Assembly: GCA_004293725.1 (NCBI GenBank)
Contig: REAW01000010.1
Span: forward strand, 62,001-126,000
From: Curvibacter sp.
Lineage (GTDB): Bacteria; Pseudomonadota; Gammaproteobacteria; Burkholderiales; Burkholderiaceae_C
Direction: 5' to 3'
Length of the DNA stretch: 64,000 bases
Of the stretch, positions 1 to 64,000 are shown one piece after another. The notes below the pieces were generated by a model. The model did no database searches. It had not been told where the DNA came from and worked only from the letters and a program-made list of their open reading frames with translations. The position numbers and the translations under genes are program-made. How positions within the stretch are numbered: the stretch's first letter is position 1; each line of letters begins with the position of its first letter.

Positions 1-624
1 CGTGGGGCGGTCGGCGTCGGGTACCAGACAGGCTGGACAGTTGTCCATATCGTCCAGTTCAGGCCATTGGGGGTAGCTGGCCAGGCGCTGCGCGAACATG
101 GAGACATGGGCGTTGACCGCGGTGTCATCGACCCGGTGTGCGCCATGCAGCACCATAGGCGGCAGAAACCGCATGCCGCATAGCGCTGCAGTTTGTTCGT
201 AGGGCGGCATAAAGGCGTCAAAGAAATAGCGGTTGTAGCCCTGCGGGTGGTACGAATCTTCGGGGCCGCCGGTAGTGGCCACCAGCCACAAGTCTTTGCC
301 CTGCAGCGCTTGGCCGCCGCCGTAGGCCCAACCGTGGGTCAAGACCTCGTCGACCCAGAGCTTGAGCAAGGCCGGCATGGAATACCACTGGACAGGATGC
401 AACAAAACCACCAATCGCGCCTCTTGAAGATGGGCTTGCTCCACCGAAACGTTGACACTGTAATCAGGGTAGCGGGCATACAAATCGCAGACTTCGGCGG
501 TGTTTGTGGCGCGAGCTGCTTCCAAAAGGCGTCGGTTGACTCGGGATTCACGCCAATTGGCATGGGCCGCCACCACATAGATCGGCTTGGCAGGTGCTGT
601 CGGTGCTTGGGTTTCAGTGTCCAT
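1..624 (-). CDS. NAD(P)H oxidoreductase, flavodoxin-like fold (KefF/NQO family), 3' end outside window
   Basis: Reverse translation from ATG at 624: MDTETQAPTAPAKPIYVVAAHANWRESRVNRRLLEAA...VVLLHPVQWYSMPALLKLWVDEVLTHGWAYGGG; family-typical W-Y-S-x-P motif. ORF-track entries here are shadow frames. Confidence 0.8.
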   Translation of the reverse strand, partial: MDTETQAPTAPAKPIYVVAAHANWRESRVNRRLLEAARATNTAEVCDLYARYPDYSVNVSVEQAHLQEARLVVLLHPVQWYSMPALLKLWVDEVLTHGWAYGGGQALQGKDLWLVATTGGPEDSYHPQGYNRYFFDAFMPPYEQTAALCGMRFLPPMVLHGAHRVDDTAVNAHVSMFAQRLASYPQWPELDDMDNCPACLVPDADRPT

Positions 625-665
625 ATCGATAACATAGCGCAGTTCTACCCTGCAAGGAGTCCTTT

Positions 666-1286
666 ATGTCCGTGGTTGTTGTTGCCAATCCCAAAGGCGG
701 AGTTGGAAAGTCCACCCTGTCCACCCAGATCGCGGGATACTTTGCTTCCCAAGGGAATGCTGTGATGCTGGGAGATGCCGACCGGCAACAATCTTCCAGG
801 CTCTGGCTGTCGCTACGACCGGCTGCGGCCCGGCCCATCACCAGTTGGGTGGTGAACGACGACAAGTTGGCCAAACCCCCCAAGGGAACTACCCATATGG
901 TGCTGGATACGCCGGCGGGCTTGCACGGCCGCCGTCTCAAAGAGGTGCTGAAGTTGGCCGACAAGATGGTGGTTCCGCTGCAGCCCAGTGTCTTTGACAT
1001 TTTTGCGACACGTGCCTTTTTGGATGAGCTGGCGGCAAGCGCCCAGGCAGCCAAAACGCAGATCGGCATTGTTGGCATGCGTGTGGATGAGCGCACCCGG
1101 GCGGCCGACCAGTTGCACACGTTTGTTGAAAGCCTGGGCTTGCCCGTGCTGGGCTTTGTGCGCGACACCCAAAATTACATTCAACTTTCTGCGCATGGCC
1201 TCACGCTGTTTGATGTTGCACCGGGGCGGGTAGAGCGTGACCTAGAGCAATGGCGTCCCATCTGCCAGTGGTTGGACGCGAAGTAG
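666..1286 (+). CDS. ParA/MinD-family ATPase
   Basis: Deviant Walker A KGGVGKST at N-terminus; no adjacent ParB seen. Confidence 0.9.
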   Translation: MSVVVVANPKGGVGKSTLSTQIAGYFASQGNAVMLGDADRQQSSRLWLSLRPAAARPITSWVVNDDKLAKPPKGTTHMVLDTPAGLHGRRLKEVLKLADKMVVPLQPSVFDIFATRAFLDELAASAQAAKTQIGIVGMRVDERTRAADQLHTFVESLGLPVLGFVRDTQNYIQLSAHGLTLFDVAPGRVERDLEQWRPICQWLDAK

Positions 1287-1344
1287 GGCCGCTTTGTCGC
1301 CCGGCGGACATGCGGGCTTGACGGGGCTGGCTACATTCGCAGAC

Positions 1345-1800
1345 ATGAAAACCTTTGCCACCCTGGAAGAACTCTCCACCCAAGTGGGCCAACACGTTGC
1401 CACTAGCGAGTGGATCAGCGTTACCCAAGACCAGATCAACCTCTTCGCCCAGGCCACGGGCGACCACCAGTGGATTCATGTAGACGTGGAGCGCGCCAAG
1501 GCCGGTCCATTTGGCATGCCCATCGCCCATGGTTTTTTGACGCTCTCCCTGATTCCCCGTTTTTTTGACAGCGCAATTGCGGTGACGGAGGCGCGCATGG
1601 GCGTGAATTACGGGCTCAACAAAGTGCGCTTCATCGCCCCGGTGCCGGTCAATAGCCGGTTGCGGGCGCAGCTCAAGTTGCTGGCCAGCGACCCCATCGA
1701 CAACGGTGGTCGACAGCAGACGTGGGAAGTGACCGTGGAGCGGGATGGATCGCCAAAGCCTGTCTGTGTGGCCGAATCATTGGCACGGCAGTACCCTTGA
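1345..1800 (+). CDS. MaoC-family (R)-specific enoyl-CoA hydratase/dehydratase
   Basis: MKTFATLEEL...FAQATGDHQWIHVD...GPFGMPIAHGFLTLSL hotdog hydratase motif; internal Met of the 1294 ORF chosen as start. Confidence 0.88.
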   Translation: MKTFATLEELSTQVGQHVATSEWISVTQDQINLFAQATGDHQWIHVDVERAKAGPFGMPIAHGFLTLSLIPRFFDSAIAVTEARMGVNYGLNKVRFIAPVPVNSRLRAQLKLLASDPIDNGGRQQTWEVTVERDGSPKPVCVAESLARQYP

Positions 1801-1857
1801 GAGAAAGAGGAACTCCCGTTGGGATGCCTCTCTTCGTGCCGAGACCTTTGGGTTGCC

Positions 1858-2322
1858 TCACTCTCCGAAGCCGTTTTGTCGCCAAGCTTCAAACACAGTT
1901 ACTGCAACGGCGTTCGACAAATTGAGGCTGCGCTGCCCGGCCAGCATGGGTAAGCGCAGGCTGCGCTGGGCGTCAAACGCTGCGCGCACAGTGTCTGATA
2001 TCCCCTTGGTTTCAGATCCAAACACCAGCCAGTCTCCTCGCTGAAAAGCCACTGCATAGGGGCTGCGCGTGCCCCTTGTGGTGAGCGTAAACATGCGTTC
2101 TAACGCTGGTTGCTCGGTGTTCAAAAAAGTCTGCCAGTCGGCGTGGCGCTTAAGTGCAGCGTACTCGTGGTAATCCAGCCCGGCGCGGCGCATGTGTTTG
2201 TCGTCCATGGAAAACCCCAGCGGCTCCACCAAATGCAGGGTGCAACCCGTGTTGGCCGCCAGACGGATGACATTGCCCGTGTTGGGAGGAATTTCGGGTT
2301 CGACTAAAACTATATGAAACAT
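1858..2322 (-). CDS. trmL: tRNA (cytidine(34)-2'-O)-methyltransferase, SPOUT family
   Basis: MFHIVLVEPEIPPNTGNVIRLAANTG...LVFGSETKGI...LRLPMLAGQRSLNLSNAVAV. Confidence 0.93.
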   Translation of the reverse strand: MFHIVLVEPEIPPNTGNVIRLAANTGCTLHLVEPLGFSMDDKHMRRAGLDYHEYAALKRHADWQTFLNTEQPALERMFTLTTRGTRSPYAVAFQRGDWLVFGSETKGISDTVRAAFDAQRSLRLPMLAGQRSLNLSNAVAVTVFEAWRQNGFGE

Positions 2323-2353
2323 GGCCTGTATTGTCGCGCGGCCGTGGGGACTG

Positions 2354-3049
2354 CTATTCCGTGCGCGCGAACACCAGCACCGTGATGTGTTGCACGCCAG
2401 CGCTGCGCAGGGCGGTGCTGGCAGCATGCAGTGAGGCGCCGCTGGTCATGACATCGTCTACCAGCACGACGCGCCGCCCGCTCAGCGCGTTGGCACGCAA
2501 TGGTTCCACGGCAAAAGCTCCTTGCACGCTGCGCAGGCGCTGGTGTCGCGGCAGGCTGCTTTGCGGTGGCGTGTCGCGCACCCGCAGCAGCAGTTCGGTG
2601 TTGATCTTGCCGGGCCCCAAGTGGCGCGCCAGTTCCAACGCCTGGTTAAAACCGCGTGTTTGAAGCCGCTGGGCCGACAAAGGTAGCGGCAGTACCAGGT
2701 GTGCTGCTTCCAGCGCAGGCTCTACCCAGGGGGTGCTGCGCATCAGCGTGGCCATGGTCTGCGCCCAGGCAGGGTGTTGCTTGAATTTGAAATCCGCCAC
2801 CAGCCGCGACCACGGGTAGGCGTAGGGAACAGCTGCCAGTGCGATGTCCCAATGGGGGGGCTCGACGATGCATGCCCCACAGCGTGGCATGTCTGTTGGC
2901 AAAGGCAGAGCGCAGGTCGTGCAGCGGTGCAGCGGTTGCGCAAACTGGTCGATACAGTTCTCACAGACGGCGTGGGCTGGCCAGGCATGGCAGACGGTGC
3001 ACCGGCTTGGCAGGCGCTGCGATACCCCCTTGAGCAGCTGGCGGAACAT
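2354..3049 (-). CDS. ComF-family phosphoribosyltransferase-like protein
   Basis: Zn-finger Cys pairs (CTVCHAWPAHAVCENC) and PRTase motif VVLVDDVMTSGAS; start placed at MFRQLLKG. Confidence 0.9.
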   Translation of the reverse strand: MFRQLLKGVSQRLPSRCTVCHAWPAHAVCENCIDQFAQPLHRCTTCALPLPTDMPRCGACIVEPPHWDIALAAVPYAYPWSRLVADFKFKQHPAWAQTMATLMRSTPWVEPALEAAHLVLPLPLSAQRLQTRGFNQALELARHLGPGKINTELLLRVRDTPPQSSLPRHQRLRSVQGAFAVEPLRANALSGRRVVLVDDVMTSGASLHAASTALRSAGVQHITVLVFARTE

Positions 3050-3088
3050 ACGGGCAATATACTCGCCAACGCTCTCCAAGCCCACCCC

Positions 3089-4006
3089 ATGAGTACCCAG
3101 CGCCCCCCTACCATTGACCCCGTTGCCGCCGACCGCTGGGCCACCTTGCGACCGCAACACGCGGAGTCGCCTTGGTTGCACGAGGAGGTGGCCCGTCGGA
3201 TGGAAGAACGGCTGCAATGGATCGTTCAGAAACCGCAGCAATGGGTGCATTGGGGCCCCTTGCAGGGCGGCATGCAAGCCCACGCCCTGATCCGCAAGCG
3301 GTATCCTAATTCGGACTGTTTTGTTGTCGAAAGCACCGTGGATCGTTCGATATTTGCTAGCAAATTCATAGCTAAACCCTGGTGGAATCCGATGGAATGG
3401 GGTGGCGGCGCATTGAAATTTGAGGGGCCTGAATTGCCTGTGCAAATGTTGTGGGCCAATATGGCGCTGCATACGGCAGCAGATCCGGTGGCCCTGATTA
3501 CTGAATGGCATCGCCTGATTTCGGTGGGCGGTTTTGCAATGTTTTCCTGTCTGGGGCCTGACACCCTGCGTGAGTTGCGTACTGTCTATGCGCGCACGGG
3601 CTGGTCCATGCCGGGGCATGAATTCACCGATATGCATGACTGGGGCGACATGCTGGTGCAAGCAGGTTTTGCGGAGCCGGTGATGGATATGGAGCGGATT
3701 ACGCTGACCTACTCAAGTCCACAAAGCTTGTTGGCTGAATTGCGCAGCCTGGGCCGCAATCTGCATCCTGCGCGCTTTGCCGGATTGCGTTCTCGTGCTT
3801 GGTTGCAGCGCTTGCACCAGGCGCTGGCGGAAGGCTTGGCATCCCCAGCATCTGATGGTCGCCTGCAGGTGACATTTGAGGTGGTTTATGGTCACGCCTT
3901 CAAGCCTGTACCACGTCTCACCATGAAAACTGAGACATCAGTATCCCTGGAGCAGATGAGATCAGTACTTCGGCACGGCCCAGCCGGAAGCAAGAGTGGC
4001 ATCTAG
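3089..4006 (+). CDS. class I SAM methyltransferase (BioC-like)
   Basis: MSTQRPPTIDPVAADRW...FAMFSCLGPDTLRELR...HDWGDMLVQAGFAEPVMDMERITLTY. Confidence 0.75.
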   Translation: MSTQRPPTIDPVAADRWATLRPQHAESPWLHEEVARRMEERLQWIVQKPQQWVHWGPLQGGMQAHALIRKRYPNSDCFVVESTVDRSIFASKFIAKPWWNPMEWGGGALKFEGPELPVQMLWANMALHTAADPVALITEWHRLISVGGFAMFSCLGPDTLRELRTVYARTGWSMPGHEFTDMHDWGDMLVQAGFAEPVMDMERITLTYSSPQSLLAELRSLGRNLHPARFAGLRSRAWLQRLHQALAEGLASPASDGRLQVTFEVVYGHAFKPVPRLTMKTETSVSLEQMRSVLRHGPAGSKSGI

Positions 4007-4150
4007 GCAATTACCCGAGGCGGGTGTTTGCCTTTTTGAGGCGGATCAACAGATTGTCTGGACTACAATACCAAGAATTAGAGTAAGGGCATTCCCCCAT
4101 GCAGACTCACCCCGGTCCGCCAACGACCGGGCCTATTCGGGCAAAGGCGC

Positions 4151-4627
4151 ATGACGAACTTGGTTTTTCGGTTTGCGACGGTACAAGGGCGGCACGTACA
4201 GTGGTTTTTGCGGCGTAACTGTTCTGTTACTCCGGTGCAACTGGCCTGGCTGTACGTGTCACTGTGCGTGGTATCGCTGGGAATCGGAGTTTTCTTCTGG
4301 TTTCAGGGGGCTACTTTGGTGATTCCTTTCGCATCACTTGAGTTGGCTGCAGTGGGTTTTGCGTTTGTGATGTATGGCCGGCATGCCACAGATGGCGAGC
4401 ACATCTCTTTGCAAGATGGGCGGCTGGTGGTGGAATGGGAAAACGCGGGCAAACTAGAGCGTGCCGAGTTTCCTAGAGAGTGTGTGAGGGTAGAGCCACG
4501 ATCTGGCAACGGATCTTTGATCGAGTTGTCGGGGCGGGGAAAAACAATATGGGTGGGTCGGTTTGTTAGGCCTGAGCTGCGTCCGCAGCTCGCCAAAGAA
4601 ATTCGACTTGCACTGCGTGCAGCCTGA
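4151..4627 (+). CDS. DUF2244 domain membrane protein
   Basis: Two TM segments and position immediately 5' of coxB. Confidence 0.75.
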   Translation: MTNLVFRFATVQGRHVQWFLRRNCSVTPVQLAWLYVSLCVVSLGIGVFFWFQGATLVIPFASLELAAVGFAFVMYGRHATDGEHISLQDGRLVVEWENAGKLERAEFPRECVRVEPRSGNGSLIELSGRGKTIWVGRFVRPELRPQLAKEIRLALRAA

Positions 4628-4684
4628 ATGGTCGCTGCAGCAGCTGGGCATTAGGTAATTTTGGGGCTTAGAAAAGTGAACACG

Positions 4685-5869
4685 ATGAAGAGCATATTGA
4701 ACAAACTGACCACTCCCCTGTTGGCGGTGGTTGCTTGGGTTGGCACTGCAGCATTGAGCCTTGCGCATGCTGTCAATGATCTGCCGGGCGGGCCTGCAGT
4801 CAACCAATTGAATTTACACCCCGCGGTGACCAAGATAGCCCACGAGCAGCAATGGCTGCACTGGTTCATGCTAATCGTGTGTACTGTCGTTTTTGTGGCT
4901 GTGTTTTCGGTGATGTTCTATTCCATTTGGAAGCACCGAAAGTCTCGGGGCTACAAGGCTGCCACTTTCCATGAGTCCGTCACGGTGGAAGTGATCTGGA
5001 CGATTGTTCCTTTTATCATCGTGATCCTGATGGCCTTGCCCGCAACCAAGGTGGTGGTCGCCATGAAGGACACTACGAACGCTGACTTGACCATCAAAGC
5101 CACCGGCATGCAGTGGAAATGGGGCTATGACTACCTGAAGGGCGAAGGCGAGGGCATTGGTTTCGTCTCCACTTTGGATAGTGATCAACGTGCACTTTCA
5201 AGCGCAGGCGGCCCGAAAAAGGGTGAGTCCATCGACAACTACTTGCTTAAAGTCGACAACCCTTTGGTGGTTCCTGTGGACAAGAAAGTTCGGATCATTA
5301 CTACTGCAAATGATGTGATCCACGCTTTTATGGTTCCGGCCTTCGGTATCAAGCAGGATGCGATCCCAGGTTTCGTGCGCGACACCTGGTTTCGCGCTGA
5401 AAAGGTAGGCGACTACTACGGCCAGTGCGCTGAGTTGTGTGGCAAAGAGCACGCTTACATGCCCATCCATGTCAAGGTGCTGTCGGCAGAAGATTATTCC
5501 GTTTGGGTGGCTGCAGAGCAGAAGAAAATGGCCGCGAAACAGGATGACCCCAATAAGGTCTGGACCTTGGAAGATATTTCGAAGCGTGGTGAGAAGGTCT
5601 ATGCCCAAAACTGCGCGGCTTGCCACCAAGCCAATGGCAAAGGTGCCGGTTCCATCAAGGCAGTGGTGGGTTCTGCCGTCGTGCTGGATGCTGACAAGAG
5701 CAAGATGATTTCCGTTCTCCTGAATGGTCAGAATAACGGCGCCATGCCAGCATGGAAGTCTTTAAGTGATACCGATATTGCAGCCGTGACCACTTTCACC
5801 AAGAACAACTGGTCCAACCAGACGGGTCAACTGGTGCAGCCGGCCGATGTGCTGGCGATGCGCAAGTAA
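4685..5869 (+). CDS. coxB: cytochrome c oxidase subunit II with fused cytochrome c domain
   Basis: CuA motif YGQCAELCGKEHAYM; heme c motif CAACHQ. Confidence 0.97.
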   Translation: MKSILNKLTTPLLAVVAWVGTAALSLAHAVNDLPGGPAVNQLNLHPAVTKIAHEQQWLHWFMLIVCTVVFVAVFSVMFYSIWKHRKSRGYKAATFHESVTVEVIWTIVPFIIVILMALPATKVVVAMKDTTNADLTIKATGMQWKWGYDYLKGEGEGIGFVSTLDSDQRALSSAGGPKKGESIDNYLLKVDNPLVVPVDKKVRIITTANDVIHAFMVPAFGIKQDAIPGFVRDTWFRAEKVGDYYGQCAELCGKEHAYMPIHVKVLSAEDYSVWVAAEQKKMAAKQDDPNKVWTLEDISKRGEKVYAQNCAACHQANGKGAGSIKAVVGSAVVLDADKSKMISVLLNGQNNGAMPAWKSLSDTDIAAVTTFTKNNWSNQTGQLVQPADVLAMRK

Positions 5870-5911
5870 TGTTTTCGCGACAGAACGCACAGAATTGAGA
5901 AGGACTTCAGA

Positions 5912-7522
5912 ATGAGCGCCGTACTAGATCACCACGCCCATGACGACCATCACCATGCCCCTACGGGCTGGCAACGATGGGTGTATGCGACCAACCACAA
6001 AGATATTGGCACCCTGTATCTCTTGTTCAGTTTCACGATGCTGATTGTTGGCGGCATCTTGGCCCTGCTAATTCGCGCTGAGCTGTTTCAGCCGGGGCTG
6101 CAACTGGTGAACCCCGAGTTGTTCAACTCCTTGACCACCATGCACGGCTTGATCATGGTGTTCGGTGCCATCATGCCGGGCTTCGTCGGTTTTGCGAACT
6201 GGATGATCCCGCTGCAAATTGGTGCATCTGACATGGCATTCGCCCGCATGAATAACTTCAGCTTTTGGCTGATGATTCCAGCGGCGCTGATGTTGGTGGG
6301 GTCATTTTTCATGCCGGGTGGCGCACCCGCTGCTGGCTGGACGCTGTACGCACCCCTGACTCTCCAAATGGGTCCATCCATGGATGCGGGTATTTTTGCC
6401 ATGCACATCCTGGGTGCGTCTTCCATTATGGGCTCGATCAACATCATCGTGACCATTCTGAACATGCGCGCACCGGGCATGACACTCATGAAGATGCCCA
6501 TGTTTGTCTGGACTTGGCTCATCACCGCTTATTTGCTGATCGCCGTGATGCCCGTGTTGGCTGGCGCTATCACCATGACGCTGACAGATCGCCACTTTGG
6601 CACCAGCTTCTTTAACCCCGCTGGTGGCGGTGACCCTGTGATGTACCAGCACATTTTCTGGTTCTTCGGCCACCCCGAGGTCTACATCATGATTTTGCCG
6701 GCCTTCGGCATCATCAGCCAGATTATTCCAGCCTTTGCACGCAAGAAGTTGTTTGGCTACGCCTCCATGGTGTACGCCACGTCGTCCATCGCCATCATGT
6801 CCTTTATTGTGTGGGCGCACCACATGTTCACGACCGGTATGCCAGTGACAGGCCAGCTGTTCTTCATGTACGCGACCATGCTGATTGCGGTGCCCACGGC
6901 CGTCAAAATTTTCAACTGGATCGCCACCATGTGGCAAGGGTCCATGACGTTTGAAACCCCTATGTTGTTTGCCGTGGGTTTCATCTTCGTGTTCACCATG
7001 GGTGGTTTCACGGGCTTGATTCTGGCCATGGCGCCCATTGACATTCAGCTGCAAGACACCTATTACGTGGTCGCTCACTTCCACTATGTACTGGTGGCGG
7101 GGTCCTTGTACGGCATGTTCGCCGGCTACTACTATTGGGCACCGAAATGGACTGGGGTGATGTACAGCGAAACGCGCGGCAAGATCCACTTCTGGTGGTC
7201 GCTGATTGCATTCAATATCACTTTCTTCCCTATGCACTTTTTGGGTCTGGCCGGCATGCCACGTCGTTATGCCGACTACCCCATGCAATTCGCTGACTTC
7301 AATGCGGTTGCATCCGTGGGCGGATTCGCCTTTGGTTTAGCGCAGGTTTACTTCTTCTTTTGGATAGTTTTGCCCGCCATGATGGGTAAAGGCGAAAAAG
7401 CCCCCCAAAAACCATGGGAAGGTGCAGAGGGTCTGGAGTGGGAGGTGCCCTCTCCTGCACCATTCCACACCTTTGAGAATCCACCCAAGCTGGACGCGAC
7501 TGCAACCAAGGTGATTGGTTAA
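5912..7522 (+). CDS. ctaD: cytochrome c oxidase subunit I
   Basis: WFFGHPEVYI, HHMFTTG, HFHYVLVAGS motifs. Confidence 0.98.
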   Translation: MSAVLDHHAHDDHHHAPTGWQRWVYATNHKDIGTLYLLFSFTMLIVGGILALLIRAELFQPGLQLVNPELFNSLTTMHGLIMVFGAIMPGFVGFANWMIPLQIGASDMAFARMNNFSFWLMIPAALMLVGSFFMPGGAPAAGWTLYAPLTLQMGPSMDAGIFAMHILGASSIMGSINIIVTILNMRAPGMTLMKMPMFVWTWLITAYLLIAVMPVLAGAITMTLTDRHFGTSFFNPAGGGDPVMYQHIFWFFGHPEVYIMILPAFGIISQIIPAFARKKLFGYASMVYATSSIAIMSFIVWAHHMFTTGMPVTGQLFFMYATMLIAVPTAVKIFNWIATMWQGSMTFETPMLFAVGFIFVFTMGGFTGLILAMAPIDIQLQDTYYVVAHFHYVLVAGSLYGMFAGYYYWAPKWTGVMYSETRGKIHFWWSLIAFNITFFPMHFLGLAGMPRRYADYPMQFADFNAVASVGGFAFGLAQVYFFFWIVLPAMMGKGEKAPQKPWEGAEGLEWEVPSPAPFHTFENPPKLDATATKVIG

Positions 7523-7635
7523 TGGCAACGCCTGATCAAAAGAAAGCGAATACACGCTTGGGCCTCATCTTGGCCTCGGTTGCTGCTATATTTTTTATCG
7601 GCTTCATGGCGCGTTTGGTATTGCTGGGGAAATGA
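7522..7635 (+). CDS. 37-aa membrane protein, cytochrome oxidase small assembly protein-like
   Basis: ORF absent from the supplied track: MATPDQKKANTRLGLILASVAAIFFIGFMARLVLLGK*; start overlaps the ctaD stop, stop overlaps the cox11 start. Confidence 0.82.
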   Translation: MATPDQKKANTRLGLILASVAAIFFIGFMARLVLLGK

Positions 7636-8234
7636 GCATGGGACTCAAGCGCGAAAACTCCAAAATGATGGGCAAGTTGGCGGTGATCACCGTTGGCATG
7701 TTCGCTTTTGGTTACGGGCTGGTACCCATGTACAAAGCGATTTGCGAAGTCACTGGCATCAACATCTTGGCACTCGGAGAGCAGGTACTCACAGGCCAAA
7801 AGAAGCAAGCCGGCAACACGCAAGTGGATCCCAGCCGCACTATCACCGTAGAGTTTGATGCCAATTCGCGCGGGCCCTGGGAGTTCAAGCCGGCGCAGCG
7901 CTCATTGCAAGTTCACCCCGGCGAACTAACCACCGTGGTTTACGAGTTCCAAAATGTACAGAACCGCCGCATGTCGGCGCAAGCTATCCCGAGCTATGCA
8001 CCTATGCAGGCCTCTGCTCATTTCAACAAGCTAGAGTGTTTTTGCTTCAGCGAGTACACGTTGGAGCCTGGCGAGAAGAAGTCTTGGCCCGTGGTGTTTG
8101 TGATCGATCCCAAGCTGTCCAAAGATGTGCGAACCATCACGTTGTCGTACACCTTCTTTGAAGTGGGTGGCAAAACACCGCCAGCTCCCGTTGCCAGTGT
8201 AAAGACGCTTGCTGAAGAAGGAGCAGGTTCTTAA
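7632..8234 (+). CDS. ctaG: cytochrome c oxidase assembly protein CtaG/Cox11
   Basis: Single TM plus Cu-binding CFCF motif (KLECFCFSEYTLEPGEKK). Confidence 0.96.
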   Translation: MSMGLKRENSKMMGKLAVITVGMFAFGYGLVPMYKAICEVTGINILALGEQVLTGQKKQAGNTQVDPSRTITVEFDANSRGPWEFKPAQRSLQVHPGELTTVVYEFQNVQNRRMSAQAIPSYAPMQASAHFNKLECFCFSEYTLEPGEKKSWPVVFVIDPKLSKDVRTITLSYTFFEVGGKTPPAPVASVKTLAEEGAGS

Positions 8235-8455
8235 TGGCAGACGATGGTGCAAACAAGACAGCCTTGAAGGCCACTTCGTTCATGCGGAGTGTGAAGCTGG
8301 TGGCTTGGTCTTTTTTGGGAGTTCGCAGCCATCAGGGATACCGTGATGACTTGGCAAATGTGAACCCTTTGCACGTGGTGCTGGTTGGCTTGGTGGGTGC
8401 CATTTTGTTGGTAATTGGTTTGATTAGTTTGGCGAAGTGGGTCGTGGCCTCGTAG
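8234..8455 (+). CDS. DUF2970 domain protein
   Basis: SFLGVRSHQGYRDDLANVNPLHVVLVGLVGA; position between ctaG and coxC. Confidence 0.85.
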   Translation: MADDGANKTALKATSFMRSVKLVAWSFLGVRSHQGYRDDLANVNPLHVVLVGLVGAILLVIGLISLAKWVVAS

Positions 8456-8508
8456 GTTGCAGCTCGGTGAGTTTCAGCGATTTGGATTAGAGAAGGAGTA
8501 GAGCAAAA

Positions 8509-9390
8509 ATGAGTTCAACAACACATGGTGGAACGCCGTACTACTTTGTACCCGGTCCTTCACGCCATCCGGTCATGGCGGCTGCCGGACTGTTTTTTGT
8601 GATTCTGGGTGCAGGCCAGTGGATCAATGGTGCTGACTGGGGCAAGTACTCTCTCGCACTGGGCATGGTCTGGTGGCTGGTGGTTTTGTACCAATGGTTC
8701 AGCGAGGCCATTGCCGAGAGCGAGGGCGGGCAATACGGTCGCAAGATCGATCTGTCTTTCCGCTGGAGCATGAGCTGGTTTATCTTTTCAGAGGTCATGT
8801 TCTTCGGTGCATTCTTCACTGCATTGTGGTGGGCGCGCGCGCACTCGGTGCCAGCTCTCGGTAGCCTTGAGAATGCGTTGTTGTGGCCCGACTTCAAAGC
8901 CATCTGGCCCAGCTTGGCTGCGGGCGTGACCGCTTCGCCAGCGGGCATTGTGGAACCATTCACTACCATGGGCCCGTTTTGGTTGCCAACCATCAACACA
9001 GCATTGTTGTTAACCTCCGGCGTGACCCTGACGATTGCTCATCATGCGCTGGTGGATGGTAACCGTAGCAAAACTATTGCGTTTATGTGGGCCACCGTGC
9101 TACTGGGCGTGACCTTCCTTGTTGTACAGGGCTACGAGTATTACCACGCCTACACGGCCCTGAATTTGAAGCTCAATTCCGGTGTGTTTGGTTCTACCTT
9201 TTACATGCTGACGGGTTTTCACGGATTCCACGTGTTAGTGGGGATGTTGATGCTGTTGTTCATCACCCTGCGCTTGCAAAAGGGGCACTTCACTTCGGAG
9301 CGCCACTTTGGGTTCGAGGGTGCTGCTTGGTACTGGCACTTCGTGGACGTGGTGTGGTTAGGTTTGTACGTGTTGGTGTACTGGCTTTAA
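8509..9390 (+). CDS. coxC: cytochrome c oxidase subunit III
   Basis: YYFVPGPSRHPV...FHGFHVLVG...WYWHFVDVVWLGLYVLVY. Confidence 0.97.
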   Translation: MSSTTHGGTPYYFVPGPSRHPVMAAAGLFFVILGAGQWINGADWGKYSLALGMVWWLVVLYQWFSEAIAESEGGQYGRKIDLSFRWSMSWFIFSEVMFFGAFFTALWWARAHSVPALGSLENALLWPDFKAIWPSLAAGVTASPAGIVEPFTTMGPFWLPTINTALLLTSGVTLTIAHHALVDGNRSKTIAFMWATVLLGVTFLVVQGYEYYHAYTALNLKLNSGVFGSTFYMLTGFHGFHVLVGMLMLLFITLRLQKGHFTSERHFGFEGAAWYWHFVDVVWLGLYVLVYWL

Positions 9391-9405
9391 GCTCTGGCGA
9401 AGCGC

Positions 9406-9434
9406 AAAAAGGCACCGCTTGCGGTGCCTTTTTT
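9406..9434 (+). terminator. Rho-independent terminator after coxC
   Basis: AAAAA GGCACC GCTTGC GGTGCC TTTTTT. Confidence 0.85.
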
Positions 9435-9470
9435 AATGGGCCGATTTTTCTCCTAACTGGATGCAGTGTT

Positions 9471-9698
9471 TTAGCTGCCTTGAGGAATTCCCGTGGGGTG
9501 GATGTACCCCAGTTTCCAAGCCAACAAAATACATATGAACAGCAAGATGGAAATACCCACACGCAAGGCCAACGCGCGCGCCATGCCGTGTGACTTGTTG
9601 CGTTGGGTCTGGGCTTGTCCGCCACGCAACATGAAGAAAAGGGCTGCGCCCAAGCTGGCCAAGATGGCCAGGAATGCAATGGCAACGAGAATGGTCAT
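9471..9698 (-). CDS. twin-transmembrane protein (DUF2909-like)
   Basis: MTILVAIAFLAILASLGAALFFMLRGG...HGMARALALRVGISILLFICILLAWKLGYI; convergent to coxC. Confidence 0.8.
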   Translation of the reverse strand: MTILVAIAFLAILASLGAALFFMLRGGQAQTQRNKSHGMARALALRVGISILLFICILLAWKLGYIHPTGIPQGS

Positions 9699-9713
9699 AG
9701 GAGGGATTATCTC

Positions 9714-10460
9714 GTGAGTGTACGTTTGCGTCGCGTGGTAGTGGCTTTTGCGGCTGTCGCTGCGGTGGCGGTGGCTGTTTCGCTAGGGCGGTGGCAACTC
9801 GACCGTGCAGCGCAAAAAGAAGCATTGACCCAAGCTATCCAGACCCAGGGTAGCAAGTCTGCGCTGGTCGCCGACGACATACTGCAGTCGACCCAGCCTG
9901 ATGCGCTGATACACCGCAGCGTGCACCTAAAAGGGCGCTGGTTGGCAGAGAAAACGGTCTACCTCGAGAACCGCCAAATGCTAGGCCGGGTAGGGTTCTT
10001 TGTATTCACACCATTTCAGCTCGCAGACCACCAGACGGTCGTGATGGTGCAGCGTGGCTGGGCGCCGCGTAGTTTTGAGAACAGAACCGCCTTGCCCGCA
10101 GTGCAAACGCCCTCGGAACTGGTGGTGGTGGAGGGGCGTATGTCCCCGCCCCCATCTAAGCTTTACGAGCCTGGGTCTTCGTCTGTTAGTGCAATCCGGC
10201 AAAATCTCGACTTGGCTCAGTTCCAGTTGGAATTGGGTTTGCCGCTTTTACAAGACCTGAGCGTGGTGCAGATAGGTGCAGCGAGTGAGGGATTGTTGCG
10301 AGAGTGGCCACAAATCAACCTCGGCATTGACAAACATTTCGGTTACGCGGCGCAATGGTTTGCGCTGGCAGTCTTGATCGTGTTCTTGTTTGCCTGGTTT
10401 CAGCTCCGTCCGCTTTTTTTTGTTTCCAAGGATTCCCATGTCTCGCGCCAACCCGAATGA
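9714..10460 (+). CDS. SURF1-family protein
   Basis: GTG start; LGRWQLDRAAQKEAL, NRQMLGRVGFFVFTPF, VMVQRGWAPR. Confidence 0.92.
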   Translation: MSVRLRRVVVAFAAVAAVAVAVSLGRWQLDRAAQKEALTQAIQTQGSKSALVADDILQSTQPDALIHRSVHLKGRWLAEKTVYLENRQMLGRVGFFVFTPFQLADHQTVVMVQRGWAPRSFENRTALPAVQTPSELVVVEGRMSPPPSKLYEPGSSSVSAIRQNLDLAQFQLELGLPLLQDLSVVQIGAASEGLLREWPQINLGIDKHFGYAAQWFALAVLIVFLFAWFQLRPLFFVSKDSHVSRQPE

Positions 10461-11124
10461 CGATCATCCCCTGGGCTTGACGGTGCATTCCATGCCCGTC
10501 CCTGAACAGGGTTTGGCAGAAGGAGGCCGTACGCGTGGAGGGCGATGGAAGATGTTGCTCGTCCTGCTCGTCTGTGCCGCACCGGTCATTGCCTCGTACT
10601 TTACCTATTACGTGGTACGCCCTGAAGGGAGGCGCAACTTTGGGACGCTGATTGACCCGCAACGCCCTTTGCCCGATGTAGTGGGCACGGCGCTGGACGG
10701 AACCGCTGTGAATCTGCGCAGTCTCAAAGGCCAATGGTTGTTTGTGAGCGTTGCAGGGGCAAGCTGCGATGCAGAATGTGCGCAGCGGCTCTACCAGCAG
10801 CGCCAGTTGCGCGAGGGCTTGGGCAAAGAGAAAGACCGTTTGGACTGGGTCTGGCTCATCAATGATGCAGAGCCGGTTGCCGATGCCCTTTTGCCGGCAC
10901 TCAAAGGCGCAACTGTCCTGCGCGTGCCTGAGGCCGCGCTGTCGTCGTGGTTGGTGCCCCAAGAAGGTGCTTCCTTGCGTGACCACTTGTATGTGGTGGA
11001 CCCTATAGGAAACCTGATGTTGCGATTTCCGCCCCATTTGGATTCCGAGAGCGCGCTCAAGGCCAAGCGTGATCTGGACCGTCTGATGCGAGCGGCCGCC
11101 TTCTGGGATACGGCAGGCCGTTAA
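10438..11124 (+). CDS. membrane-anchored thioredoxin-fold/SCO-like protein of the cox locus
   Basis: One TM, then thioredoxin-like region LRSLKGQWLFVSVAGASCDAECAQRLYQQRQLREGLGK. Confidence 0.75.
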   Translation: MSRANPNDDHPLGLTVHSMPVPEQGLAEGGRTRGGRWKMLLVLLVCAAPVIASYFTYYVVRPEGRRNFGTLIDPQRPLPDVVGTALDGTAVNLRSLKGQWLFVSVAGASCDAECAQRLYQQRQLREGLGKEKDRLDWVWLINDAEPVADALLPALKGATVLRVPEAALSSWLVPQEGASLRDHLYVVDPIGNLMLRFPPHLDSESALKAKRDLDRLMRAAAFWDTAGR

Positions 11125-11143
11125 GGCGAGGGCACTCCACACC

Positions 11144-12262
11144 ATGTCTACTGACTTGTATGACTTGTCTCCACTGTTGCAGCTGCTTTTGGTAGGCCTG
11201 CTGCTGGCCGCCGTGCCTGTGCTGTGGGTGTTGTTGCGCAATCGGCGCACCAGCCCCATGGGCCGCTACCAGACACTCACCGTGGTGACCCTTTTTTTGA
11301 CTTTTGACCTGGTCCTTTTTGGCGCATTCACACGGCTCACCGACAGTGGTCTGGGTTGCCCGGATTGGCCCGGCTGCTATGGCAGCGCTAGCCCATTGGG
11401 GGCTAAAGAGGAGATTGCGATGGCACAGGCCGCCATGCCCACTGGCCCTGTCACCCATAGCAAGGCTTGGATCGAAATGGTGCACCGCTACCTCGCTACG
11501 GGGGTGGGCGGTTTGATTTTGTTGCTGGCCGTGTCCGCTTGGCTTGGCAGCAAGGGGATCTTGCAGCACTTGCGTGTGAACCCGTGGTTACCCACGTTCA
11601 CGTTGCTTTGGGTATGTGTGCAAGGTGCCTTTGGAGCGCTTACGGTGACGATGAAGTTGTTTCCGGCGATTGTGAGTCTGCACCTTCTGGGGGCGTATTT
11701 GTTGCTGGCGCTCCTTACCGTGCAGGTGGTCCGCAATGGGGGAGTCGGTGCTAACGCACCCCGCTGGGTGACGCCGTGGGCTGCGGCGGCCCTGGCGATG
11801 TTGGTGGTGCAGGCCGCATCTGGTGCCTGGGTCAGTACCAATTACGCAGTATTGGTCTGTACAGAGTTTCCCATGTGCCAGGGCAGCTGGTGGCCCGCCA
11901 TGGATTTTGCCGGTGCGCTGGAACTCTGGCGTCCTCTTGGGGCAAGTCAGGATGGTGGGCATATCAGCTTCCAGGCGCTCACTGCCATTCACTTTACCCA
12001 TCGATTGTTGGCGTTGGTTACCGTAGCATTGCTGGCGATACTCGCTTGGCGTCTTCGGAGGCTGCCGCAATTGCACCTGGCGGCGCGGTGGTTGGGTGGT
12101 TTGCTGCTGCTGCAGGTTGTAACCGGCCTGAGCAATGTGGTGCTCGACTGGCCCCTGTTTGCGGCCGTCTTGCATACAGGCGGTGCGGGGGCTTTGCTGG
12201 TGACTCTGGTGTGGATTTTGGCGATGGCGGGCAAGCCCCCTTCAAACGGAAGAATGGAATGA
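11144..12262 (+). CDS. ctaA: heme A synthase (COX15/CtaA)
   Basis: [19 protein letters not shown]; multi-[19 protein letters not shown]. Confidence 0.95.
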
Positions 12263-13155
12263 CTTCGAACGCTTCTATGGCCAGCCCTTCGGTGTTGCGC
12301 CAATTTCATGCGCTGACCAAGCCCCGGGTGATTCAGCTCATCGTCTTCTGTGCCCTTATCGGAATGGTTTTGGCGGTGCCCGGTGTACCCACCTTTGCGC
12401 AAATCGGATTGGCTGCCATTGCGTGCGCCGGTATCTACTTGGTAGCGGGGGCCGCCGCAGCCTTTAACTGCATTGTCGAAAAAGGCATCGACGCCAAAAT
12501 GAAGCGTACCGCATGGCGCCCCACAGCGCGTGGGGAACTCAGCGATACCCAAACCCTGATCTTCTCGGCCGTTTTGTGCGCCGTCGGTTCTGCCATTTTG
12601 TTTGTCTGGGTCAACCCACTGACCATGTGGCTGACCTTTGCCACCTTTGTGGGTTATGCGGTTGTTTACACCGTGATCCTCAAACCCCTCACGCCACAAA
12701 ACATCGTCATTGGAGGCGCGTCCGGGGCCATGCCACCGGTGCTCGGATGGGCCGCCATGACGGGTGATGTGGGCCCTGAGGCACTGATCCTGTTTCTCAT
12801 CATCTTTCTTTGGACGCCGCCGCATTTTTGGGCGCTGGCCCTGTACCGGGTGGAAGACTACCGCAAGTCCGGCCTGCCAATGTTGCCCGTCACCCATGGC
12901 AGTGAATTCACGCGGCTGCAAATATTGCTCTACACCATCGTGTTGGCGGCAGCGTGTGTGTTCCCGTTTATCTACGGCATGAGTTCCTGGCTGTACCTGG
13001 CTGTGGCTCTGGGCCTGAGTGCAGGTTTTTGTTGGTATGCCGTGCGCTTGCTGCGCAACTATTCGGACGATCTGGCACGCGCCACCTTCCGCTTCTCCCT
13101 CATCCATCTCAGCGTGCTGTTTGCTGCGCTGTTGGTAGACCATTATCTTTTGTGA
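12259..13155 (+). CDS. ctaB: protoheme IX farnesyltransferase
   Basis: [48 protein letters not shown]. Confidence 0.96.
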
Positions 13156-13163
13156 GCTCCGCC

Positions 13164-13775
13164 ATGAATAAACGATTCGCTATGAAAATAATAGCTATTA
13201 GCGCAATATCCATAGGCGCTATGGCTGGTTTGGCTGCGTGTTCAGAGCAGAAGCCTTCTTTCGCCTCGGTGGACATCACCGGAGCCAACTACGCCAAAGA
13301 CTTTGAGCTGACCGACCACAACGGGCAGGTACGGCGGCTGCCCGACTTCAAGGGCAAAGTCGTGGTCATGTTCTTCGGTTTTACGCAGTGTCCCGATGTG
13401 TGCCCCACATCCATGGCCGAATTGGCCGAGATCAAGCAGATGCTGGGCAAAGATGGTGATCGCTTGCAGGGCCTGTTTGTGACTGTGGACCCGGAGCGGG
13501 ATACCCCCGAGGTACTCAAGGCCTACATGGCAAATTTTGACCCGAGTTTCCTCGCGCTCACCACCACCCCCGAGAAACTGGCCATTCTTGCCAAGGACTA
13601 CAAGGTGTACTACAAGAAGGTGCCCGGCAAGACTCCTACCAGTTACACCATGGACCATTCGGCGGGAAGTTACATCTACGACCCGCAAGGCAATCTGCGC
13701 TTGTTCACCCGCTACGGCAGTGGTGCCAAAGTGTTGGCTTCGGACATCGCCCAACTGCTCAAAAGCAGTTCTTGA
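13164..13775 (+). CDS. SCO1/SenC-family copper chaperone, lipoprotein
   Basis: FGFTQCPDVCPTSM CxxxC motif; lipobox LAAC. Confidence 0.94.
   Translation: MNKRFAMKIIAISAISIGAMAGLAACSEQKPSFASVDITGANYAKDFELTDHNGQVRRLPDFKGKVVVMFFGFTQCPDVCPTSMAELAEIKQMLGKDGDRLQGLFVTVDPERDTPEVLKAYMANFDPSFLALTTTPEKLAILAKDYKVYYKKVPGKTPTSYTMDHSAGSYIYDPQGNLRLFTRYGSGAKVLASDIAQLLKSSS
13179..13232 (+). repeat. dispersed ~55-bp repeat, copy R1 (encodes the SCO signal peptide)
   Basis: GCTATGAAAATAATAGCTATTAGCGCAATATCCATAGGCGCTATGGCTGG; ungapped alignment to the other copies. Confidence 0.72.
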
Positions 13776-13817
13776 GCGTTGCGGCGGCCCCGCGGGGCCT
13801 ACCTCCCGCCCCTGGGT

Positions 13818-14807
13818 TTAGTCGATCTTGATGCCTTGATTGGTGATGATGCCGCCCAGCAACTGGGTGTCGGATTTCACACGCAGGCGCAGGCCTTCGG
13901 CGGTGGTTCCTACTACCGTCCAGCCTTGCTGAAACAGTCTTTGCCGCATGTCGGGGCTGCGCGCAATCTCGCTGAACAGCGTGGCCAGTTTGGCTGCAGC
14001 AGTCGGTGGCAAGCTGTTGGGGGCGGCTACCGCGTTCCAGATCTCCAGGTTGAAATTCTTCACCCCGGCTTCTGACAGGCTGGGAATCTCAGGCGCCAGC
14101 GGGCTGCGCACGCTGGCGGTCACACCAATCGCTTTGAGCTTGCCGGCTTTGATTTGGGCGTTGGCCAGTGCCGGGGGCAGTAGGCTGAGCTGCAGGTCAC
14201 CCGCAATCATGGCCGTGGCGACTTGCGGATAGCCAGGGTACGGAACATGCACCGGGGCAATCTTGGCCTGCGACTTGAGCAGTTCCATGCCCAAATGGCC
14301 CACGGTACCCATACCGGGCGTGCCGTAGTTCCAACGGTCCCCCGCAGTGCGCGCGGCCTGCAAAAATGCGGCAGCATCGCTGCCGGGGCCGTTGGCTGGC
14401 GCGGTCAGCACCAAGGGGGATACGCCCAGCAAACTGATAGGCTGCAAATCCTTCAGGGGGTCATAGCTCAGCTTGGGGTTGAGCATCTTGGCAATGGTCA
14501 TGTTGCCGTTGATCATCAGACCGATGGTGTGGTTGTCTGTGGCTTTGGCCACCGCATCTGCAGCAATATTGCCGGCCGCGCCCACTTTGTTCTCCACAAT
14601 CACCGGCTGCCCCAGCGCTTTGGACAGTGGCTCGGCAAATGCCCGTGCGGTCAGGTCCGGCGAGGAGCCCCCAGGAAAGCCTACGATGATGCGAAGCGGC
14701 TTGCTGGGCCAGGCCGCAGCCTCCGGTGTTTTTTGAGCCATTGCGCCTGTGGATACTGCGAAAGTAGCTATAAAAAGTGTAGCAAAAGTAATGCTGCGTC
14801 GTTGCAT
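13818..14807 (-). CDS. Bug-family tripartite tricarboxylate transporter substrate-binding protein
   Basis: WPSKPLRIIVGFPGGSSPDLTARAFAEPLSKALGQPVIVENKVGAAGNIAADAVAKA. Confidence 0.93.
   Translation of the reverse strand: MQRRSITFATLFIATFAVSTGAMAQKTPEAAAWPSKPLRIIVGFPGGSSPDLTARAFAEPLSKALGQPVIVENKVGAAGNIAADAVAKATDNHTIGLMINGNMTIAKMLNPKLSYDPLKDLQPISLLGVSPLVLTAPANGPGSDAAAFLQAARTAGDRWNYGTPGMGTVGHLGMELLKSQAKIAPVHVPYPGYPQVATAMIAGDLQLSLLPPALANAQIKAGKLKAIGVTASVRSPLAPEIPSLSEAGVKNFNLEIWNAVAAPNSLPPTAAAKLATLFSEIARSPDMRQRLFQQGWTVVGTTAEGLRLRVKSDTQLLGGIITNQGIKID
14731..14786 (-). repeat. dispersed ~55-bp repeat, copy R2 (encodes the Bug signal peptide)
   Basis: Reverse strand: TTTGCTACACTTTTTATAGCTACTTTCGCAGTATCCACAGGCGCAATGGCTCA. 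Confidence 0.62.
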
Positions 14808-14902
14808 GGTGAAGTGTCTCCAGAATAGAAAATGCCCCTGCTGCGGAGGCTGGCAGGGGCATTGTCGCGCAAGCGCAGAAGCGCTCGGCATGGGGTTGTT
14901 AC

Positions 14903-15844
14903 TCAGGCGTAAGCGGCCAGGGTCGTCTTCATTTTTTTCATGGCCGCCACCTCGATTTGGCGGATGCGCTCGGCGCTCACGCCGTACTCGGCTGCCAGGT
15001 CGTGCAGGGTCATACCACCGCTGTTGTCATCGTTGACCTTGAGCCAGCGCTCTTCCACAATGCGGCGGCTGCGGTCGTCCAGACTGGCCAGTGCGGTGGC
15101 AATGCCATCGGTGGCGAGCACGTCGCGCTGGCGCGCTTCAATCATGGCGACGGGCTCGTGGTTGGTGTCGGTCAGGTAGGCGATGGGGCCAAAGGCATCT
15201 TCGCCGTCGTCAGAGGGGCTTGGGTCCAGCAGCACGTCACCGCCGGAGAGGCGGGTTTCCATCTCCAGCACTTCTTCCGGCTTCACATTCAGCTCGCGTG
15301 CCATGGCGTTCACCTGCGCTGGATTCAGCGTGTCGCGGTGGGTGTCCAGATCGGCGGCGGCGTTTTCACCTTTGAACCGCTGCTTCATGGAGCGCAGGTT
15401 GAAAAACAGTTTGCGCTGTGCCTTGGTGGTGGCCACCTTGACCATGCGCCAGTTCTTCAGGATGTATTCATGGATTTCTGCCTTGATCCAGTGCAGCGCA
15501 TAGCTCACCAAGCGCACACCCTGGTCGGGGTCAAAACGCTTCACGGCCTTCATGAGCCCCACATTGCCTTCCTGGATCAGGTCGCCATGCGGCAGGCCAT
15601 AACCCAAGTATTGGCGAGCGACTGACACTACCAAGCGCAAGTGAGAGAGTACTAACTTCCCCGCAGCTTCAAGGTCATTATCGTTTTTGAACTTGCGGGC
15701 AAACTCCTGCTCTTCTTCCAAGGTGAGCATGGGCAGGCGGTTGGCGGCAGAAATGTAGGCATCCAGATTCCCCAGTGGCGGCACCAGCGACCACGGATTG
15801 GCCGGGGCCAAGGCAGTTTGGGGCATAGCAAGCAGTGTGGACAT
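14903..15844 (-). CDS. rpoH: RNA polymerase heat-shock sigma factor RpoH (sigma-32)
   Basis: NLVLSHLRLVV-type region 2, GYGLPHGDLIQEGNVGLMKAVKRFDP, RpoH box QRKLFFNLR. Confidence 0.97.
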   Translation of the reverse strand: MSTLLAMPQTALAPANPWSLVPPLGNLDAYISAANRLPMLTLEEEQEFARKFKNDNDLEAAGKLVLSHLRLVVSVARQYLGYGLPHGDLIQEGNVGLMKAVKRFDPDQGVRLVSYALHWIKAEIHEYILKNWRMVKVATTKAQRKLFFNLRSMKQRFKGENAAADLDTHRDTLNPAQVNAMARELNVKPEEVLEMETRLSGGDVLLDPSPSDDGEDAFGPIAYLTDTNHEPVAMIEARQRDVLATDGIATALASLDDRSRRIVEERWLKVNDDNSGGMTLHDLAAEYGVSAERIRQIEVAAMKKMKTTLAAYA

Positions 15845-15873
15845 AGAGAACCTCCTTGTGTTCAAACTCAATA

Positions 15874-15900
15874 TTAGCACTCGTGGGAGTCGAGTGCTAA
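15874..15900. promoter_or_regulatory. CIRCE element (HrcA operator) upstream of rpoH
   Basis: TTAGCACTC-N9-GAGTGCTAA, exact match to the canonical CIRCE inverted repeat; 30 bp upstream of the proposed rpoH start. Confidence 0.95.
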
Positions 15901-15973
15901 AAGAAAGTTCAATACCCCCTAATTGACGTCGGTGACTGTTGTGGGGATTTGCCCACCCTGTACTTTGGGTGAT

Positions 15974-15998
15974 GAAAAAAGGGGCCGAAGCCCCTTTG
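15974..15998 (-). terminator. Hairpin terminator downstream of the acyl-CoA synthetase
   Basis: AAAAAAGGGGC CGAA GCCCCTTTG. Confidence 0.7.
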
Positions 15999-16022
15999 TG
16001 TGTGCAAGGCAGGCGTGGGGTC

Positions 16023-17702
16023 TTAGACCCACTGCACCTTGCCTTTGCCTGCGTACCAGTTTTCCAGCTGTGGTTCTACGGCCGCTTCAATTCGGTTGCG
16101 GCGAATTTTCATGGTCGGGGTCAGGAATCCGTTCTCAATCGACCAAGGCTGGGGGGCAATCACCAGCATTTGCAACTTCTCGTAGTCCGGCAGTTCGGCG
16201 TTCACGTCCTTGAGGAGTTGGGTCAGTTCCGCAGTGATCTGCTCCTTGACGCCTGGATTGTTGACAGTGGGGCGTACCGTTTCAGCCAGCACCACCATGG
16301 CATACGCAGAAGGCTGGCCCACGCCCGACACCATGCTCAGCTCGATCAGTGGGCAGGCATTGATGCGGTTCTCGATGGGCGCAGGCGCCACATACTTGCC
16401 TTTGGACGTCTTGAACAACTCCTTGACCCGGCCCGTGAGCCGCAACAGGCCGTCGGCGCGGCGCTCGCCCTTGTCACCGGTGCGGAAAAATCCGTCTTCG
16501 GTAAACACCTCGGCGTCCAGATCTGGACGCTTGTAGTAGCCCACAAACTGGCCCGGCGACTTGATCAGCACTTCGCCCTCTTCGCTGATGCGCACCTGCA
16601 CGCCTTTAAGCGGTACACCCACGCACCCCGGGGCATTTGCCTTGTCGGTGGAGTTGTGGGAGTACGCAAAGTCTTCTGTCATGGCGTAACCTTCAATCAG
16701 GTTAAGCCCCAGGCGGCGGTACCAGGCAATCAACTCAGCAGGAATCGGGGCGGAGCCGCTGCCTGCCAGCAGCGCGTGATCCAGGCCCAAGCCTTTGAGT
16801 ACCTTGCGCCCGACTATCTTGCCCAGAATAGGAATGCTGAGCAAGCGACTCAGTTTCTTAGGCGGCATTTTGGTAAACACACCCTGCTGAAACTTGAGCC
16901 AAAGCCGGGGCACAGAAATGAAAGTGGTGGGCTTGGCCCGGTTCAAGTCTTGGATAAATGTATCCAGCGATTCGGCAAAAAATACATGGGTCTTTCCATG
17001 GATCAGCGAAGCGCTTTCCACCCACGCGCGCTCAAATACGTGGGCCAGCGGCAAATACGACAAAATTCGATTGTCGATATTCGATCCTATGCGCGCCTGG
17101 GTGTCGTCACTGATACCCTCAGCCGCTGCGGTGATGCGTTCAAAACTATGCATCACGCCTTTGGGCTGGCCTGTAGATCCAGAGGTGTACATCAAGATGC
17201 CAATGTCTTTTCCATCGCGTGCAACCTTGCCTTTGAGCGGTTGGGTGCGAGCTACCACGGCGTCCCAGCTCTCATAGCTGTTTTTCGGCGCGAGGGGAAA
17301 GGCGATGCGGGGCAGGTCCGCCGGAATGCCGGGCAGTTGCTGGTCAAAGGTGTCGAGCTTGCCAACAAACAGCAAACTGGCCTCACTGTGTTCCAGCACG
17401 TAACGCACTGTGTCTGCTGTTTCGGTGGGGAAGATGGCCACCGTAGTGCCGCCTGCCATCCAGATGGCCAGTTCCGCCATGATGAAGTGGGCGCAATTTT
17501 TGGACAGGATGGCAATACGAGCGCCGGGTGCGAAGTTCTGTGCCTTGAGGTGCGCAGCCATGCGGCGCGACTCGTCCATCACTTGGCGCCAGGTGTAGTC
17601 CTTGACCTGCCCACCGCCAATAGGCTGGGTCAGGTAGACCTGATCGGCCAACTGGGTTTCGTGGTCATAGACGTAGTCAAGGATGAGTTTTGCTTTGGGC
17701 AT
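16023..17702 (-). CDS. AMP-dependent long-chain acyl-CoA synthetase
   Basis: MYTSGSTGQPKGVMHS, GYAMTEDFAYSHNS, FFRTGDKGERRADGLLRLTGRVKELFKTSKGKYVAP. Confidence 0.93.
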   Translation of the reverse strand: MPKAKLILDYVYDHETQLADQVYLTQPIGGGQVKDYTWRQVMDESRRMAAHLKAQNFAPGARIAILSKNCAHFIMAELAIWMAGGTTVAIFPTETADTVRYVLEHSEASLLFVGKLDTFDQQLPGIPADLPRIAFPLAPKNSYESWDAVVARTQPLKGKVARDGKDIGILMYTSGSTGQPKGVMHSFERITAAAEGISDDTQARIGSNIDNRILSYLPLAHVFERAWVESASLIHGKTHVFFAESLDTFIQDLNRAKPTTFISVPRLWLKFQQGVFTKMPPKKLSRLLSIPILGKIVGRKVLKGLGLDHALLAGSGSAPIPAELIAWYRRLGLNLIEGYAMTEDFAYSHNSTDKANAPGCVGVPLKGVQVRISEEGEVLIKSPGQFVGYYKRPDLDAEVFTEDGFFRTGDKGERRADGLLRLTGRVKELFKTSKGKYVAPAPIENRINACPLIELSMVSGVGQPSAYAMVVLAETVRPTVNNPGVKEQITAELTQLLKDVNAELPDYEKLQMLVIAPQPWSIENGFLTPTMKIRRNRIEAAVEPQLENWYAGKGKVQWV

Positions 17703-17931
17703 GGATTTGTCTCCAGTTTTAAAAATGTTTCCAACATTGTCTGGTGAATTGGCGGCAGTAGAGCGCTTTGCGTGACTATTTCCATGCAAAAAAGCGGTTT
17801 TACAGTATTTACCCTAGGTGTGTGCGCCGCAAAAGTTGGCATTTTTTGTCCTCCAGAGGTCCTCTCCAGTGCTTTCGGTGCCCGGAGTACTCCATTAGCA
17901 TGAGACCATCTTTCATTCTGCTGCCCTCGCT

Positions 17932-18498
17932 ATGCCAAACGCCTCATCCCCCAAATCCGCCCTTATCGTCATCGACGTGCAAGAGTCCTTCGCCCAGATG
18001 CCGTTTTGGCCACAGGGACTCCATGCGCCGTTTCAGCAAGCGCTTTTGAAGCTTGACGCCGGAGCCCGCGCCGCCAGTGTGCCGGTTGTGCACATCTTTC
18101 ATGTGGGGCAGGGCGGGCCGTTTCGGGAGGATTCAGGGTTTGTCAAACCCCTGGCCTGGTTACCCGGAGACCCTGCAGTGCGTTTTGACAAACACACGCA
18201 CAACGCCTTTACCGACACCGGCCTGGACCTGTGGCTGCGCCGCCAAGGCGTGACCAAGCTCCTAATCAGTGGCATCCGCACCGAGCAGTGCTGCGAAACC
18301 ACCGCCCGTGTGGGCTCCGACCTGGGTTATGACGTGGACTTTGTCTCCGAAGCCACGCTTACCTTCCCCATGACACACGCTGGCAGCGGCCGCACTTTCA
18401 GCGCCGAAGAAATCACTACGCGCACAGAGCTGGTCCTGGCAGACCGCTTTGCGCGCATCGTCGATGTAGACACCTGCCTTGCCGGTCTGGCCGCATAA
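17932..18498 (+). CDS. isochorismatase-like cysteine hydrolase
   Basis: ALIVIDVQESF; LLISGIRTEQCCETTARVGSDLGYDV. Confidence 0.92.
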   Translation: MPNASSPKSALIVIDVQESFAQMPFWPQGLHAPFQQALLKLDAGARAASVPVVHIFHVGQGGPFREDSGFVKPLAWLPGDPAVRFDKHTHNAFTDTGLDLWLRRQGVTKLLISGIRTEQCCETTARVGSDLGYDVDFVSEATLTFPMTHAGSGRTFSAEEITTRTELVLADRFARIVDVDTCLAGLAA

Positions 18499-18508
18499 GG
18501 AGAGCCTC

Positions 18509-18772
18509 TTGCTGCAACTGCGCCCCAACTGTGAATGCTGCAATGTGGACCTGCCGCCTGCGGCCCTGAACGCCCGCATCTGCTCGTTTGAATGCACGTT
18601 TTGTGCGGACTGCGCCGATGCACACCTGCAGGGCATTTGCCCCAACTGTGGTGGCGAACTGGTACGCCGCCCCGTGCGCCCGGCAAGCAAGCTGCCCAAC
18701 AACCCGCCGTCTGCCGAGCGTGTCTTCAAGCCGCAGGGCTGCAGCAGCACCGCAATGCAGGGTCGTGCATGA
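18509..18772 (+). CDS. DUF1272 domain Cys-rich protein
   Basis: TTG start after AAGGAG; LRPNCECCNVDLPP...CSFECTFCADCADAHLQGICPNCGGELVRRP. Confidence 0.85.
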   Translation: MLQLRPNCECCNVDLPPAALNARICSFECTFCADCADAHLQGICPNCGGELVRRPVRPASKLPNNPPSAERVFKPQGCSSTAMQGRA

Positions 18773-19698
18773 GCGCAGCCCTGCCCATGCGCCCCAAAGA
18801 CATGGCGCTGGCCTTGCTGGTCATCCTGGTCTGGGGCGTCAACTTTGCGGTGATCAAACTTGGCGTAGCAGGCATACCGCCGCTGCTGCTGGGGGCGTTG
18901 CGGTTTATGTTGGCAGCCTTCCCTGCAGTGTTATTCCTCAAGCCGCCCCAAGTGCCGCTGCGCTTGTACCTGGCCTACGGCCTCACCATCTCGGTAGGGC
19001 AATTTGCGTTCTTGTTCAGCGCCATTCATGTGGGCATGCCTACCGGGCTGGCATCGCTGGTGTTGCAGTCGCAATCGTTCTTTACGCTACTGTTGGCAGC
19101 CTGGTGGCTCAAGGAACGCTGGCAGGCCAACCAGATGGCTGGCTTGTTGCTGGCGGCGGTGGGCTTGGTGTTGATTGGCAGTGCCAGCGGTGCGGTGCAA
19201 GGGGTCTCCATGCCGCTGCTGGGCTTTTTGCTCACCATTGCGGCCGCAGTCATGTGGGCTTGCGGCAATATCGTCACCCGCGCAGTAGGTAGCTACGGCC
19301 CCATGAACCAATTGGCCTTCGTGGTCTGGGCCAGTCTGGTGCCACCGCTGCCGTTTCTGGGGCTCTCCCTGTGGCTGGAGGGGCCTGGTGCAATGCTGCA
19401 GGCTCTGCAGCACATGGACCTGGCCGCCGTGGGGGCCATCGCTTACCTGGCCTGGGCCGCCACGCTCTTGGGTTACGGGCTGTGGACGCACCTTATGTCG
19501 CGCTACCCTACCAACCGCGTGGCGCCGTTTACGCTCCTGGTACCCGTCGTCGGCTTGACCACGGGCTGGCTGGTGTTTGGCGAGGCGCTGCGCCCCATCC
19601 ATTTTGCGGGTGCTGCATTGCTCATGGCGGGGCTGCTGGTGAATGTGTTTGGCGCGCCCCTGTTCGCGCGTATCAAGGGTCTGGCATGGAAGACGTGA
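18769..19698 (+). CDS. EamA-family (DMT) transporter
   Basis: Ten-TM pattern; LVWGVNFAVIKLGVAGIPPLLLGALRF. Confidence 0.9.
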   Translation: MSAALPMRPKDMALALLVILVWGVNFAVIKLGVAGIPPLLLGALRFMLAAFPAVLFLKPPQVPLRLYLAYGLTISVGQFAFLFSAIHVGMPTGLASLVLQSQSFFTLLLAAWWLKERWQANQMAGLLLAAVGLVLIGSASGAVQGVSMPLLGFLLTIAAAVMWACGNIVTRAVGSYGPMNQLAFVVWASLVPPLPFLGLSLWLEGPGAMLQALQHMDLAAVGAIAYLAWAATLLGYGLWTHLMSRYPTNRVAPFTLLVPVVGLTTGWLVFGEALRPIHFAGAALLMAGLLVNVFGAPLFARIKGLAWKT

Positions 19699-20645
19699 CA
19701 CTCTCCGTCTACTTGGTGCTCACGCCCAATGTGCTGATGCTGGACTACGCGGGCCCGGCTGAAGCGCTGCGCATGGCACGTGACATGGGCGCCCCCCTTG
19801 TGCTGCACGCCTGTGGGCCCCAGGCAAGCATCAGCACCTCGTTGGGCACGGGGCTGTCGGGGCTGGAGCCTCTGCCGGCGCAACTGCCGCCGCGCAGCCT
19901 GGTACTGGTAGTGGGGAATGGCAATGAGGCGGAAGACTATGCCAGTGACGCCGCCCGCACCGTGGTGCGCTGGCTACAGACCGCGCCGCAGGCCGACACC
20001 CGTTTGGCCAGCATTTGTTCGGGCGCCTTGCTGTTGGCGCAGGCGGGGTGCTTGGACGGGCGGCATTGCACCACCCACCACACCCTCATTGCCGATCTGC
20101 AGGCCTATGCGCCCACGGCACAGGTGGCGGTGGACCGCATTTTTGTGGATGATGGCCGGGTGCTCACCAGCGCTGGCATTACCACCGGTATAGATCTGGC
20201 GCTTTACATCGTGGAGCAAACGGCAGGCCCCGAGCTGGCAGCCCGCGTGGCGCGCCGCTTGGTGATGTACCAGCGCCGTGGCGCACACGGCCCCCAAATT
20301 TCGCCTTGGCTGGCACACCGCAACCACATGCACCCGGCCGTGCACCGTGCCCAAGACGCAGTGGCCCGTGCGCCAGAGCGCAGCTGGACACTGGAGGAAC
20401 TGGCCGCTGTGGCCTTTGTGAGCCCGCGCCACCTGAGCCGCCTGTTTGCATTGCACACAGGCATTAGCGTGGTGACCTACCAGCAGCAGTTGCGCATCGC
20501 GCGGGCGCAGGAAATGCTCACGCACAACCCCACGATGTCGCAGGAGCGGCTGGCCTTGGCCTGCGGCTTTGCCTCGGCGCGCGATTTCAGGCGCGTGTGG
20601 CAGCGCTGCGCGACCGAGAACGCGCGGCGTGGGGTGGTGCATTGA
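19686..20645 (+). CDS. GlxA-family AraC-type regulator (DJ-1/PfpI + HTH)
   Basis: SICSGALLLAQAG nucleophile elbow; C-terminal AraC HTH VSPRHLSRLFALHTGISVVTYQQQLRIARAQEML. Confidence 0.92.
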   Translation: MEDVTLSVYLVLTPNVLMLDYAGPAEALRMARDMGAPLVLHACGPQASISTSLGTGLSGLEPLPAQLPPRSLVLVVGNGNEAEDYASDAARTVVRWLQTAPQADTRLASICSGALLLAQAGCLDGRHCTTHHTLIADLQAYAPTAQVAVDRIFVDDGRVLTSAGITTGIDLALYIVEQTAGPELAARVARRLVMYQRRGAHGPQISPWLAHRNHMHPAVHRAQDAVARAPERSWTLEELAAVAFVSPRHLSRLFALHTGISVVTYQQQLRIARAQEMLTHNPTMSQERLALACGFASARDFRRVWQRCATENARRGVVH

Positions 20646-20738
20646 CGATCGTTTGGGGGTGAGTTGTCCCGAGTTCTCGTGGGCGTGGTTCCGGGCGTGG
20701 TTCAATAGCCTGTTGCACAGCCCCCACATTGCTCCACC

Positions 20739-21971
20739 ATGAATCCCGACGCACGCAAACACTGGCCCGGCCCGCAATGGGCGTTTTCCATCCTGCTGGC
20801 CCTCTTGGGCATGTTGGGTCCGTTCTCTATCGACACCTACCTACCCGCGTTTTCCAGCATCAGCCAGTCATTGGGTGCCACGCCACTGCAGATGCAGCAA
20901 ACGCTGTCGGCGTACCTGTTTGGCTTCGCCTTTATGGCGCTGTTCCATGGCGCGTTGTCGGACAGTTTTGGCCGCCGCCCGGTGGTGCTGTGGGGGGTGG
21001 CCGCATTCACCCTCGCGTCTGTTGGCTGCGCGCTGGCGCAAAGCATTGAGCAGCTCATCTTTTTCCGCGCCATGCAGGGCCTGTCAACGGGCGCGGGCAT
21101 TGTGGTGTCACGTGCCGTCATTCGCGATGTGTATCCGCCCGCGCAGGCGCAAAAAGTCATGAGCCAGGTCACCATCTTTTTTGGTGTGGCTCCCGCCATT
21201 GCGCCGATGGTGGGCGGTTGGCTGCTGGTGCATGCCGATTGGCATGGCATCTTCTGGTTCCTGACGGGGGTGGGCCTGGTGCTGTGGATGGCCAACTACT
21301 TCTACCTGCCCGAGACCCTGCAGCGCGCCGATCGTCAGCAGTTCCACCCCAAGAACCTCATGGCGGGTTACTGGCAGCTTGGCTCCGATCCACGCTTTGT
21401 GCTGCTGGCCTTGGCCAGCGGTATCCCGTTCAACGGCATGTTTTTGTACGTGCTGAGTGCGCCCGTGTTTTTGGGCGAGATTCTGGATTTGCAGCCCCAG
21501 CAGTTCTTCTGGTTTTTTGTGCTCACCATCAGCGGCATCATGGGCGGTGCATTTGTCAGCGGCCGCGTGGCAGGCAAGATCACCCCCAAGCGGCAAATCC
21601 GCAACGGTTTCCTCATCATGCTCATCATCGGGCTGCTCAATTTGGTGGCCAATCTTGTCTTTAAAGCGCATGTGAGCTGGGCCCTGTTTCCCATTGCCAT
21701 CTTTGCATTTGGCTGGGCCATGATGGTGCCGGTGGTCACCCTGCTGGTGCTGGACCTGCACCCCGACCGCCGTGGCATGGCGTCGAGCCTGCAGATGTTT
21801 GTGGGGTCCAGCGCCAACGGCGTGGTGGCTGGTGTCATCTCGCCCCTGGTCATGCACTCTGCCGTGGGGCTGGCTGCCGCCTCGGTGATGATGATGTGCT
21901 TGGGCTTGGGCGCGTGGATGTTTATCCGCAAACGCTGGCCCGAGATTGGGCAGAAGGTGGATGCGCTGTGA
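20739..21971 (+). CDS. Bcr/CflA-family MFS drug efflux transporter
   Basis: MLGPFSIDTYLPAFSSISQSLGA; GALSDSFGRRPVVLWG. Confidence 0.93.
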   Translation: MNPDARKHWPGPQWAFSILLALLGMLGPFSIDTYLPAFSSISQSLGATPLQMQQTLSAYLFGFAFMALFHGALSDSFGRRPVVLWGVAAFTLASVGCALAQSIEQLIFFRAMQGLSTGAGIVVSRAVIRDVYPPAQAQKVMSQVTIFFGVAPAIAPMVGGWLLVHADWHGIFWFLTGVGLVLWMANYFYLPETLQRADRQQFHPKNLMAGYWQLGSDPRFVLLALASGIPFNGMFLYVLSAPVFLGEILDLQPQQFFWFFVLTISGIMGGAFVSGRVAGKITPKRQIRNGFLIMLIIGLLNLVANLVFKAHVSWALFPIAIFAFGWAMMVPVVTLLVLDLHPDRRGMASSLQMFVGSSANGVVAGVISPLVMHSAVGLAAASVMMMCLGLGAWMFIRKRWPEIGQKVDAL

Positions 21972-22495
21972 CCCGCGCGCAGGTGTCAAACGCACGCCAC
22001 TGGCGTGGGCACCTGGGTTGGGTGCTGGTGGCGGGTGTGTGCGCTGTGCTGACCGGCTGCTCGTCGGTACCGCAGGCATCGGCACCTTCGCAGGTAGCTA
22101 CACAGCCCGCAGGTCGCCTGACGCTGGAGCAAGCCAACGACGTCACCGTCATGGCCATTGGCCTGGTGGGCACGCCCTACCGCTATGGCGGCAACACACC
22201 GGCCAGTGGGTTTGATTGCAGCGGCCTCATCGGCTACGTCTACCAACAGCGCGCAGGTGTCATGGCGCCACGCTCTACCGCAGGGTTGATCGATTGGGGC
22301 GCCAGCATTCCAGCGCCAAATCTGCGCTCGGGTGACCTGGTCGTCTTTGCGCAAAACGGTCGCACCACGCACGCGGGCATCTTTGTGGGGGAGGGGCGAT
22401 TTGTCCATGCGCCGTCCACGGGCGGGACGGTGCGGCTGGATAGCCTCAAGTCCGCTTACTGGTCGAAGCAGCAGGTGAGTTATCGGCGGCCGTGA
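21968..22495 (+). CDS. NlpC/P60 (C40) peptidase, lipoprotein
   Basis: GTG start; lipobox LTGC; GTPYRYGGNTPASGFDCSGLIGYVY; HAGIFVGEGRFVHA. Confidence 0.92.
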   Translation: MTRAQVSNARHWRGHLGWVLVAGVCAVLTGCSSVPQASAPSQVATQPAGRLTLEQANDVTVMAIGLVGTPYRYGGNTPASGFDCSGLIGYVYQQRAGVMAPRSTAGLIDWGASIPAPNLRSGDLVVFAQNGRTTHAGIFVGEGRFVHAPSTGGTVRLDSLKSAYWSKQQVSYRRP

Positions 22496-22512
22496 AGGGG
22501 ACGGTTACCGCC

Positions 22513-23097
22513 TCACTCTCCCACCTTCACCCCTTCACCAATCACAAAAAACTGCCCGCCCGCCACATAGTGCAGCGTTCGCAAATCATCGGGTGCTTTG
22601 TCAAACTCCCAGTGTCCGTTGATGAACACGCGGCTGTCGGCCCAGGCTTGGGTTACCTCGCCGATGAACAGGTCGTAGGTTTGCTGGTTGTGCGGTTCGG
22701 GCAGCACCTTGCACAGCAGCCAGCCCACGCAGCCTTGTACCAGTGGCAGCGCGCTGCCTTCCACGGCAAAGGTCTGGATGCCGTGGCGTTGCAGTTTGTC
22801 GGGTGTGGTGATTGCGCTGTCACTGCCCACACCCAGCGTGGCTTGGGCCAGTGCGCGTGCGGGAACGTTCAGTGCAAACCAGCCGCTGCCTTCCACCAGC
22901 ACCCGCGTGCGTGTGGCCTTGTCGATCACCACCGTCACCTTGGGCGGGCTGAAGTCCAGCGGCATGGACCAGGCAGCGGCCATGACGTTGTGCTGGCCCG
23001 CATGGGCGGATGACACCAGCACGGTGGGGCCGTGGTTGAGCAGGCGGTAGGCTTTGTCCAGCGGGACGGGGGTGCAGAAAGCGGGCAGGGTGGTCAT
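22513..23097 (-). CDS. flavin reductase family protein
   Basis: NVMAAAWSMPLDFSPPKVTVVI...FALNVPARALAQ. Confidence 0.88.
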   Translation of the reverse strand: MTTLPAFCTPVPLDKAYRLLNHGPTVLVSSAHAGQHNVMAAAWSMPLDFSPPKVTVVIDKATRTRVLVEGSGWFALNVPARALAQATLGVGSDSAITTPDKLQRHGIQTFAVEGSALPLVQGCVGWLLCKVLPEPHNQQTYDLFIGEVTQAWADSRVFINGHWEFDKAPDDLRTLHYVAGGQFFVIGEGVKVGE

Positions 23098-23198
23098 GCG
23101 GGCCACTCTAACAAAGCCGCCAAAAGCCAGGGCCGCGCCAGCCCCCGCTGGGGCTCGCAACCCTGTTCTTGATTTTGATAGCAGGGGTGTTTTCCATA

Positions 23199-23218
23199 TA
23201 CTGTTCATAAATACAGTA
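23199..23218. promoter_or_regulatory. LexA (SOS) box upstream of imuA
   Basis: TACTGTTCATAAATACAGTA: CTGT-N8-ACAG with TA flanks, 20 bp upstream of the imuA ATG. Confidence 0.9.
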
Positions 23219-23237
23219 ATAGGCCAAACCCCTTGCC

Positions 23238-23966
23238 ATGAATAGCCTTGCGCGCATCAGCACCGGTTCGCCGGACCCGCAAGACATCCACGCCGATGTC
23301 TGGCACGCGCACGCGCTGGCCGGTAGTCCGCAGGTGGTGCAGCCTACGGGCGATGCGCTCTTGGACGCGCAGTTGCCCGGCGGTGGCTGGCCCGTGGGGG
23401 CGCTGGTGGAGCTGTTGCAACCTACCGGCGTGCACAGCGAGTGGCGGCTGCTGCTGCCGGCGCTGGCACGCTGTGGACAGGGGCCGGTGGGTTTGGTGGG
23501 GGCGCCCTACTTGCCGTTTGTACCGGCCCTGGCGGCGCTGGGTCTGCGCGCCAGCCGCCTGCTGGCTGTCGGTGTGGGAGGCGCCGCTCAAGACGGCAGG
23601 CTCTGGGCCACCGAGCAACTGTTGCGCTGTGCCGAGGTAGACGCGGTGCTGGCCTGGCTGCCGCAGGTGCGCAGCGACCAACTGCGCCGCCTGCAGATGG
23701 CCGCAGCCGAGCACCACAAGCTGCTGTTTGTGATGCGCCCGGCCGCGCTGCAGGCCGATGCCTCGCCCGCTGCCCTGCGCCTGGTGCTGCAGCCGCAGCC
23801 ACCGGCGCAGATCCCGCGGCTGGACGCGCTGGCAGTGCAGATCGTCAAGCGCCGTGGCCCGCCATTGGCCCAGCCGCTGCAACTGCAGGCGCGTGCGGCC
23901 CGCCTGGCGGTGCTGTTGGCGGCGGAGGGTGCCCATGCACTGGATCGCACTGCGGCCCACGCCTGA
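23238..23966 (+). CDS. imuA: translesion synthesis-associated protein ImuA
   Basis: VWHAHALAGSPQVVQPTGDALLDAQLPGGGWPVGALVELLQP; followed by imuB. Confidence 0.93.
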   Translation: MNSLARISTGSPDPQDIHADVWHAHALAGSPQVVQPTGDALLDAQLPGGGWPVGALVELLQPTGVHSEWRLLLPALARCGQGPVGLVGAPYLPFVPALAALGLRASRLLAVGVGGAAQDGRLWATEQLLRCAEVDAVLAWLPQVRSDQLRRLQMAAAEHHKLLFVMRPAALQADASPAALRLVLQPQPPAQIPRLDALAVQIVKRRGPPLAQPLQLQARAARLAVLLAAEGAHALDRTAAHA

Positions 23967-25308
23967 TGCCGCCACCCCGCCCGAGCCCACCCTGGCCGAT
24001 GTGCACACTGCACTGGCCTGGTGGGCCTTGCGCTTCACGCCGCTGGTGGCGCGGGTAGATGATGCGTTGGTGCTGGAGGTGTCGGGCAGCGAGCGCCTGT
24101 TTGGCGGACGCAGTGCCCTGCTGCAGCAAATTTTTGAGCCAAACAAGCCTCTAGCACCCGTGGAGTATGCGCAAGGCGCTACGTCTTTGATAGCACTTGG
24201 GCGATTGTGGGGCGGGCGCAATGTGATACCCGAGGCACTGTCTGCGCATGTGCTGGCCGCTGCCCGGCCGCACCTGCCCACGCTGGCGCGCCTGGGGGTG
24301 CGCAGCTGGGGTCAACTTCGTGCGTTGCCGCGTGGCGGGTTGGTACGCCGCTTTGGCGCAGAGCTGGTGGACGCGCTGGACCGCGCCTGGGGCCAGCGCC
24401 CCGAGGTCTACCCGTGGCTCACGCTGCCCGAGGTGTTTGACGCACAGCTGGAGCTGGCCGCCAGCGTGGAGTCGGCCCCGGCGCTGCTGTTTGGCGCGCG
24501 CCGCCTGCTGGCGCAGCTGCTGGTGTGGCTGCGCGCACGCCAGCGCGGCGTGCTGGCCCTGGAGCTGCTGTGGGACTTGGATGCACGCCGCGCCAACATC
24601 CTGCACGTGGACGCGCACCACACCGGGGGCCAGCAGGGCCGCCTGGAGTTGCGTACCGCCCAGGCCACGCAAGACATGGCGCACCTGCAACGCATGTTGG
24701 GCGAGCAACTGGCGCGCGTGACCTTGCCCGCGCCCGTGCTCTACCTGCGCCTGCGCAGCCTGCAGACCCAGCCGCTGGCGGGTGAGAGCCACAGCTTGCT
24801 GCCCGAAGACGTGCGCAAAGGCGACAGCCTGCACCAGACGCTGGAACGCTTGGCCGCACGTTTGGGCGCTGCGCAGGTGCAGTGCGCCACCCCGCTGGCC
24901 GACCACCGGCCTGAGCAGATGCAGCGCTGGGCGCCGTGGTGTGCCGATACGTCACCACAAAATGCTATGAAATCAGGAGCTGTTCGCGCAATATCTACCG
25001 GGTCTAGAGGCCTTAAAGACCATGAATTGCACCCGCAGGCCAGCGTGTGGCCCACCTGGCTGTTACCCAGCCCGCAGCGCCTGCCGGTGCGGAACCACTG
25101 CCCACAGTACCAAGGGCCTTTGGCGCTGCTGGTGGGGCCGCAGCGGCTGGAGGCGGGCTGGTTGGACGATGCCCCGGTGCTGCGCGACTACTTCATCGCC
25201 CGCAGCCCGCAGGCCGGGCTGGTGTGGGTGTACCGCGAGCGACTGGCGGGGGAGGGTGCGTTATCCGCGCAAGACGCGCTGTGGTACTTGCACGGCTTGT
25301 ATGCGTGA
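23935..25308 (+). CDS. imuB: ImuB, catalytically atypical Y-family polymerase-like protein
   Basis: MHWIALRPTP...LVARVDDALVLEVSGSERLFGG; overlaps imuA end. Confidence 0.93.
   Translation: MHWIALRPTPDAATPPEPTLADVHTALAWWALRFTPLVARVDDALVLEVSGSERLFGGRSALLQQIFEPNKPLAPVEYAQGATSLIALGRLWGGRNVIPEALSAHVLAAARPHLPTLARLGVRSWGQLRALPRGGLVRRFGAELVDALDRAWGQRPEVYPWLTLPEVFDAQLELAASVESAPALLFGARRLLAQLLVWLRARQRGVLALELLWDLDARRANILHVDAHHTGGQQGRLELRTAQATQDMAHLQRMLGEQLARVTLPAPVLYLRLRSLQTQPLAGESHSLLPEDVRKGDSLHQTLERLAARLGAAQVQCATPLADHRPEQMQRWAPWCADTSPQNAMKSGAVRAISTGSRGLKDHELHPQASVWPTWLLPSPQRLPVRNHCPQYQGPLALLVGPQRLEAGWLDDAPVLRDYFIARSPQAGLVWVYRERLAGEGALSAQDALWYLHGLYA
24139..24195 (-). repeat. dispersed ~55-bp repeat, copy R3 (inside imuB, antisense)
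   Basis: Reverse strand: GCTATCAAAGACGTAGCGCCTTGCGCATACTCCACGGGTGCTAGAGGCTTGTTTGG. Confidence 0.72.
24963..25017 (+). repeat. dispersed ~55-bp repeat, copy R4 (inside imuB, sense)
   Basis: TGCTATGAAATCAGGAGCTGTTCGCGCAATATCTACCGGGTCTAGAGGCCTTAAAG. Confidence 0.75.
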
Positions 25309-25312
25309 TGTC

Positions 25313-25810
25313 CTAAAAAAGACGGAACTTCAGTTGCACCACCAGCGCGCCGTCGACCTGAGGCAACGTGGGTATCACGGTGAAGTTAACGCCAAAGCGT
25401 TTGCCTTCGTAGGTGGCAATGGGCAGCGCCACGGGGAAATAGTCGCCGTTCAATACTCCGGGGTAGCCATTCATAGTGCCCAGCGACAGACCCAGTTTCC
25501 AGTCACCCAGGGGGACGGGTTGCCAGTTGACAGCAGCGTAGTTGGAGTCATGACGCACGCTGTTATAGAAGGAGCCGACGATGAACGAAGTGTCCGGGCG
25601 AACCCGGTATTCCAGGCCCAGGCCACGGTTGTTTTCGTTGTATCCGTTGCTCCGGTTGGGGTGGTAGGACAGGGCCCCCACGTTGACCCAGAGCGTGTTG
25701 GCGAACGGCTCTTGGTGGGCCTCTTCGGCCCCTGCGGTGGAAACGGTGCAAGCCAGTGCAACCGCCAGGGCGCACAGGCCGCTGCGCTGGGGCAGGGATG
25801 GGCGCCGCAT
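25313..25810 (-). CDS. outer-membrane beta-barrel-like exported protein
   Basis: Signal peptide ending AGA; alternating pattern NNRGLGLEYRV...FIVGSFYNSV; C-terminal LKFRLF typical of OM barrels. Confidence 0.6.
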   Translation of the reverse strand: MRRPSLPQRSGLCALAVALACTVSTAGAEEAHQEPFANTLWVNVGALSYHPNRSNGYNENNRGLGLEYRVRPDTSFIVGSFYNSVRHDSNYAAVNWQPVPLGDWKLGLSLGTMNGYPGVLNGDYFPVALPIATYEGKRFGVNFTVIPTLPQVDGALVVQLKFRLF

Positions 25811-26066
25811 CAGCGCATCTGCCCTGATGTGTACACAAGCCAGCCCTTCGGGCAGCCTGTAAGGGAGGGGACGCCATGGTGTCGCAAGATCGCAGAGGCC
25901 ATACGGAAGTAGGAAATGAAAGTGGGGCAGCAGGTTGTGCTGTAAAAAAGGGCTGGCTGAAAGCTTAACCGCAGTTTTGCCAGTCGAATAGATGATTTGT
26001 CCCTATCTGGGCTTTATGGCTGCGTCGGGCGCGCCCGGCGCGGCATGCTCTTTTACACTCGGACCC

Positions 26067-26558
26067 ATGAACCTCCCCACGCACCAACTCAGCATGACCG
26101 TGCTCATGTCGCCTGACATGGCCAACTTCTCCGGCAACGTGCACGGCGGCGCCATTCTCAAGTTGCTCGACCAGGTGGCCTACGCCTGTGCCAGTCGCTA
26201 TGCATCGCGCTATGTGGTGACGCTGAGTGTGGACCGGGTGCTGTTTTTGCAGGCCATCCATGTGGGTGAGCTGGTCACCTTTCTGGCCAGCGTGAACTTC
26301 ACCGGCAAGTCCTCTATGGAGGTAGGCATCAAGGTGATTGCCGAAAACATCCGCACCCAAGAGGTGCGCCATGTGAACAGCTGCTTCTTCACCATGGTGG
26401 CGGTGGACGACCACGGCAAGGCCGCCCCAGTGTCACCGCTGAAGCCTGAAACGCCGGACGAAGTGCGCCGCTTCGAGGCCGCCCAAATGCGCAAGGCCCT
26501 GCGCCACGAGCTGGAAGAAAAATTCCGCAAGACCACCCGCCAGCCCGGCACGGCGTGA
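26067..26558 (+). CDS. acyl-CoA thioesterase (hotdog)
   Basis: MSPDMANFSGNVHGGAILKLLDQVAYACASRYASRYVVTLSVD. Confidence 0.93.
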   Translation: MNLPTHQLSMTVLMSPDMANFSGNVHGGAILKLLDQVAYACASRYASRYVVTLSVDRVLFLQAIHVGELVTFLASVNFTGKSSMEVGIKVIAENIRTQEVRHVNSCFFTMVAVDDHGKAAPVSPLKPETPDEVRRFEAAQMRKALRHELEEKFRKTTRQPGTA

Positions 26559-26576
26559 GTTCGCCGGGGGCCGTGT

Positions 26577-27440
26577 TCAGCCGTCAGTGCTGAGCGCATC
26601 CGCACAGTGGTGCGGCACCCGCAGCAGGCCGTCGGCCCCGGCAATGGCTTCGATGCTGATCACCGGTGTGCTGCTTTGCACCGTGCCGAAGATGGTGGCA
26701 AAGGCTACATCTGCGGCATCGCGCCCGGTGGCAAAGCGCACCAGGCCCATGGGGATGGCGGTGCCGGAGGGGTCAAACAAATACCAGCGGTCGCCCACAT
26801 AGGCTTCCACATAGGCATGAAAGTCGGTCGGCCCCAGCGCGGGGTCGGCTCCGTAGTCGATGCCGGTGGTAAAGCGTGCCGGCACATTGGCTGCCCTGCA
26901 TAGCGCAATCATCAGGTGGGCAAAGTCGCGGCACACGCCCACATGGCTTTGCAATGTGTCCAGCGCAGATGTGTTGCTGTTGGACGTGTTAGGGCTGAAG
27001 GCCGTGTGTTGCAGCACCCAGTCGCGAATGGCCTGCACCCGGCCGTAGCCCTGCCAGCGCTGGCCGAACTCTTGCTGGGCGAATTGCAGCAGTAAATCCG
27101 ACTGGCAGTAGCGGCTGGGGTAGAGGTAAGGCAACACCGATGTCGGCAAGCGGCTGACCGGTACCTCTGCAATGGTGGCAGGGGACGCGACCCAGTGGTC
27201 CAAGTCCACGGTGGCTGCATACGCCACTTGCAGCACACCTGGCAAGGCGCTGGCGCGCAAGATACGGTTAGGCGAGGGCGGGCTGCTCTCCAAGGTGTAG
27301 GCCAGGGGCTGGCTGAAGTGCAGCGACTCGGCGACCACCCGCTGGCGCGGCGTGAAGGCCGCATGCAGGTGGAACACAAAGTCGCCACCCGGGGGCTGCA
27401 CCTGGTAGTGCAGCTGGATGGCAAGGCGTAGGCGGATCAT
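26577..27440 (-). CDS. transglutaminase-like family protein
   Basis: HVGVCRDFAHLMIALCRAANVPARF...DFHAYVEAYVGDRWYLFDPSG (Cys-His-Asp). Confidence 0.92.
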   Translation of the reverse strand: MIRLRLAIQLHYQVQPPGGDFVFHLHAAFTPRQRVVAESLHFSQPLAYTLESSPPSPNRILRASALPGVLQVAYAATVDLDHWVASPATIAEVPVSRLPTSVLPYLYPSRYCQSDLLLQFAQQEFGQRWQGYGRVQAIRDWVLQHTAFSPNTSNSNTSALDTLQSHVGVCRDFAHLMIALCRAANVPARFTTGIDYGADPALGPTDFHAYVEAYVGDRWYLFDPSGTAIPMGLVRFATGRDAADVAFATIFGTVQSSTPVISIEAIAGADGLLRVPHHCADALSTDG

Positions 27441-27508
27441 GCCCACACTTTTACAGGTTTGCGCCGATAGTGTCTGTGCGCTTGCCTGCAGCGGCGTGGC
27501 GTGGGCCA

Positions 27509-27979
27509 CTAGGTACCGGGCAGACGCAGGGGCTGGTCTTCGAATTCGGTGTTCAGCACCACGGTGCTGGTGGTGCGCGCCACGCCGGGTATCGCCTTGA
27601 TCTGCAGCAACACCGCCTCCAGGTCGCGCGCATGTGCCGTGCGCACCTTGGCAAGCAGGTCGTACTCCCCAGCCACACTGTGCAGCTCTTGCACCGCCTC
27701 CACTTTGCGCAGGTGGCTGGAGATGTCGCGGCAGTGTGCACCGCCGTCATTGCGTATGGCCACAAACGCAGTGAAGTTCAGGCCCACCGTGAGCGGGTCC
27801 ACGCTGATGGAGAAGCGGCGAATCACGCCACGCTCCAGCATCTTCTTGACCCGCTCGTGCACCGCCGCAGTCGACAGACCCACCTCGGCACCGACCTCAG
27901 CGTAAGAACGACGGCCATCTTCTCCTAAAGCCGTAAGAATTTTGGCATCAATGGCATCTGTCTGAATATTTGCTTGCAT
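27509..27979 (-). CDS. Lrp/AsnC-family regulator
   Basis: DAIDAKILTALGEDGRRSYAEVGAEVGLSTAAVHERVKKM. Confidence 0.93.
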   Translation of the reverse strand: MQANIQTDAIDAKILTALGEDGRRSYAEVGAEVGLSTAAVHERVKKMLERGVIRRFSISVDPLTVGLNFTAFVAIRNDGGAHCRDISSHLRKVEAVQELHSVAGEYDLLAKVRTAHARDLEAVLLQIKAIPGVARTTSTVVLNTEFEDQPLRLPGT

Positions 27980-28044
27980 CGGCCTGTTTTTCCGGTAATA
28001 TCTCGCCAAACGGCGATGGTTGCCGTAAATTTTACGGACTTTTC

Positions 28045-28998
28045 ATGATTTCGGCACTCAATATTCAGCAGGCTTGGCGCTTGTCCCCGTTTTGGCGTCT
28101 CATGGTGGCGCTATGGCTGGTGTACATCGTCTGGGGCACCACCTACTTCGCTATCGGCGTGGCGGTGCAAAGCTTTCCGCCGCTGTGGATGAATGCCACC
28201 CGCTTCACGCTGGCCGGCGCCATCATGCTGGCGTGGGCCTTGTGGCGCGGCGAAAAGCTGCCCACCTGGCGCCAATGGCGCAACGCCGCGCTGGTGGGTG
28301 GGTTGATGGTGTTTGTGTCCATGAACCTGGTGGTGTTCGCACAAAAGCAGGGCATAGGCTCCGGGCTCATGGCCACGGTCATCACCACCATGCCCATGTG
28401 GCTGGCGCTGTGGACGCGTCTAGGGGGGGAGCGCGTTCCGGTCACGAGCTGGGTTGGCTTGGTGCTAGGCGTGGCGGGTGCCTTGCTGCTGGCGATGGAG
28501 GGGGACTTTTCTGCCAACTGGCTGGGCGCATTGGCCGCCTTTGGCGCACCGCTGTGCTGGAGTGTCGGGTCCTACGCATCCCGCAAACTCGACTTGCCCG
28601 GCCCGGCCATGGCTTCTGCCACCGAGTGGCTAGCCGGCGGGCTGATGGGGGTGGTAGCCGCGTCCTTGATCGAGCCGCAGGGTTCCCTGAGTAACGTCAC
28701 CCATGAAGCCTGGCTGGCTTGGTGGTACCTACTGGTGTTTGGCACGCTCATCGCGCTCAACGCCTACCTCTGGTTATTGCAAAACACCACGGCTGCGGTG
28801 GCGGGTAGCTATTCGTTTGTGAACCCTGCAGTCGCTTTGGTGGTTGGCGTGGTGATTGGCAAAGAAGTGCTCACCGGCTGGGTGTTTCTGGCCTTGCCGC
28901 TGATTGCCGGTGCGCTGGCCATGATCATGTACGGACCGGCCATCATGGCGTGGCTACAGGGCCTGGCCCGGTTCAAAAACCGGGGTGCGTCACGCTAG
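28045..28998 (+). CDS. EamA-family (DMT) transporter
   Basis: LVYIVWGTTYFAIGVAVQSFPPLWMNATRF; divergent from the Lrp gene. Confidence 0.9.
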   Translation: MISALNIQQAWRLSPFWRLMVALWLVYIVWGTTYFAIGVAVQSFPPLWMNATRFTLAGAIMLAWALWRGEKLPTWRQWRNAALVGGLMVFVSMNLVVFAQKQGIGSGLMATVITTMPMWLALWTRLGGERVPVTSWVGLVLGVAGALLLAMEGDFSANWLGALAAFGAPLCWSVGSYASRKLDLPGPAMASATEWLAGGLMGVVAASLIEPQGSLSNVTHEAWLAWWYLLVFGTLIALNAYLWLLQNTTAAVAGSYSFVNPAVALVVGVVIGKEVLTGWVFLALPLIAGALAMIMYGPAIMAWLQGLARFKNRGASR

Positions 28999-30060
28999 CT
29001 TCGAGCTGCTGCGCAGCGCACTGGGTGTGCTGCCGAACCACCGTTTGACGGTGCGGCTGAAGTTGGAGGTGTCGGTGTAGCCCAAGCGGCCGGCAATGTC
29101 TTCCACGCTGTCGCTGGTGTGTTGCAACAGCCAGAGCGTGCGGCTTTGCTGGTGCGCATCCAGCAGTTGCTGGAACGACGTGCCTTCCATGGCCAAGCGT
29201 CGCATCAGGGTGCGCTCAGATACTTCACATTGGGTTGCAATATCCGGCAGGCGGGGGTAGGTGCCTTCCGCGGTGTGGCCCAGCAGGCTGGCTACGCGTT
29301 GTGCCATGCTGCTTTGCACCAGCTCAGCCAAGGCTGCGTCGCACTCGTGGCAGGCGGCTGCGTGCGCACGGGCGTCCGCACCCAGCAGCGGCAGGCGCAA
29401 GGCGGCAGCCGGCACATGCAAGGCCAAAGTGGGCTGCCCGAATTGCAGGGGCAAGGGCAGGGCGCGCTCGTAGTGCGCTACCCACGCAGGGCGGGGCAGG
29501 GGCAAGTCCAGCCGCAGGCCCGCAGGCAGGGCGCCCACAGCGGCATGCAACACTCGCACCAGGGCAGCAGCCATGGTGTCGAGCACAAAATTGCGTGCAC
29601 CGCCCCAGTCCAGCCGGTCTATGACTTGCAGGGTGCCACCTTCGGGGCGCATCTGGAACGACCAACTGAAACTGTCTTCCCGCACCGGGCCGTAGCGCCC
29701 CAGCACCATCAGGCAATGTTGCAGGTCTGGCGCGGTGACGGCCGCATAGCCCAGCGGGCCGTGGGCTGACACCGGCGCCCGGTCGCCCAGCTCCAGGCCC
29801 AGCCAGGGTTTGCCGGTGGCTTGCATGGCCGCCTGCACCAGCCGGATCACGGTGTCGCGCGGCAGGCGTTGGTCGGTGGTGAGCAGCTGGTTCCAGTCGA
29901 GTGCGGCGGCGGCCAGTACACGGTCGCTGTCTATCGCGGCTTGCTGCAGCAGCATGCGCAGCAAGCGGGCGTAAATCGGGTGCACCAACGCTTCGGCACC
30001 GGCCGCAGGGCGGGCCTGCGAGGCTGGGTGTTTCCCCTTGATTACGGGCAGAAGCGGCAT
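28990..30060 (-). CDS. AraC-family regulator (Arabinose_bd N-domain type)
   Basis: CEVSERTLMRRLAMEGTSFQQLLDAHQQSRTLWLLQHTSDSVEDIAGRLGYTDTSNFSRTVKRWFGSTPSALR. Confidence 0.92.
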   Translation of the reverse strand: MPLLPVIKGKHPASQARPAAGAEALVHPIYARLLRMLLQQAAIDSDRVLAAAALDWNQLLTTDQRLPRDTVIRLVQAAMQATGKPWLGLELGDRAPVSAHGPLGYAAVTAPDLQHCLMVLGRYGPVREDSFSWSFQMRPEGGTLQVIDRLDWGGARNFVLDTMAAALVRVLHAAVGALPAGLRLDLPLPRPAWVAHYERALPLPLQFGQPTLALHVPAAALRLPLLGADARAHAAACHECDAALAELVQSSMAQRVASLLGHTAEGTYPRLPDIATQCEVSERTLMRRLAMEGTSFQQLLDAHQQSRTLWLLQHTSDSVEDIAGRLGYTDTSNFSRTVKRWFGSTPSALRSSSKLA

Positions 30061-30061
30061 G

Positions 30062-30113
30062 TTTGGCAGTTTAAGACGACCTTTTGGCAGCGCTATCGGT
30101 GGCAACCCTTGCT
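30062..30113. promoter_or_regulatory. Control region copy A between araC and desaturase
   Basis: TTTGGCAG at 30062 and 30083 (21-bp spacing); block GGCAGTTTAAGACGACCTTTTGGCAGCGCTATCGGTGGCAACCC is repeated at 31254. Confidence 0.65.
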
Positions 30114-30184
30114 CGGAGCTTCGACACTGGAGTTTTTGTGAGATGGCTGGCTATTGGGTCAGCTGTATTTGAAAGGAATTGCTC

Positions 30185-31054
30185 ATGGTTGAACCTACAG
30201 ACGATGAGGCGCGCTTCAAAACGCTGCTGCAACGCCCCTACATTGCATGGCCAACGGTCATGCTGGCGGTGGCCGGGTTACTGGTCTACGTCTTGGCGAT
30301 TACTGCGCAGCACTATGGCCTGATTCCCGTCTGGCTAGCGGTAGCCTGCACGGCGATGGCGGCATTTTGGTTTTTCACCGTTTTTCATGACGCTTCCCAC
30401 AACAGCCTGAGCCAAAACAAAAACATCAACGATTGGCTGGGGCGTTTGGCCGTCAGTTTTTTGATCATGCTCCCGTTGTATGGCGCCAATCGCTTTATCC
30501 ACATGCAGCACCACCGTTTTACCAACGAGGCGGATGGCTTGGACCCTGACACCTGGGCCGTGGGTGGATCACGCTGGCAAATTCCTCTGCGCTGGATGGT
30601 GCAGGACATTCGCTATTACGTTTATTACATTCCCAAGATGTCGCAACGCCCGCGTGCGGAGCTGGTGGAAAGTGCCTGGGCGATTGTTTTCTTCCTCGTC
30701 ACCGTGGGCGGCTTGGTGGCCGCAGGGTTTGGTTGGGAAGTGCTGCTGTACTGGTTTCTGCCCGGACGCATCGCGATTGTGATGTTGGTGCTGACCTTTA
30801 GCGTCTTGCCCCATGTACCGCATGAAGTCACGCAAAAAGACGATAAATACCGCGCCACCAATGTGCGCGTGGGTTATGAGTGGCTGCTATCTCCCTTGTT
30901 ACTGAACCAAAACTACCATTTGGTACATCACCTTTATCCGACCGTGCCCTTCTACCGCTACCTAGCAGTGTGGCGGGCGAAAGAGCGTTTTCACCTAGCA
31001 CAACACCCCATGCTCTTGCCGGCTTTTTCCAACCAAGAAATTGTGTCTAGCTAG
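30185..31054 (+). CDS. fatty acid desaturase family protein
   Basis: Histidine boxes HDASHNS, HMQHHRF, HLVHHLYP. Confidence 0.92.
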   Translation: MVEPTDDEARFKTLLQRPYIAWPTVMLAVAGLLVYVLAITAQHYGLIPVWLAVACTAMAAFWFFTVFHDASHNSLSQNKNINDWLGRLAVSFLIMLPLYGANRFIHMQHHRFTNEADGLDPDTWAVGGSRWQIPLRWMVQDIRYYVYYIPKMSQRPRAELVESAWAIVFFLVTVGGLVAAGFGWEVLLYWFLPGRIAIVMLVLTFSVLPHVPHEVTQKDDKYRATNVRVGYEWLLSPLLLNQNYHLVHHLYPTVPFYRYLAVWRAKERFHLAQHPMLLPAFSNQEIVSS

Positions 31055-31074
31055 AAAATCACCGACCCGTCCTG

Positions 31075-31249
31075 CTTTTATGGCTTCGATATCCAGCGCG
31101 GCATGATCCCTTCCAAGGCAGGCAACGAGTGGCTGATCAGCACGTCCAGCCTGCTCGCCCAGTTCCAAGCCCAGCAGGGTGTGCCGGTGGCCTGAATGGC
31201 GGGCCTGCGGGGCTGGGTGTTTTCCCTTGGGTGCGGGAAGAATCGGCAT
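31075..31249 (-). pseudogene. remnant of a second araC-type gene (N-terminal fragments)
   Basis: Reverse frame MPILPAPKGKHPAPQARHSGHRHTLLGLELGEQA vs intact AraC MPLLPVIKGKHPASQARPA...MQATGKPWLGLELGDRA; middle deleted, HTH absent. Confidence 0.68.
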
Positions 31250-31251
31250 GG

Positions 31252-31297
31252 TTGGCAGTTTAAGACGATCGTGTGGCGGCGCTATCGGTGGTAACCC
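31252..31297. promoter_or_regulatory. Control region copy B upstream of alkB
   Basis: GGCAGTTTAAGACGATCGTGTGGCGGCGCTATCGGTGGTAACCC, near-identical to copy A at 30065. Confidence 0.65.
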
Positions 31298-31323
31298 AGG
31301 CTAGGGCCTTTCACACTGCAGCC

Positions 31324-32496
31324 ATGTCTTCAACCTATCCGCCCTCTACCCCCGTACCCGAGCAGCCTTACGTGGACCACAAACGCTTTGCCTGGGTGTT
31401 GTCGTTGTTGGTGCCGCTGTCGGTTGCCGCGGGCCCCCTGCTGTGGTTCTGGTATCCGCACACGCTGATGCTGTGGCTGCCGGTGTTCTTTGTATATGGC
31501 GTGGCACCCGCACTGGATTGGATTCTGGGTACCGACACTAACAACCCGCCCGAATCGGCAGTGCCGGGGTTGGAGGCCGACCCTTACTACCGCCGCGTCA
31601 CGTTTGCCTTGGTGCCCTTGCTGTGGGCGGCCTTCATCGGTGCGGCCTGGTTCAGCCAGGTGGCTGGCATCACCTGGGTGGGGTTGCTGGGGCTGATCAT
31701 CTCCACCGGTGGTGTGGGCGGCTTTTGCATCAACCTGGGCCATGAGATCGGCCACAAGCGCGCGCCGCTGGAGCGCTGGTTGGCCAAACTGATCTTGGCG
31801 CCCACGTTTTACGGCCACTTCACCATCGAGCACAACCGCGGCCACCACCGCGATGTGGCCACGCCGCAGGACCCGGCCTCTTCGCGCATGGGCGAGTCGA
31901 TCTGGCGCTTTGTGTGGCGCGAAATGCCCGGAGCCTGGCGCCGCGCCTGGGCGCTGGAGCGTGAACGCATGCGTATAGACGGACAAGCTTTCTGGTCATG
32001 GCACAACGAAATCCTGCAACCCGCGGCCATCACCGTCGCACTGTGGGCGGCACTGAGCGTTTGGCTGGGGCCGCAGGTGTTGGTGTTCCTGGTGCTAGCG
32101 TCGCTGTGGTCGAACTTCCAGCTCACATCAGCCAACTACATTGAGCACTACGGCTTACTGCGCCGCCAAGAGGTGAACGGCCGTTACGAGACGTGCAAGC
32201 CGCAGCATTCCTGGAACAGCAACCACGTGTTCTCCAACTGGGCGACCTTTCACCTGCAGCGCCACTCCGACCACCATGCCCACCCGCTGCGGCGCTACCA
32301 GTCGCTGCGGCACTTTGACGAAGCACCGCAGCTGCCCAGTGGCTACTTCGGCATGTTCCCCATCGCCTATGTGCCGCCCTTGTGGTTTGCGGTGATGGAC
32401 AAGCGCCTGCTCGCCGCAGTCGGCCATGACCCGGCCCGCATCAACTTTGCGCCGGGGCAGCGGGAGCGGTTGATGGAAAAGTACGGGTTGAAATGA
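31324..32496 (+). CDS. alkB: alkane 1-monooxygenase (AlkB)
   Basis: HEIGHK, EHNRGHHRD, NYIEHYGLLR, HSDHHAHP. Confidence 0.94.
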   Translation: MSSTYPPSTPVPEQPYVDHKRFAWVLSLLVPLSVAAGPLLWFWYPHTLMLWLPVFFVYGVAPALDWILGTDTNNPPESAVPGLEADPYYRRVTFALVPLLWAAFIGAAWFSQVAGITWVGLLGLIISTGGVGGFCINLGHEIGHKRAPLERWLAKLILAPTFYGHFTIEHNRGHHRDVATPQDPASSRMGESIWRFVWREMPGAWRRAWALERERMRIDGQAFWSWHNEILQPAAITVALWAALSVWLGPQVLVFLVLASLWSNFQLTSANYIEHYGLLRRQEVNGRYETCKPQHSWNSNHVFSNWATFHLQRHSDHHAHPLRRYQSLRHFDEAPQLPSGYFGMFPIAYVPPLWFAVMDKRLLAAVGHDPARINFAPGQRERLMEKYGLK

Positions 32497-32533
32497 CCGC
32501 TGCTGGGGCGCAAGTCGCCGATGGGGGTGGCAA

Positions 32534-33289
32534 CTAGAGAGAGGTCAAGCCACCGTCCACCGTGTGGGCCAGGCCGGTCACAAAACTGGCGGCATCGGAG
32601 CTGAGCCACAGCACCACAGCGGCAACTTCATCAGCCTCGCCAATGCGGCCAATTGGGTGGGCACCGGCCACGGTGGTTGCCACCTTGGGGTCGGCGGCTA
32701 TGGCGCGGTCCAGCATGGGGGTGCGAATCACGCCGGGGCACACCGCATTGACGCGTATGCCCTTGCGGCCATACTCCACTGCGGCCGATTTGGTGAGGCC
32801 CATCACCGCATGTTTGCTGGCGCTGTAGGCCGACATCTTGGGTGCGCCCACCAGTCCGGCCACGGATGCGGTGTTGACGATGGCGCCACCGCCTTGCGTG
32901 AGCATCTGGGCAATCTGGTACTTCATGCATAGCCACACGCCCTTAACGTTGACTCCCATGATGCGGTCGAAGGTGGCCTCTTCGCAGTCGGCCAGGCGCA
33001 TGTGCTCTTCTTCAATGCCGGCGTTGTTGAACGCACAGTCCAGCCGCCCGAAGTGCGCCACCACCTGCGCCACCATGGTCTGTACTTGCGCGGCCTGCAT
33101 TACGTCTGCTGCAATAAACACCGCCTCGGCACCGAGCGCGCGCACTTGCGCGGTGGTCTCTTCGCCGGCGAGTTCGTCGCGGTCGGTCACCGCCACTTTG
33201 GCGCCCGCACGGGCAAACGCCAGCGCACTGGCGCGGCCAATGCCGCCGCCGCCGCCGGTGACCAGCACCACTTTGTTGTCAAACTGCAT
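32534..33289 (-). CDS. SDR-family oxidoreductase
   Basis: LVTGGGGGIGRASALAFARAGAKVAVTDRD; NNAGIEE; YSASKHAV. Confidence 0.95.
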   Translation of the reverse strand: MQFDNKVVLVTGGGGGIGRASALAFARAGAKVAVTDRDELAGEETTAQVRALGAEAVFIAADVMQAAQVQTMVAQVVAHFGRLDCAFNNAGIEEEHMRLADCEEATFDRIMGVNVKGVWLCMKYQIAQMLTQGGGAIVNTASVAGLVGAPKMSAYSASKHAVMGLTKSAAVEYGRKGIRVNAVCPGVIRTPMLDRAIAADPKVATTVAGAHPIGRIGEADEVAAVVLWLSSDAASFVTGLAHTVDGGLTSL

Positions 33290-33391
33290 GTTCCACCACC
33301 TTATTGAGATTTGTTGGGCAAAAAAACATCTTAGGTGGCAATGGGCTGGAGCCCCAGGCCCGGGCGTAACGCTGGGGACATCCTAGAAACA

Positions 33392-33415
33392 ACAAAGGCC
33401 CCGAAGGGCCTTTGT
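33392..33415 (-). terminator. Hairpin terminator after PEP-CTERM gene 1
   Basis: ACAAAGGCCC CGAA GGGCCTTTGT, perfect 10-bp stem. Confidence 0.75.
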
Positions 33416-33444
33416 CAAAGCAGGGCGATGCCCACTGAGTGTTT

Positions 33445-34146
33445 TTACGCAGCTTTGGATTTGCGGCGACGGGCGATAGTGCCGATCAAGCCCAAGCCAG
33501 CCAGCATCAATGCGTAGGTTTGTGGCTCAGGTACGGCAGTCACCATGTACAACTGGTCTTGGGAGTGGCTGGTGTAGGCAGCGTTGGTGTACAGGTTGAG
33601 CACCCGCACATTGCCCAAACCACTCCAGGCGCCACTGCTGACGGCATTGTTGGCAGCGGTGACCCAGGCGGTTGCCTGCTCATCCGCCAAGCTGCTCAAT
33701 TCACCTTCCAGAAACCAGACAGCCCGTTGCATGGAGTTAGCCAAGCTTTCGGTGCCAGCGTACGCGGCTTGGTTGTTGTAAAACTGGGTGAACAGGTAAG
33801 CGGTTTGGGCGCTCAGAGGGTCACTGCCCGTAGCGCCTCCTGATGCCGTGGTGCTGTTGACAGGTCCAAGTGCATTTTGCGTGGCATCGCTCACGCTCTT
33901 GACGTACAGGTTTTGGGTATACGAACCAAAGTATTCATTCATTTCAAGGCAAAAGCTCTTGAATGAACCTCCAGCGCCAGGACCCGAAATCACCGAGCCG
34001 TTAAATACACCCGCCAGGGAACCGGTGCCATTGCCCAGTTGAACCACACTGCCTGCGGCCACTTGGGCGGATGCAAATTGCGCACCCATCAAGGCGGCGG
34101 TTGCCAGAGCGATGCGGGCGATACGTCCCAAGTTTTTGCTGTTCAT
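33445..34146 (-). CDS. PEP-CTERM sorting domain protein 1
   Basis: Signal peptide plus C-terminal VPEPQTYALMLAGLGLIGTIARRRKSKAA. Confidence 0.93.
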   Translation of the reverse strand: MNSKNLGRIARIALATAALMGAQFASAQVAAGSVVQLGNGTGSLAGVFNGSVISGPGAGGSFKSFCLEMNEYFGSYTQNLYVKSVSDATQNALGPVNSTTASGGATGSDPLSAQTAYLFTQFYNNQAAYAGTESLANSMQRAVWFLEGELSSLADEQATAWVTAANNAVSSGAWSGLGNVRVLNLYTNAAYTSHSQDQLYMVTAVPEPQTYALMLAGLGLIGTIARRRKSKAA

Positions 34147-34361
34147 GGTTATTCCCCTTCGGTTGGTAAGTGATTAATCTGGAGTGGATTGTCACGAGGG
34201 GACTGGGCAACGTACATAGTCCATTCGGACTAGGCGCAGGGTGGGCGCCCGGTTTTATGTGGAAAAAGTCACAGTTCTCCCGGTTTCTCATGGCCCGGGG
34301 CTTGTGGCGCACGGTGCGGAGGGGGGGAGCGGCGGCGGCGTTGTGATGGGTGCAATAGGTA

Positions 34362-34381
34362 TACTGTCTATTTAACCAGTA
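34362..34381. promoter_or_regulatory. LexA-type box upstream of dnaE2
   Basis: TACTGTCTATTTAACCAGTA: CTGT-N8-CCAG, one core mismatch, 41 bp upstream of the dnaE2 ATG. Confidence 0.75.
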
Positions 34382-34422
34382 TAAAGTCTCTTTTCACACC
34401 CACTGCACGGGAGCGCCACGCC

Positions 34423-37400
34423 ATGCTTCCAGACTATGCCGAGTTGTACAGCCTCTCCAGCTTCAGTTTTCAGCGGGGTGCCTCGCAGCCCGAAGAGCTG
34501 GTGCAGCGCGCCCACGCGCTGGGCTATCGCGCGCTGGCCCTGACCGACGAATGTTCGGTGGCCGGTGTGGTGCGCGCCCACGTGGAGGCCAAGCGCCTGG
34601 GCTTGCAGTTGCTGCCCGGGGCCGAGTTCGTAGTGGCTCTACCGGAGGGGGCGCATTTCACACTGGTGGTGTTGCCGCACTCGCTGTCGGGCTGGGGCAA
34701 TCTGTGTGAATTCATCACCCAGGCTCGCATGGCGGCGCACAAGGGGCACTACCACTGCAGTTGGGCGACCTCAGCATGGGCGCTGCTGGCAGATTGTGAA
34801 GTGTTGTTGGTCTTTCCATTTGCTATCAATATAGAAGCTGCATGCGCAATATCCATAAGGGCTAGAGGCCTATTTGGCGTGCATTGTTGGCTGGCCGCCT
34901 CGGCCGGGTTGGTGGCGGGGGATGCGCTGCAGCGGGTGCGGGTTCAGCAGATAGCAGCGCTTGGCGGCCTGCCGGTGCTGGCCACGGGCCAGGTGTGCAT
35001 GCATGTGCGCTCGCGCAAGCCACTGCACGATGTGCTGACCGCCGTGCGCCTGGGCCAGCCGGTGTCGGCCTGCGGCTTTGCGCTGCAAGCCAATGCAGAA
35101 GGCCACCTGCGTTCGCGTGGTCGACTGGCGGCATTGTTCCCGCCCGAGTGGCTGGCCAACACGCTTGTGGTGGCGCAGCGTTGCCGCTTTCATGTGGGTG
35201 AGCTGGCCTACCACTACCCGCTAGAGGCCGTGCTGCCCGGTCAAACCCCTGCCCAGACGCTGCGCCACCATGTCAATGAGGGCGCACAGACGCGGTACCC
35301 GCACGGAATGCCGAAGGACATTGCGGCCCGGGTGGAGCACGAGCTGGCGCTGATTGCCGAGTTGCGCTTTGAGATGTATTTCCTCACGGTGCATGACATC
35401 GTGCGCTTTGCGCGCGGCCAGCACATTCTTTGCCAGGGGCGGGGTTCGGCGGCCAACTCGGTGGTGTGTTACTGCCTGCATATCACCGAGGCCAACCCCC
35501 ATGAGACCTCGTTGCTGTTTGAGCGGTTTATCAGCCGCGAACGCAACGAGCCGCCTGACATCGATGTGGACTTTGAACACCAGCGCCGCGAGGAGGTGAT
35601 TCAGTACATCTACACCAAATACGGCCGCAACCGCGCCGCCATTGCCGCCACGGTGACCAGCTACCGCCCGCGCAGCGCATTGCGCGATGTGGGCCGCGCG
35701 CTGGCGATTCCCGAGGAGTTGATCGCCTCCATGGCCAAAGAGCACCCCGGCATGTACAGCCGGGAGGTGCTTGTCGAGCGGCTGCAGGATGCTATAAAAA
35801 AGATAGCTGCTTGCGCATACTCTGCCGGGGCTGGGGTCGTTTTTCCTTCTGAGCGCCGTATGCAACTATGGCTGACACTGAGCACCACGCTGCAGGGTTT
35901 TCCGCGCCACCTGGGCCAGCATGTGGGCGGTTTTGTGCTCACCCAAGGTCCGCTCACCCGCTTGGTACCGGTGGAAAACGCCGCCATGCCAGACCGCTCC
36001 ATCATTCAGTGGGACAAGGACGATCTGGCTGCGGTGGGGCTGATGAAGGTGGATGTGCTGGCGCTGGGCATGCTCAGCGCCATTCGCCGCTGTTTGGCAT
36101 TGGTGACGCAGCGCCATGGCCTGCCCGCTCCGCTGCGCATGCAAGACATTGCGCGCGAAGACCTGGCCACGTTTGACATGATTTGTGCTGCCGACACCGT
36201 GGGCGTGTTCCAGATTGAAAGCCGCGCCCAGATGAGCATGCTGCCGCGCCTGCGGCCCCGCTGTTATTACGACCTGGTGGTCGAAGTGGCCATCGTGCGG
36301 CCGGGGCCCATCCAGGGCGGCATGGTGCATCCGTATCTCAAGGCGCGCAAAGACCCTGAAGCCGCCAAATCGCCCTATCCGGCGTTGCAAAAGGCGCTGG
36401 AGCGCACCCATGGCGTGCCCATTTTTCAGGAGCAGGTGATGCAGATCGCCGTGCTGGCAGCCGGCTTCACGCCCGGTGAGGCCGATGCGCTGCGCCGCTC
36501 CATGGCCGCTTGGAAGCGCCATGGCAATGTGAGCCAGTACCGTGACCGGTTGGTAGGCGGGATGGTGGAGCGGGGTTATCCGCCGGATTTTTCCGAGGCC
36601 ATCTTCAAGCAGATGGAGGGCTTCGGTGAATATGGCTTCCCCGAGAGCCATGCGGCCAGCTTTGCACTCTTGGTCTATATCAGCAGCTACCTCAAATGCC
36701 ACGAACCGGCGTGCTTTCTGGCCGCTTTGCTCAACAGCCAGCCGCTCGGCTTTTATGGCCCCGCGCAACTGGTGCAAGACGCGCAGCGCCATGGCGTGAC
36801 GGTGCTGGCGGTGGATGTGATGCACAGCGAGTGGGATTGCACCCTTGACCCCTCCGGTTCAAACACGGTGCGCTTGGGTTTGCGGCTGGTTGCCCAGCTT
36901 TCCCAAGCGGTGGCAGAACGCGTGACCACACAGCGCCAGCAAGCGCCGTTCACCAGCACACAAGACCTGGCGCTGCGCTGCCAGCTCGACGCGGGTGACC
37001 TCAAGGCCTTGGCCAGTGCCGATGCATTGCAGTCGCTCAGCGGCCACCGCCGCCAGCAGGTGTGGGAAGCCTCCGCGCTGCTCCCCGCACCCGCGCTGTT
37101 GCGAGGTGTGCCCATAGATGAAGAGGACCTGGTCCTGCCCGCGGCGGCCGAGGGCGAGGAGGTGACTTTTGACTACGCCGCAGTGGGGCTCACGTTGCGC
37201 TCCCACCCCTTGCTGCTACTGCGTGAGCAGCTATCAAAAATGAAGCTTCTGACGGCCGTGCAGATGTGCGACTACCCCAGTGGTCGGTTGGTGCGGGCTT
37301 GCGGCATCGTCACGGCTCGCCAGCGGCCCCAAACGGCAAAGGGCGTGGTGTTCGTGACGCTGGAAGACGAGAGTGGCAGCGTCAACGTGATTGTGTGGAA

Positions 37401-37578
37401 AAGTGTGCGTGAACAGTTTCGCGACGTGGTCTACCGCGCCCGGCTCATGGCCGTGTATGGGGTGTGGCAGCGCGATGAAGACAGTGGTGGCCAGGTCCGC
37501 CATGTGGTGGCCAAACGGCTGGTCGACCTCACCCCCTTGCTGGGCGACCTGGCTACCGCAAGCCGCGACTTCCATTGA
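34423..37578 (+). CDS. dnaE2: error-prone DNA polymerase III alpha subunit DnaE2/ImuC
   Basis: 1051 aa; YAELYSLSSFSFQRGASQPEELVQRA, CQGRGSAANSVVCY, RNEPPDIDVDFEHQRREEVIQYIY. Confidence 0.96.
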   Translation: MLPDYAELYSLSSFSFQRGASQPEELVQRAHALGYRALALTDECSVAGVVRAHVEAKRLGLQLLPGAEFVVALPEGAHFTLVVLPHSLSGWGNLCEFITQARMAAHKGHYHCSWATSAWALLADCEVLLVFPFAINIEAACAISIRARGLFGVHCWLAASAGLVAGDALQRVRVQQIAALGGLPVLATGQVCMHVRSRKPLHDVLTAVRLGQPVSACGFALQANAEGHLRSRGRLAALFPPEWLANTLVVAQRCRFHVGELAYHYPLEAVLPGQTPAQTLRHHVNEGAQTRYPHGMPKDIAARVEHELALIAELRFEMYFLTVHDIVRFARGQHILCQGRGSAANSVVCYCLHITEANPHETSLLFERFISRERNEPPDIDVDFEHQRREEVIQYIYTKYGRNRAAIAATVTSYRPRSALRDVGRALAIPEELIASMAKEHPGMYSREVLVERLQDAIKKIAACAYSAGAGVVFPSERRMQLWLTLSTTLQGFPRHLGQHVGGFVLTQGPLTRLVPVENAAMPDRSIIQWDKDDLAAVGLMKVDVLALGMLSAIRRCLALVTQRHGLPAPLRMQDIAREDLATFDMICAADTVGVFQIESRAQMSMLPRLRPRCYYDLVVEVAIVRPGPIQGGMVHPYLKARKDPEAAKSPYPALQKALERTHGVPIFQEQVMQIAVLAAGFTPGEADALRRSMAAWKRHGNVSQYRDRLVGGMVERGYPPDFSEAIFKQMEGFGEYGFPESHAASFALLVYISSYLKCHEPACFLAALLNSQPLGFYGPAQLVQDAQRHGVTVLAVDVMHSEWDCTLDPSGSNTVRLGLRLVAQLSQAVAERVTTQRQQAPFTSTQDLALRCQLDAGDLKALASADALQSLSGHRRQQVWEASALLPAPALLRGVPIDEEDLVLPAAAEGEEVTFDYAAVGLTLRSHPLLLLREQLSKMKLLTAVQMCDYPSGRLVRACGIVTARQRPQTAKGVVFVTLEDESGSVNVIVWKSVREQFRDVVYRARLMAVYGVWQRDEDSGGQVRHVVAKRLVDLTPLLGDLATASRDFH
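34819..34876 (+). repeat. dispersed ~55-bp repeat, copy R5 (inside dnaE2)
   Basis: TTTGCTATCAATATAGAAGCTGCATGCGCAATATCCATAAGGGCTAGAGGCCTATTTGG. Confidence 0.78.
35790..35845 (+). repeat. dispersed ~55-bp repeat, copy R6 (inside dnaE2)
   Basis: TGCTATAAAAAAGATAGCTGCTTGCGCATACTCTGCCGGGGCTGGGGTCGTTTTTC. Confidence 0.72.
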
Positions 37579-37656
37579 GTCACGGAGCACACCCAAAACC
37601 CCTCTGACACGGTGTACGATGCCATCAGGGAGCCCACATAGAGCGAGGCCTGTGCG

Positions 37657-38616
37657 ATGACTGATACCACCCACCTGGAAGCCAAGGTGCTGTTGCTGGA
37701 GCACGATGCCCAGCAATGCAAAGTCCTGACTGATTTTTGCGATTCGGTGGGGCTGATGCCCTTGCTGCGCACGTCGCATGATGCCGTGTCTTGCCTGGAG
37801 CAACACAAAGACTTGGCGGGGGTACTGCTGGCTGAGGATCTGCCCTGTGGCACCCGGGATGCGCTGCACTTGGCAGAGTCGATTCACCGGTTGCGCCCCG
37901 AATTGCCCATTTTTTTGCGGCGCACAACCAGCGGTGATCTGGATGTGCTGTACCAGGAATTCATTCGCTACCCCTGGCGCACCGGCGACGTGGAGCAGCT
38001 GCGCGCCGGCGTAGAGCGCTCCATCTTCAGCTTGCGCTATCCCACCGCACTGGTGGACGGCATTGTGGATTTGACCTTGTCCTCCATGCGCTCCATGTTC
38101 CCCAACGCCCATGTCACCGCAGAGCCCCCGTACGTGGTGCACGACCGCATCATCCACGGCGAGGTGTCCACCATCATCCCGATCGAAAGCGCCTGGTGCC
38201 GTGGCTACATGATGCTGCAAACCGAAGAGAGCGCTCTGCGTCAGGGCATGCTCAAAGGCTTCAGTTTTGAGGGGGTGGGCGGAGAGCTCAATTTTCGCGA
38301 CCTCAACAACATGCTGGGAGAAACGACCAACCTGATCTGGGGCGCTTTCAAAAACCGGTATATTGCACCGCAACATGCACCAACCCAGCTGGCGCAGGTG
38401 CCGATCGTGATCAACCACGCACACAAATACATTTCTTTCGGGTCGCCAGACCCCCAGTTGTGTGTGCGGTATTCATTGTCGGACGCTGGCCGACGTGGTG
38501 GGCTCCCGCTGGTGATTGTTCAGCGGTTTATATTCAACCTCCATTGGTCACCCGAGCAATTCGCGGAATATGCGGCGTCAAGCTCCAGCGAAGCGGGTGA
38601 TTTGGATCTGTTTTAA
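37657..38616 (+). CDS. degenerate receiver + CheX-like domain protein
   Basis: N-terminal receiver-like fold (VLLLEHDAQQCKVL...GVLLAEDLPCG); C-terminal CheX-like region with GELNFRDLNNMLGETTNLIWGAFKNRY. Confidence 0.72.
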   Translation: MTDTTHLEAKVLLLEHDAQQCKVLTDFCDSVGLMPLLRTSHDAVSCLEQHKDLAGVLLAEDLPCGTRDALHLAESIHRLRPELPIFLRRTTSGDLDVLYQEFIRYPWRTGDVEQLRAGVERSIFSLRYPTALVDGIVDLTLSSMRSMFPNAHVTAEPPYVVHDRIIHGEVSTIIPIESAWCRGYMMLQTEESALRQGMLKGFSFEGVGGELNFRDLNNMLGETTNLIWGAFKNRYIAPQHAPTQLAQVPIVINHAHKYISFGSPDPQLCVRYSLSDAGRRGGLPLVIVQRFIFNLHWSPEQFAEYAASSSSEAGDLDLF

Positions 38617-38660
38617 CAACACAAAGCGTCAACTTTGGTGTGGACAAGAAGAGGGTAGAG

Positions 38661-39032
38661 ATGGCGAATGTTTTGGTGGTGGACGATTCCAGCACGATGC
38701 GGGAAATCGTTTCCGGCTACTTAATCAAAAATGGGTTCAACGTGGCGCTGGCCACCGATGGCCGCGATGGCTTGGCCCAATTGCGGGCAGATCCTGGCAT
38801 CAAACTGGTGGTCAGCGACGTCAATATGCCCAATATGGATGGTTTGGCCATGGCCGAAAAAATCCGCAACGACCTCGGTAACAAGGCGGTGCACATCATC
38901 ATGCTCACCACCGAAGACAACCCGGTGATGCGTGATCGCGGCCGTACCATCGGTGTAACCGGCTGGATCGTCAAGCCCTTCCGCGGCGATGCGGTGCTGG
39001 GGCCGTTCAAGAAGTTTTGCGGTATCGCCTGA
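38661..39032 (+). CDS. single-domain CheY-like response regulator
   Basis: VLVVDDSSTMREIVSGYL...LVVSDVNMPNMDGL...MLTTEDN...WIVKPF; canonical D/T/K residues. Confidence 0.93.
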   Translation: MANVLVVDDSSTMREIVSGYLIKNGFNVALATDGRDGLAQLRADPGIKLVVSDVNMPNMDGLAMAEKIRNDLGNKAVHIIMLTTEDNPVMRDRGRTIGVTGWIVKPFRGDAVLGPFKKFCGIA

Positions 39033-39038
39033 GCGCGC

Positions 39039-40412
39039 TTATGGCTCAGCAGTGAGTCGTATGTAGCGCTGGCGGGTAAGCCACATGGCAAGCCCCAACA
39101 ACAGCGCAACCGGCAAGGTCCACCACGCGCCGCCCAGCGCCTCCAACATCAAAAACCGGATTTGATGGCCGCCATCGGTGAATGAGGTGATTTGCCCCAA
39201 ACCGCTGGCGTCAAACGAAGGTGTGCCTTGTGCCAACTCGGTGTAGAGCGGCGCCATGTGGGATGAAACCAGCAAAAAGGTGATCACGACCGGAACCCCC
39301 GCCAGCACTGCCCGCACCACGTTGCCCCGAAACACCAAAACCGAGAGTGACATCACCGAAATCAGGTTCGACAAATCTCCCAACGGCAGCACCGTGTTGC
39401 CCGGAAGCACTAAAGCAATGACGATCGCCAATGCCATCAAAAGCAATCCGGTGATGACCACCGACTTGTGGTGCAACAAGAAACCCGTGTCCATTGCTAC
39501 GACCAACTGTCCCCGTGATGGAAAACGCCGCTCAACCTGCGCGCGCAGCGCACTGGTAATCGGGATCATGGCCTCGCCTATCAGGCCTGCACTTTTGGGG
39601 AGGATGAACATCACGGCTGCAATGTGCACCCCAAGCTCCAGCGTCTCTTTCAATCCATAACCCGCCGCGATGGCAAGTGCCAGACCCATGAGCAGCCCGA
39701 TCATCATGGGCTCACCCGCAAAGGTGAGAAACACATTGCTTTGCCCGGCATGCGCCGCATCGAGCTCCTTCTGCGGGTTGTAGGTCCAGCGGCGTAGTCC
39801 TGGTACGCGGTCCAACAGCCAGTCTACAGACACAAAGTAGGGCAGTAATCCGTTGACAGAAACCGGTGATACCGCAATGCCCTTGAGCCCTGTTTCACGC
39901 TCCACATCCGGCGCATTCCACTCGGTCATTTTGAAACAATAAACAGCGAGTGCCAGCGTGGCCGCCATGCCCACCCACCATTGGCCGCTCACGGTCATCG
40001 CCAGAGCCCCCATCAGTGCGAAATGCCAGTAGTTCCAGATGTCGATGTAGATGGCACGTGTCCAGCCCAAGGCGAGCATGGCGATGTTGAGGGCCAAAAC
40101 GACGGGGATAGAAATGGCCGCCAATGGGGAGGCCCAGGTAATGGCCGCCAGCGGCAACCAGCCGACGTCCAAAACCGGAAAGTGCAGCCCGCGCGCTTGC
40201 GATAGCTGTTGCACCGCGGGGCTGATGTTTGCCACAAAGAAGTTGAAGGCAATAAACACGCCGGCAAAACCTGCTGCCAGCGCCACTGTGCTCAGTACGG
40301 CCTGACGCACAGGCACGCGTGCCGCCAACGCGATCAGCAGCATCAGGATGGGCAGCATGACGTATGCCTTGAAGCTGAAGAACGCGGTGATCAAAGTTTG
40401 CAATGTGTTCAT
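39039..40412 (-). CDS. GatC-type (galactitol family) PTS EIIC permease, no EIIA/EIIB nearby
   Basis: LPILMLLIALAARVPVRQAVLSTVALAAGF...ILPKSAGLIGEAMIPI...LPLGDLSNLISVMSL. Confidence 0.8.
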   Translation of the reverse strand: MNTLQTLITAFFSFKAYVMLPILMLLIALAARVPVRQAVLSTVALAAGFAGVFIAFNFFVANISPAVQQLSQARGLHFPVLDVGWLPLAAITWASPLAAISIPVVLALNIAMLALGWTRAIYIDIWNYWHFALMGALAMTVSGQWWVGMAATLALAVYCFKMTEWNAPDVERETGLKGIAVSPVSVNGLLPYFVSVDWLLDRVPGLRRWTYNPQKELDAAHAGQSNVFLTFAGEPMMIGLLMGLALAIAAGYGLKETLELGVHIAAVMFILPKSAGLIGEAMIPITSALRAQVERRFPSRGQLVVAMDTGFLLHHKSVVITGLLLMALAIVIALVLPGNTVLPLGDLSNLISVMSLSVLVFRGNVVRAVLAGVPVVITFLLVSSHMAPLYTELAQGTPSFDASGLGQITSFTDGGHQIRFLMLEALGGAWWTLPVALLLGLAMWLTRQRYIRLTAEP

Positions 40413-40487
40413 TCGAACCTATTTGTTTCGCATGGTGTTCGAGTCAGGCCCACAAACCTCTGCATTTCGTCGACATCTACAAAGCAA

Positions 40488-40509
40488 AACGGGAGCCGAA
40501 GCTCCCGTT
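40488..40509 (-). terminator. Hairpin terminator after PEP-CTERM gene 2
   Basis: AACGGGAGC CGAA GCTCCCGTT. Confidence 0.75.
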
Positions 40510-40527
40510 ATTGTGCGTTGCTGAAGC

Positions 40528-41148
40528 TTAAGCTTGCTTGGCTTTGCGACGGCGTGCGATGGCACCCATCAGGCCCAGGCCAGCCAGCATCATGGCGTAG
40601 GTTTCGGGCTCTGGAACCGCTGTCACCATGGCTGATTTGATGCCCCAACCTTCGTCGCTCAAAGGTTGTCCACCGTAATTCAAAGCACCTGGCGCAGAGT
40701 AGGCGAAGGTGAAAGTATTGACACCCGCCAACAAGTTAAAGCGCAACCCGCTGATGGTGGTGGTACCACCGTTCCAGCCAATGGCGGTTCCGGGATTCAC
40801 GCCATTTTGGTTCACAGTGACCGCTGTAGCGCCACCAAACGACGTGTCCGATGTACCGCCGCCACCCAAATTGAAGGAACCTGTAATGGCAGAACCGCCA
40901 TTAATAGACAAGGACAACACGTCGCGGTAGGAGTTGTTGCCATCCAGCGACCTGAAGCCTTGAACCACAAAGTCCAAAGTTGCCATGGCGTCAGCTACCG
41001 ATGCATTCACCGTCGCTACAAAAGAACCTGGGTTTGCAAGCGGGCCAGATTGCAGACCCACCAAGCTGTACGTTGCAGCCTGTGCGGAGCCCAAGCCCAG
41101 CGCCAAAGTTGCTGCTAGTGCCGCTACTAATTTTTTAAAAGACATCAA
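40528..41148 (-). CDS. PEP-CTERM sorting domain protein 2
   Basis: Signal peptide; C-terminal VPEPETYAMMLAGLGLMGAIARRRKAKQA. Confidence 0.94.
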   Translation of the reverse strand: MMSFKKLVAALAATLALGLGSAQAATYSLVGLQSGPLANPGSFVATVNASVADAMATLDFVVQGFRSLDGNNSYRDVLSLSINGGSAITGSFNLGGGGTSDTSFGGATAVTVNQNGVNPGTAIGWNGGTTTISGLRFNLLAGVNTFTFAYSAPGALNYGGQPLSDEGWGIKSAMVTAVPEPETYAMMLAGLGLMGAIARRRKAKQA

Positions 41149-41242
41149 TCACTCCCTTGTTTGTTTAGTCACATGAGGACAATTTTTTGTCCTTGCGAGT
41201 AGTGTGACTCGTGTTCATGCCATGTCCAATAGCCCGTTTGGA

Positions 41243-41932
41243 CTAATCGATGGCGGTGGCGCGGCGGCTTGTTGAAGGCTTCTTGACCACACACGCCGCG
41301 CGCAAAAACTGGCCGGCCACAAAGATGTCGCGCTCTACCGCGCGGCGCACGGCGGCGCTGTCGCGCTTGAGCAGGGCTTGCACCAAGTCGTCGTGCGCGT
41401 CGTTGAGCACGGCGCTGGCATCCGGGGTGTCAAAAAGGCGGTTGGAGATGGGGCCGGCGCGCAGCCACAGGGTGTCTATCAGTTGAAACAGCAGGGACGA
41501 GCCTGCGGCCTTGTAGAGCAGCACATGGAAGTCTTCGTTGATGTCCAGGTAGCGCTTGGCATCACCCATCTGCAGGGCGGCGGCCATGTCAGCGCTCCAG
41601 CTTTGCAGCGTGGCAATCTGCGCGGCATCCAACCGCAGGCTGCCGCGCTCGGCGGCTTCGCCCTCCAGCATCATGCGCATCTGCAGCAGGTCATCAAATT
41701 CGGGCAACGAGAGTCGTGGCACGGTCATCCCGGCATTGGGCACATTGATGAGCGCTCCCTCGGCGGACAACCGCTGCAAAGCCGCGCGCACCGGCATTTG
41801 CCCCACGCCCATGTCGGCGGCTACGTTGCGGATCTTGAGCCGCTCGCCGGGCAGAAAGCGGCCCACCGTGATCCACTGCCGCAGCGTGGTGTAGGCGCGG
41901 TCTTGGTCGGTGCTGGTAGCTGGTGCCGTCAT
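41243..41932 (-). CDS. GntR-family regulator (FCD/FadR subfamily)
   Basis: GERLKIRNVAADMGVGQMPVRAALQRLSAEGALINVPNAGMTV; FCD-like C-domain. Confidence 0.92.
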   Translation of the reverse strand: MTAPATSTDQDRAYTTLRQWITVGRFLPGERLKIRNVAADMGVGQMPVRAALQRLSAEGALINVPNAGMTVPRLSLPEFDDLLQMRMMLEGEAAERGSLRLDAAQIATLQSWSADMAAALQMGDAKRYLDINEDFHVLLYKAAGSSLLFQLIDTLWLRAGPISNRLFDTPDASAVLNDAHDDLVQALLKRDSAAVRRAVERDIFVAGQFLRAACVVKKPSTSRRATAID

Positions 41933-43296
41933 GGCGAGATGGTGTCCTGCACAAAGCCATCCATTCCGGCCACCAGGCGGTCCACATCGTCGGCGGTGGT
42001 GTCGGGGCACACCAGCATCATGTTGTGAAACGGGGTGATCACCAGGCCCCGGTTCAGCAGGTAGAGGTGGATGTTTTGTTCCAGCGCCGGGTTCAAGATG
42101 CGGTCGGCCTCGCTGCCGTTGCGCGGCGGTGTGGGTGTGAACTGGAACTCGGTGCGCGCGCCCACTTGCGTTACGCACCAGCCCAAGTTGTGCCGCGCAA
42201 TCATGGCGCGCAGGCTTTCCGCCAAGCGGGTCGCCAGCGTGAACATGTGTGCGTAGGCCGCGTCGGTCATCACCTCCGCCAGGTTGGCGCGCATGGCAGC
42301 CATAGTGAGCAAGTTCGCGGTCAGCGTGGTGCCTATGCCGCTGTGGCCGGGCGGTGCGTTGCGCTTGGCGGCTTCCGCACGCGCGGCGGCCTCGGCGCTA
42401 AAGCCATACACCGCGCAGGGTACGCCACCTGCAATGGGTTTGCCCAGCACCAGCAAATCGGGCTGCAAGCCGTGGGCACGGGTGTAGCCGCCGGGGCCGG
42501 TGCTGATGGTGTGGGTTTCGTCGATCAGCAGCAGCGTGCCGTAGCGGCGGCACAGCGCCTGCGCCGCTTCCCAAAAGCCGGGCTCGGGCAGCACCATGCC
42601 AATGTTGGTCATGGCAGGCTCTGCCAGCAGGCAGGCTACCTGGCCGTCGGCCAGTGCAGCTTCCAGCGCGGCCAGGTCGTTGAATTCCACGCTGCGGGTG
42701 GTGCGGGTGATGTCCACCACCTGGCCCAGCAGGCTGTCGCGCGTGCGGGGCTGGCCGTCCACCAGGTCCACAAACACATCGTCCACGGTGCCGTGGTAGC
42801 AGCCATTGAAGATCAGCACCTGCGTGCGCGCCGTGAGCGCACGCGCCCAGCGGATGGCAAAGCGGTTGGCGTCAGACGCCGACAACGCAAACTGCCACAC
42901 CGGCAGCCCGAAGCGGCGAGCCAGCTCCTCGGCCACCCACACGCCGTCCTCACCGGGCAGCATGGTGGTAATGCCTTGCGCTCCTTGTGCCGCAATGGCG
43001 CGCGCCACAGCCGGCGGGCTGTGGCCAAACATGGCGCCCGTGTCACCCAGACAAAAGTCCACATAGTGGTGGCCATCGGCGTCGGTCAGCCGCGCGCCCT
43101 GCGCGTGGGCCAGATGCAGCGGGAAGGGGGTGGACCAGTCGCTCATCCAGTGCAGGGGCACGCCAAACATCAGGTGCTTGGCAGCCCGTTGCGACAGGGC
43201 GTGCGACGTGGTGTTGGCAGCCGCATAGGCGGCACGCTCGCGCTCGCGCACGGCGGTCAGGCGTTGGGGGTCCAGGTGGCGGTAAGGCAGGGTCAT
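41929..43296 (-). CDS. class III (PLP) aminotransferase
   Basis: VDFCLGDTGAMFGHSPPAVARAI; LLIDETHT; DLLVLGKPIAGGVPCAVYG. Confidence 0.93.
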   Translation of the reverse strand: MTLPYRHLDPQRLTAVRERERAAYAAANTTSHALSQRAAKHLMFGVPLHWMSDWSTPFPLHLAHAQGARLTDADGHHYVDFCLGDTGAMFGHSPPAVARAIAAQGAQGITTMLPGEDGVWVAEELARRFGLPVWQFALSASDANRFAIRWARALTARTQVLIFNGCYHGTVDDVFVDLVDGQPRTRDSLLGQVVDITRTTRSVEFNDLAALEAALADGQVACLLAEPAMTNIGMVLPEPGFWEAAQALCRRYGTLLLIDETHTISTGPGGYTRAHGLQPDLLVLGKPIAGGVPCAVYGFSAEAAARAEAAKRNAPPGHSGIGTTLTANLLTMAAMRANLAEVMTDAAYAHMFTLATRLAESLRAMIARHNLGWCVTQVGARTEFQFTPTPPRNGSEADRILNPALEQNIHLYLLNRGLVITPFHNMMLVCPDTTADDVDRLVAGMDGFVQDTISP

Positions 43297-43310
43297 GGCA
43301 AGGCTCCCGT

Positions 43311-44651
43311 TTACACCAGCAACAGCAGGTGTTCACGCTCCCAGGAGCTGATCACGCGGTTATAGGTGGCGTACTCCAGCTCTTTCACGGCGCAAAACGC
43401 GTCTACAAAACCAGAGCCCAGCACCTCGCGCATGGGCTCGCAGCTGCGCATGGAAGCAATCGCGTCTTCCAGATGGCGGGGCAGTTCGTGGCTTACGTTC
43501 CAGGCGCTGTCGGTGGTGGGGGCGCTGGGCTTCAGGCCCTCGGTCATGCCCAGGTAGCAGCAGGCCAGCGTGGCCGCCATGGCGAGGTAGGGGTTCACGT
43601 CCACGCCGGGCACCCGGTTTTCTACCCGGCGGTTGGCGGGGCTGGACTTGGGGATGCGGATGCCGCAGGTGCGGTTGTCATGCCCCCAACGCACATTGAT
43701 GGGCGCCGACATAAAGGGCGAGAGCCGCCGGTACGAATTCACATACGGCGCAAACATGGGCATGAGCTGCGGAATGTAGGCCTGCAGCCCCGCAATGCAC
43801 TGGCCGAACAGCGGGCTGGCCGAGCCATCGGGCAGGCTGAAAATGTTGTTGCCGTCCGCATCCAGAATGCTCTGGTGAATGTGCATGGCGCTGCCCGGCT
43901 CCTGCTCCATGGGCTTGGCCATGAAGGTGGCAAAAATGCCGTGGCGCAGCGCCGTCTCGCGCACCGTGCGCTTGAACAAAAACACCCGGTCCGCCAACTC
44001 CAGCGCATTGCCGTGGCTGAAGTTGATTTCCATCTGGCCGGGGCCGGCCTCGTGAATCAGGGTCTCCACGCCCAAGTTGTGCTGCTTGCAGAAACTGGAC
44101 AGCTCCATAAAGAAGGGGTCGAAGTCGTTGACCGCGTCAATGGAGTAGCTTTGCCGCCCGGCCTCGGGCTTGCCGGTGCGGCCCAGCGGCGGCTGTAGGG
44201 GCTCGTGCGGGTTTTGCTGGCGCGCCACCAGATAAAACTCCATCTCGGGGGCCACCACCGGCGACCAGCCGCGTGCCTCAAACTGTTTGAGCACGCGGCG
44301 CAACACGCCGCGCGGCGAAATCTGCACCGGGCTGCCGTCCCACTCCTGGCAGTCGTGGATCACCACCGCCACCGGCTCGGCCGCCCAGGGCACCACGCGA
44401 GCGGTGCTCACATCGGGCAGGCACACCATGTCGGGGTCTGTGTCGCCCACATAGGGGCCGTTGTCGGGCTGCTGGCCATTCACGGTGTTGAGCAGCACGC
44501 TCTTGGGAATGCGCATTTCCCCCGCTGCCAGAAACAGGTCGCGCGGCAGGATCTTGCCGCGCGCAATACCCGTCATGTCGGGGATGACGCACTCCACCTC
44601 GTGGATGCGGTGCTGGGTCAAGAAAGCTTCAATGGCGCTGGGGGTGGACAT
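43311..44651 (-). CDS. glutamine synthetase family protein (PuuA/GlnA-like)
   Basis: VVAPEMEFYLV; HEAGPGQMEINFSHGNALELADR; NPYLAMAATLACCYLGM. Confidence 0.93.
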   Translation of the reverse strand: MSTPSAIEAFLTQHRIHEVECVIPDMTGIARGKILPRDLFLAAGEMRIPKSVLLNTVNGQQPDNGPYVGDTDPDMVCLPDVSTARVVPWAAEPVAVVIHDCQEWDGSPVQISPRGVLRRVLKQFEARGWSPVVAPEMEFYLVARQQNPHEPLQPPLGRTGKPEAGRQSYSIDAVNDFDPFFMELSSFCKQHNLGVETLIHEAGPGQMEINFSHGNALELADRVFLFKRTVRETALRHGIFATFMAKPMEQEPGSAMHIHQSILDADGNNIFSLPDGSASPLFGQCIAGLQAYIPQLMPMFAPYVNSYRRLSPFMSAPINVRWGHDNRTCGIRIPKSSPANRRVENRVPGVDVNPYLAMAATLACCYLGMTEGLKPSAPTTDSAWNVSHELPRHLEDAIASMRSCEPMREVLGSGFVDAFCAVKELEYATYNRVISSWEREHLLLLV

Positions 44652-44698
44652 GGGTGTGGCCGGGAGTGGAGATGGCCAAATTCTAGTGCGACTTCTAA

Positions 44699-44765
44699 TT
44701 TGTGATCACAAACCGAAGAAATTTATCGAAAAATACGAAATATGGCAGTTTTGTGATCGAAAAAA
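44699..44765. promoter_or_regulatory. candidate GntR-type operators upstream of the GS-like operon
   Basis: Perfect palindrome TTTGTGATCACAAA at 44699-44712 and related TTTTGTGATCGAAAA at 44749. Confidence 0.55.
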
Positions 44766-44884
44766 GCAAAAGCTAGTGCCCGCCCAGTGGCCAGCTAGAC
44801 GCCCATTCCCACTTCCTGTTTTGTTCCATGTCCCGGTTGCGGCGGTGGTGCACAAATGCGACGCATGGCGACCCGCTACCAACC

Positions 44885-45793
44885 TCAAGCAGCGGACAGT
44901 GCCAGGATTGCTGCGGCGCCGCAAAGGCATACCGCTAGATGCAGGGCGCTCCAGAGCAGGTAGCGTCGGCGCAAGGTGTGGGGTGCCAGGGGAGACAGAA
45001 GGAACAAGCGTCCGTCTTGCGGTGCACGCATGACGTGCACACCAGGCTGTGCGCGGATGTGGCGGTGCTCCTTTTCTACCGTGCGGGTTGCCAAGCGGCG
45101 GGCCAGCTCCCATTCCTGCACGTCAACCTGGCCATCGCGGTTGAGGTCAAAGCGGCGGCGCTGTTCAGTGCGGTCTTGCTTCCAGTTGGAGAGCAGGGCG
45201 TTGACATCTTCGCGCAGGCTCAAAACAGAGTGCGCTCCGCCCACCGTTGTGAAATCACCCAGTGCATAGAGGGTGCGTCCGCCGTGCAGGATTTCTTCCA
45301 CATGCTTGGTATGTTCTGCGTAGCGGGTGCTAACTTCTGCGCCCATGACCTCGGCATGGTCGGGGTCGACCGTGCAAGCACCACTGCCGTCGTGGAGGTC
45401 AAACGTGGCACTGCTGACGCCGCTTTCGACTTCGCGCCATTCCTTGGCGCTGCTTTCACGCTCAAACACGCGGTAGCGGTACCAGATGCAGGGCGTGTTA
45501 CTGAACGGGCTCACGATCAGGTCGGTGGTGGTGGCGCGCCCGTGCAGCTCTACATAGCCCTGGGCAGCAGAGGAAATGCGAGAGGTTGCGATGTTGGCAA
45601 TCGCGCGTGCGCGTCGCAACGCTGCACCCCAGGCCAGCAGGCCTACTATGCTGGCGGCAGCTAGCGTCCAGAGTTGTGCATGTCCTGGGCCGAATTGGAA
45701 AACGGCGCCAATCGCCCCCAAATAAATGGCGGCCAGCAACCCATCCACACTCTGGCTGCGCACCCAGCGCAGGCTCGCCAGTTCCAAACTCAC
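44885..45793 (-). CDS. GIDE-domain membrane protein with embedded EF-hand
   Basis: Two N-terminal and one C-terminal TM; GIDE-like YVELHGRATTTDLIVSPFSNTPCIWYRYRVFER; EF-hand loop DLNRDGQVDVQE. Confidence 0.8.
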   Translation of the reverse strand: MSLELASLRWVRSQSVDGLLAAIYLGAIGAVFQFGPGHAQLWTLAAASIVGLLAWGAALRRARAIANIATSRISSAAQGYVELHGRATTTDLIVSPFSNTPCIWYRYRVFERESSAKEWREVESGVSSATFDLHDGSGACTVDPDHAEVMGAEVSTRYAEHTKHVEEILHGGRTLYALGDFTTVGGAHSVLSLREDVNALLSNWKQDRTEQRRRFDLNRDGQVDVQEWELARRLATRTVEKEHRHIRAQPGVHVMRAPQDGRLFLLSPLAPHTLRRRYLLWSALHLAVCLCGAAAILALSAA

Positions 45794-45824
45794 AGCGCGT
45801 CAGCGTTGGGTTTACCGTCTGCAA

Positions 45825-46391
45825 TCAGCTTTTAAAGCGCGCAGCCACGTCTACATCCTGCAGCTCTTCGGCAACAAATTTGAGCAATTCAAACCCCTTG
45901 AAGTTGAAAAACTTGGCAACCAGCACCCCGGGAAACTGCTCGATCCGCACGTTGTTGATGTTGACCGACTCGTTGTAAAACTCGCGGCGGTCTGCAATGT
46001 TGTTCTCCAGGCTGCTAATGCGCGACTGCAATTGCACAAACTGCTCACTGGCTTTCAGGTCCGGGTAGCTCTCGGCTAACGCGAATAGTTGCCCCAGGCC
46101 GCTGCGCAGTGCCGTCTCTGCCACGCCCAAGGCTCCTACGTTGTGCGCCTCGCGCGCCGACGACACCCGCGCACGGGCCTGGATTACCCGCTCCAGGGTC
46201 TCTTGCTCGTGCTGCATGTACTGTTTGCAGGTGTCGATCAGCTTGGGAAGCTCGTCGTGGCGCTGTTTGAGCAGCACATCAATATTGGCCCACGCTTTGG
46301 ACACTGCGTTCTTAACCTCTACCAGGCCGTTGTAGACGCTCACCAGGTAAAACAGGGCAACCGCAATCACGATCCAGAAAATGATGCTCAT
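45825..46391 (-). CDS. LemA family protein
   Basis: YNGLVEVKNAVSKAWANIDVLLKQRHDELPKLIDTCKQYMQHEQETLERV. Confidence 0.95.
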   Translation of the reverse strand: MSIIFWIVIAVALFYLVSVYNGLVEVKNAVSKAWANIDVLLKQRHDELPKLIDTCKQYMQHEQETLERVIQARARVSSAREAHNVGALGVAETALRSGLGQLFALAESYPDLKASEQFVQLQSRISSLENNIADRREFYNESVNINNVRIEQFPGVLVAKFFNFKGFELLKFVAEELQDVDVAARFKS

Positions 46392-46452
46392 GGCATTCCT
46401 CGCAACAAGGGTGGGGTTGGTCGCACTGTAAACCAGACGACAAGGCGCGGGC

Positions 46453-47265
46453 TTAAGCAGTACCGCGCTGTTTGAGATGCCGCTCAAGGCGGCGCAGCAG
46501 CAGCGACAGGGTAATGGTAAGCATCAGGTACAGCACCGCCACCACGTTGTAGGTTTCCACGGTCAGGAAGGAGCTGGACGCATACAGCTTGCCCAGCTGG
46601 GTGATGTCGCTCACGCCCAGCACCGATACCAGCGAAGAGTCTTTCACCATGGCAATGAAGTCATTGCCCAGCACTGGTAACACGCGGCGAAAGGCCTGAG
46701 GCCACACCACCAGCCGGAACGTGAGCCAGCGGTTCAGGCCGATAGCTTGGGCCGCTTCAATCTGCGCGCGTTCCACACTTTGCAAGCCCGCGCGGAACAC
46801 CTCGGCCAGAAAGGCGCTGTAGGCCAGCGCCAGCGCCACAATGCCGCGCACGGTGTTCGATACATCGCGCACCTGAATATCTGGCAGCCACTCTTTGGCG
46901 ATCCAGCCCTCACAAGCCCACTGGTACAGGTTCACCACCGCGGGCGCGCCCACAAAAGTCACATACAGCAAGATCACCAGCGCAGGCAGGCCGCGTATCA
47001 CCTCAATGTAGAAGCGCGCACTCTGGCGCAGCCACACCTGTTTGGAGCGGCTGGCCAGTGCCAGCAACAAACCGATGCTGGCGGCCAGCGTGAAGCTGAT
47101 GACCGCCACATAGACAGTGGTCCACAGACCTTCGGCCAGCGTCTGGAAGATGAAGGCATAGCGCCCGTCGGCAATGGCCAGCGCCACAAAAGCAGCGCTG
47201 ATCAGGCCCAGGGCGATCAGCCAGTACGGGCGCTCGGACGACTCCGAGTCAACAAGAATCTGCAC
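46453..47265 (-). CDS. amino acid ABC transporter permease
   Basis: HisM-type EAAQAIGLNRWLTFRLVVWPQAFRRVLPVLGNDFIAMVKDSSLVSVLG. Confidence 0.94.
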   Translation of the reverse strand: MQILVDSESSERPYWLIALGLISAAFVALAIADGRYAFIFQTLAEGLWTTVYVAVISFTLAASIGLLLALASRSKQVWLRQSARFYIEVIRGLPALVILLYVTFVGAPAVVNLYQWACEGWIAKEWLPDIQVRDVSNTVRGIVALALAYSAFLAEVFRAGLQSVERAQIEAAQAIGLNRWLTFRLVVWPQAFRRVLPVLGNDFIAMVKDSSLVSVLGVSDITQLGKLYASSSFLTVETYNVVAVLYLMLTITLSLLLRRLERHLKQRGTA

Positions 47266-47281
47266 GAGGCAGCAATCTTGC

Positions 47282-48088
47282 TTATTGATTCAGTTTGTAG
47301 TCCACAAACCATTTCTGGTCGAACTTCTTGATCGTGCCGTCGGCCTTCATCTGCTTGAGCGCTGCATTCACAGGCTTCACCAGGTCCGAGCCCTTTTTGT
47401 AAATGAAGCCGAACTCTTCGCGCCCCATGGGCTTGCCCACCACCTTGTAGGTGTCGGGGAATGCCTTGACATAGCCTTGGGAAGAAACGCCATCGGTCAG
47501 CACGGTGTCCACGTCACCGGCTTTGAGCGCTTGCATGGACAGGCCGAAGGTCTCGTACAGCTTGATGCGTGGGTTCTTCTCGTTGCCGTCCAGCACTTCG
47601 TACACCGCGGTGTAGAAATTGGTGGTGCCACTTTGGGCGCCTACCAGCAGCTTGGCGTTGGCCTTGAAGGCCTTTGCATCGGTAAAGCGCTTCTCATTAG
47701 CGCGCACCATCATGAACTGCTCAGACACCATATAGGCGTCGGAAAAGTCCACCTGTTTCTTGCGGTCGTCCTTGATGGTGATGCCGTCCATGCCCACGTC
47801 GAACTGGCCTTTGCGCACGGCTTCGATCATGGTGTCCCAGCTGGTGAGCTTCCAGTCCACCTTGGCGTTGAGGCGCTTGGCAATCTCGTTGAACACGTCG
47901 TATTCCCAGCCCACGCTCTGGCCGGTTTTGGGGTCTTTGAAGTTCAGGGGCGGGTAGGCGTTTTCGGTCACGGCCACGATGGTGCGGCCCTTCAGGTCGG
48001 GCAGGGCTGCATCGGCTGCGTGCGCGGCGGAAACAGACAGAGCGGCCAGTACGGCACTGGCAATGACGAGGCGACGATGGATTGACAT
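47282..48088 (-). CDS. amino acid ABC transporter substrate-binding protein
   Basis: SBP family 3: YPPLNFKDPKTGQSVGWEYDVFNEIAKRLN. Confidence 0.94.
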   Translation of the reverse strand: MSIHRRLVIASAVLAALSVSAAHAADAALPDLKGRTIVAVTENAYPPLNFKDPKTGQSVGWEYDVFNEIAKRLNAKVDWKLTSWDTMIEAVRKGQFDVGMDGITIKDDRKKQVDFSDAYMVSEQFMMVRANEKRFTDAKAFKANAKLLVGAQSGTTNFYTAVYEVLDGNEKNPRIKLYETFGLSMQALKAGDVDTVLTDGVSSQGYVKAFPDTYKVVGKPMGREEFGFIYKKGSDLVKPVNAALKQMKADGTIKKFDQKWFVDYKLNQ

Positions 48089-48120
48089 GGCAAAGGCTCC
48101 AGTGAGTGCAAAAATACAGT

Positions 48121-48180
48121 ATATGGGCAGTTGGCGCCCGTGGGATCTGCGCAAACAGCTACAAAACTTATAGCGAAAAA
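48121..48180 (-). repeat. dispersed ~55-bp repeat, copy R7 (overlaps 3' end of the FAD oxidoreductase gene)
   Basis: Reverse strand: TTTTTCGCTATAAGTTTTGTAGCTGTTTGCGCAGATCCCACGGGCGCCAACTGCCCATAT. Confidence 0.68.
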
Positions 48181-49589
48181 ATCTTTCCGGGGTTCAGGAT
48201 GTTGTGCGGGTCCAGCGCCCGTTTGATGGTTCGCATCATGTCCACCGCACCGTTGCCAGTCTCTTCCACCAGAAAACCCTGTTTATGCAGGCCCACACCG
48301 TGTTCGCCGGTGCAAGTGCCGCCCAGCTGTAGAGCGCGCGATACCAATTGGTGGTTCAGCTTTTCGGCCAGTGCGCGCTCTGCCGGTATGGCTGGGTCAA
48401 TCAGGTATCCCATATGAAAGTTGCCGTCACCCACGTGCCCAACCAAAAAATAAGGCAAACCAGCTTCCTGTGCTTCCGTCACACTGTCCAGCAACGCATC
48501 TGCCAAATGGGAAATCGGCACGCAGGCGTCCGTGGTGATGGCTTTGCAGCCAGGGCGCGACTGCACACCTGCAAAGTAGGCGTTGTGCCGTGCGGTCCAA
48601 AGACGGGTGCGTTCTTCGGGGGTTTGCGCCCACTCGAATGCGGCGCCGCCAAATTCGGCGGCAATATCTTGCACCGTCTGTACTTGCTCCTTGACACCAT
48701 CGGGCGAACCGTGGAACTCCATCAACAGCATGGCGCCTTCGCGCAGGGTGAGCTTGGAGTGCGCGTTGACCATCCGGATAGTGTTGGCGTCCAGCAGTTC
48801 GCAGCGCGCAATCGGTATGCCCAATTGAATGATCTGGATGGTGGTGTTCACCGCATCGGCCAGGCTGTTGAACGAGCAGGTGGCTGCCATTACAGCCTCG
48901 GGCAAGGGGTAAAGCTTCACCGTGACTTCAGTGATCACGCCCAGCGTACCTTCACTACCGACCAATAGGCGTGTCAAGTCGTAGCCAGCGCTGCTTTTCT
49001 TGGCCCGCGTACCGGTGCGGATAATTTCTCCGCTCGCGGTTACCACTTCCAGCGCCAATACGTTTTCCCGCATGGTCCCGTAGCGCACGGCATTGGTACC
49101 GCTGGCCCGGGTGGCGCTCATGCCGCCAATCGTTGCATCGGCCCCCGGATCAATGGGAAAGAAGAGGCCTGTCGACTTGATCTCGTCATTGAGCTGCTTG
49201 CGTGTCACACCGGGCTGCACCGTGACCGTCAGGTCTTCGGCGTTGATCGCCAGGATTTGGTTCATGCGACTCACATCGAGGCTGAGGCCGCCTTGTACGG
49301 CCAGTAAATGCCCTTCCAATGAGGAACCCACGCCAAACGGAATCACCGGCACCCGGTACTGGGCAGCCAGCGCCACCGCATCACTGACATCTGCCGTGCT
49401 GTGGGCAAACACCACGGCGGCTGGCGGCGGAATATCAAACGCGGATTCGTCGCGCCCATGTTGCTCGCGCACCACCCATGCGGTGGAAAACTGCTCTCCA
49501 AACCGAGCGCCTAACGCTACCAAAAACTCCGCAGGAATGATGCGCTGCGTTACTTCCGGCAACGAGGGGGGGAGGTAAGGGGCGTTCAT
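48168..49589 (-). CDS. FAD-binding oxidoreductase (D-lactate dehydrogenase/GlcD type)
   Basis: VIPFGVGSSLEGHLLAVQGGLSLDVSRMNQIL; GTCTGEHGVGLHKQGFL. Confidence 0.94.
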   Translation of the reverse strand: MNAPYLPPSLPEVTQRIIPAEFLVALGARFGEQFSTAWVVREQHGRDESAFDIPPPAAVVFAHSTADVSDAVALAAQYRVPVIPFGVGSSLEGHLLAVQGGLSLDVSRMNQILAINAEDLTVTVQPGVTRKQLNDEIKSTGLFFPIDPGADATIGGMSATRASGTNAVRYGTMRENVLALEVVTASGEIIRTGTRAKKSSAGYDLTRLLVGSEGTLGVITEVTVKLYPLPEAVMAATCSFNSLADAVNTTIQIIQLGIPIARCELLDANTIRMVNAHSKLTLREGAMLLMEFHGSPDGVKEQVQTVQDIAAEFGGAAFEWAQTPEERTRLWTARHNAYFAGVQSRPGCKAITTDACVPISHLADALLDSVTEAQEAGLPYFLVGHVGDGNFHMGYLIDPAIPAERALAEKLNHQLVSRALQLGGTCTGEHGVGLHKQGFLVEETGNGAVDMMRTIKRALDPHNILNPGKIFSL

Positions 49590-49697
49590 GACAGGTCTCC
49601 GGTCGGGGTGTTACGAAACATGGATGTTTTCCATTCTATGAACAAGCGGTGTTTCGATGCCTGACGGAAAACTGGCAGCGAATTGGACGGTAAGTTT

Positions 49698-50453
49698 CTA
49701 TGGAGCAGACAAAGTAAAGTTTTGTATGCCGGTGATGTGCTCCCCCGCTGGCATCAACGCGGTGGCTGGCCTGAGGTACATCATGCTGACCGCCATAGGA
49801 AAGATGTTGGGCAGCGGCGTGTCGCCCACAATGGTCGCGCGGTTGAGCTCCCACACAAACGTGCGGGGCTGCGTCAGCGTGTGGGTCTCTAGGTACAGTA
49901 CCTTTCGGTCCCGGATGCGCGCGACCTCCAGCACATAGTCACCGGCGCGGGTACCTTCGGTACTTACTTCAATACGCCAGTTTTGATTGGCCAAAGGGAG
50001 CACCTTAAGGCTACTAACTTTGAAAGCTCCAGCCACCGATTGCGCAAAGTTTTCTCGGGCTACCGCGTTTTGTTTTTCCCGCGCGTTGAAGGCTTCCGCC
50101 ACTTCCTGGCAGCGTTTCGGCGTGTAGCTGGAGCCGTCGCCCAGAAGGGAGCGACGTTCAACGACTTTGGGGCAGACTTCTGCGCGGCCTGTACGCCGCA
50201 CCAACTCCATGTAACAGGCGGAACGGTAGTAATAGGTTCTGCCAGCGCCAGGAAACGAAAACCACGCACCATCGAGCATGCCGCTGGCATAGGCGGAGGG
50301 GGATATGGCTTCGCAGACAGCCTCTAGCTCTGACTTGCTGTAGCGGTCGAACTGGTAGCGCGTGTCCGCGCCGTTTGACTGGGCCAACGCTGCGCTGCTG
50401 GAGGCGACTAGCACCGATGCGAATACGAACCAAGGTGGACAAAGAGGGACCAT
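49698..50453 (-). CDS. exported hypothetical protein
   Basis: Signal peptide (SSSAALAQ), conserved-looking Cys pattern; no family recognised. Confidence 0.6.
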   Translation of the reverse strand: MVPLCPPWFVFASVLVASSSAALAQSNGADTRYQFDRYSKSELEAVCEAISPSAYASGMLDGAWFSFPGAGRTYYYRSACYMELVRRTGRAEVCPKVVERRSLLGDGSSYTPKRCQEVAEAFNAREKQNAVARENFAQSVAGAFKVSSLKVLPLANQNWRIEVSTEGTRAGDYVLEVARIRDRKVLYLETHTLTQPRTFVWELNRATIVGDTPLPNIFPMAVSMMYLRPATALMPAGEHITGIQNFTLSAP

Positions 50454-50536
50454 GCTGCGCAGTATGGTCAGCAAGTACACCTATTGCAAGTAGGCGCATG
50501 GCTGAAAAAACTTAGTGTTCCTGCCACAATGCCGTC

Positions 50537-51109
50537 ATGGGAAATCGACTTACACAAATTGCAACCCGCACCGGGGACAACGGAACCACGGGGCTGGGTG
50601 ACAACACCCGGGTGTCCAAAAATAGCCTGCGCGTTCACGCGATGGGTGAGGTGGACGAGCTGAACTCGCACATCGGTGTATTGCTTTGCGAGGAAATGCC
50701 AGAGGGTGTGCGCAGTGTACTGGTGGAGGTTCAGCACCAGCTTTTCAACCTTGGCGGTGAGCTCTCAATTCCCGGCTTCGAGTTGCTCAAGAGTGAAGCG
50801 GTTTTGGCACTGGACGAAGCCCTCGAACTGCATAACGAAGCCTTGCCACGCCTCCAAGAATTCATCTTGCCCGCAGGCACCCGCGCAGCCGCATTGGCCC
50901 ATGTGTGCCGCACCGTGGCCCGTCGGGCCGAGCGCGCTGTGGTGGCACTGGGCAATGAAGAAGCGCTGAAGGATACGCCGCGCCAATACCTCAACCGCTT
51001 GTCGGACCTGATGTTTGTGTTCTCCCGCGTCCTCAATCGCCACCGAACGGATGGCACCTTGGGTGACGACGTGTATTGGAAAAGCGCGCGTATGCAGTCC
51101 GGTCAGTAG
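50537..51109 (+). CDS. PduO-type cob(I)alamin adenosyltransferase
   Basis: RTGDNGTTGLGDNTRVSKNSLRVHAMGEVDELNSHIG; CRTVARRAERAV. Confidence 0.95.
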   Translation: MGNRLTQIATRTGDNGTTGLGDNTRVSKNSLRVHAMGEVDELNSHIGVLLCEEMPEGVRSVLVEVQHQLFNLGGELSIPGFELLKSEAVLALDEALELHNEALPRLQEFILPAGTRAAALAHVCRTVARRAERAVVALGNEEALKDTPRQYLNRLSDLMFVFSRVLNRHRTDGTLGDDVYWKSARMQSGQ

Positions 51110-51161
51110 GAGTGCACAGGCGAGCTTGCAGGCAATCCCCCCCCCTTACTTCTTCCAAACG

Positions 51162-52106
51162 ATGAACTTTCTCCGCAAAATCCCCTACGTGATGGTGCTT
51201 GCCTTGGCCGCCTGTGGCGGACAAAAGGCCTTGGAGCCTGCTGCATTGAACGAACTGTACGCGCAGCCGCTGGCTCCGCCGGCCAAGCCGCTGCGGGTTT
51301 TCCACATCGGACACAGCTTGGTCAACACAGACATACCGATGATGCTGGAGCAACTGGCGGGTCCCGGTCACGACCACCGGTCTCAGCTAGGGTGGGGCGC
51401 TTCACTGAAGTCGCATTGGGAGCCTGACGTGCCTGTTAATGGTTTTGCTGAGATGAATGGGCATGCCCGATATCAGGATGCGCGCAAAGCGGTGGACAGT
51501 GGCCAGTTCGATGTGGTGGTGTTGGCTGAAGCGGTTGAGATCAAGGACATGATCAAGTACCACGACAGCCCCAAGTACATTCGTAAATGGGCGCACGACG
51601 CCCGCGCTGCCAATCCGCAGAGCCGTGTTTACCTCTATGAGTTGTGGCACAACCTCGATGACCCTGCCGGTTGGCTGGAACGACTGGACCGGGACCTTGG
51701 CCTCTATTGGGAGGGGGTGTTGTTGGCACAGGGCCTGGCACACCAAGACACCGGAGGGCCGGTGTATGTGATTCCAGCCGGGCAAGTGATGGCGCGCTTG
51801 GTTCGGGAAATTGAGAAACGAGGAGGGGTGGATCGTCTCCGAACGCGCAAAGATTTATTTGCCCTCACTGACAAGGGTGAGCAGGACACGATTCATTTGA
51901 GTCCACTGGGCAATTATCTAGTCGCACTAACCCACTATGCGGTGCTTTACCATCGGCCCCCGCCTGCCACCCCGCAGCGTATTCAACTGGTCAATGGCAG
52001 CCAGCTTCCAGAAATATCGCCAGAATTGGCGGGCCTCATGAGTGAAATCATTTGGTCGGTTGTCACCAGCTATCCGAAGACCGGTGTTGTGCAGCGCAAA
52101 GGCTAA
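51162..52106 (+). CDS. SGNH-like lipoprotein, putative
   Basis: Lipobox LAAC; FHIGHSLVNTD block and DTIHLSPLGNYL (DxxH) near C-terminus. Confidence 0.55.
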   Translation: MNFLRKIPYVMVLALAACGGQKALEPAALNELYAQPLAPPAKPLRVFHIGHSLVNTDIPMMLEQLAGPGHDHRSQLGWGASLKSHWEPDVPVNGFAEMNGHARYQDARKAVDSGQFDVVVLAEAVEIKDMIKYHDSPKYIRKWAHDARAANPQSRVYLYELWHNLDDPAGWLERLDRDLGLYWEGVLLAQGLAHQDTGGPVYVIPAGQVMARLVREIEKRGGVDRLRTRKDLFALTDKGEQDTIHLSPLGNYLVALTHYAVLYHRPPPATPQRIQLVNGSQLPEISPELAGLMSEIIWSVVTSYPKTGVVQRKG

Positions 52107-52276
52107 TGCCCAAAGTACACACATCGAAATCAATCGCGCAAATACGTTTCCCAAAAACGCGTCGCTGTGCCCCTGCTGCCTGAACACCACTTGTAAATGG
52201 GGGTTCTAAGGCGTTGGAAGCCTTTGACTAGGTTTAACTTGACGACTAGCACCGCCAAGCCAAGCCAAGCCAAGAC

Positions 52277-55200
52277 TCAGACTTCTTCGCCCGTGCGCCG
52301 GGCGCGCATAGCCGAGCGCCGCGCCATCGCGTCGTTGCGGGCCTCGGCCCGGTCGTTGACCGCTTCGGTCGCAGAAGCTGCCTGCGCTGCAGCTACAGGG
52401 GCTTTCGGTTTATCGTCCAGATGCTTGGCCAAGGCAGCGAGCGTTGGAAACCGGAAGATGTCGGTAATTGACAACTTGGTGGCTCCCAGCGCTTGGCGAA
52501 TTTCCCGGTGGGCTTGCACGGCCAGAAGGCTGTGGCCGCCAAGGGAAAAGAAGTTGTCGCGCGCTCCCACTTTGGGCACACCCAATATGCGGGCCCAAAT
52601 GGCGGCAAGTTGCGACTCGATATCGCTTTGAGGCGCGACGAAAGTTTCGGTTTGCGGCGCGCTAGCCGAAGGCGCGGGCAGTGCCTTGCGGTCTACCTTG
52701 CGGTTGGGGGTAAGGGGGAAACTGTCCAAGGTCACAAAATGCGCCGGGATCATGTGTTCTGGCAAAACCGCTGCGAGTTCGGCGCGCAGGCTCACTTCAT
52801 GCGCGCTGCCCGACAGGTAGGCCACCAAACGCAAATCGCCAGGGCTGTCTTCACGCGCCAGCACAACGGCTTGCTTGACACCAGGCTGGGCTTCCAGCAC
52901 CGCTTCAATTTCACCAAGTTCAATACGATAGCCGCGCAACTTCACTTGGAAGTCTGCGCGCCCCAGGAAATCGAGCTTGCCATCCGCACGCCACCGCACT
53001 AGGTCGCCGGTTCTGTACATCCGCGCACCCCAAGGGCAGGCGCGTTCTGTGGTCACGAAAGTATCCGGCTTGAAGCGCTCCTCGGTCAGATCGGGGCGCT
53101 GCCAATAGCCACGCGTCACGCCGTCGCCCCCTATCCACAACTCGCCCGCAGTGCCGGGAGGCACCGGGTTCATTGCCTCGTCCAGCACATACATCTGCTG
53201 GTTAGCCAACGGGGTGCCAATGTTGGAGATCGGCTCAACCTCGCCGACCTCTTCTACCGAGGACCAGATGGTGGTCTCGGTCGGGCCATACATGTTCAGG
53301 ATGCGCGCTCTAGAGGCGTTGCGCAGATCGTTCACCAAGGCTCCAGGCAGTGCCTCGCCGCCCACCATCAGGGTCTTTACGCTTGAGAGTGCCATGCGGG
53401 CTTCATCGTTCATGGCGATCATGCGGGCCATCGAAGGGGTGCACTGCAGATGCGTCACCCCGTGGCGCAGAATCTGGGCCGCAATGGAGTAATCCCCCTC
53501 CTGCGCGCCACCTCCCGAGTTGGCGCGCTTCACCACCTCAGCCAAGGGGTACAGCGCCTCTAGCACACGCTCGGGCGCAATGCCATAGTCCACCAAGCAA
53601 GCCACCTCGCCCACGCCAATGCGTTTTAGCTGCTCAACCCGGGCAAGGGCGTCTTCAACGGTGCCAAACAGCCCCGAGTCTTCAAAGTAGCGCTGGAACG
53701 CGAAATCGAGGATCGCGTCATTTTCCTCGGCCGTCAGTGTGCGCAGGTCGATGTCCATCGGATTTTCGACGCCCGCAGGTTTCTTGAAAGCCGGGAACGC
53801 CCAGGCGTATTGCTTGACCAAGCCAACTGCGGCGCCAAGGTAAGCCTTCATCGGGCCTTCGGCTACGCGGCGCACCTGCTCACGGTCCCGGCCAATGTAG
53901 GTGTGCAGCATCAGTGTGACGGTGAACTGGGCCGGGTCATGGCCTGCCTTGCGCAGGGCCTCGTGATAAATGATGATTTTCTTGGCCACCTCGTCAATCG
54001 ATTGACCCAGCAAATGCGTCAGCACGTTGGCGCCAAGCTCACCGGCCTCGCGCCAGGTGTCGGGGTTGCCCGCGGTGGTGACCCATAGTTGCAACTCTTT
54101 GGACACGGGGCGTGGCTGGGTCTTCACAGTAAACGGAGTGCCATCGGCTTTCAGAAAATCCACTCCCTCGCCGCGCCACAAACGCCGAACCTGATCGGCG
54201 GCGGCGTACATGGCGGCCTTGTTCTTGGGCGGCGTATTTTCGGGGCGCAGCACAAAGTCTTCTGGCTGCCAGCCCGAGGCAACCGCAATGCCTGCGCGCC
54301 CGTTGGTCAGGTTGTCAATAACCGCCCATTCCTCTGCAATGCGTGCCGGGTGGTGCAAGGGCACCACGCACGAGCCCGCGCGCACAGCGATGTTTTTGGT
54401 CACGGCCGCCACAGCGGCTCCGGTTACTGCCGGGTTCGGATAAGGGCCACCGAAGGCATGAAAGTGGCGCTCGGGCGTCCAGACGGCACAAAAACCATGG
54501 GTATCGGCAAACTTGGCACCTTCCAAGAGAAGTTCGTATTTCTTCGGGCCCTGCCCGTCGTCATTGCCCCAGTAGTAGATGGAGAAATCCATCTTCTGCG
54601 GGTTGACAAAGCTGCCCGATGACACGAGTGCACGGTTTTCATCCGACGAAATAACCACCTTGAAGCCGCGTGCCAGGGTCCAGAAAAGTTCCAACACCGA
54701 GATGTCGAACGACAGCGAAGTAACAGCCAGCCAGACACCCGGCTCCGCGCCGATACGTTGGTCCATGCCGGTAAAGAAGTTGGCAACGTTGCGGTGCTCC
54801 ACCATCACGCCCTTGGGCCGTCCGGTGGAGCCCGAGGTGTAGATCATGTAGGCGATGTCCTGCGGCTGCACGTCGCACACCGGGTTGGCTGAAGGTGCGG
54901 CGTGGATACGGCCATCGCTTCCCAACTCCAGCACCTGCGCGCTATGGGCGGGCAAAGCGATGCCCGACTGCGTTACCACCACCGGGCACGCGCTGTCTTC
55001 AATAAACAACGCGATGCGTTCAGCCGGATAGGCCGGATCCATGGGCACATAGGCTCCACCCGCTTTGTGGATGCCCAAAGCGCCGATCAAGAGATCCAGG
55101 CTGCGGCGAGTGCAAAGACCCACCAGCGTGCCAGGGGTAACACCCATTCCGATGAGCGTGTGAGCCACCTTGTTGGCCCGGGCATTGAGTGCGGCATAGG

Positions 55201-56818
55201 TCAGGCTTTCGGCTTCACAGACCAAAGCCACTGCCTCCGGTGTCTTGGCAACTTGTGCTTCAAACGCCTGGTGAATGGTCGTGGGGTTGCGCAGCGCGGC
55301 AGTTGCGTTCCAGCCGTGCAAAACCTGCGTGCGTTCGGCCTGGGTCAGGGCCGAGACACTGGCCAAGGGCGTGTCGCCGGGTAGTTGGGCCAATTCGCTA
55401 ACCACATGGCGTATGCGGGCGGCGAGCGCTTGGGCCTGGGGCGCAGAGAGCCTTGCGGCGTCGTAGTAAAAAGCCGAGGGCGATAGCGTGACCACACTGC
55501 CCGCCACCGCAGCGTCTCCAAGCGCCAACTGCGGAACGGTCAGGCCTTGCAGTGCGCTGTCGCGCGTCATCAGGTCTAGCGCAAAGGCGGGTGTAGCGCG
55601 GGCTTTGGTTAACGCTTCGGTGAGGCTGGCCTTGGCTTCGGTGATGGACCCCTCGGCGTTCACGGCAATCGGCACCCAGTAGCTTAAGTAGCCTGGCAAG
55701 CCTTCGCCTCCCAGTGCAAAATCCACCGCGGGTTGGCCAAGCGCACGTGCGCCGGCCAAGGCAAGGCTAGCAAAATCACCCGAGAGCGGCAGGCTTTGCC
55801 AATCGGCCTGGGTGGCAGAGCCTGCCCCCGCAACCTGTGCGGGGTTCATTCGCAGCAGTGCTCGGCGCAAAGCAGCTTCGCCCGGCACGACGGCGGCAAG
55901 CGCGTCAGAGAGTTGCTGCGCCTGTGCTGCGTCAAGCAATGGCAGGCTAGCATCGGTGATCGTCGAGGGGCACACCGGACCGCCTTTGATCTGGCAGCTC
56001 AAACGGTTTAGGCGCACCGCACCTGTGCCGCAGGCCACCACCAGCCCTTCTGGCGTGGCCGAAAACACGGTGCCCGCAGCCCCCGACCCCTCTGCGGGTT
56101 CCGCTGCGCCAACGTTTAGCACGCGCGATGCGGTGGCGATTTTTGCGGTGGAAAGTGGGTTCCAGTAGCGCCCATGGTCTAGTGCGCACACCCGGCGGAT
56201 CACCTCTGGTGCAGGCTTGGAGAAATCAATACGCCCCATGGCGCTGGGGCGATCATGGCGCATGTGAATGCTGCGCAGCGAAAGATCTTGGCGCTGGCGG
56301 CGAATACCATTTTCCAACTGGCCGACCAGGGCCGGGAAAGATTCCATACCCGCTTCGAAGCAGCGGGTGTTCAGCGTCAGCGCGGTGTCATTCGCAGTAA
56401 TGTCAAAAAGGCGTTGCTCAAGAATGTCGCCCTCATCCACCCCACCTTCCATCAAATGCCAGGTGATGCCGTGATGCGCCTCTCCCGCCAGAATGGCCCA
56501 AACCGGGGCATTCAGACCGGCATGGCGTGGCAAGGGACCATCATGAAAATTTACGGCGCCGCTCGAAGCCATGGCCAGCACTTGGTCGGGTATGACCGAG
56601 AGGTTCGCAACGGACAAAAGCCATTCAACCGATAGCCCGGCAAGCGCAGCCCAATCGCCCGCCGCCTCCACGCGCAACCCTTTGGACAGCGCCCATTTCT
56701 TTACATCCGCGTTGCGGGTGACGACGGCAGCAATGCGGTGGCCACGCTCTAGCAAGATCTGGCCACATTGGCTGGTCAGAGATTCATTGCCGATCAAAAG
56801 CGCAGAAAAAATGGTCAT
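52277..56818 (-). CDS. NRPS-type protein: formyltransferase - truncated C-like region - A domain with inserted luciferase-like monooxygenase - PCP
   Basis: Formyltransferase [22 protein letters not shown]...[10 protein letters not shown] motifs [66 protein letters not shown]...[31 protein letters not shown]. Confidence 0.95.
53535..54595 (-). other. MupA/Atu3671-type FMN-dependent luciferase-like monooxygenase domain inserted in the A domain (approximate bounds)
   Basis: [50 protein letters not shown]...[26 protein letters not shown], between A4 ([10 protein letters not shown]) and A5 (NMYGPTET). Confidence 0.9.
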
Positions 56819-56906
56819 TTGAAACTCCTAGGTCCTATCGGGTAGCTGCTCAGCCATTGGCAGGCAGATTTTGTTTGCAAGTCTTGTGTACCAAAGACGG
56901 TTCAGT

Positions 56907-59900
56907 TCACCGCGTTGGCGTTGGGGTTGGCGCGGGCGCGGGCGGCGCCATCGACGAACCACTGGGTTTGCCCCCTTCAGCGCGTGCGATAACGGCCTTC
57001 ATCTTGGCAGCAAGAACGCGAACATTGGGCTCCAGGACCATGCTGTCATGGTTGCCAGGAACCTCAAACACTTCCAGCGTAGGGGCAAAGCGGGTGAGGT
57101 CATTGTCGGCAAAGACATACTCTTTGGCCGAAGACACCCACTGCCCCCCGGTAACCTTGTACTTGCGGTCCAAGGGCGGGCGAAAAAGCACAGTGGCGCC
57201 GTCGTGTACTTGCATCTCATACACCGTAATTGCGTGGCGAAAAGCGGCCTCAATCACGGCGTTGTGAAATTGCACGGGGCTGTGCGCATCGGTTTTGGGC
57301 TGACGCTTCTCTATCTCCCAGACCCAGCGGTTCTTGGCCCAGGTTACAAAATAGCCCAATCCTTCTTCCCTGAGTAGCGCCCATTTGATGGCCGCTTTGT
57401 CCGCTCGGGTCAGGGTAGGGCGCATCGGCAAAGGGGTGTCAAGCAGAACCAACAGCGATACGACCTCACCTGCCTCTTTCAACTGGCGCGCCATTTCCCA
57501 GGCGGTCAAGCCGCCACCTGAAAAACCGCCCAGCATATACGGGCCATGGGGCTGCACTTGGCGCAACTCGGCAATGTAGTCGGCGGCGGCCTGTGGCAAG
57601 GTATTGTGCGGGGCTTGATCGCCCAAAAGCCCGCGCGCTTGCATGCCATAAAAGGGTCGGTCGCCGCCGAGTAGCTGCGCCAGGTGGCGCAGATTCAGAA
57701 CGTTACCAAACATGCCTGCGACAAGAAAGAATGGCTGTCTCGTACCGCCTTCGCCCTGGTGCATGGGTACCAAATGGGTGAAGCGGCGGGTAGGGGCGGC
57801 GGCGGGTTTTGCTTGCGCATCGCTGTCTCCAACATCACCCACTTGCGCGACTATCAAGGCGGCACACGCAGCCACCGAAGGGGCTTCAAAGAGGATCGAG
57901 ATCGGGAAGTCCACCCGATAGGTTTTCTTCACCATCGCAAACAGGCGCACAGCGATCAGGCTATGGCCGCCAAGGTCGAAAAAGCTGTCTTCTACGCCGA
58001 CTTGTGCCACACCAAGAAGCTCCTGCCAGAAGCCAACGAGTGTGCGTTCAATGTCGTTCTTGGGGGCAACATAGGCGGTATCCAGATCGGGCCGCTCGAA
58101 CGATTGCATCTCAGACTTAGCCGCCTCAACCTCGACCGTCTGTCGCACCAGCGCAGGCAGATCCAACGACGAGACAATCACCTGCGCTTGCCCCAAAGCA
58201 ACCGCGCGCGCGAAGGCTTGTGCGCCCTCCTCGGGACGAATACCCTGAGAGAAAGCGTACATCAGACGCTCTTCAGCAGGCGACATGGGTTTGTCGTGTG
58301 CTGGGCCGTCGTCGTATTCCAACTCGCGCGCATCGGCTTGGCCAAAGTTCAGCGCACCATCTAGCTTGCGGATCGAGAAGCCCTCGATCTCGACGCAAAC
58401 CTCGCCCTCTGGCGTGGCCAGGGTGACGTTGAAGGTGGCTGTAGCTCCTTGCGCCTGGTTGTCCGCAACGCTGACCACATGGCTGACGATCTCGTTTGGG
58501 AGCGCGCGCAGCACACGAACCATGCCGTAAGACACCGGCACCCAAAGGTGGTCGGGGCGATAGCCCTTGATAAGGTCCATCGCCCAGCCGGTGGCAAGGT
58601 CCAACAGCGCGGGATGCAGGGCCCAAGGCCCGGCCTCGCCGCGAAAGGCGCTGGGCAACGCCAATGTCGCAAGCCCCTCGCTCGCGCCGGTGCTGCGCGA
58701 ACACAGTACGCGCCAACGCGGACCAAAGTTGAGATGTGCCTCTTGGGGGCTGAGCAGCCCATCTCCGGTTTCGGGCGCGGGCAGCCGGGCTGCAATGTCT
58801 GCCACGTTGATACGGCGGCTTGTTACGGCCACTGGCACAACGCGAGCTTGGGCGTGCAGCTGCCAGCCCTTGCGGCCTTTGGCCAAGGCGGCAGAGCGCA
58901 GTTCAAACCCATAGCCTTCATCGCTGCGGATCAATTTCGCGCGCACTTCGCGGGCTTCGCCATCCGCCACGGCCAAGGGCCGGAAGAAATACAGGTCACG
59001 CAGCTCAAAAGCGCCCTCCTCACCGTGGGCGCGCATGGCCTCGGCAGCGATTTCAAGGTACCCGGTGCCGGGAATCAGCGCCTGGCCCGCTTTGGTACGG
59101 TGACCATCCAGCACCCAGCGATCCATGCCATAGGTGGCGGCGAACATCCGGTTGCCGGTCGCGTCAAAACCAGCCTCATCCAGCATGGGGGCCACTATGG
59201 GCACCATCGGCGCGGCAGCACGACCGGTCCGCTCGGCCAAGGCCTCGGCCGCCATGCCTACGCCAGTCCAAATGCCCCAGTTCACCGCTATCACTTTGGT
59301 CTTACCACCCAGACGCGACTTGGAAAACGCGTTCAGATATTCATTTGCTGCAACGTAATCGATCTGACCCGCAGGGCCGGTGACGGTGGAGGTGGAGGAG
59401 AAGAGCACCATCAGATCAACCGAGCCGTCGGGAAACAACTTGTCCAAAACAAGCGTACCGTGGAGCTTCGGGGCGAAGACCTCTTCCACCTTGGCAGGGG
59501 TCTTCAGCATCAAGGGGCCATCATCCACAACGCCAGCGGCATGGATCACCGCCCGCACCCGGCCAAACCGCGCTTCGCCGGCCTTCACTGCGGCCGACAT
59601 ATCGTCCATGTTGCACACATCGGCAGGGGTAACCAAAACTTGGCCCCCCAATGCCTCCAGCCGTTGCAGCGCCAAGATGCGGTGACTGATCGGATCGGCA
59701 GGGTCATGGGCTGCCAGATAGCTCTGCCAAGCCTCACGCGGGGGCAGCGCCCGGCGTGCAATCAGGGTGACCTTGACAGCAAAGCGCTGAATCAGGTCTT
59801 CTGCAACGGTAAGGCCGATCCCACCAAAGCCCCCGGTAATGAGCACATGTGCGCCTTGGGGCAGGCTAAAACCGGCGTCTTCTGGCAAGGCCTGGGATTT

Positions 59901-62900
59901 CAAGCCCTGTACAAACCGCCGTGGCCCGCGCAAGGCGGCGATTGCAGCAGTGGGGTCTTGCAAAAGTTCTTCTAGAACTTGCGCGCCCAAGGCCGACAAG
60001 TCAGCCCCTGCCCGGCGGGTGGCGGGTGGTAGATCTAGGTCGCAAAGCGACACCGTCATCCCCGGCAACTCGCGCGGTATCACCCGTACGGGCCCAAGGA
60101 GGGTGGCTTTCTCGGGATAAGCCACGCGCTCGCCCTTCACCTGGGCTGCGCCTGTAGTGAACGCGGTAAGGTGGATTGGACGGGGCAAATTTTCTTCGGC
60201 GATGGCTTGGGCAAGAAACAACAGGGAGTAGAACCCCTGTTCCAGATTGCGGTGAAAGAAGCTGGACCCTGGCCGAAAGGTCTCGGCCCGGGTCACGCCC
60301 CAGAAATGCGCAACGCGATTGGGCGAGTGGCCGTTGGCCATCAGGTCCTGAATGAGTTGCACATAGCCTTCGCGCCCACGTTCGGGGGCAAGCACGTAGC
60401 CCAATGAGCCATCGCGGCCAAAGGCGTCGCCTGAGCGCACGGTGCGCACCTCGTGGCCCACACCACGCAAGGTGTTGGCAATGCCAATGCCAAGGCCCTC
60501 GTCGTCCAGGAAGATCAGCCAGCTCTGCTTGTCGGCCTCGGCAAGGTCGGCTGCATCAAAGCCCGCAGACACCGGTTTCCAATGCAACTTCCAGCCCCAG
60601 TTCGCCAGGTCTTCTATGCGGGCCGGCAGCGCACGGGGCTCCACCGATTGAGATTTGCCCGGTTCAATGAAATAGGAACTCTTTTGGAAGGCGTAGCTCG
60701 GCAACACCACGCGGTTGCGCCGCGCTCCAGCCCAAATTTGGTCCCAATCCAGCACCACCCCACAGGCCCACAGGCGGGCGATGGTGGCGATGTGCCAGGC
60801 GTCGTCAGCCATGGCTTGTTCGGGGTGGCGCAAAGCAGGAACGACTTGGCCCGAAGGCACTCCATTGGCCTGGGCCAGGGAAGACAGCGCCCGTCCGGGG
60901 CCCATCTCCATATAGACGCGCGGGCCTTCAGACATCAGCGTTGCCATGCAAGGCTGGAAATTCACCGTATTGCGCAGATGGTGCACCCAGTAGTCGGCGC
61001 TGGTTGCTTGCTCAGGTGTGAGCACCTGTCCCGTGGTGTTGGAGAGGATAGGCAACGCGGGCGCGTTCAACCGGATAGAGCGCAGGTAGTCGCCAAAGCG
61101 TCCAAGAATAGGCTCCAGCATGCGGCTGTGTGCAGCGATATCAATCGCTACCCGTTGGGTTTCGATCCCTTGCGACGCCAGCTTGTCGGTCAAGGCTTTG
61201 AGAGCCGCATCGGGGCCCGATACCACACAAAGCCCCGGAGCATTGATTGAAGCCATATCGAGATCGCCCGTGATTTGCAACCGCAGCTCAGACTCGGCCA
61301 TCGGCACGGAGAGCATGCCGCCAGGCGCAATGGTGTCGAAAAGCTGACCGCGCAAAAGCACAAGCCCAATACAGTCTTCAAAGCTCATCACACCCGCCAA
61401 CGCGGCGGCGGTGTTTTCACCCATCGAATGGCCGACCAATGCGGCAGGCGTGACACCCCAGCTTTCGTAAAGCTTGGCCAGCGCGTATTCGGTGATCATG
61501 ATGAGGGGCAGTTGCACGGAAGGCTTTTTCAGCGCTTCGTTGGCTGCTTTCTCTTGCCCCATAGCTGGCAGCCACAGGTCTCGGATGGCGTAATCCAGCT
61601 GCGGCTCCAAGACTGCAAGGCCTTTGTCCATCCAGTCTGCAAAAACCGGCTCGGTTTCATACAGATCCCGCGCCATGCCGGCATATTGGGCGCCGCCGCC
61701 TGGGAACATGAAGACAACCTCGGGGCCTTCACCCAGAAAATCATGATTGAACACGCGGCGCGTATCTGTGCCTTCCAAAAGGCTGGCCGCCTCTTCATGG
61801 CTTGCGGCCACGATCACGCGGCGCTTTTCAAAGGCGCGGCGGCCTTCTTTCAGGGTGTAGGCCACATCTGCCAAAGGCTGCTCGGGATGCGCGCGCAAAT
61901 GGGCTGCGAGGCGGACGGCCTGGCCATCCAGCGCCGCCTTCGAGCGGGCCGAAATCACCAGGGGGTGGAAGGGGAAAATACTGTCTTGCGAGGCAGCGCG
62001 CGCCGGCGCCTCTTGCAACACCGCATGGGCATTGGTGCCACCCACGCCCAGAGAATTCACCCCCGCACGCAGAATGGGGGCCCGCCATTCAGTCAGCGTG
62101 TCATTCACCCGAAAGGGCGAAGAGTCAAAGTCAATCGAGGGGTTTGGGGCTTCAAATCCCAAGGATGGAGCAAGCTGGCGGTGGTGCAACTGCAGCGCCA
62201 CTTTAATCAGGCTGGCAACCCCGGCGGCAGTGTCCAGATGCCCGATGTTCGTCTTGACTGAACCAATACGGCAGCTGCCCACGGCATTAGTGGTTTCACG
62301 GAAGGCCTGCGTAAGGGCGGCCACTTCGATGGGATCGCCCAAAAAAGTGCCCGTGCCATGGCATTCGACATACGTCACGCTTTCGGCATCCACACCCGCC
62401 ACGGCATGTGCCTCTGCAATGCAGCGTGCTTGGCCGTCTACCGAAGGGGCCAAATAGCCTGCCTTCGCAGCCCCATCGTTGTTAACGGCAGACCCCTTGA
62501 TGATCGCCCAGATATGGTCGCCATCGCGAAGCGCGTCCTTGGCGCGGCGCAGCACCACGCAACCCGCGCCCGAGCCAAAAACGGTGCCCTGCGCCCGGTG
62601 GTCGAAGGCATGGCAATGGCCATCGGGTGAGAGGATCTCGCCCTCTGTGTAGAGGTATCCCCGCGCATGCGGCAGCTCAATGGTCACTCCACCGGCAAGT
62701 GCCATATCGCATTCGCCATTGAGCAGAGCTTGCCCTGCATAGTGCACCGCCACCAGAGAAGTGGAACACGCCGTTTGAACGTTGATTGAAGGGCCTTTCA
62801 GGTCAAATATATGGCTGACCCGAGTGGAGAGAAAATCTTTGTCGTTTCCGGTATGGCGCAGCAGGAACATGCCGGTCTGGTCCACCAAATCGCGGTTCGA

Positions 62901-63323
62901 GCAGAGGTTGAAGTAAAAATACGACCCCATACCGCAGCCAGCATAGACCGCAATCGGGCCCTTGAAGCTTTCCGGCGGGTGCCCTGCGTTTTCTAGAGCC
63001 TCCCAGGCCACTTCAAGGAACTGGCGGTGCTGGGGGTCAAGGATTGCTGCCTCTTTGGGGGAAAAGCCAAAAAAATCAGCATCGAACGTTTCAAATCCGT
63101 CAAGCACGGCGGCAGCGGGCACATAGTTGGCCTTTCGCATACGCGCTGGGGATTCTCCCGCAGCTAGAAGATCCTCTTCGCTCAATACGCGTATGGACTC
63201 CACGCCCGAGGACACATTCTTCCAATACGCAGATATGTCCGGTGCACCTGGAAAATGTGCTGCCATGCCCACAATGGCAATATCTGTGTCACTCACATTC
63301 TTCTGATCAAAAGTGCCGGTCAT
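56907..63323 (-). CDS. type I polyketide synthase, KS-AT-KR-DH-ACP-TE
   Basis: KS TACSTS/HGTGT/KTNIGHLDTAAG; AT VGHSMGE; KR LITGGFGGIG and DYVAANEYLNAF; DH LDGHRTKAGQALIPGTGYLE; ACP FFDLGGHSLIAVRL; TE GGFSGGGLTAWEMARQL...GNHDSMV. Confidence 0.95.
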   Translation of the reverse strand: MTGTFDQKNVSDTDIAIVGMAAHFPGAPDISAYWKNVSSGVESIRVLSEEDLLAAGESPARMRKANYVPAAAVLDGFETFDADFFGFSPKEAAILDPQHRQFLEVAWEALENAGHPPESFKGPIAVYAGCGMGSYFYFNLCSNRDLVDQTGMFLLRHTGNDKDFLSTRVSHIFDLKGPSINVQTACSTSLVAVHYAGQALLNGECDMALAGGVTIELPHARGYLYTEGEILSPDGHCHAFDHRAQGTVFGSGAGCVVLRRAKDALRDGDHIWAIIKGSAVNNDGAAKAGYLAPSVDGQARCIAEAHAVAGVDAESVTYVECHGTGTFLGDPIEVAALTQAFRETTNAVGSCRIGSVKTNIGHLDTAAGVASLIKVALQLHHRQLAPSLGFEAPNPSIDFDSSPFRVNDTLTEWRAPILRAGVNSLGVGGTNAHAVLQEAPARAASQDSIFPFHPLVISARSKAALDGQAVRLAAHLRAHPEQPLADVAYTLKEGRRAFEKRRVIVAASHEEAASLLEGTDTRRVFNHDFLGEGPEVVFMFPGGGAQYAGMARDLYETEPVFADWMDKGLAVLEPQLDYAIRDLWLPAMGQEKAANEALKKPSVQLPLIMITEYALAKLYESWGVTPAALVGHSMGENTAAALAGVMSFEDCIGLVLLRGQLFDTIAPGGMLSVPMAESELRLQITGDLDMASINAPGLCVVSGPDAALKALTDKLASQGIETQRVAIDIAAHSRMLEPILGRFGDYLRSIRLNAPALPILSNTTGQVLTPEQATSADYWVHHLRNTVNFQPCMATLMSEGPRVYMEMGPGRALSSLAQANGVPSGQVVPALRHPEQAMADDAWHIATIARLWACGVVLDWDQIWAGARRNRVVLPSYAFQKSSYFIEPGKSQSVEPRALPARIEDLANWGWKLHWKPVSAGFDAADLAEADKQSWLIFLDDEGLGIGIANTLRGVGHEVRTVRSGDAFGRDGSLGYVLAPERGREGYVQLIQDLMANGHSPNRVAHFWGVTRAETFRPGSSFFHRNLEQGFYSLLFLAQAIAEENLPRPIHLTAFTTGAAQVKGERVAYPEKATLLGPVRVIPRELPGMTVSLCDLDLPPATRRAGADLSALGAQVLEELLQDPTAAIAALRGPRRFVQGLKSQALPEDAGFSLPQGAHVLITGGFGGIGLTVAEDLIQRFAVKVTLIARRALPPREAWQSYLAAHDPADPISHRILALQRLEALGGQVLVTPADVCNMDDMSAAVKAGEARFGRVRAVIHAAGVVDDGPLMLKTPAKVEEVFAPKLHGTLVLDKLFPDGSVDLMVLFSSTSTVTGPAGQIDYVAANEYLNAFSKSRLGGKTKVIAVNWGIWTGVGMAAEALAERTGRAAAPMVPIVAPMLDEAGFDATGNRMFAATYGMDRWVLDGHRTKAGQALIPGTGYLEIAAEAMRAHGEEGAFELRDLYFFRPLAVADGEAREVRAKLIRSDEGYGFELRSAALAKGRKGWQLHAQARVVPVAVTSRRINVADIAARLPAPETGDGLLSPQEAHLNFGPRWRVLCSRSTGASEGLATLALPSAFRGEAGPWALHPALLDLATGWAMDLIKGYRPDHLWVPVSYGMVRVLRALPNEIVSHVVSVADNQAQGATATFNVTLATPEGEVCVEIEGFSIRKLDGALNFGQADARELEYDDGPAHDKPMSPAEERLMYAFSQGIRPEEGAQAFARAVALGQAQVIVSSLDLPALVRQTVEVEAAKSEMQSFERPDLDTAYVAPKNDIERTLVGFWQELLGVAQVGVEDSFFDLGGHSLIAVRLFAMVKKTYRVDFPISILFEAPSVAACAALIVAQVGDVGDSDAQAKPAAAPTRRFTHLVPMHQGEGGTRQPFFLVAGMFGNVLNLRHLAQLLGGDRPFYGMQARGLLGDQAPHNTLPQAAADYIAELRQVQPHGPYMLGGFSGGGLTAWEMARQLKEAGEVVSLLVLLDTPLPMRPTLTRADKAAIKWALLREEGLGYFVTWAKNRWVWEIEKRQPKTDAHSPVQFHNAVIEAAFRHAITVYEMQVHDGATVLFRPPLDRKYKVTGGQWVSSAKEYVFADNDLTRFAPTLEVFEVPGNHDSMVLEPNVRVLAAKMKAVIARAEGGKPSGSSMAPPAPAPTPTPTR

Positions 63324-63494
63324 TCTTCTTCCCTGAATAGATGCAAAACCCGAAGCAAATTGGCCTTATCAACTTCTAGTGGCCGTCTTGATGTTACAAA
63401 ATCCTTTTGACGGGTCTTGCCCAACGTATCAATCGCCGATTCCCATAGGCAGGAATGCAGGCTCTCACAAACAAGGGAAAAGCCTGGAGATCCG

Positions 63495-64000
63495 TCATTT
63501 GGCCATGTTGGAATTGCTACCCACGAGTTGGCGTTTCCAGGCGCGCAAAGCATGAGAAATTAAGTCTCCAACAAAATGATGGGGCTGGTTCCCACGCTTT
63601 CCGAAAACCTGTCGCAACTTGAAAATCAACGATCCTGCGACATAGGCCAACGTGGCCACCGCGGCGTATGTCGCCCCATGATTTTTAGTGAAGTACCACA
63701 GGCGCGAGTCAAACCAGAAGGAAGGCATTCGTTTCCAGGTTTTCATGCCCGTGGAAACTGAACCGATGTGCATCACGCGGCTTTGCGGAACGTAAACGGA
63801 CTGCCAGCCCGCCCGGCGAGCGCGCAAACACAGGTCCGTTTCTTCGAAGTAAAGAAAAAACCGCTCATCAAAACCCGCAGTGTCCACAAAGACGTCGTGT
63901 CGAACCATGAGGCTGGCGCCGGCAATCCAGTCCACCGTTTGCACTTCAAGCGGCTCCGGCAAGGCGACTATGTAACTTCGGAATATTCGAGAAATAGGAC
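63495..64000 (-). CDS. glycosyltransferase family 2 (rhamnosyltransferase-like), C-terminal part; 5' end beyond window
   Basis: VDWIAGASLMVRHDVFVDTAGFDERFFLYFEETDLCLRARRAGW; frame stays open to base 64000. Confidence 0.88.
   Translation of the reverse strand, partial: PISRIFRSYIVALPEPLEVQTVDWIAGASLMVRHDVFVDTAGFDERFFLYFEETDLCLRARRAGWQSVYVPQSRVMHIGSVSTGMKTWKRMPSFWFDSRLWYFTKNHGATYAAVATLAYVAGSLIFKLRQVFGKRGNQPHHFVGDLISHALRAWKRQLVGSNSNMAK

Follow-up and report, generated by a model that had tools for sequence, protein, structure and literature searches.

We analysed a 64-kb stretch of DNA, referred to below as the window, from a Rhodoferax-type genome (2.95 Mb, 59 contigs, 82.65% complete). In this window the genes of two exported proteins, sco and bug, carry R1 and R2, respectively, which are copies of one degenerate repeat of approximately 58 bp. 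The features of the locus are listed below.

13164..13775, plus strand: sco, SCO1/SenC-type lipoprotein (Pfam PF02630, E = 3e-46; lipobox LAAC in the translation)
13164-13241, plus strand: SCO signal peptide, part of sco
13172-13235, plus strand: R1, motif copy at the core of the SCO signal peptide (48.7 bits)
13818..14807, minus strand: bug, TctC-type solute-binding protein (Pfam PF03401, E = 8e-51)
about 14736-14807, minus strand: Bug signal peptide, part of bug
14727-14790, minus strand: R2, motif copy at the core of the Bug signal peptide (45.9 bits)

R1 and R2 lie approximately 1.5 kb apart on opposite strands. R1 makes up codons 4-24 of the SCO signal peptide MNKRFAMKIIAISAISIGAMAGLAAC and R2 most of the Bug signal peptide MQRRSITFATLFIATFAVSTGAMA; at both cores the same-strand reading is (F/N)-A-(I/L)-x-x-I-A-A-C-A-x-S-x-G-A. 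The first-pass annotation had proposed that one repeat forms both signal peptides, and we were able to confirm this. When R1 and R2 were excluded in building the weight matrix, the two copies scored 48.7 and 45.9 bits, whereas the maximum found in 4 million positions of matched random sequence was 5.0 bits. Chance resemblance was thus ruled out, and the host proteins were assigned by Pfam to SCO1-SenC and TctC. The further claim that R1 and R2 are more A+T-rich and hydrophobic than the copies of the mutasome genes was also correct. Their G+C content was 42% and 39%, compared with 44-56% for the copies in dnaE2 and in ORF 23734-25305, and the GRAVY values of the encoded segments were 1.84 and 1.59 (mean 0.83, sd 0.62, for 145 copies open in that frame). 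At the orthologous positions the motif was conserved in 6/6 syntenic relatives for both sites, and R2 was conserved in further bug orthologues too.

R1 contains a second in-frame ATG at window position 13182 (GCTATGAAAATAATA), which would shorten the SCO signal peptide to MKIIAISAISIGAMAGLAAC. Several other motif copies likewise supply a start codon (L196, L223, L002, L239).

The other copies detected in the window were as follows.

24138..24201, minus strand: copy in ORF 23734-25305, opposite-strand reading (53.3 bits; conserved in 5/5 relatives compared)
24957..25020, plus strand: copy in ORF 23734-25305 (56.2 bits; conserved in 5/5 relatives compared)
34815..34878, plus strand: copy in dnaE2, aa 194-215 (68.4 bits; replaces an equally long segment of the orthologues)
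35784..35847, plus strand: copy in dnaE2, aa 517-538 (58.9 bits; site of variable length, lengths differ in relatives)
37190..37253, minus strand: weak copy in dnaE2, aa 986-1007 (37.0 bits with the small matrix, 27.3 bits with the genome-wide matrix)
48118..48181, minus strand: copy mostly in the spacer of the convergent ORFs 47162-48082 and 48171-49610 (50.6 bits)

The weak copy in dnaE2 was conserved in relatives at 26-37 bits. Including it, dnaE2 holds three copies, while ORF 23734-25305 holds two, as does mutL elsewhere in the genome (L250). A bias to genome-maintenance genes has been reported for uptake sequences, and the multiple copies in these three genes could reflect a similar bias.

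Form, abundance and placement of the motif

The motif follows the pattern GCTAY-N8-RTAGCTGCTTGCGCA-N3-TCCAC-N2-GGGCTAGAGGCC-N-ATTTG. The consensus of 165 sampled copies was nnnanttGCTAtnnatTtngTAGCTGCTtGCGCAnanTccAcgnGgGCTAgaGGCcnaTTTgnc, with approximately 57 bits over 64 positions; the information was spread across about 58 bp, the strongest block was TAGCTGCTTGCGCA and the mean G+C content was 47%. This sample covered approximately 0.5 Mb, overlapping stretches included, and leans to strong copies, because it was seeded by an exact 14-mer and by the top hits of the model. Using a sequence model made from 27 copies, we found at least 150 copies in the source genome. Five syntenic genomes contained 8-11 copies in every 60-80 kb, from which we extrapolate a full number near 400. 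This corresponds to one copy per approximately 7-8 kb, and many related Comamonadaceae are alike in this respect. Matches were present in 58 of the 151 sampled genomes of the family, with at least 35 in many of the 58, and were absent from the remainder of the sample; the motif was abundant in about a third of the sampled genomes. None would be expected by chance, so the copies are strongly over-represented genome-wide, both in genes and in spacers. The strict motif matched 13 of 2.9 million viral contigs, which is too few to interpret.

We did not find any match of the motif to Rfam covariance models at the gathering threshold, and a known structured RNA family was therefore rejected. The folding energies of the copies were within the range of shuffled DNA, and the motif showed no stable hairpin and no long terminal inverted repeats; a hairpin or palindromic element was rejected on the lack of folding excess. 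On one complete chromosome the approximately 25 strongest copies seemed to be polar with respect to the replichores, but among all 150 copies the polarity was not significant (45/31 vs 33/41, p = 0.10), and we discarded a replication-oriented motif. The spacing of the copies on one complete chromosome was random (CV 1.0). In the open-licence literature we found no published description of the motif, of its 14-base core or of such repeats in these genera.

A repeat of similar size, BRE, occurs in Betaproteobacteria including Rhodoferax, Polaromonas and Acidovorax, and also lies within coding sequences (Hot et al. 2011, PMC3110155). It is approximately 90 bp long and often tandem, with a mean G+C content of 69% in Bordetella and 4 copies in R. 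ferrireducens (PMC3110155). Compared by its description, BRE differs from the motif (about 58 bp, 47% G+C, dispersed, hundreds of copies) in length, composition and arrangement, and we rejected the identity of the two.

About half of the sampled copies were located in genes or at gene starts, as judged by a simple codon score and not by a gene finder. Genic copies nearly always used one of two frames, the same-strand frame x-A-(I/M)-x-x-(I/V)-A-A-C-A-x-S-x-G-A and a single frame of the opposite strand, both of which are stop-free in the consensus. Signal peptides were assigned by eye from the sequence. In addition to SCO and Bug, at least seven exported proteins of the source genome carry the motif in the signal peptide, in the same-strand frame.

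LolA: MKKFATVFIAACAINASAG
DUF4124-like protein: MHTAKFALVFIAACAISTGAMAQ
SLT transglycosylase: MKNIAACAILMGAIASFHAKA
MltB: FFALIFIAVCAISTSSAAQ
DUF1775 protein: MKNAIQIVAACAVSIGSTAAFGH
FlgH: MKKIAACATG..., the motif covering only the start of the signal peptide
Small lipoprotein: MKLGAVRAAFMLAAATFLLMGC

Two further copies lie in signal-peptide regions in the opposite-strand reading, one in a dihaem cytochrome c (MKKMPLARVQYAQTATKWIATLALAG..., L165 1495-2028) and one in an exported protein (ALAVNAQPALNSIANQ, L240 1510-2139).

Cytosolic proteins carry the motif at their starts (a CysN-like GTPase, DUF934, Sua5) and internally (MutL, YggS, NadD, DnaE2 and others), and such copies, together with those in spacers or on the opposite strand, form the majority. 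Therefore signal peptides are just one host among several, though a favoured-looking one. Their cores are permissive, because translation of the motif in its same-strand frame, which has no stops, yields a stretch of Ala, Ile, Leu, Ser and Gly.

Orthologous sites with and without the motif

We compared seven genomes (the source genome, G050, G059, G007, G034, G044 and G001). The flanks of a copy led to a copy in the target genome in 261 of 278 comparisons, and across the genus the sites are close to fixation. Over 139 orthologous pairs, identity was 91.2% in the high-information columns, 84.5% in the flanks and 68.9% in the low-information columns; at the sco copy the values were 84.9%, 78.5% and 38.6%, respectively. 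Motif columns exceeded flanks at all seven window sites, and the p-values of this comparison are not literal, because the pairs share ancestry. The bases that define the motif are held, while the remaining bases of a copy drift.

The SCO signal peptide has 26 residues and the pattern M-x-K-R-x-A-L-K-x-I-A-x-x-A-x-x-x-G-A-x-x-L-x-A-C, which is kept in the orthologues with or without the DNA motif. The signal peptides of motif-free relatives, MNKRQTLQRLAACALLAGSAGFLAAC (-28 bits), MNKRIALKRVAACALYAGAGGWLAAC and MRKRDALRFIALSAVTAGTAGLLAAC, have the same length and pattern, with the same residues written in ordinary G+C-rich codons. In the motif-bearing sco sequences Ile10 was encoded by ATA in 79/80 cases (13/315 Ile codons of mature SCO) and Ala11 by GCT in 72/82 cases (90/1,410 Ala codons). 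These sequences were chosen by motif score, so the codon figures describe the imprint of the motif and are no independent proof of it.

The motif was present in sco, at 25-55 bits, in 15/16 motif-rich genomes (the exception was G063), whereas sco scored below -25 bits in 14/14 motif-free genomes (Mann-Whitney p = 1.7e-5 for sco score against genome motif load, relatedness not corrected). The 14 motif-free genomes are mostly distant and their SCO signal peptides differ in length too; therefore a comparison of closer relatives weighs more. Among Acidovorax and Paracidovorax genomes, the sco motif was present, at 29-60 bits, in A. facilis, A. defluvii and A. delafieldii, each with no fewer than 150 copies in its genome, and in P. 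valerianellae (59 copies). In P. anthurii (4 copies), P. konjaci (1), Acidovorax sp. Root219 (1), Comamonadaceae 2FH (1) and G014 (0) sco scored from 10 down to -28 bits, and the same signal-peptide pattern was kept. This demonstrates that the signal peptide of sco is older than the motif, or independent of it, and that its pattern survives the loss of the motif.

The copies in coding sequences that we tested arose by substitution in place and not by insertion. The first motif copy of dnaE2 (34234-37575) encodes FAINIEAACAISIRARGLFG, with no change in length relative to motif-free orthologues (NLPVEQACAIATAARTRYG) and class-level outgroups. The YggS copy aligned without gaps to E. coli YggS (PDB 1w8g), the MutL copy, within the conserved GFRGEAL region, showed no insertion against solved bacterial MutL, and neither did the Sua5 copy against solved threonylcarbamoyl-AMP synthase. 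Insertion as a general origin was ruled out at these four coding copies, where the segments are equally long. The alignment of the NadD copy contained a two-residue gap.

An extra motif copy was observed in the sco-bug spacer of two relatives (L031 3624-3687, L033 3623-3686), and the window is without it. This copy comes together with approximately 80 bp, and both are missing in a third relative (L032). Insertion or deletion may thus account for some of the spacer copies. The difference is the only direct hint of insertion, and it could equally be a deletion.

The first-pass annotation had described the repeat as a portable secretion signal. The same-strand reading does form the signal-peptide cores of SCO and Bug, and the motif also lies in the signal peptides of the seven or more further exported proteins, but the portability was not upheld. 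The comparison of sco orthologues had been set beforehand as the refuting test, and its outcome was against this claim: in motif-free relatives the SCO signal peptide persists, unchanged in length and pattern, without DNA similarity to the repeat. Moreover, since cytosolic copies fill conserved segments without insertion, the repeat is not an arriving module that confers export.

Explanations for the motif

We infer that the motif is kept by a process acting on DNA. The explanation that we consider best, and to which we give about an even chance, is that a DNA motif is maintained by a drive like that of uptake sequences, its copies having evolved in place and the proteins accommodating it. Competent cells would preferentially take up DNA carrying the motif and then recombine it in, and mutations towards the motif would accumulate wherever the encoded protein tolerates them. 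The cores of signal peptides would tolerate it well enough, as its frame gives Ala, Ile, Leu, Ser and Gly. The secretion role is thereby reversed in causation, with proteins adapting to the motif and the motif being no export module. We favour this drive on two grounds: known uptake sequences are scattered through genes and spacers with preferred reading frames (PMC2346458), and uptake in Verminephrobacter eiseniae and Acidovorax shows signs of sequence selectivity. Natural transformation has been reported for three Comamonadaceae, V. eiseniae and two species of Acidovorax; their uptake behaves as selective and in V. eiseniae proceeds via type IV pili, and the accessible part of the account names no uptake sequence for the family (PMC4212676). 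A stronger version, which we put forward tentatively as somewhat less probable than an even chance, is that Comamonadaceae use the motif as their uptake signal. It would be the first long (approximately 58 bp, multi-block) uptake sequence and a driver that rewrites conserved protein segments, with a core shared by the signal peptides of many unrelated exported proteins as one result.

The main rival, in our opinion fairly unlikely, is a maintained protein-binding site, involved in nucleoid organisation, segregation, recombination or repair, which evolves in place without any role in uptake. That copies are maintained at orthologous sites and that their motif columns are constrained would fit any function at the DNA level, and there are copies in the repair genes dnaE2 and mutL. 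KOPS-like and Chi-like signals show replichore polarity, unlike the motif with its non-significant polarity (p = 0.10) and random spacing (CV 1.0), although this counts only against motifs that guide replication. By our own calculation approximately 14-15 bits are needed for a few hundred sites on both strands of about 6 Mb. The 57 bits of the motif are far beyond this need and therefore point to drive or copying and not to simple recognition. A further rival is a miniature mobile element of old origin, comparable to Rickettsia palindromic elements or YPAL/RU-2, whose copies would have inserted into genes, some of them being domesticated as signal peptides. The many dispersed copies in genes and spacers agree with such an element, as does the length difference of about 80 bp between relatives at the spacer copy. 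Like the motif, these elements and ERIC are short repeats found in frame in many unrelated genes. Rickettsia palindromic elements are in-frame insertions, and protein-coding MITEs in general are palindromic insertions that add residues, whereas the motif, without stable hairpin or long terminal inverted repeats and folding no better than shuffled DNA, replaces residues in place. There is a precedent for repeat-made signal peptides in Yersinia, where YPAL/RU-2, as an insertion, partly forms that of YPO1552 (PMC2229807). However, none of the coding copies tested was inserted and the sites are nearly fixed across the genus, and we regard a mobile element as improbable.

Two other explanations are far weaker. 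A portable secretion signal, whose copies spread by conferring export on the genes they entered, could account for the total of at least nine exported proteins with the motif in the signal peptide. Nevertheless, motif-free SCO orthologues keep their signal peptide and most copies are not in signal peptides of the same strand. Signal peptides are typical of the whole families of SCO, LolA, MltB, FlgH and TctC, and the family model of LolA aligns from residue 3. We consider this explanation very improbable. Convergence by chance, in which hydrophobic signal-peptide codons come to resemble the repeat, would agree with the identical peptide pattern of motif-free SCO signal peptides. Against it stand the scores of R1 and R2 relative to the chance maximum, the scores of signal peptides that are motif-poor but share the amino-acid pattern (10 down to -28 bits) and the rare codons ATA and GCT held at motif positions, which leave it a negligible probability.

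The uptake-like drive can be compared with the DUS of Neisseriaceae and the USS of Pasteurellaceae. Like these, the motif has hundreds of dispersed copies in genes and spacers, a preferred frame and persistence across a family. Substitution in place, as in DUS and USS, was seen in DnaE2, YggS, MutL and Sua5, and the sco-bug spacer copy was ambiguous. Transformation in Comamonadaceae is pilus-dependent and selective, as with DUS and USS (PMC4212676), and the motif is a candidate for a role in it. However, DUS and USS have 10-12 bp, and the motif, with its 58 bp and 57 bits, lacks a short core of 9-12 bp. It is also rarer, with hundreds of copies compared with about 1,500 DUS in Neisseria (PMC2346458). 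DNA of other Acidovorax species failed to transform Acidovorax temperans (PMC4212676), although three of these species have motif-rich genomes; therefore the motif is not the whole explanation of that specificity. The length, the information content, the lower copy number, the A. temperans result and the lack of a sco copy in G063 all speak against the uptake reading. ComEC was found in 31/31 genomes, motif-rich and motif-free alike, so it does not discriminate between them, and a phyletic link of the motif to competence genes was not supported.

The motif offers a concrete and widespread candidate uptake sequence for a family in which selective uptake has been reported (PMC4212676). As its presence splits close relatives (more than 150 vs 0-4 copies), the question of uptake is directly testable. 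The results also indicate that a motif at the DNA level overwrites protein sequence in place and has left its mark on the signal peptides of SCO, Bug, LolA, MltB, FlgH and others without being a secretion module. Similarity of signal peptides in these genomes should not be taken as evidence of homology or transfer.

We also observed other repeats and a biosynthetic region in the window. The PEP-CTERM sorting domains (Pfam PF07589) of two proteins are encoded by 93-nt direct repeats with 81% identity (33455-33547 and 40538-40630), which flank dnaE2. A 124-nt direct repeat with 83% identity (30009-30132 and 31198-31321) lies near genes of an AraC-type regulator and a fatty-acid desaturase. Positions 52280-63365 of the minus strand encode a hybrid assembly line, in which a type I PKS (KS-AT-KR-DH-ACP-TE domains) lies next to a protein that combines formyltransferase, adenylation, luciferase-like monooxygenase and carrier domains.
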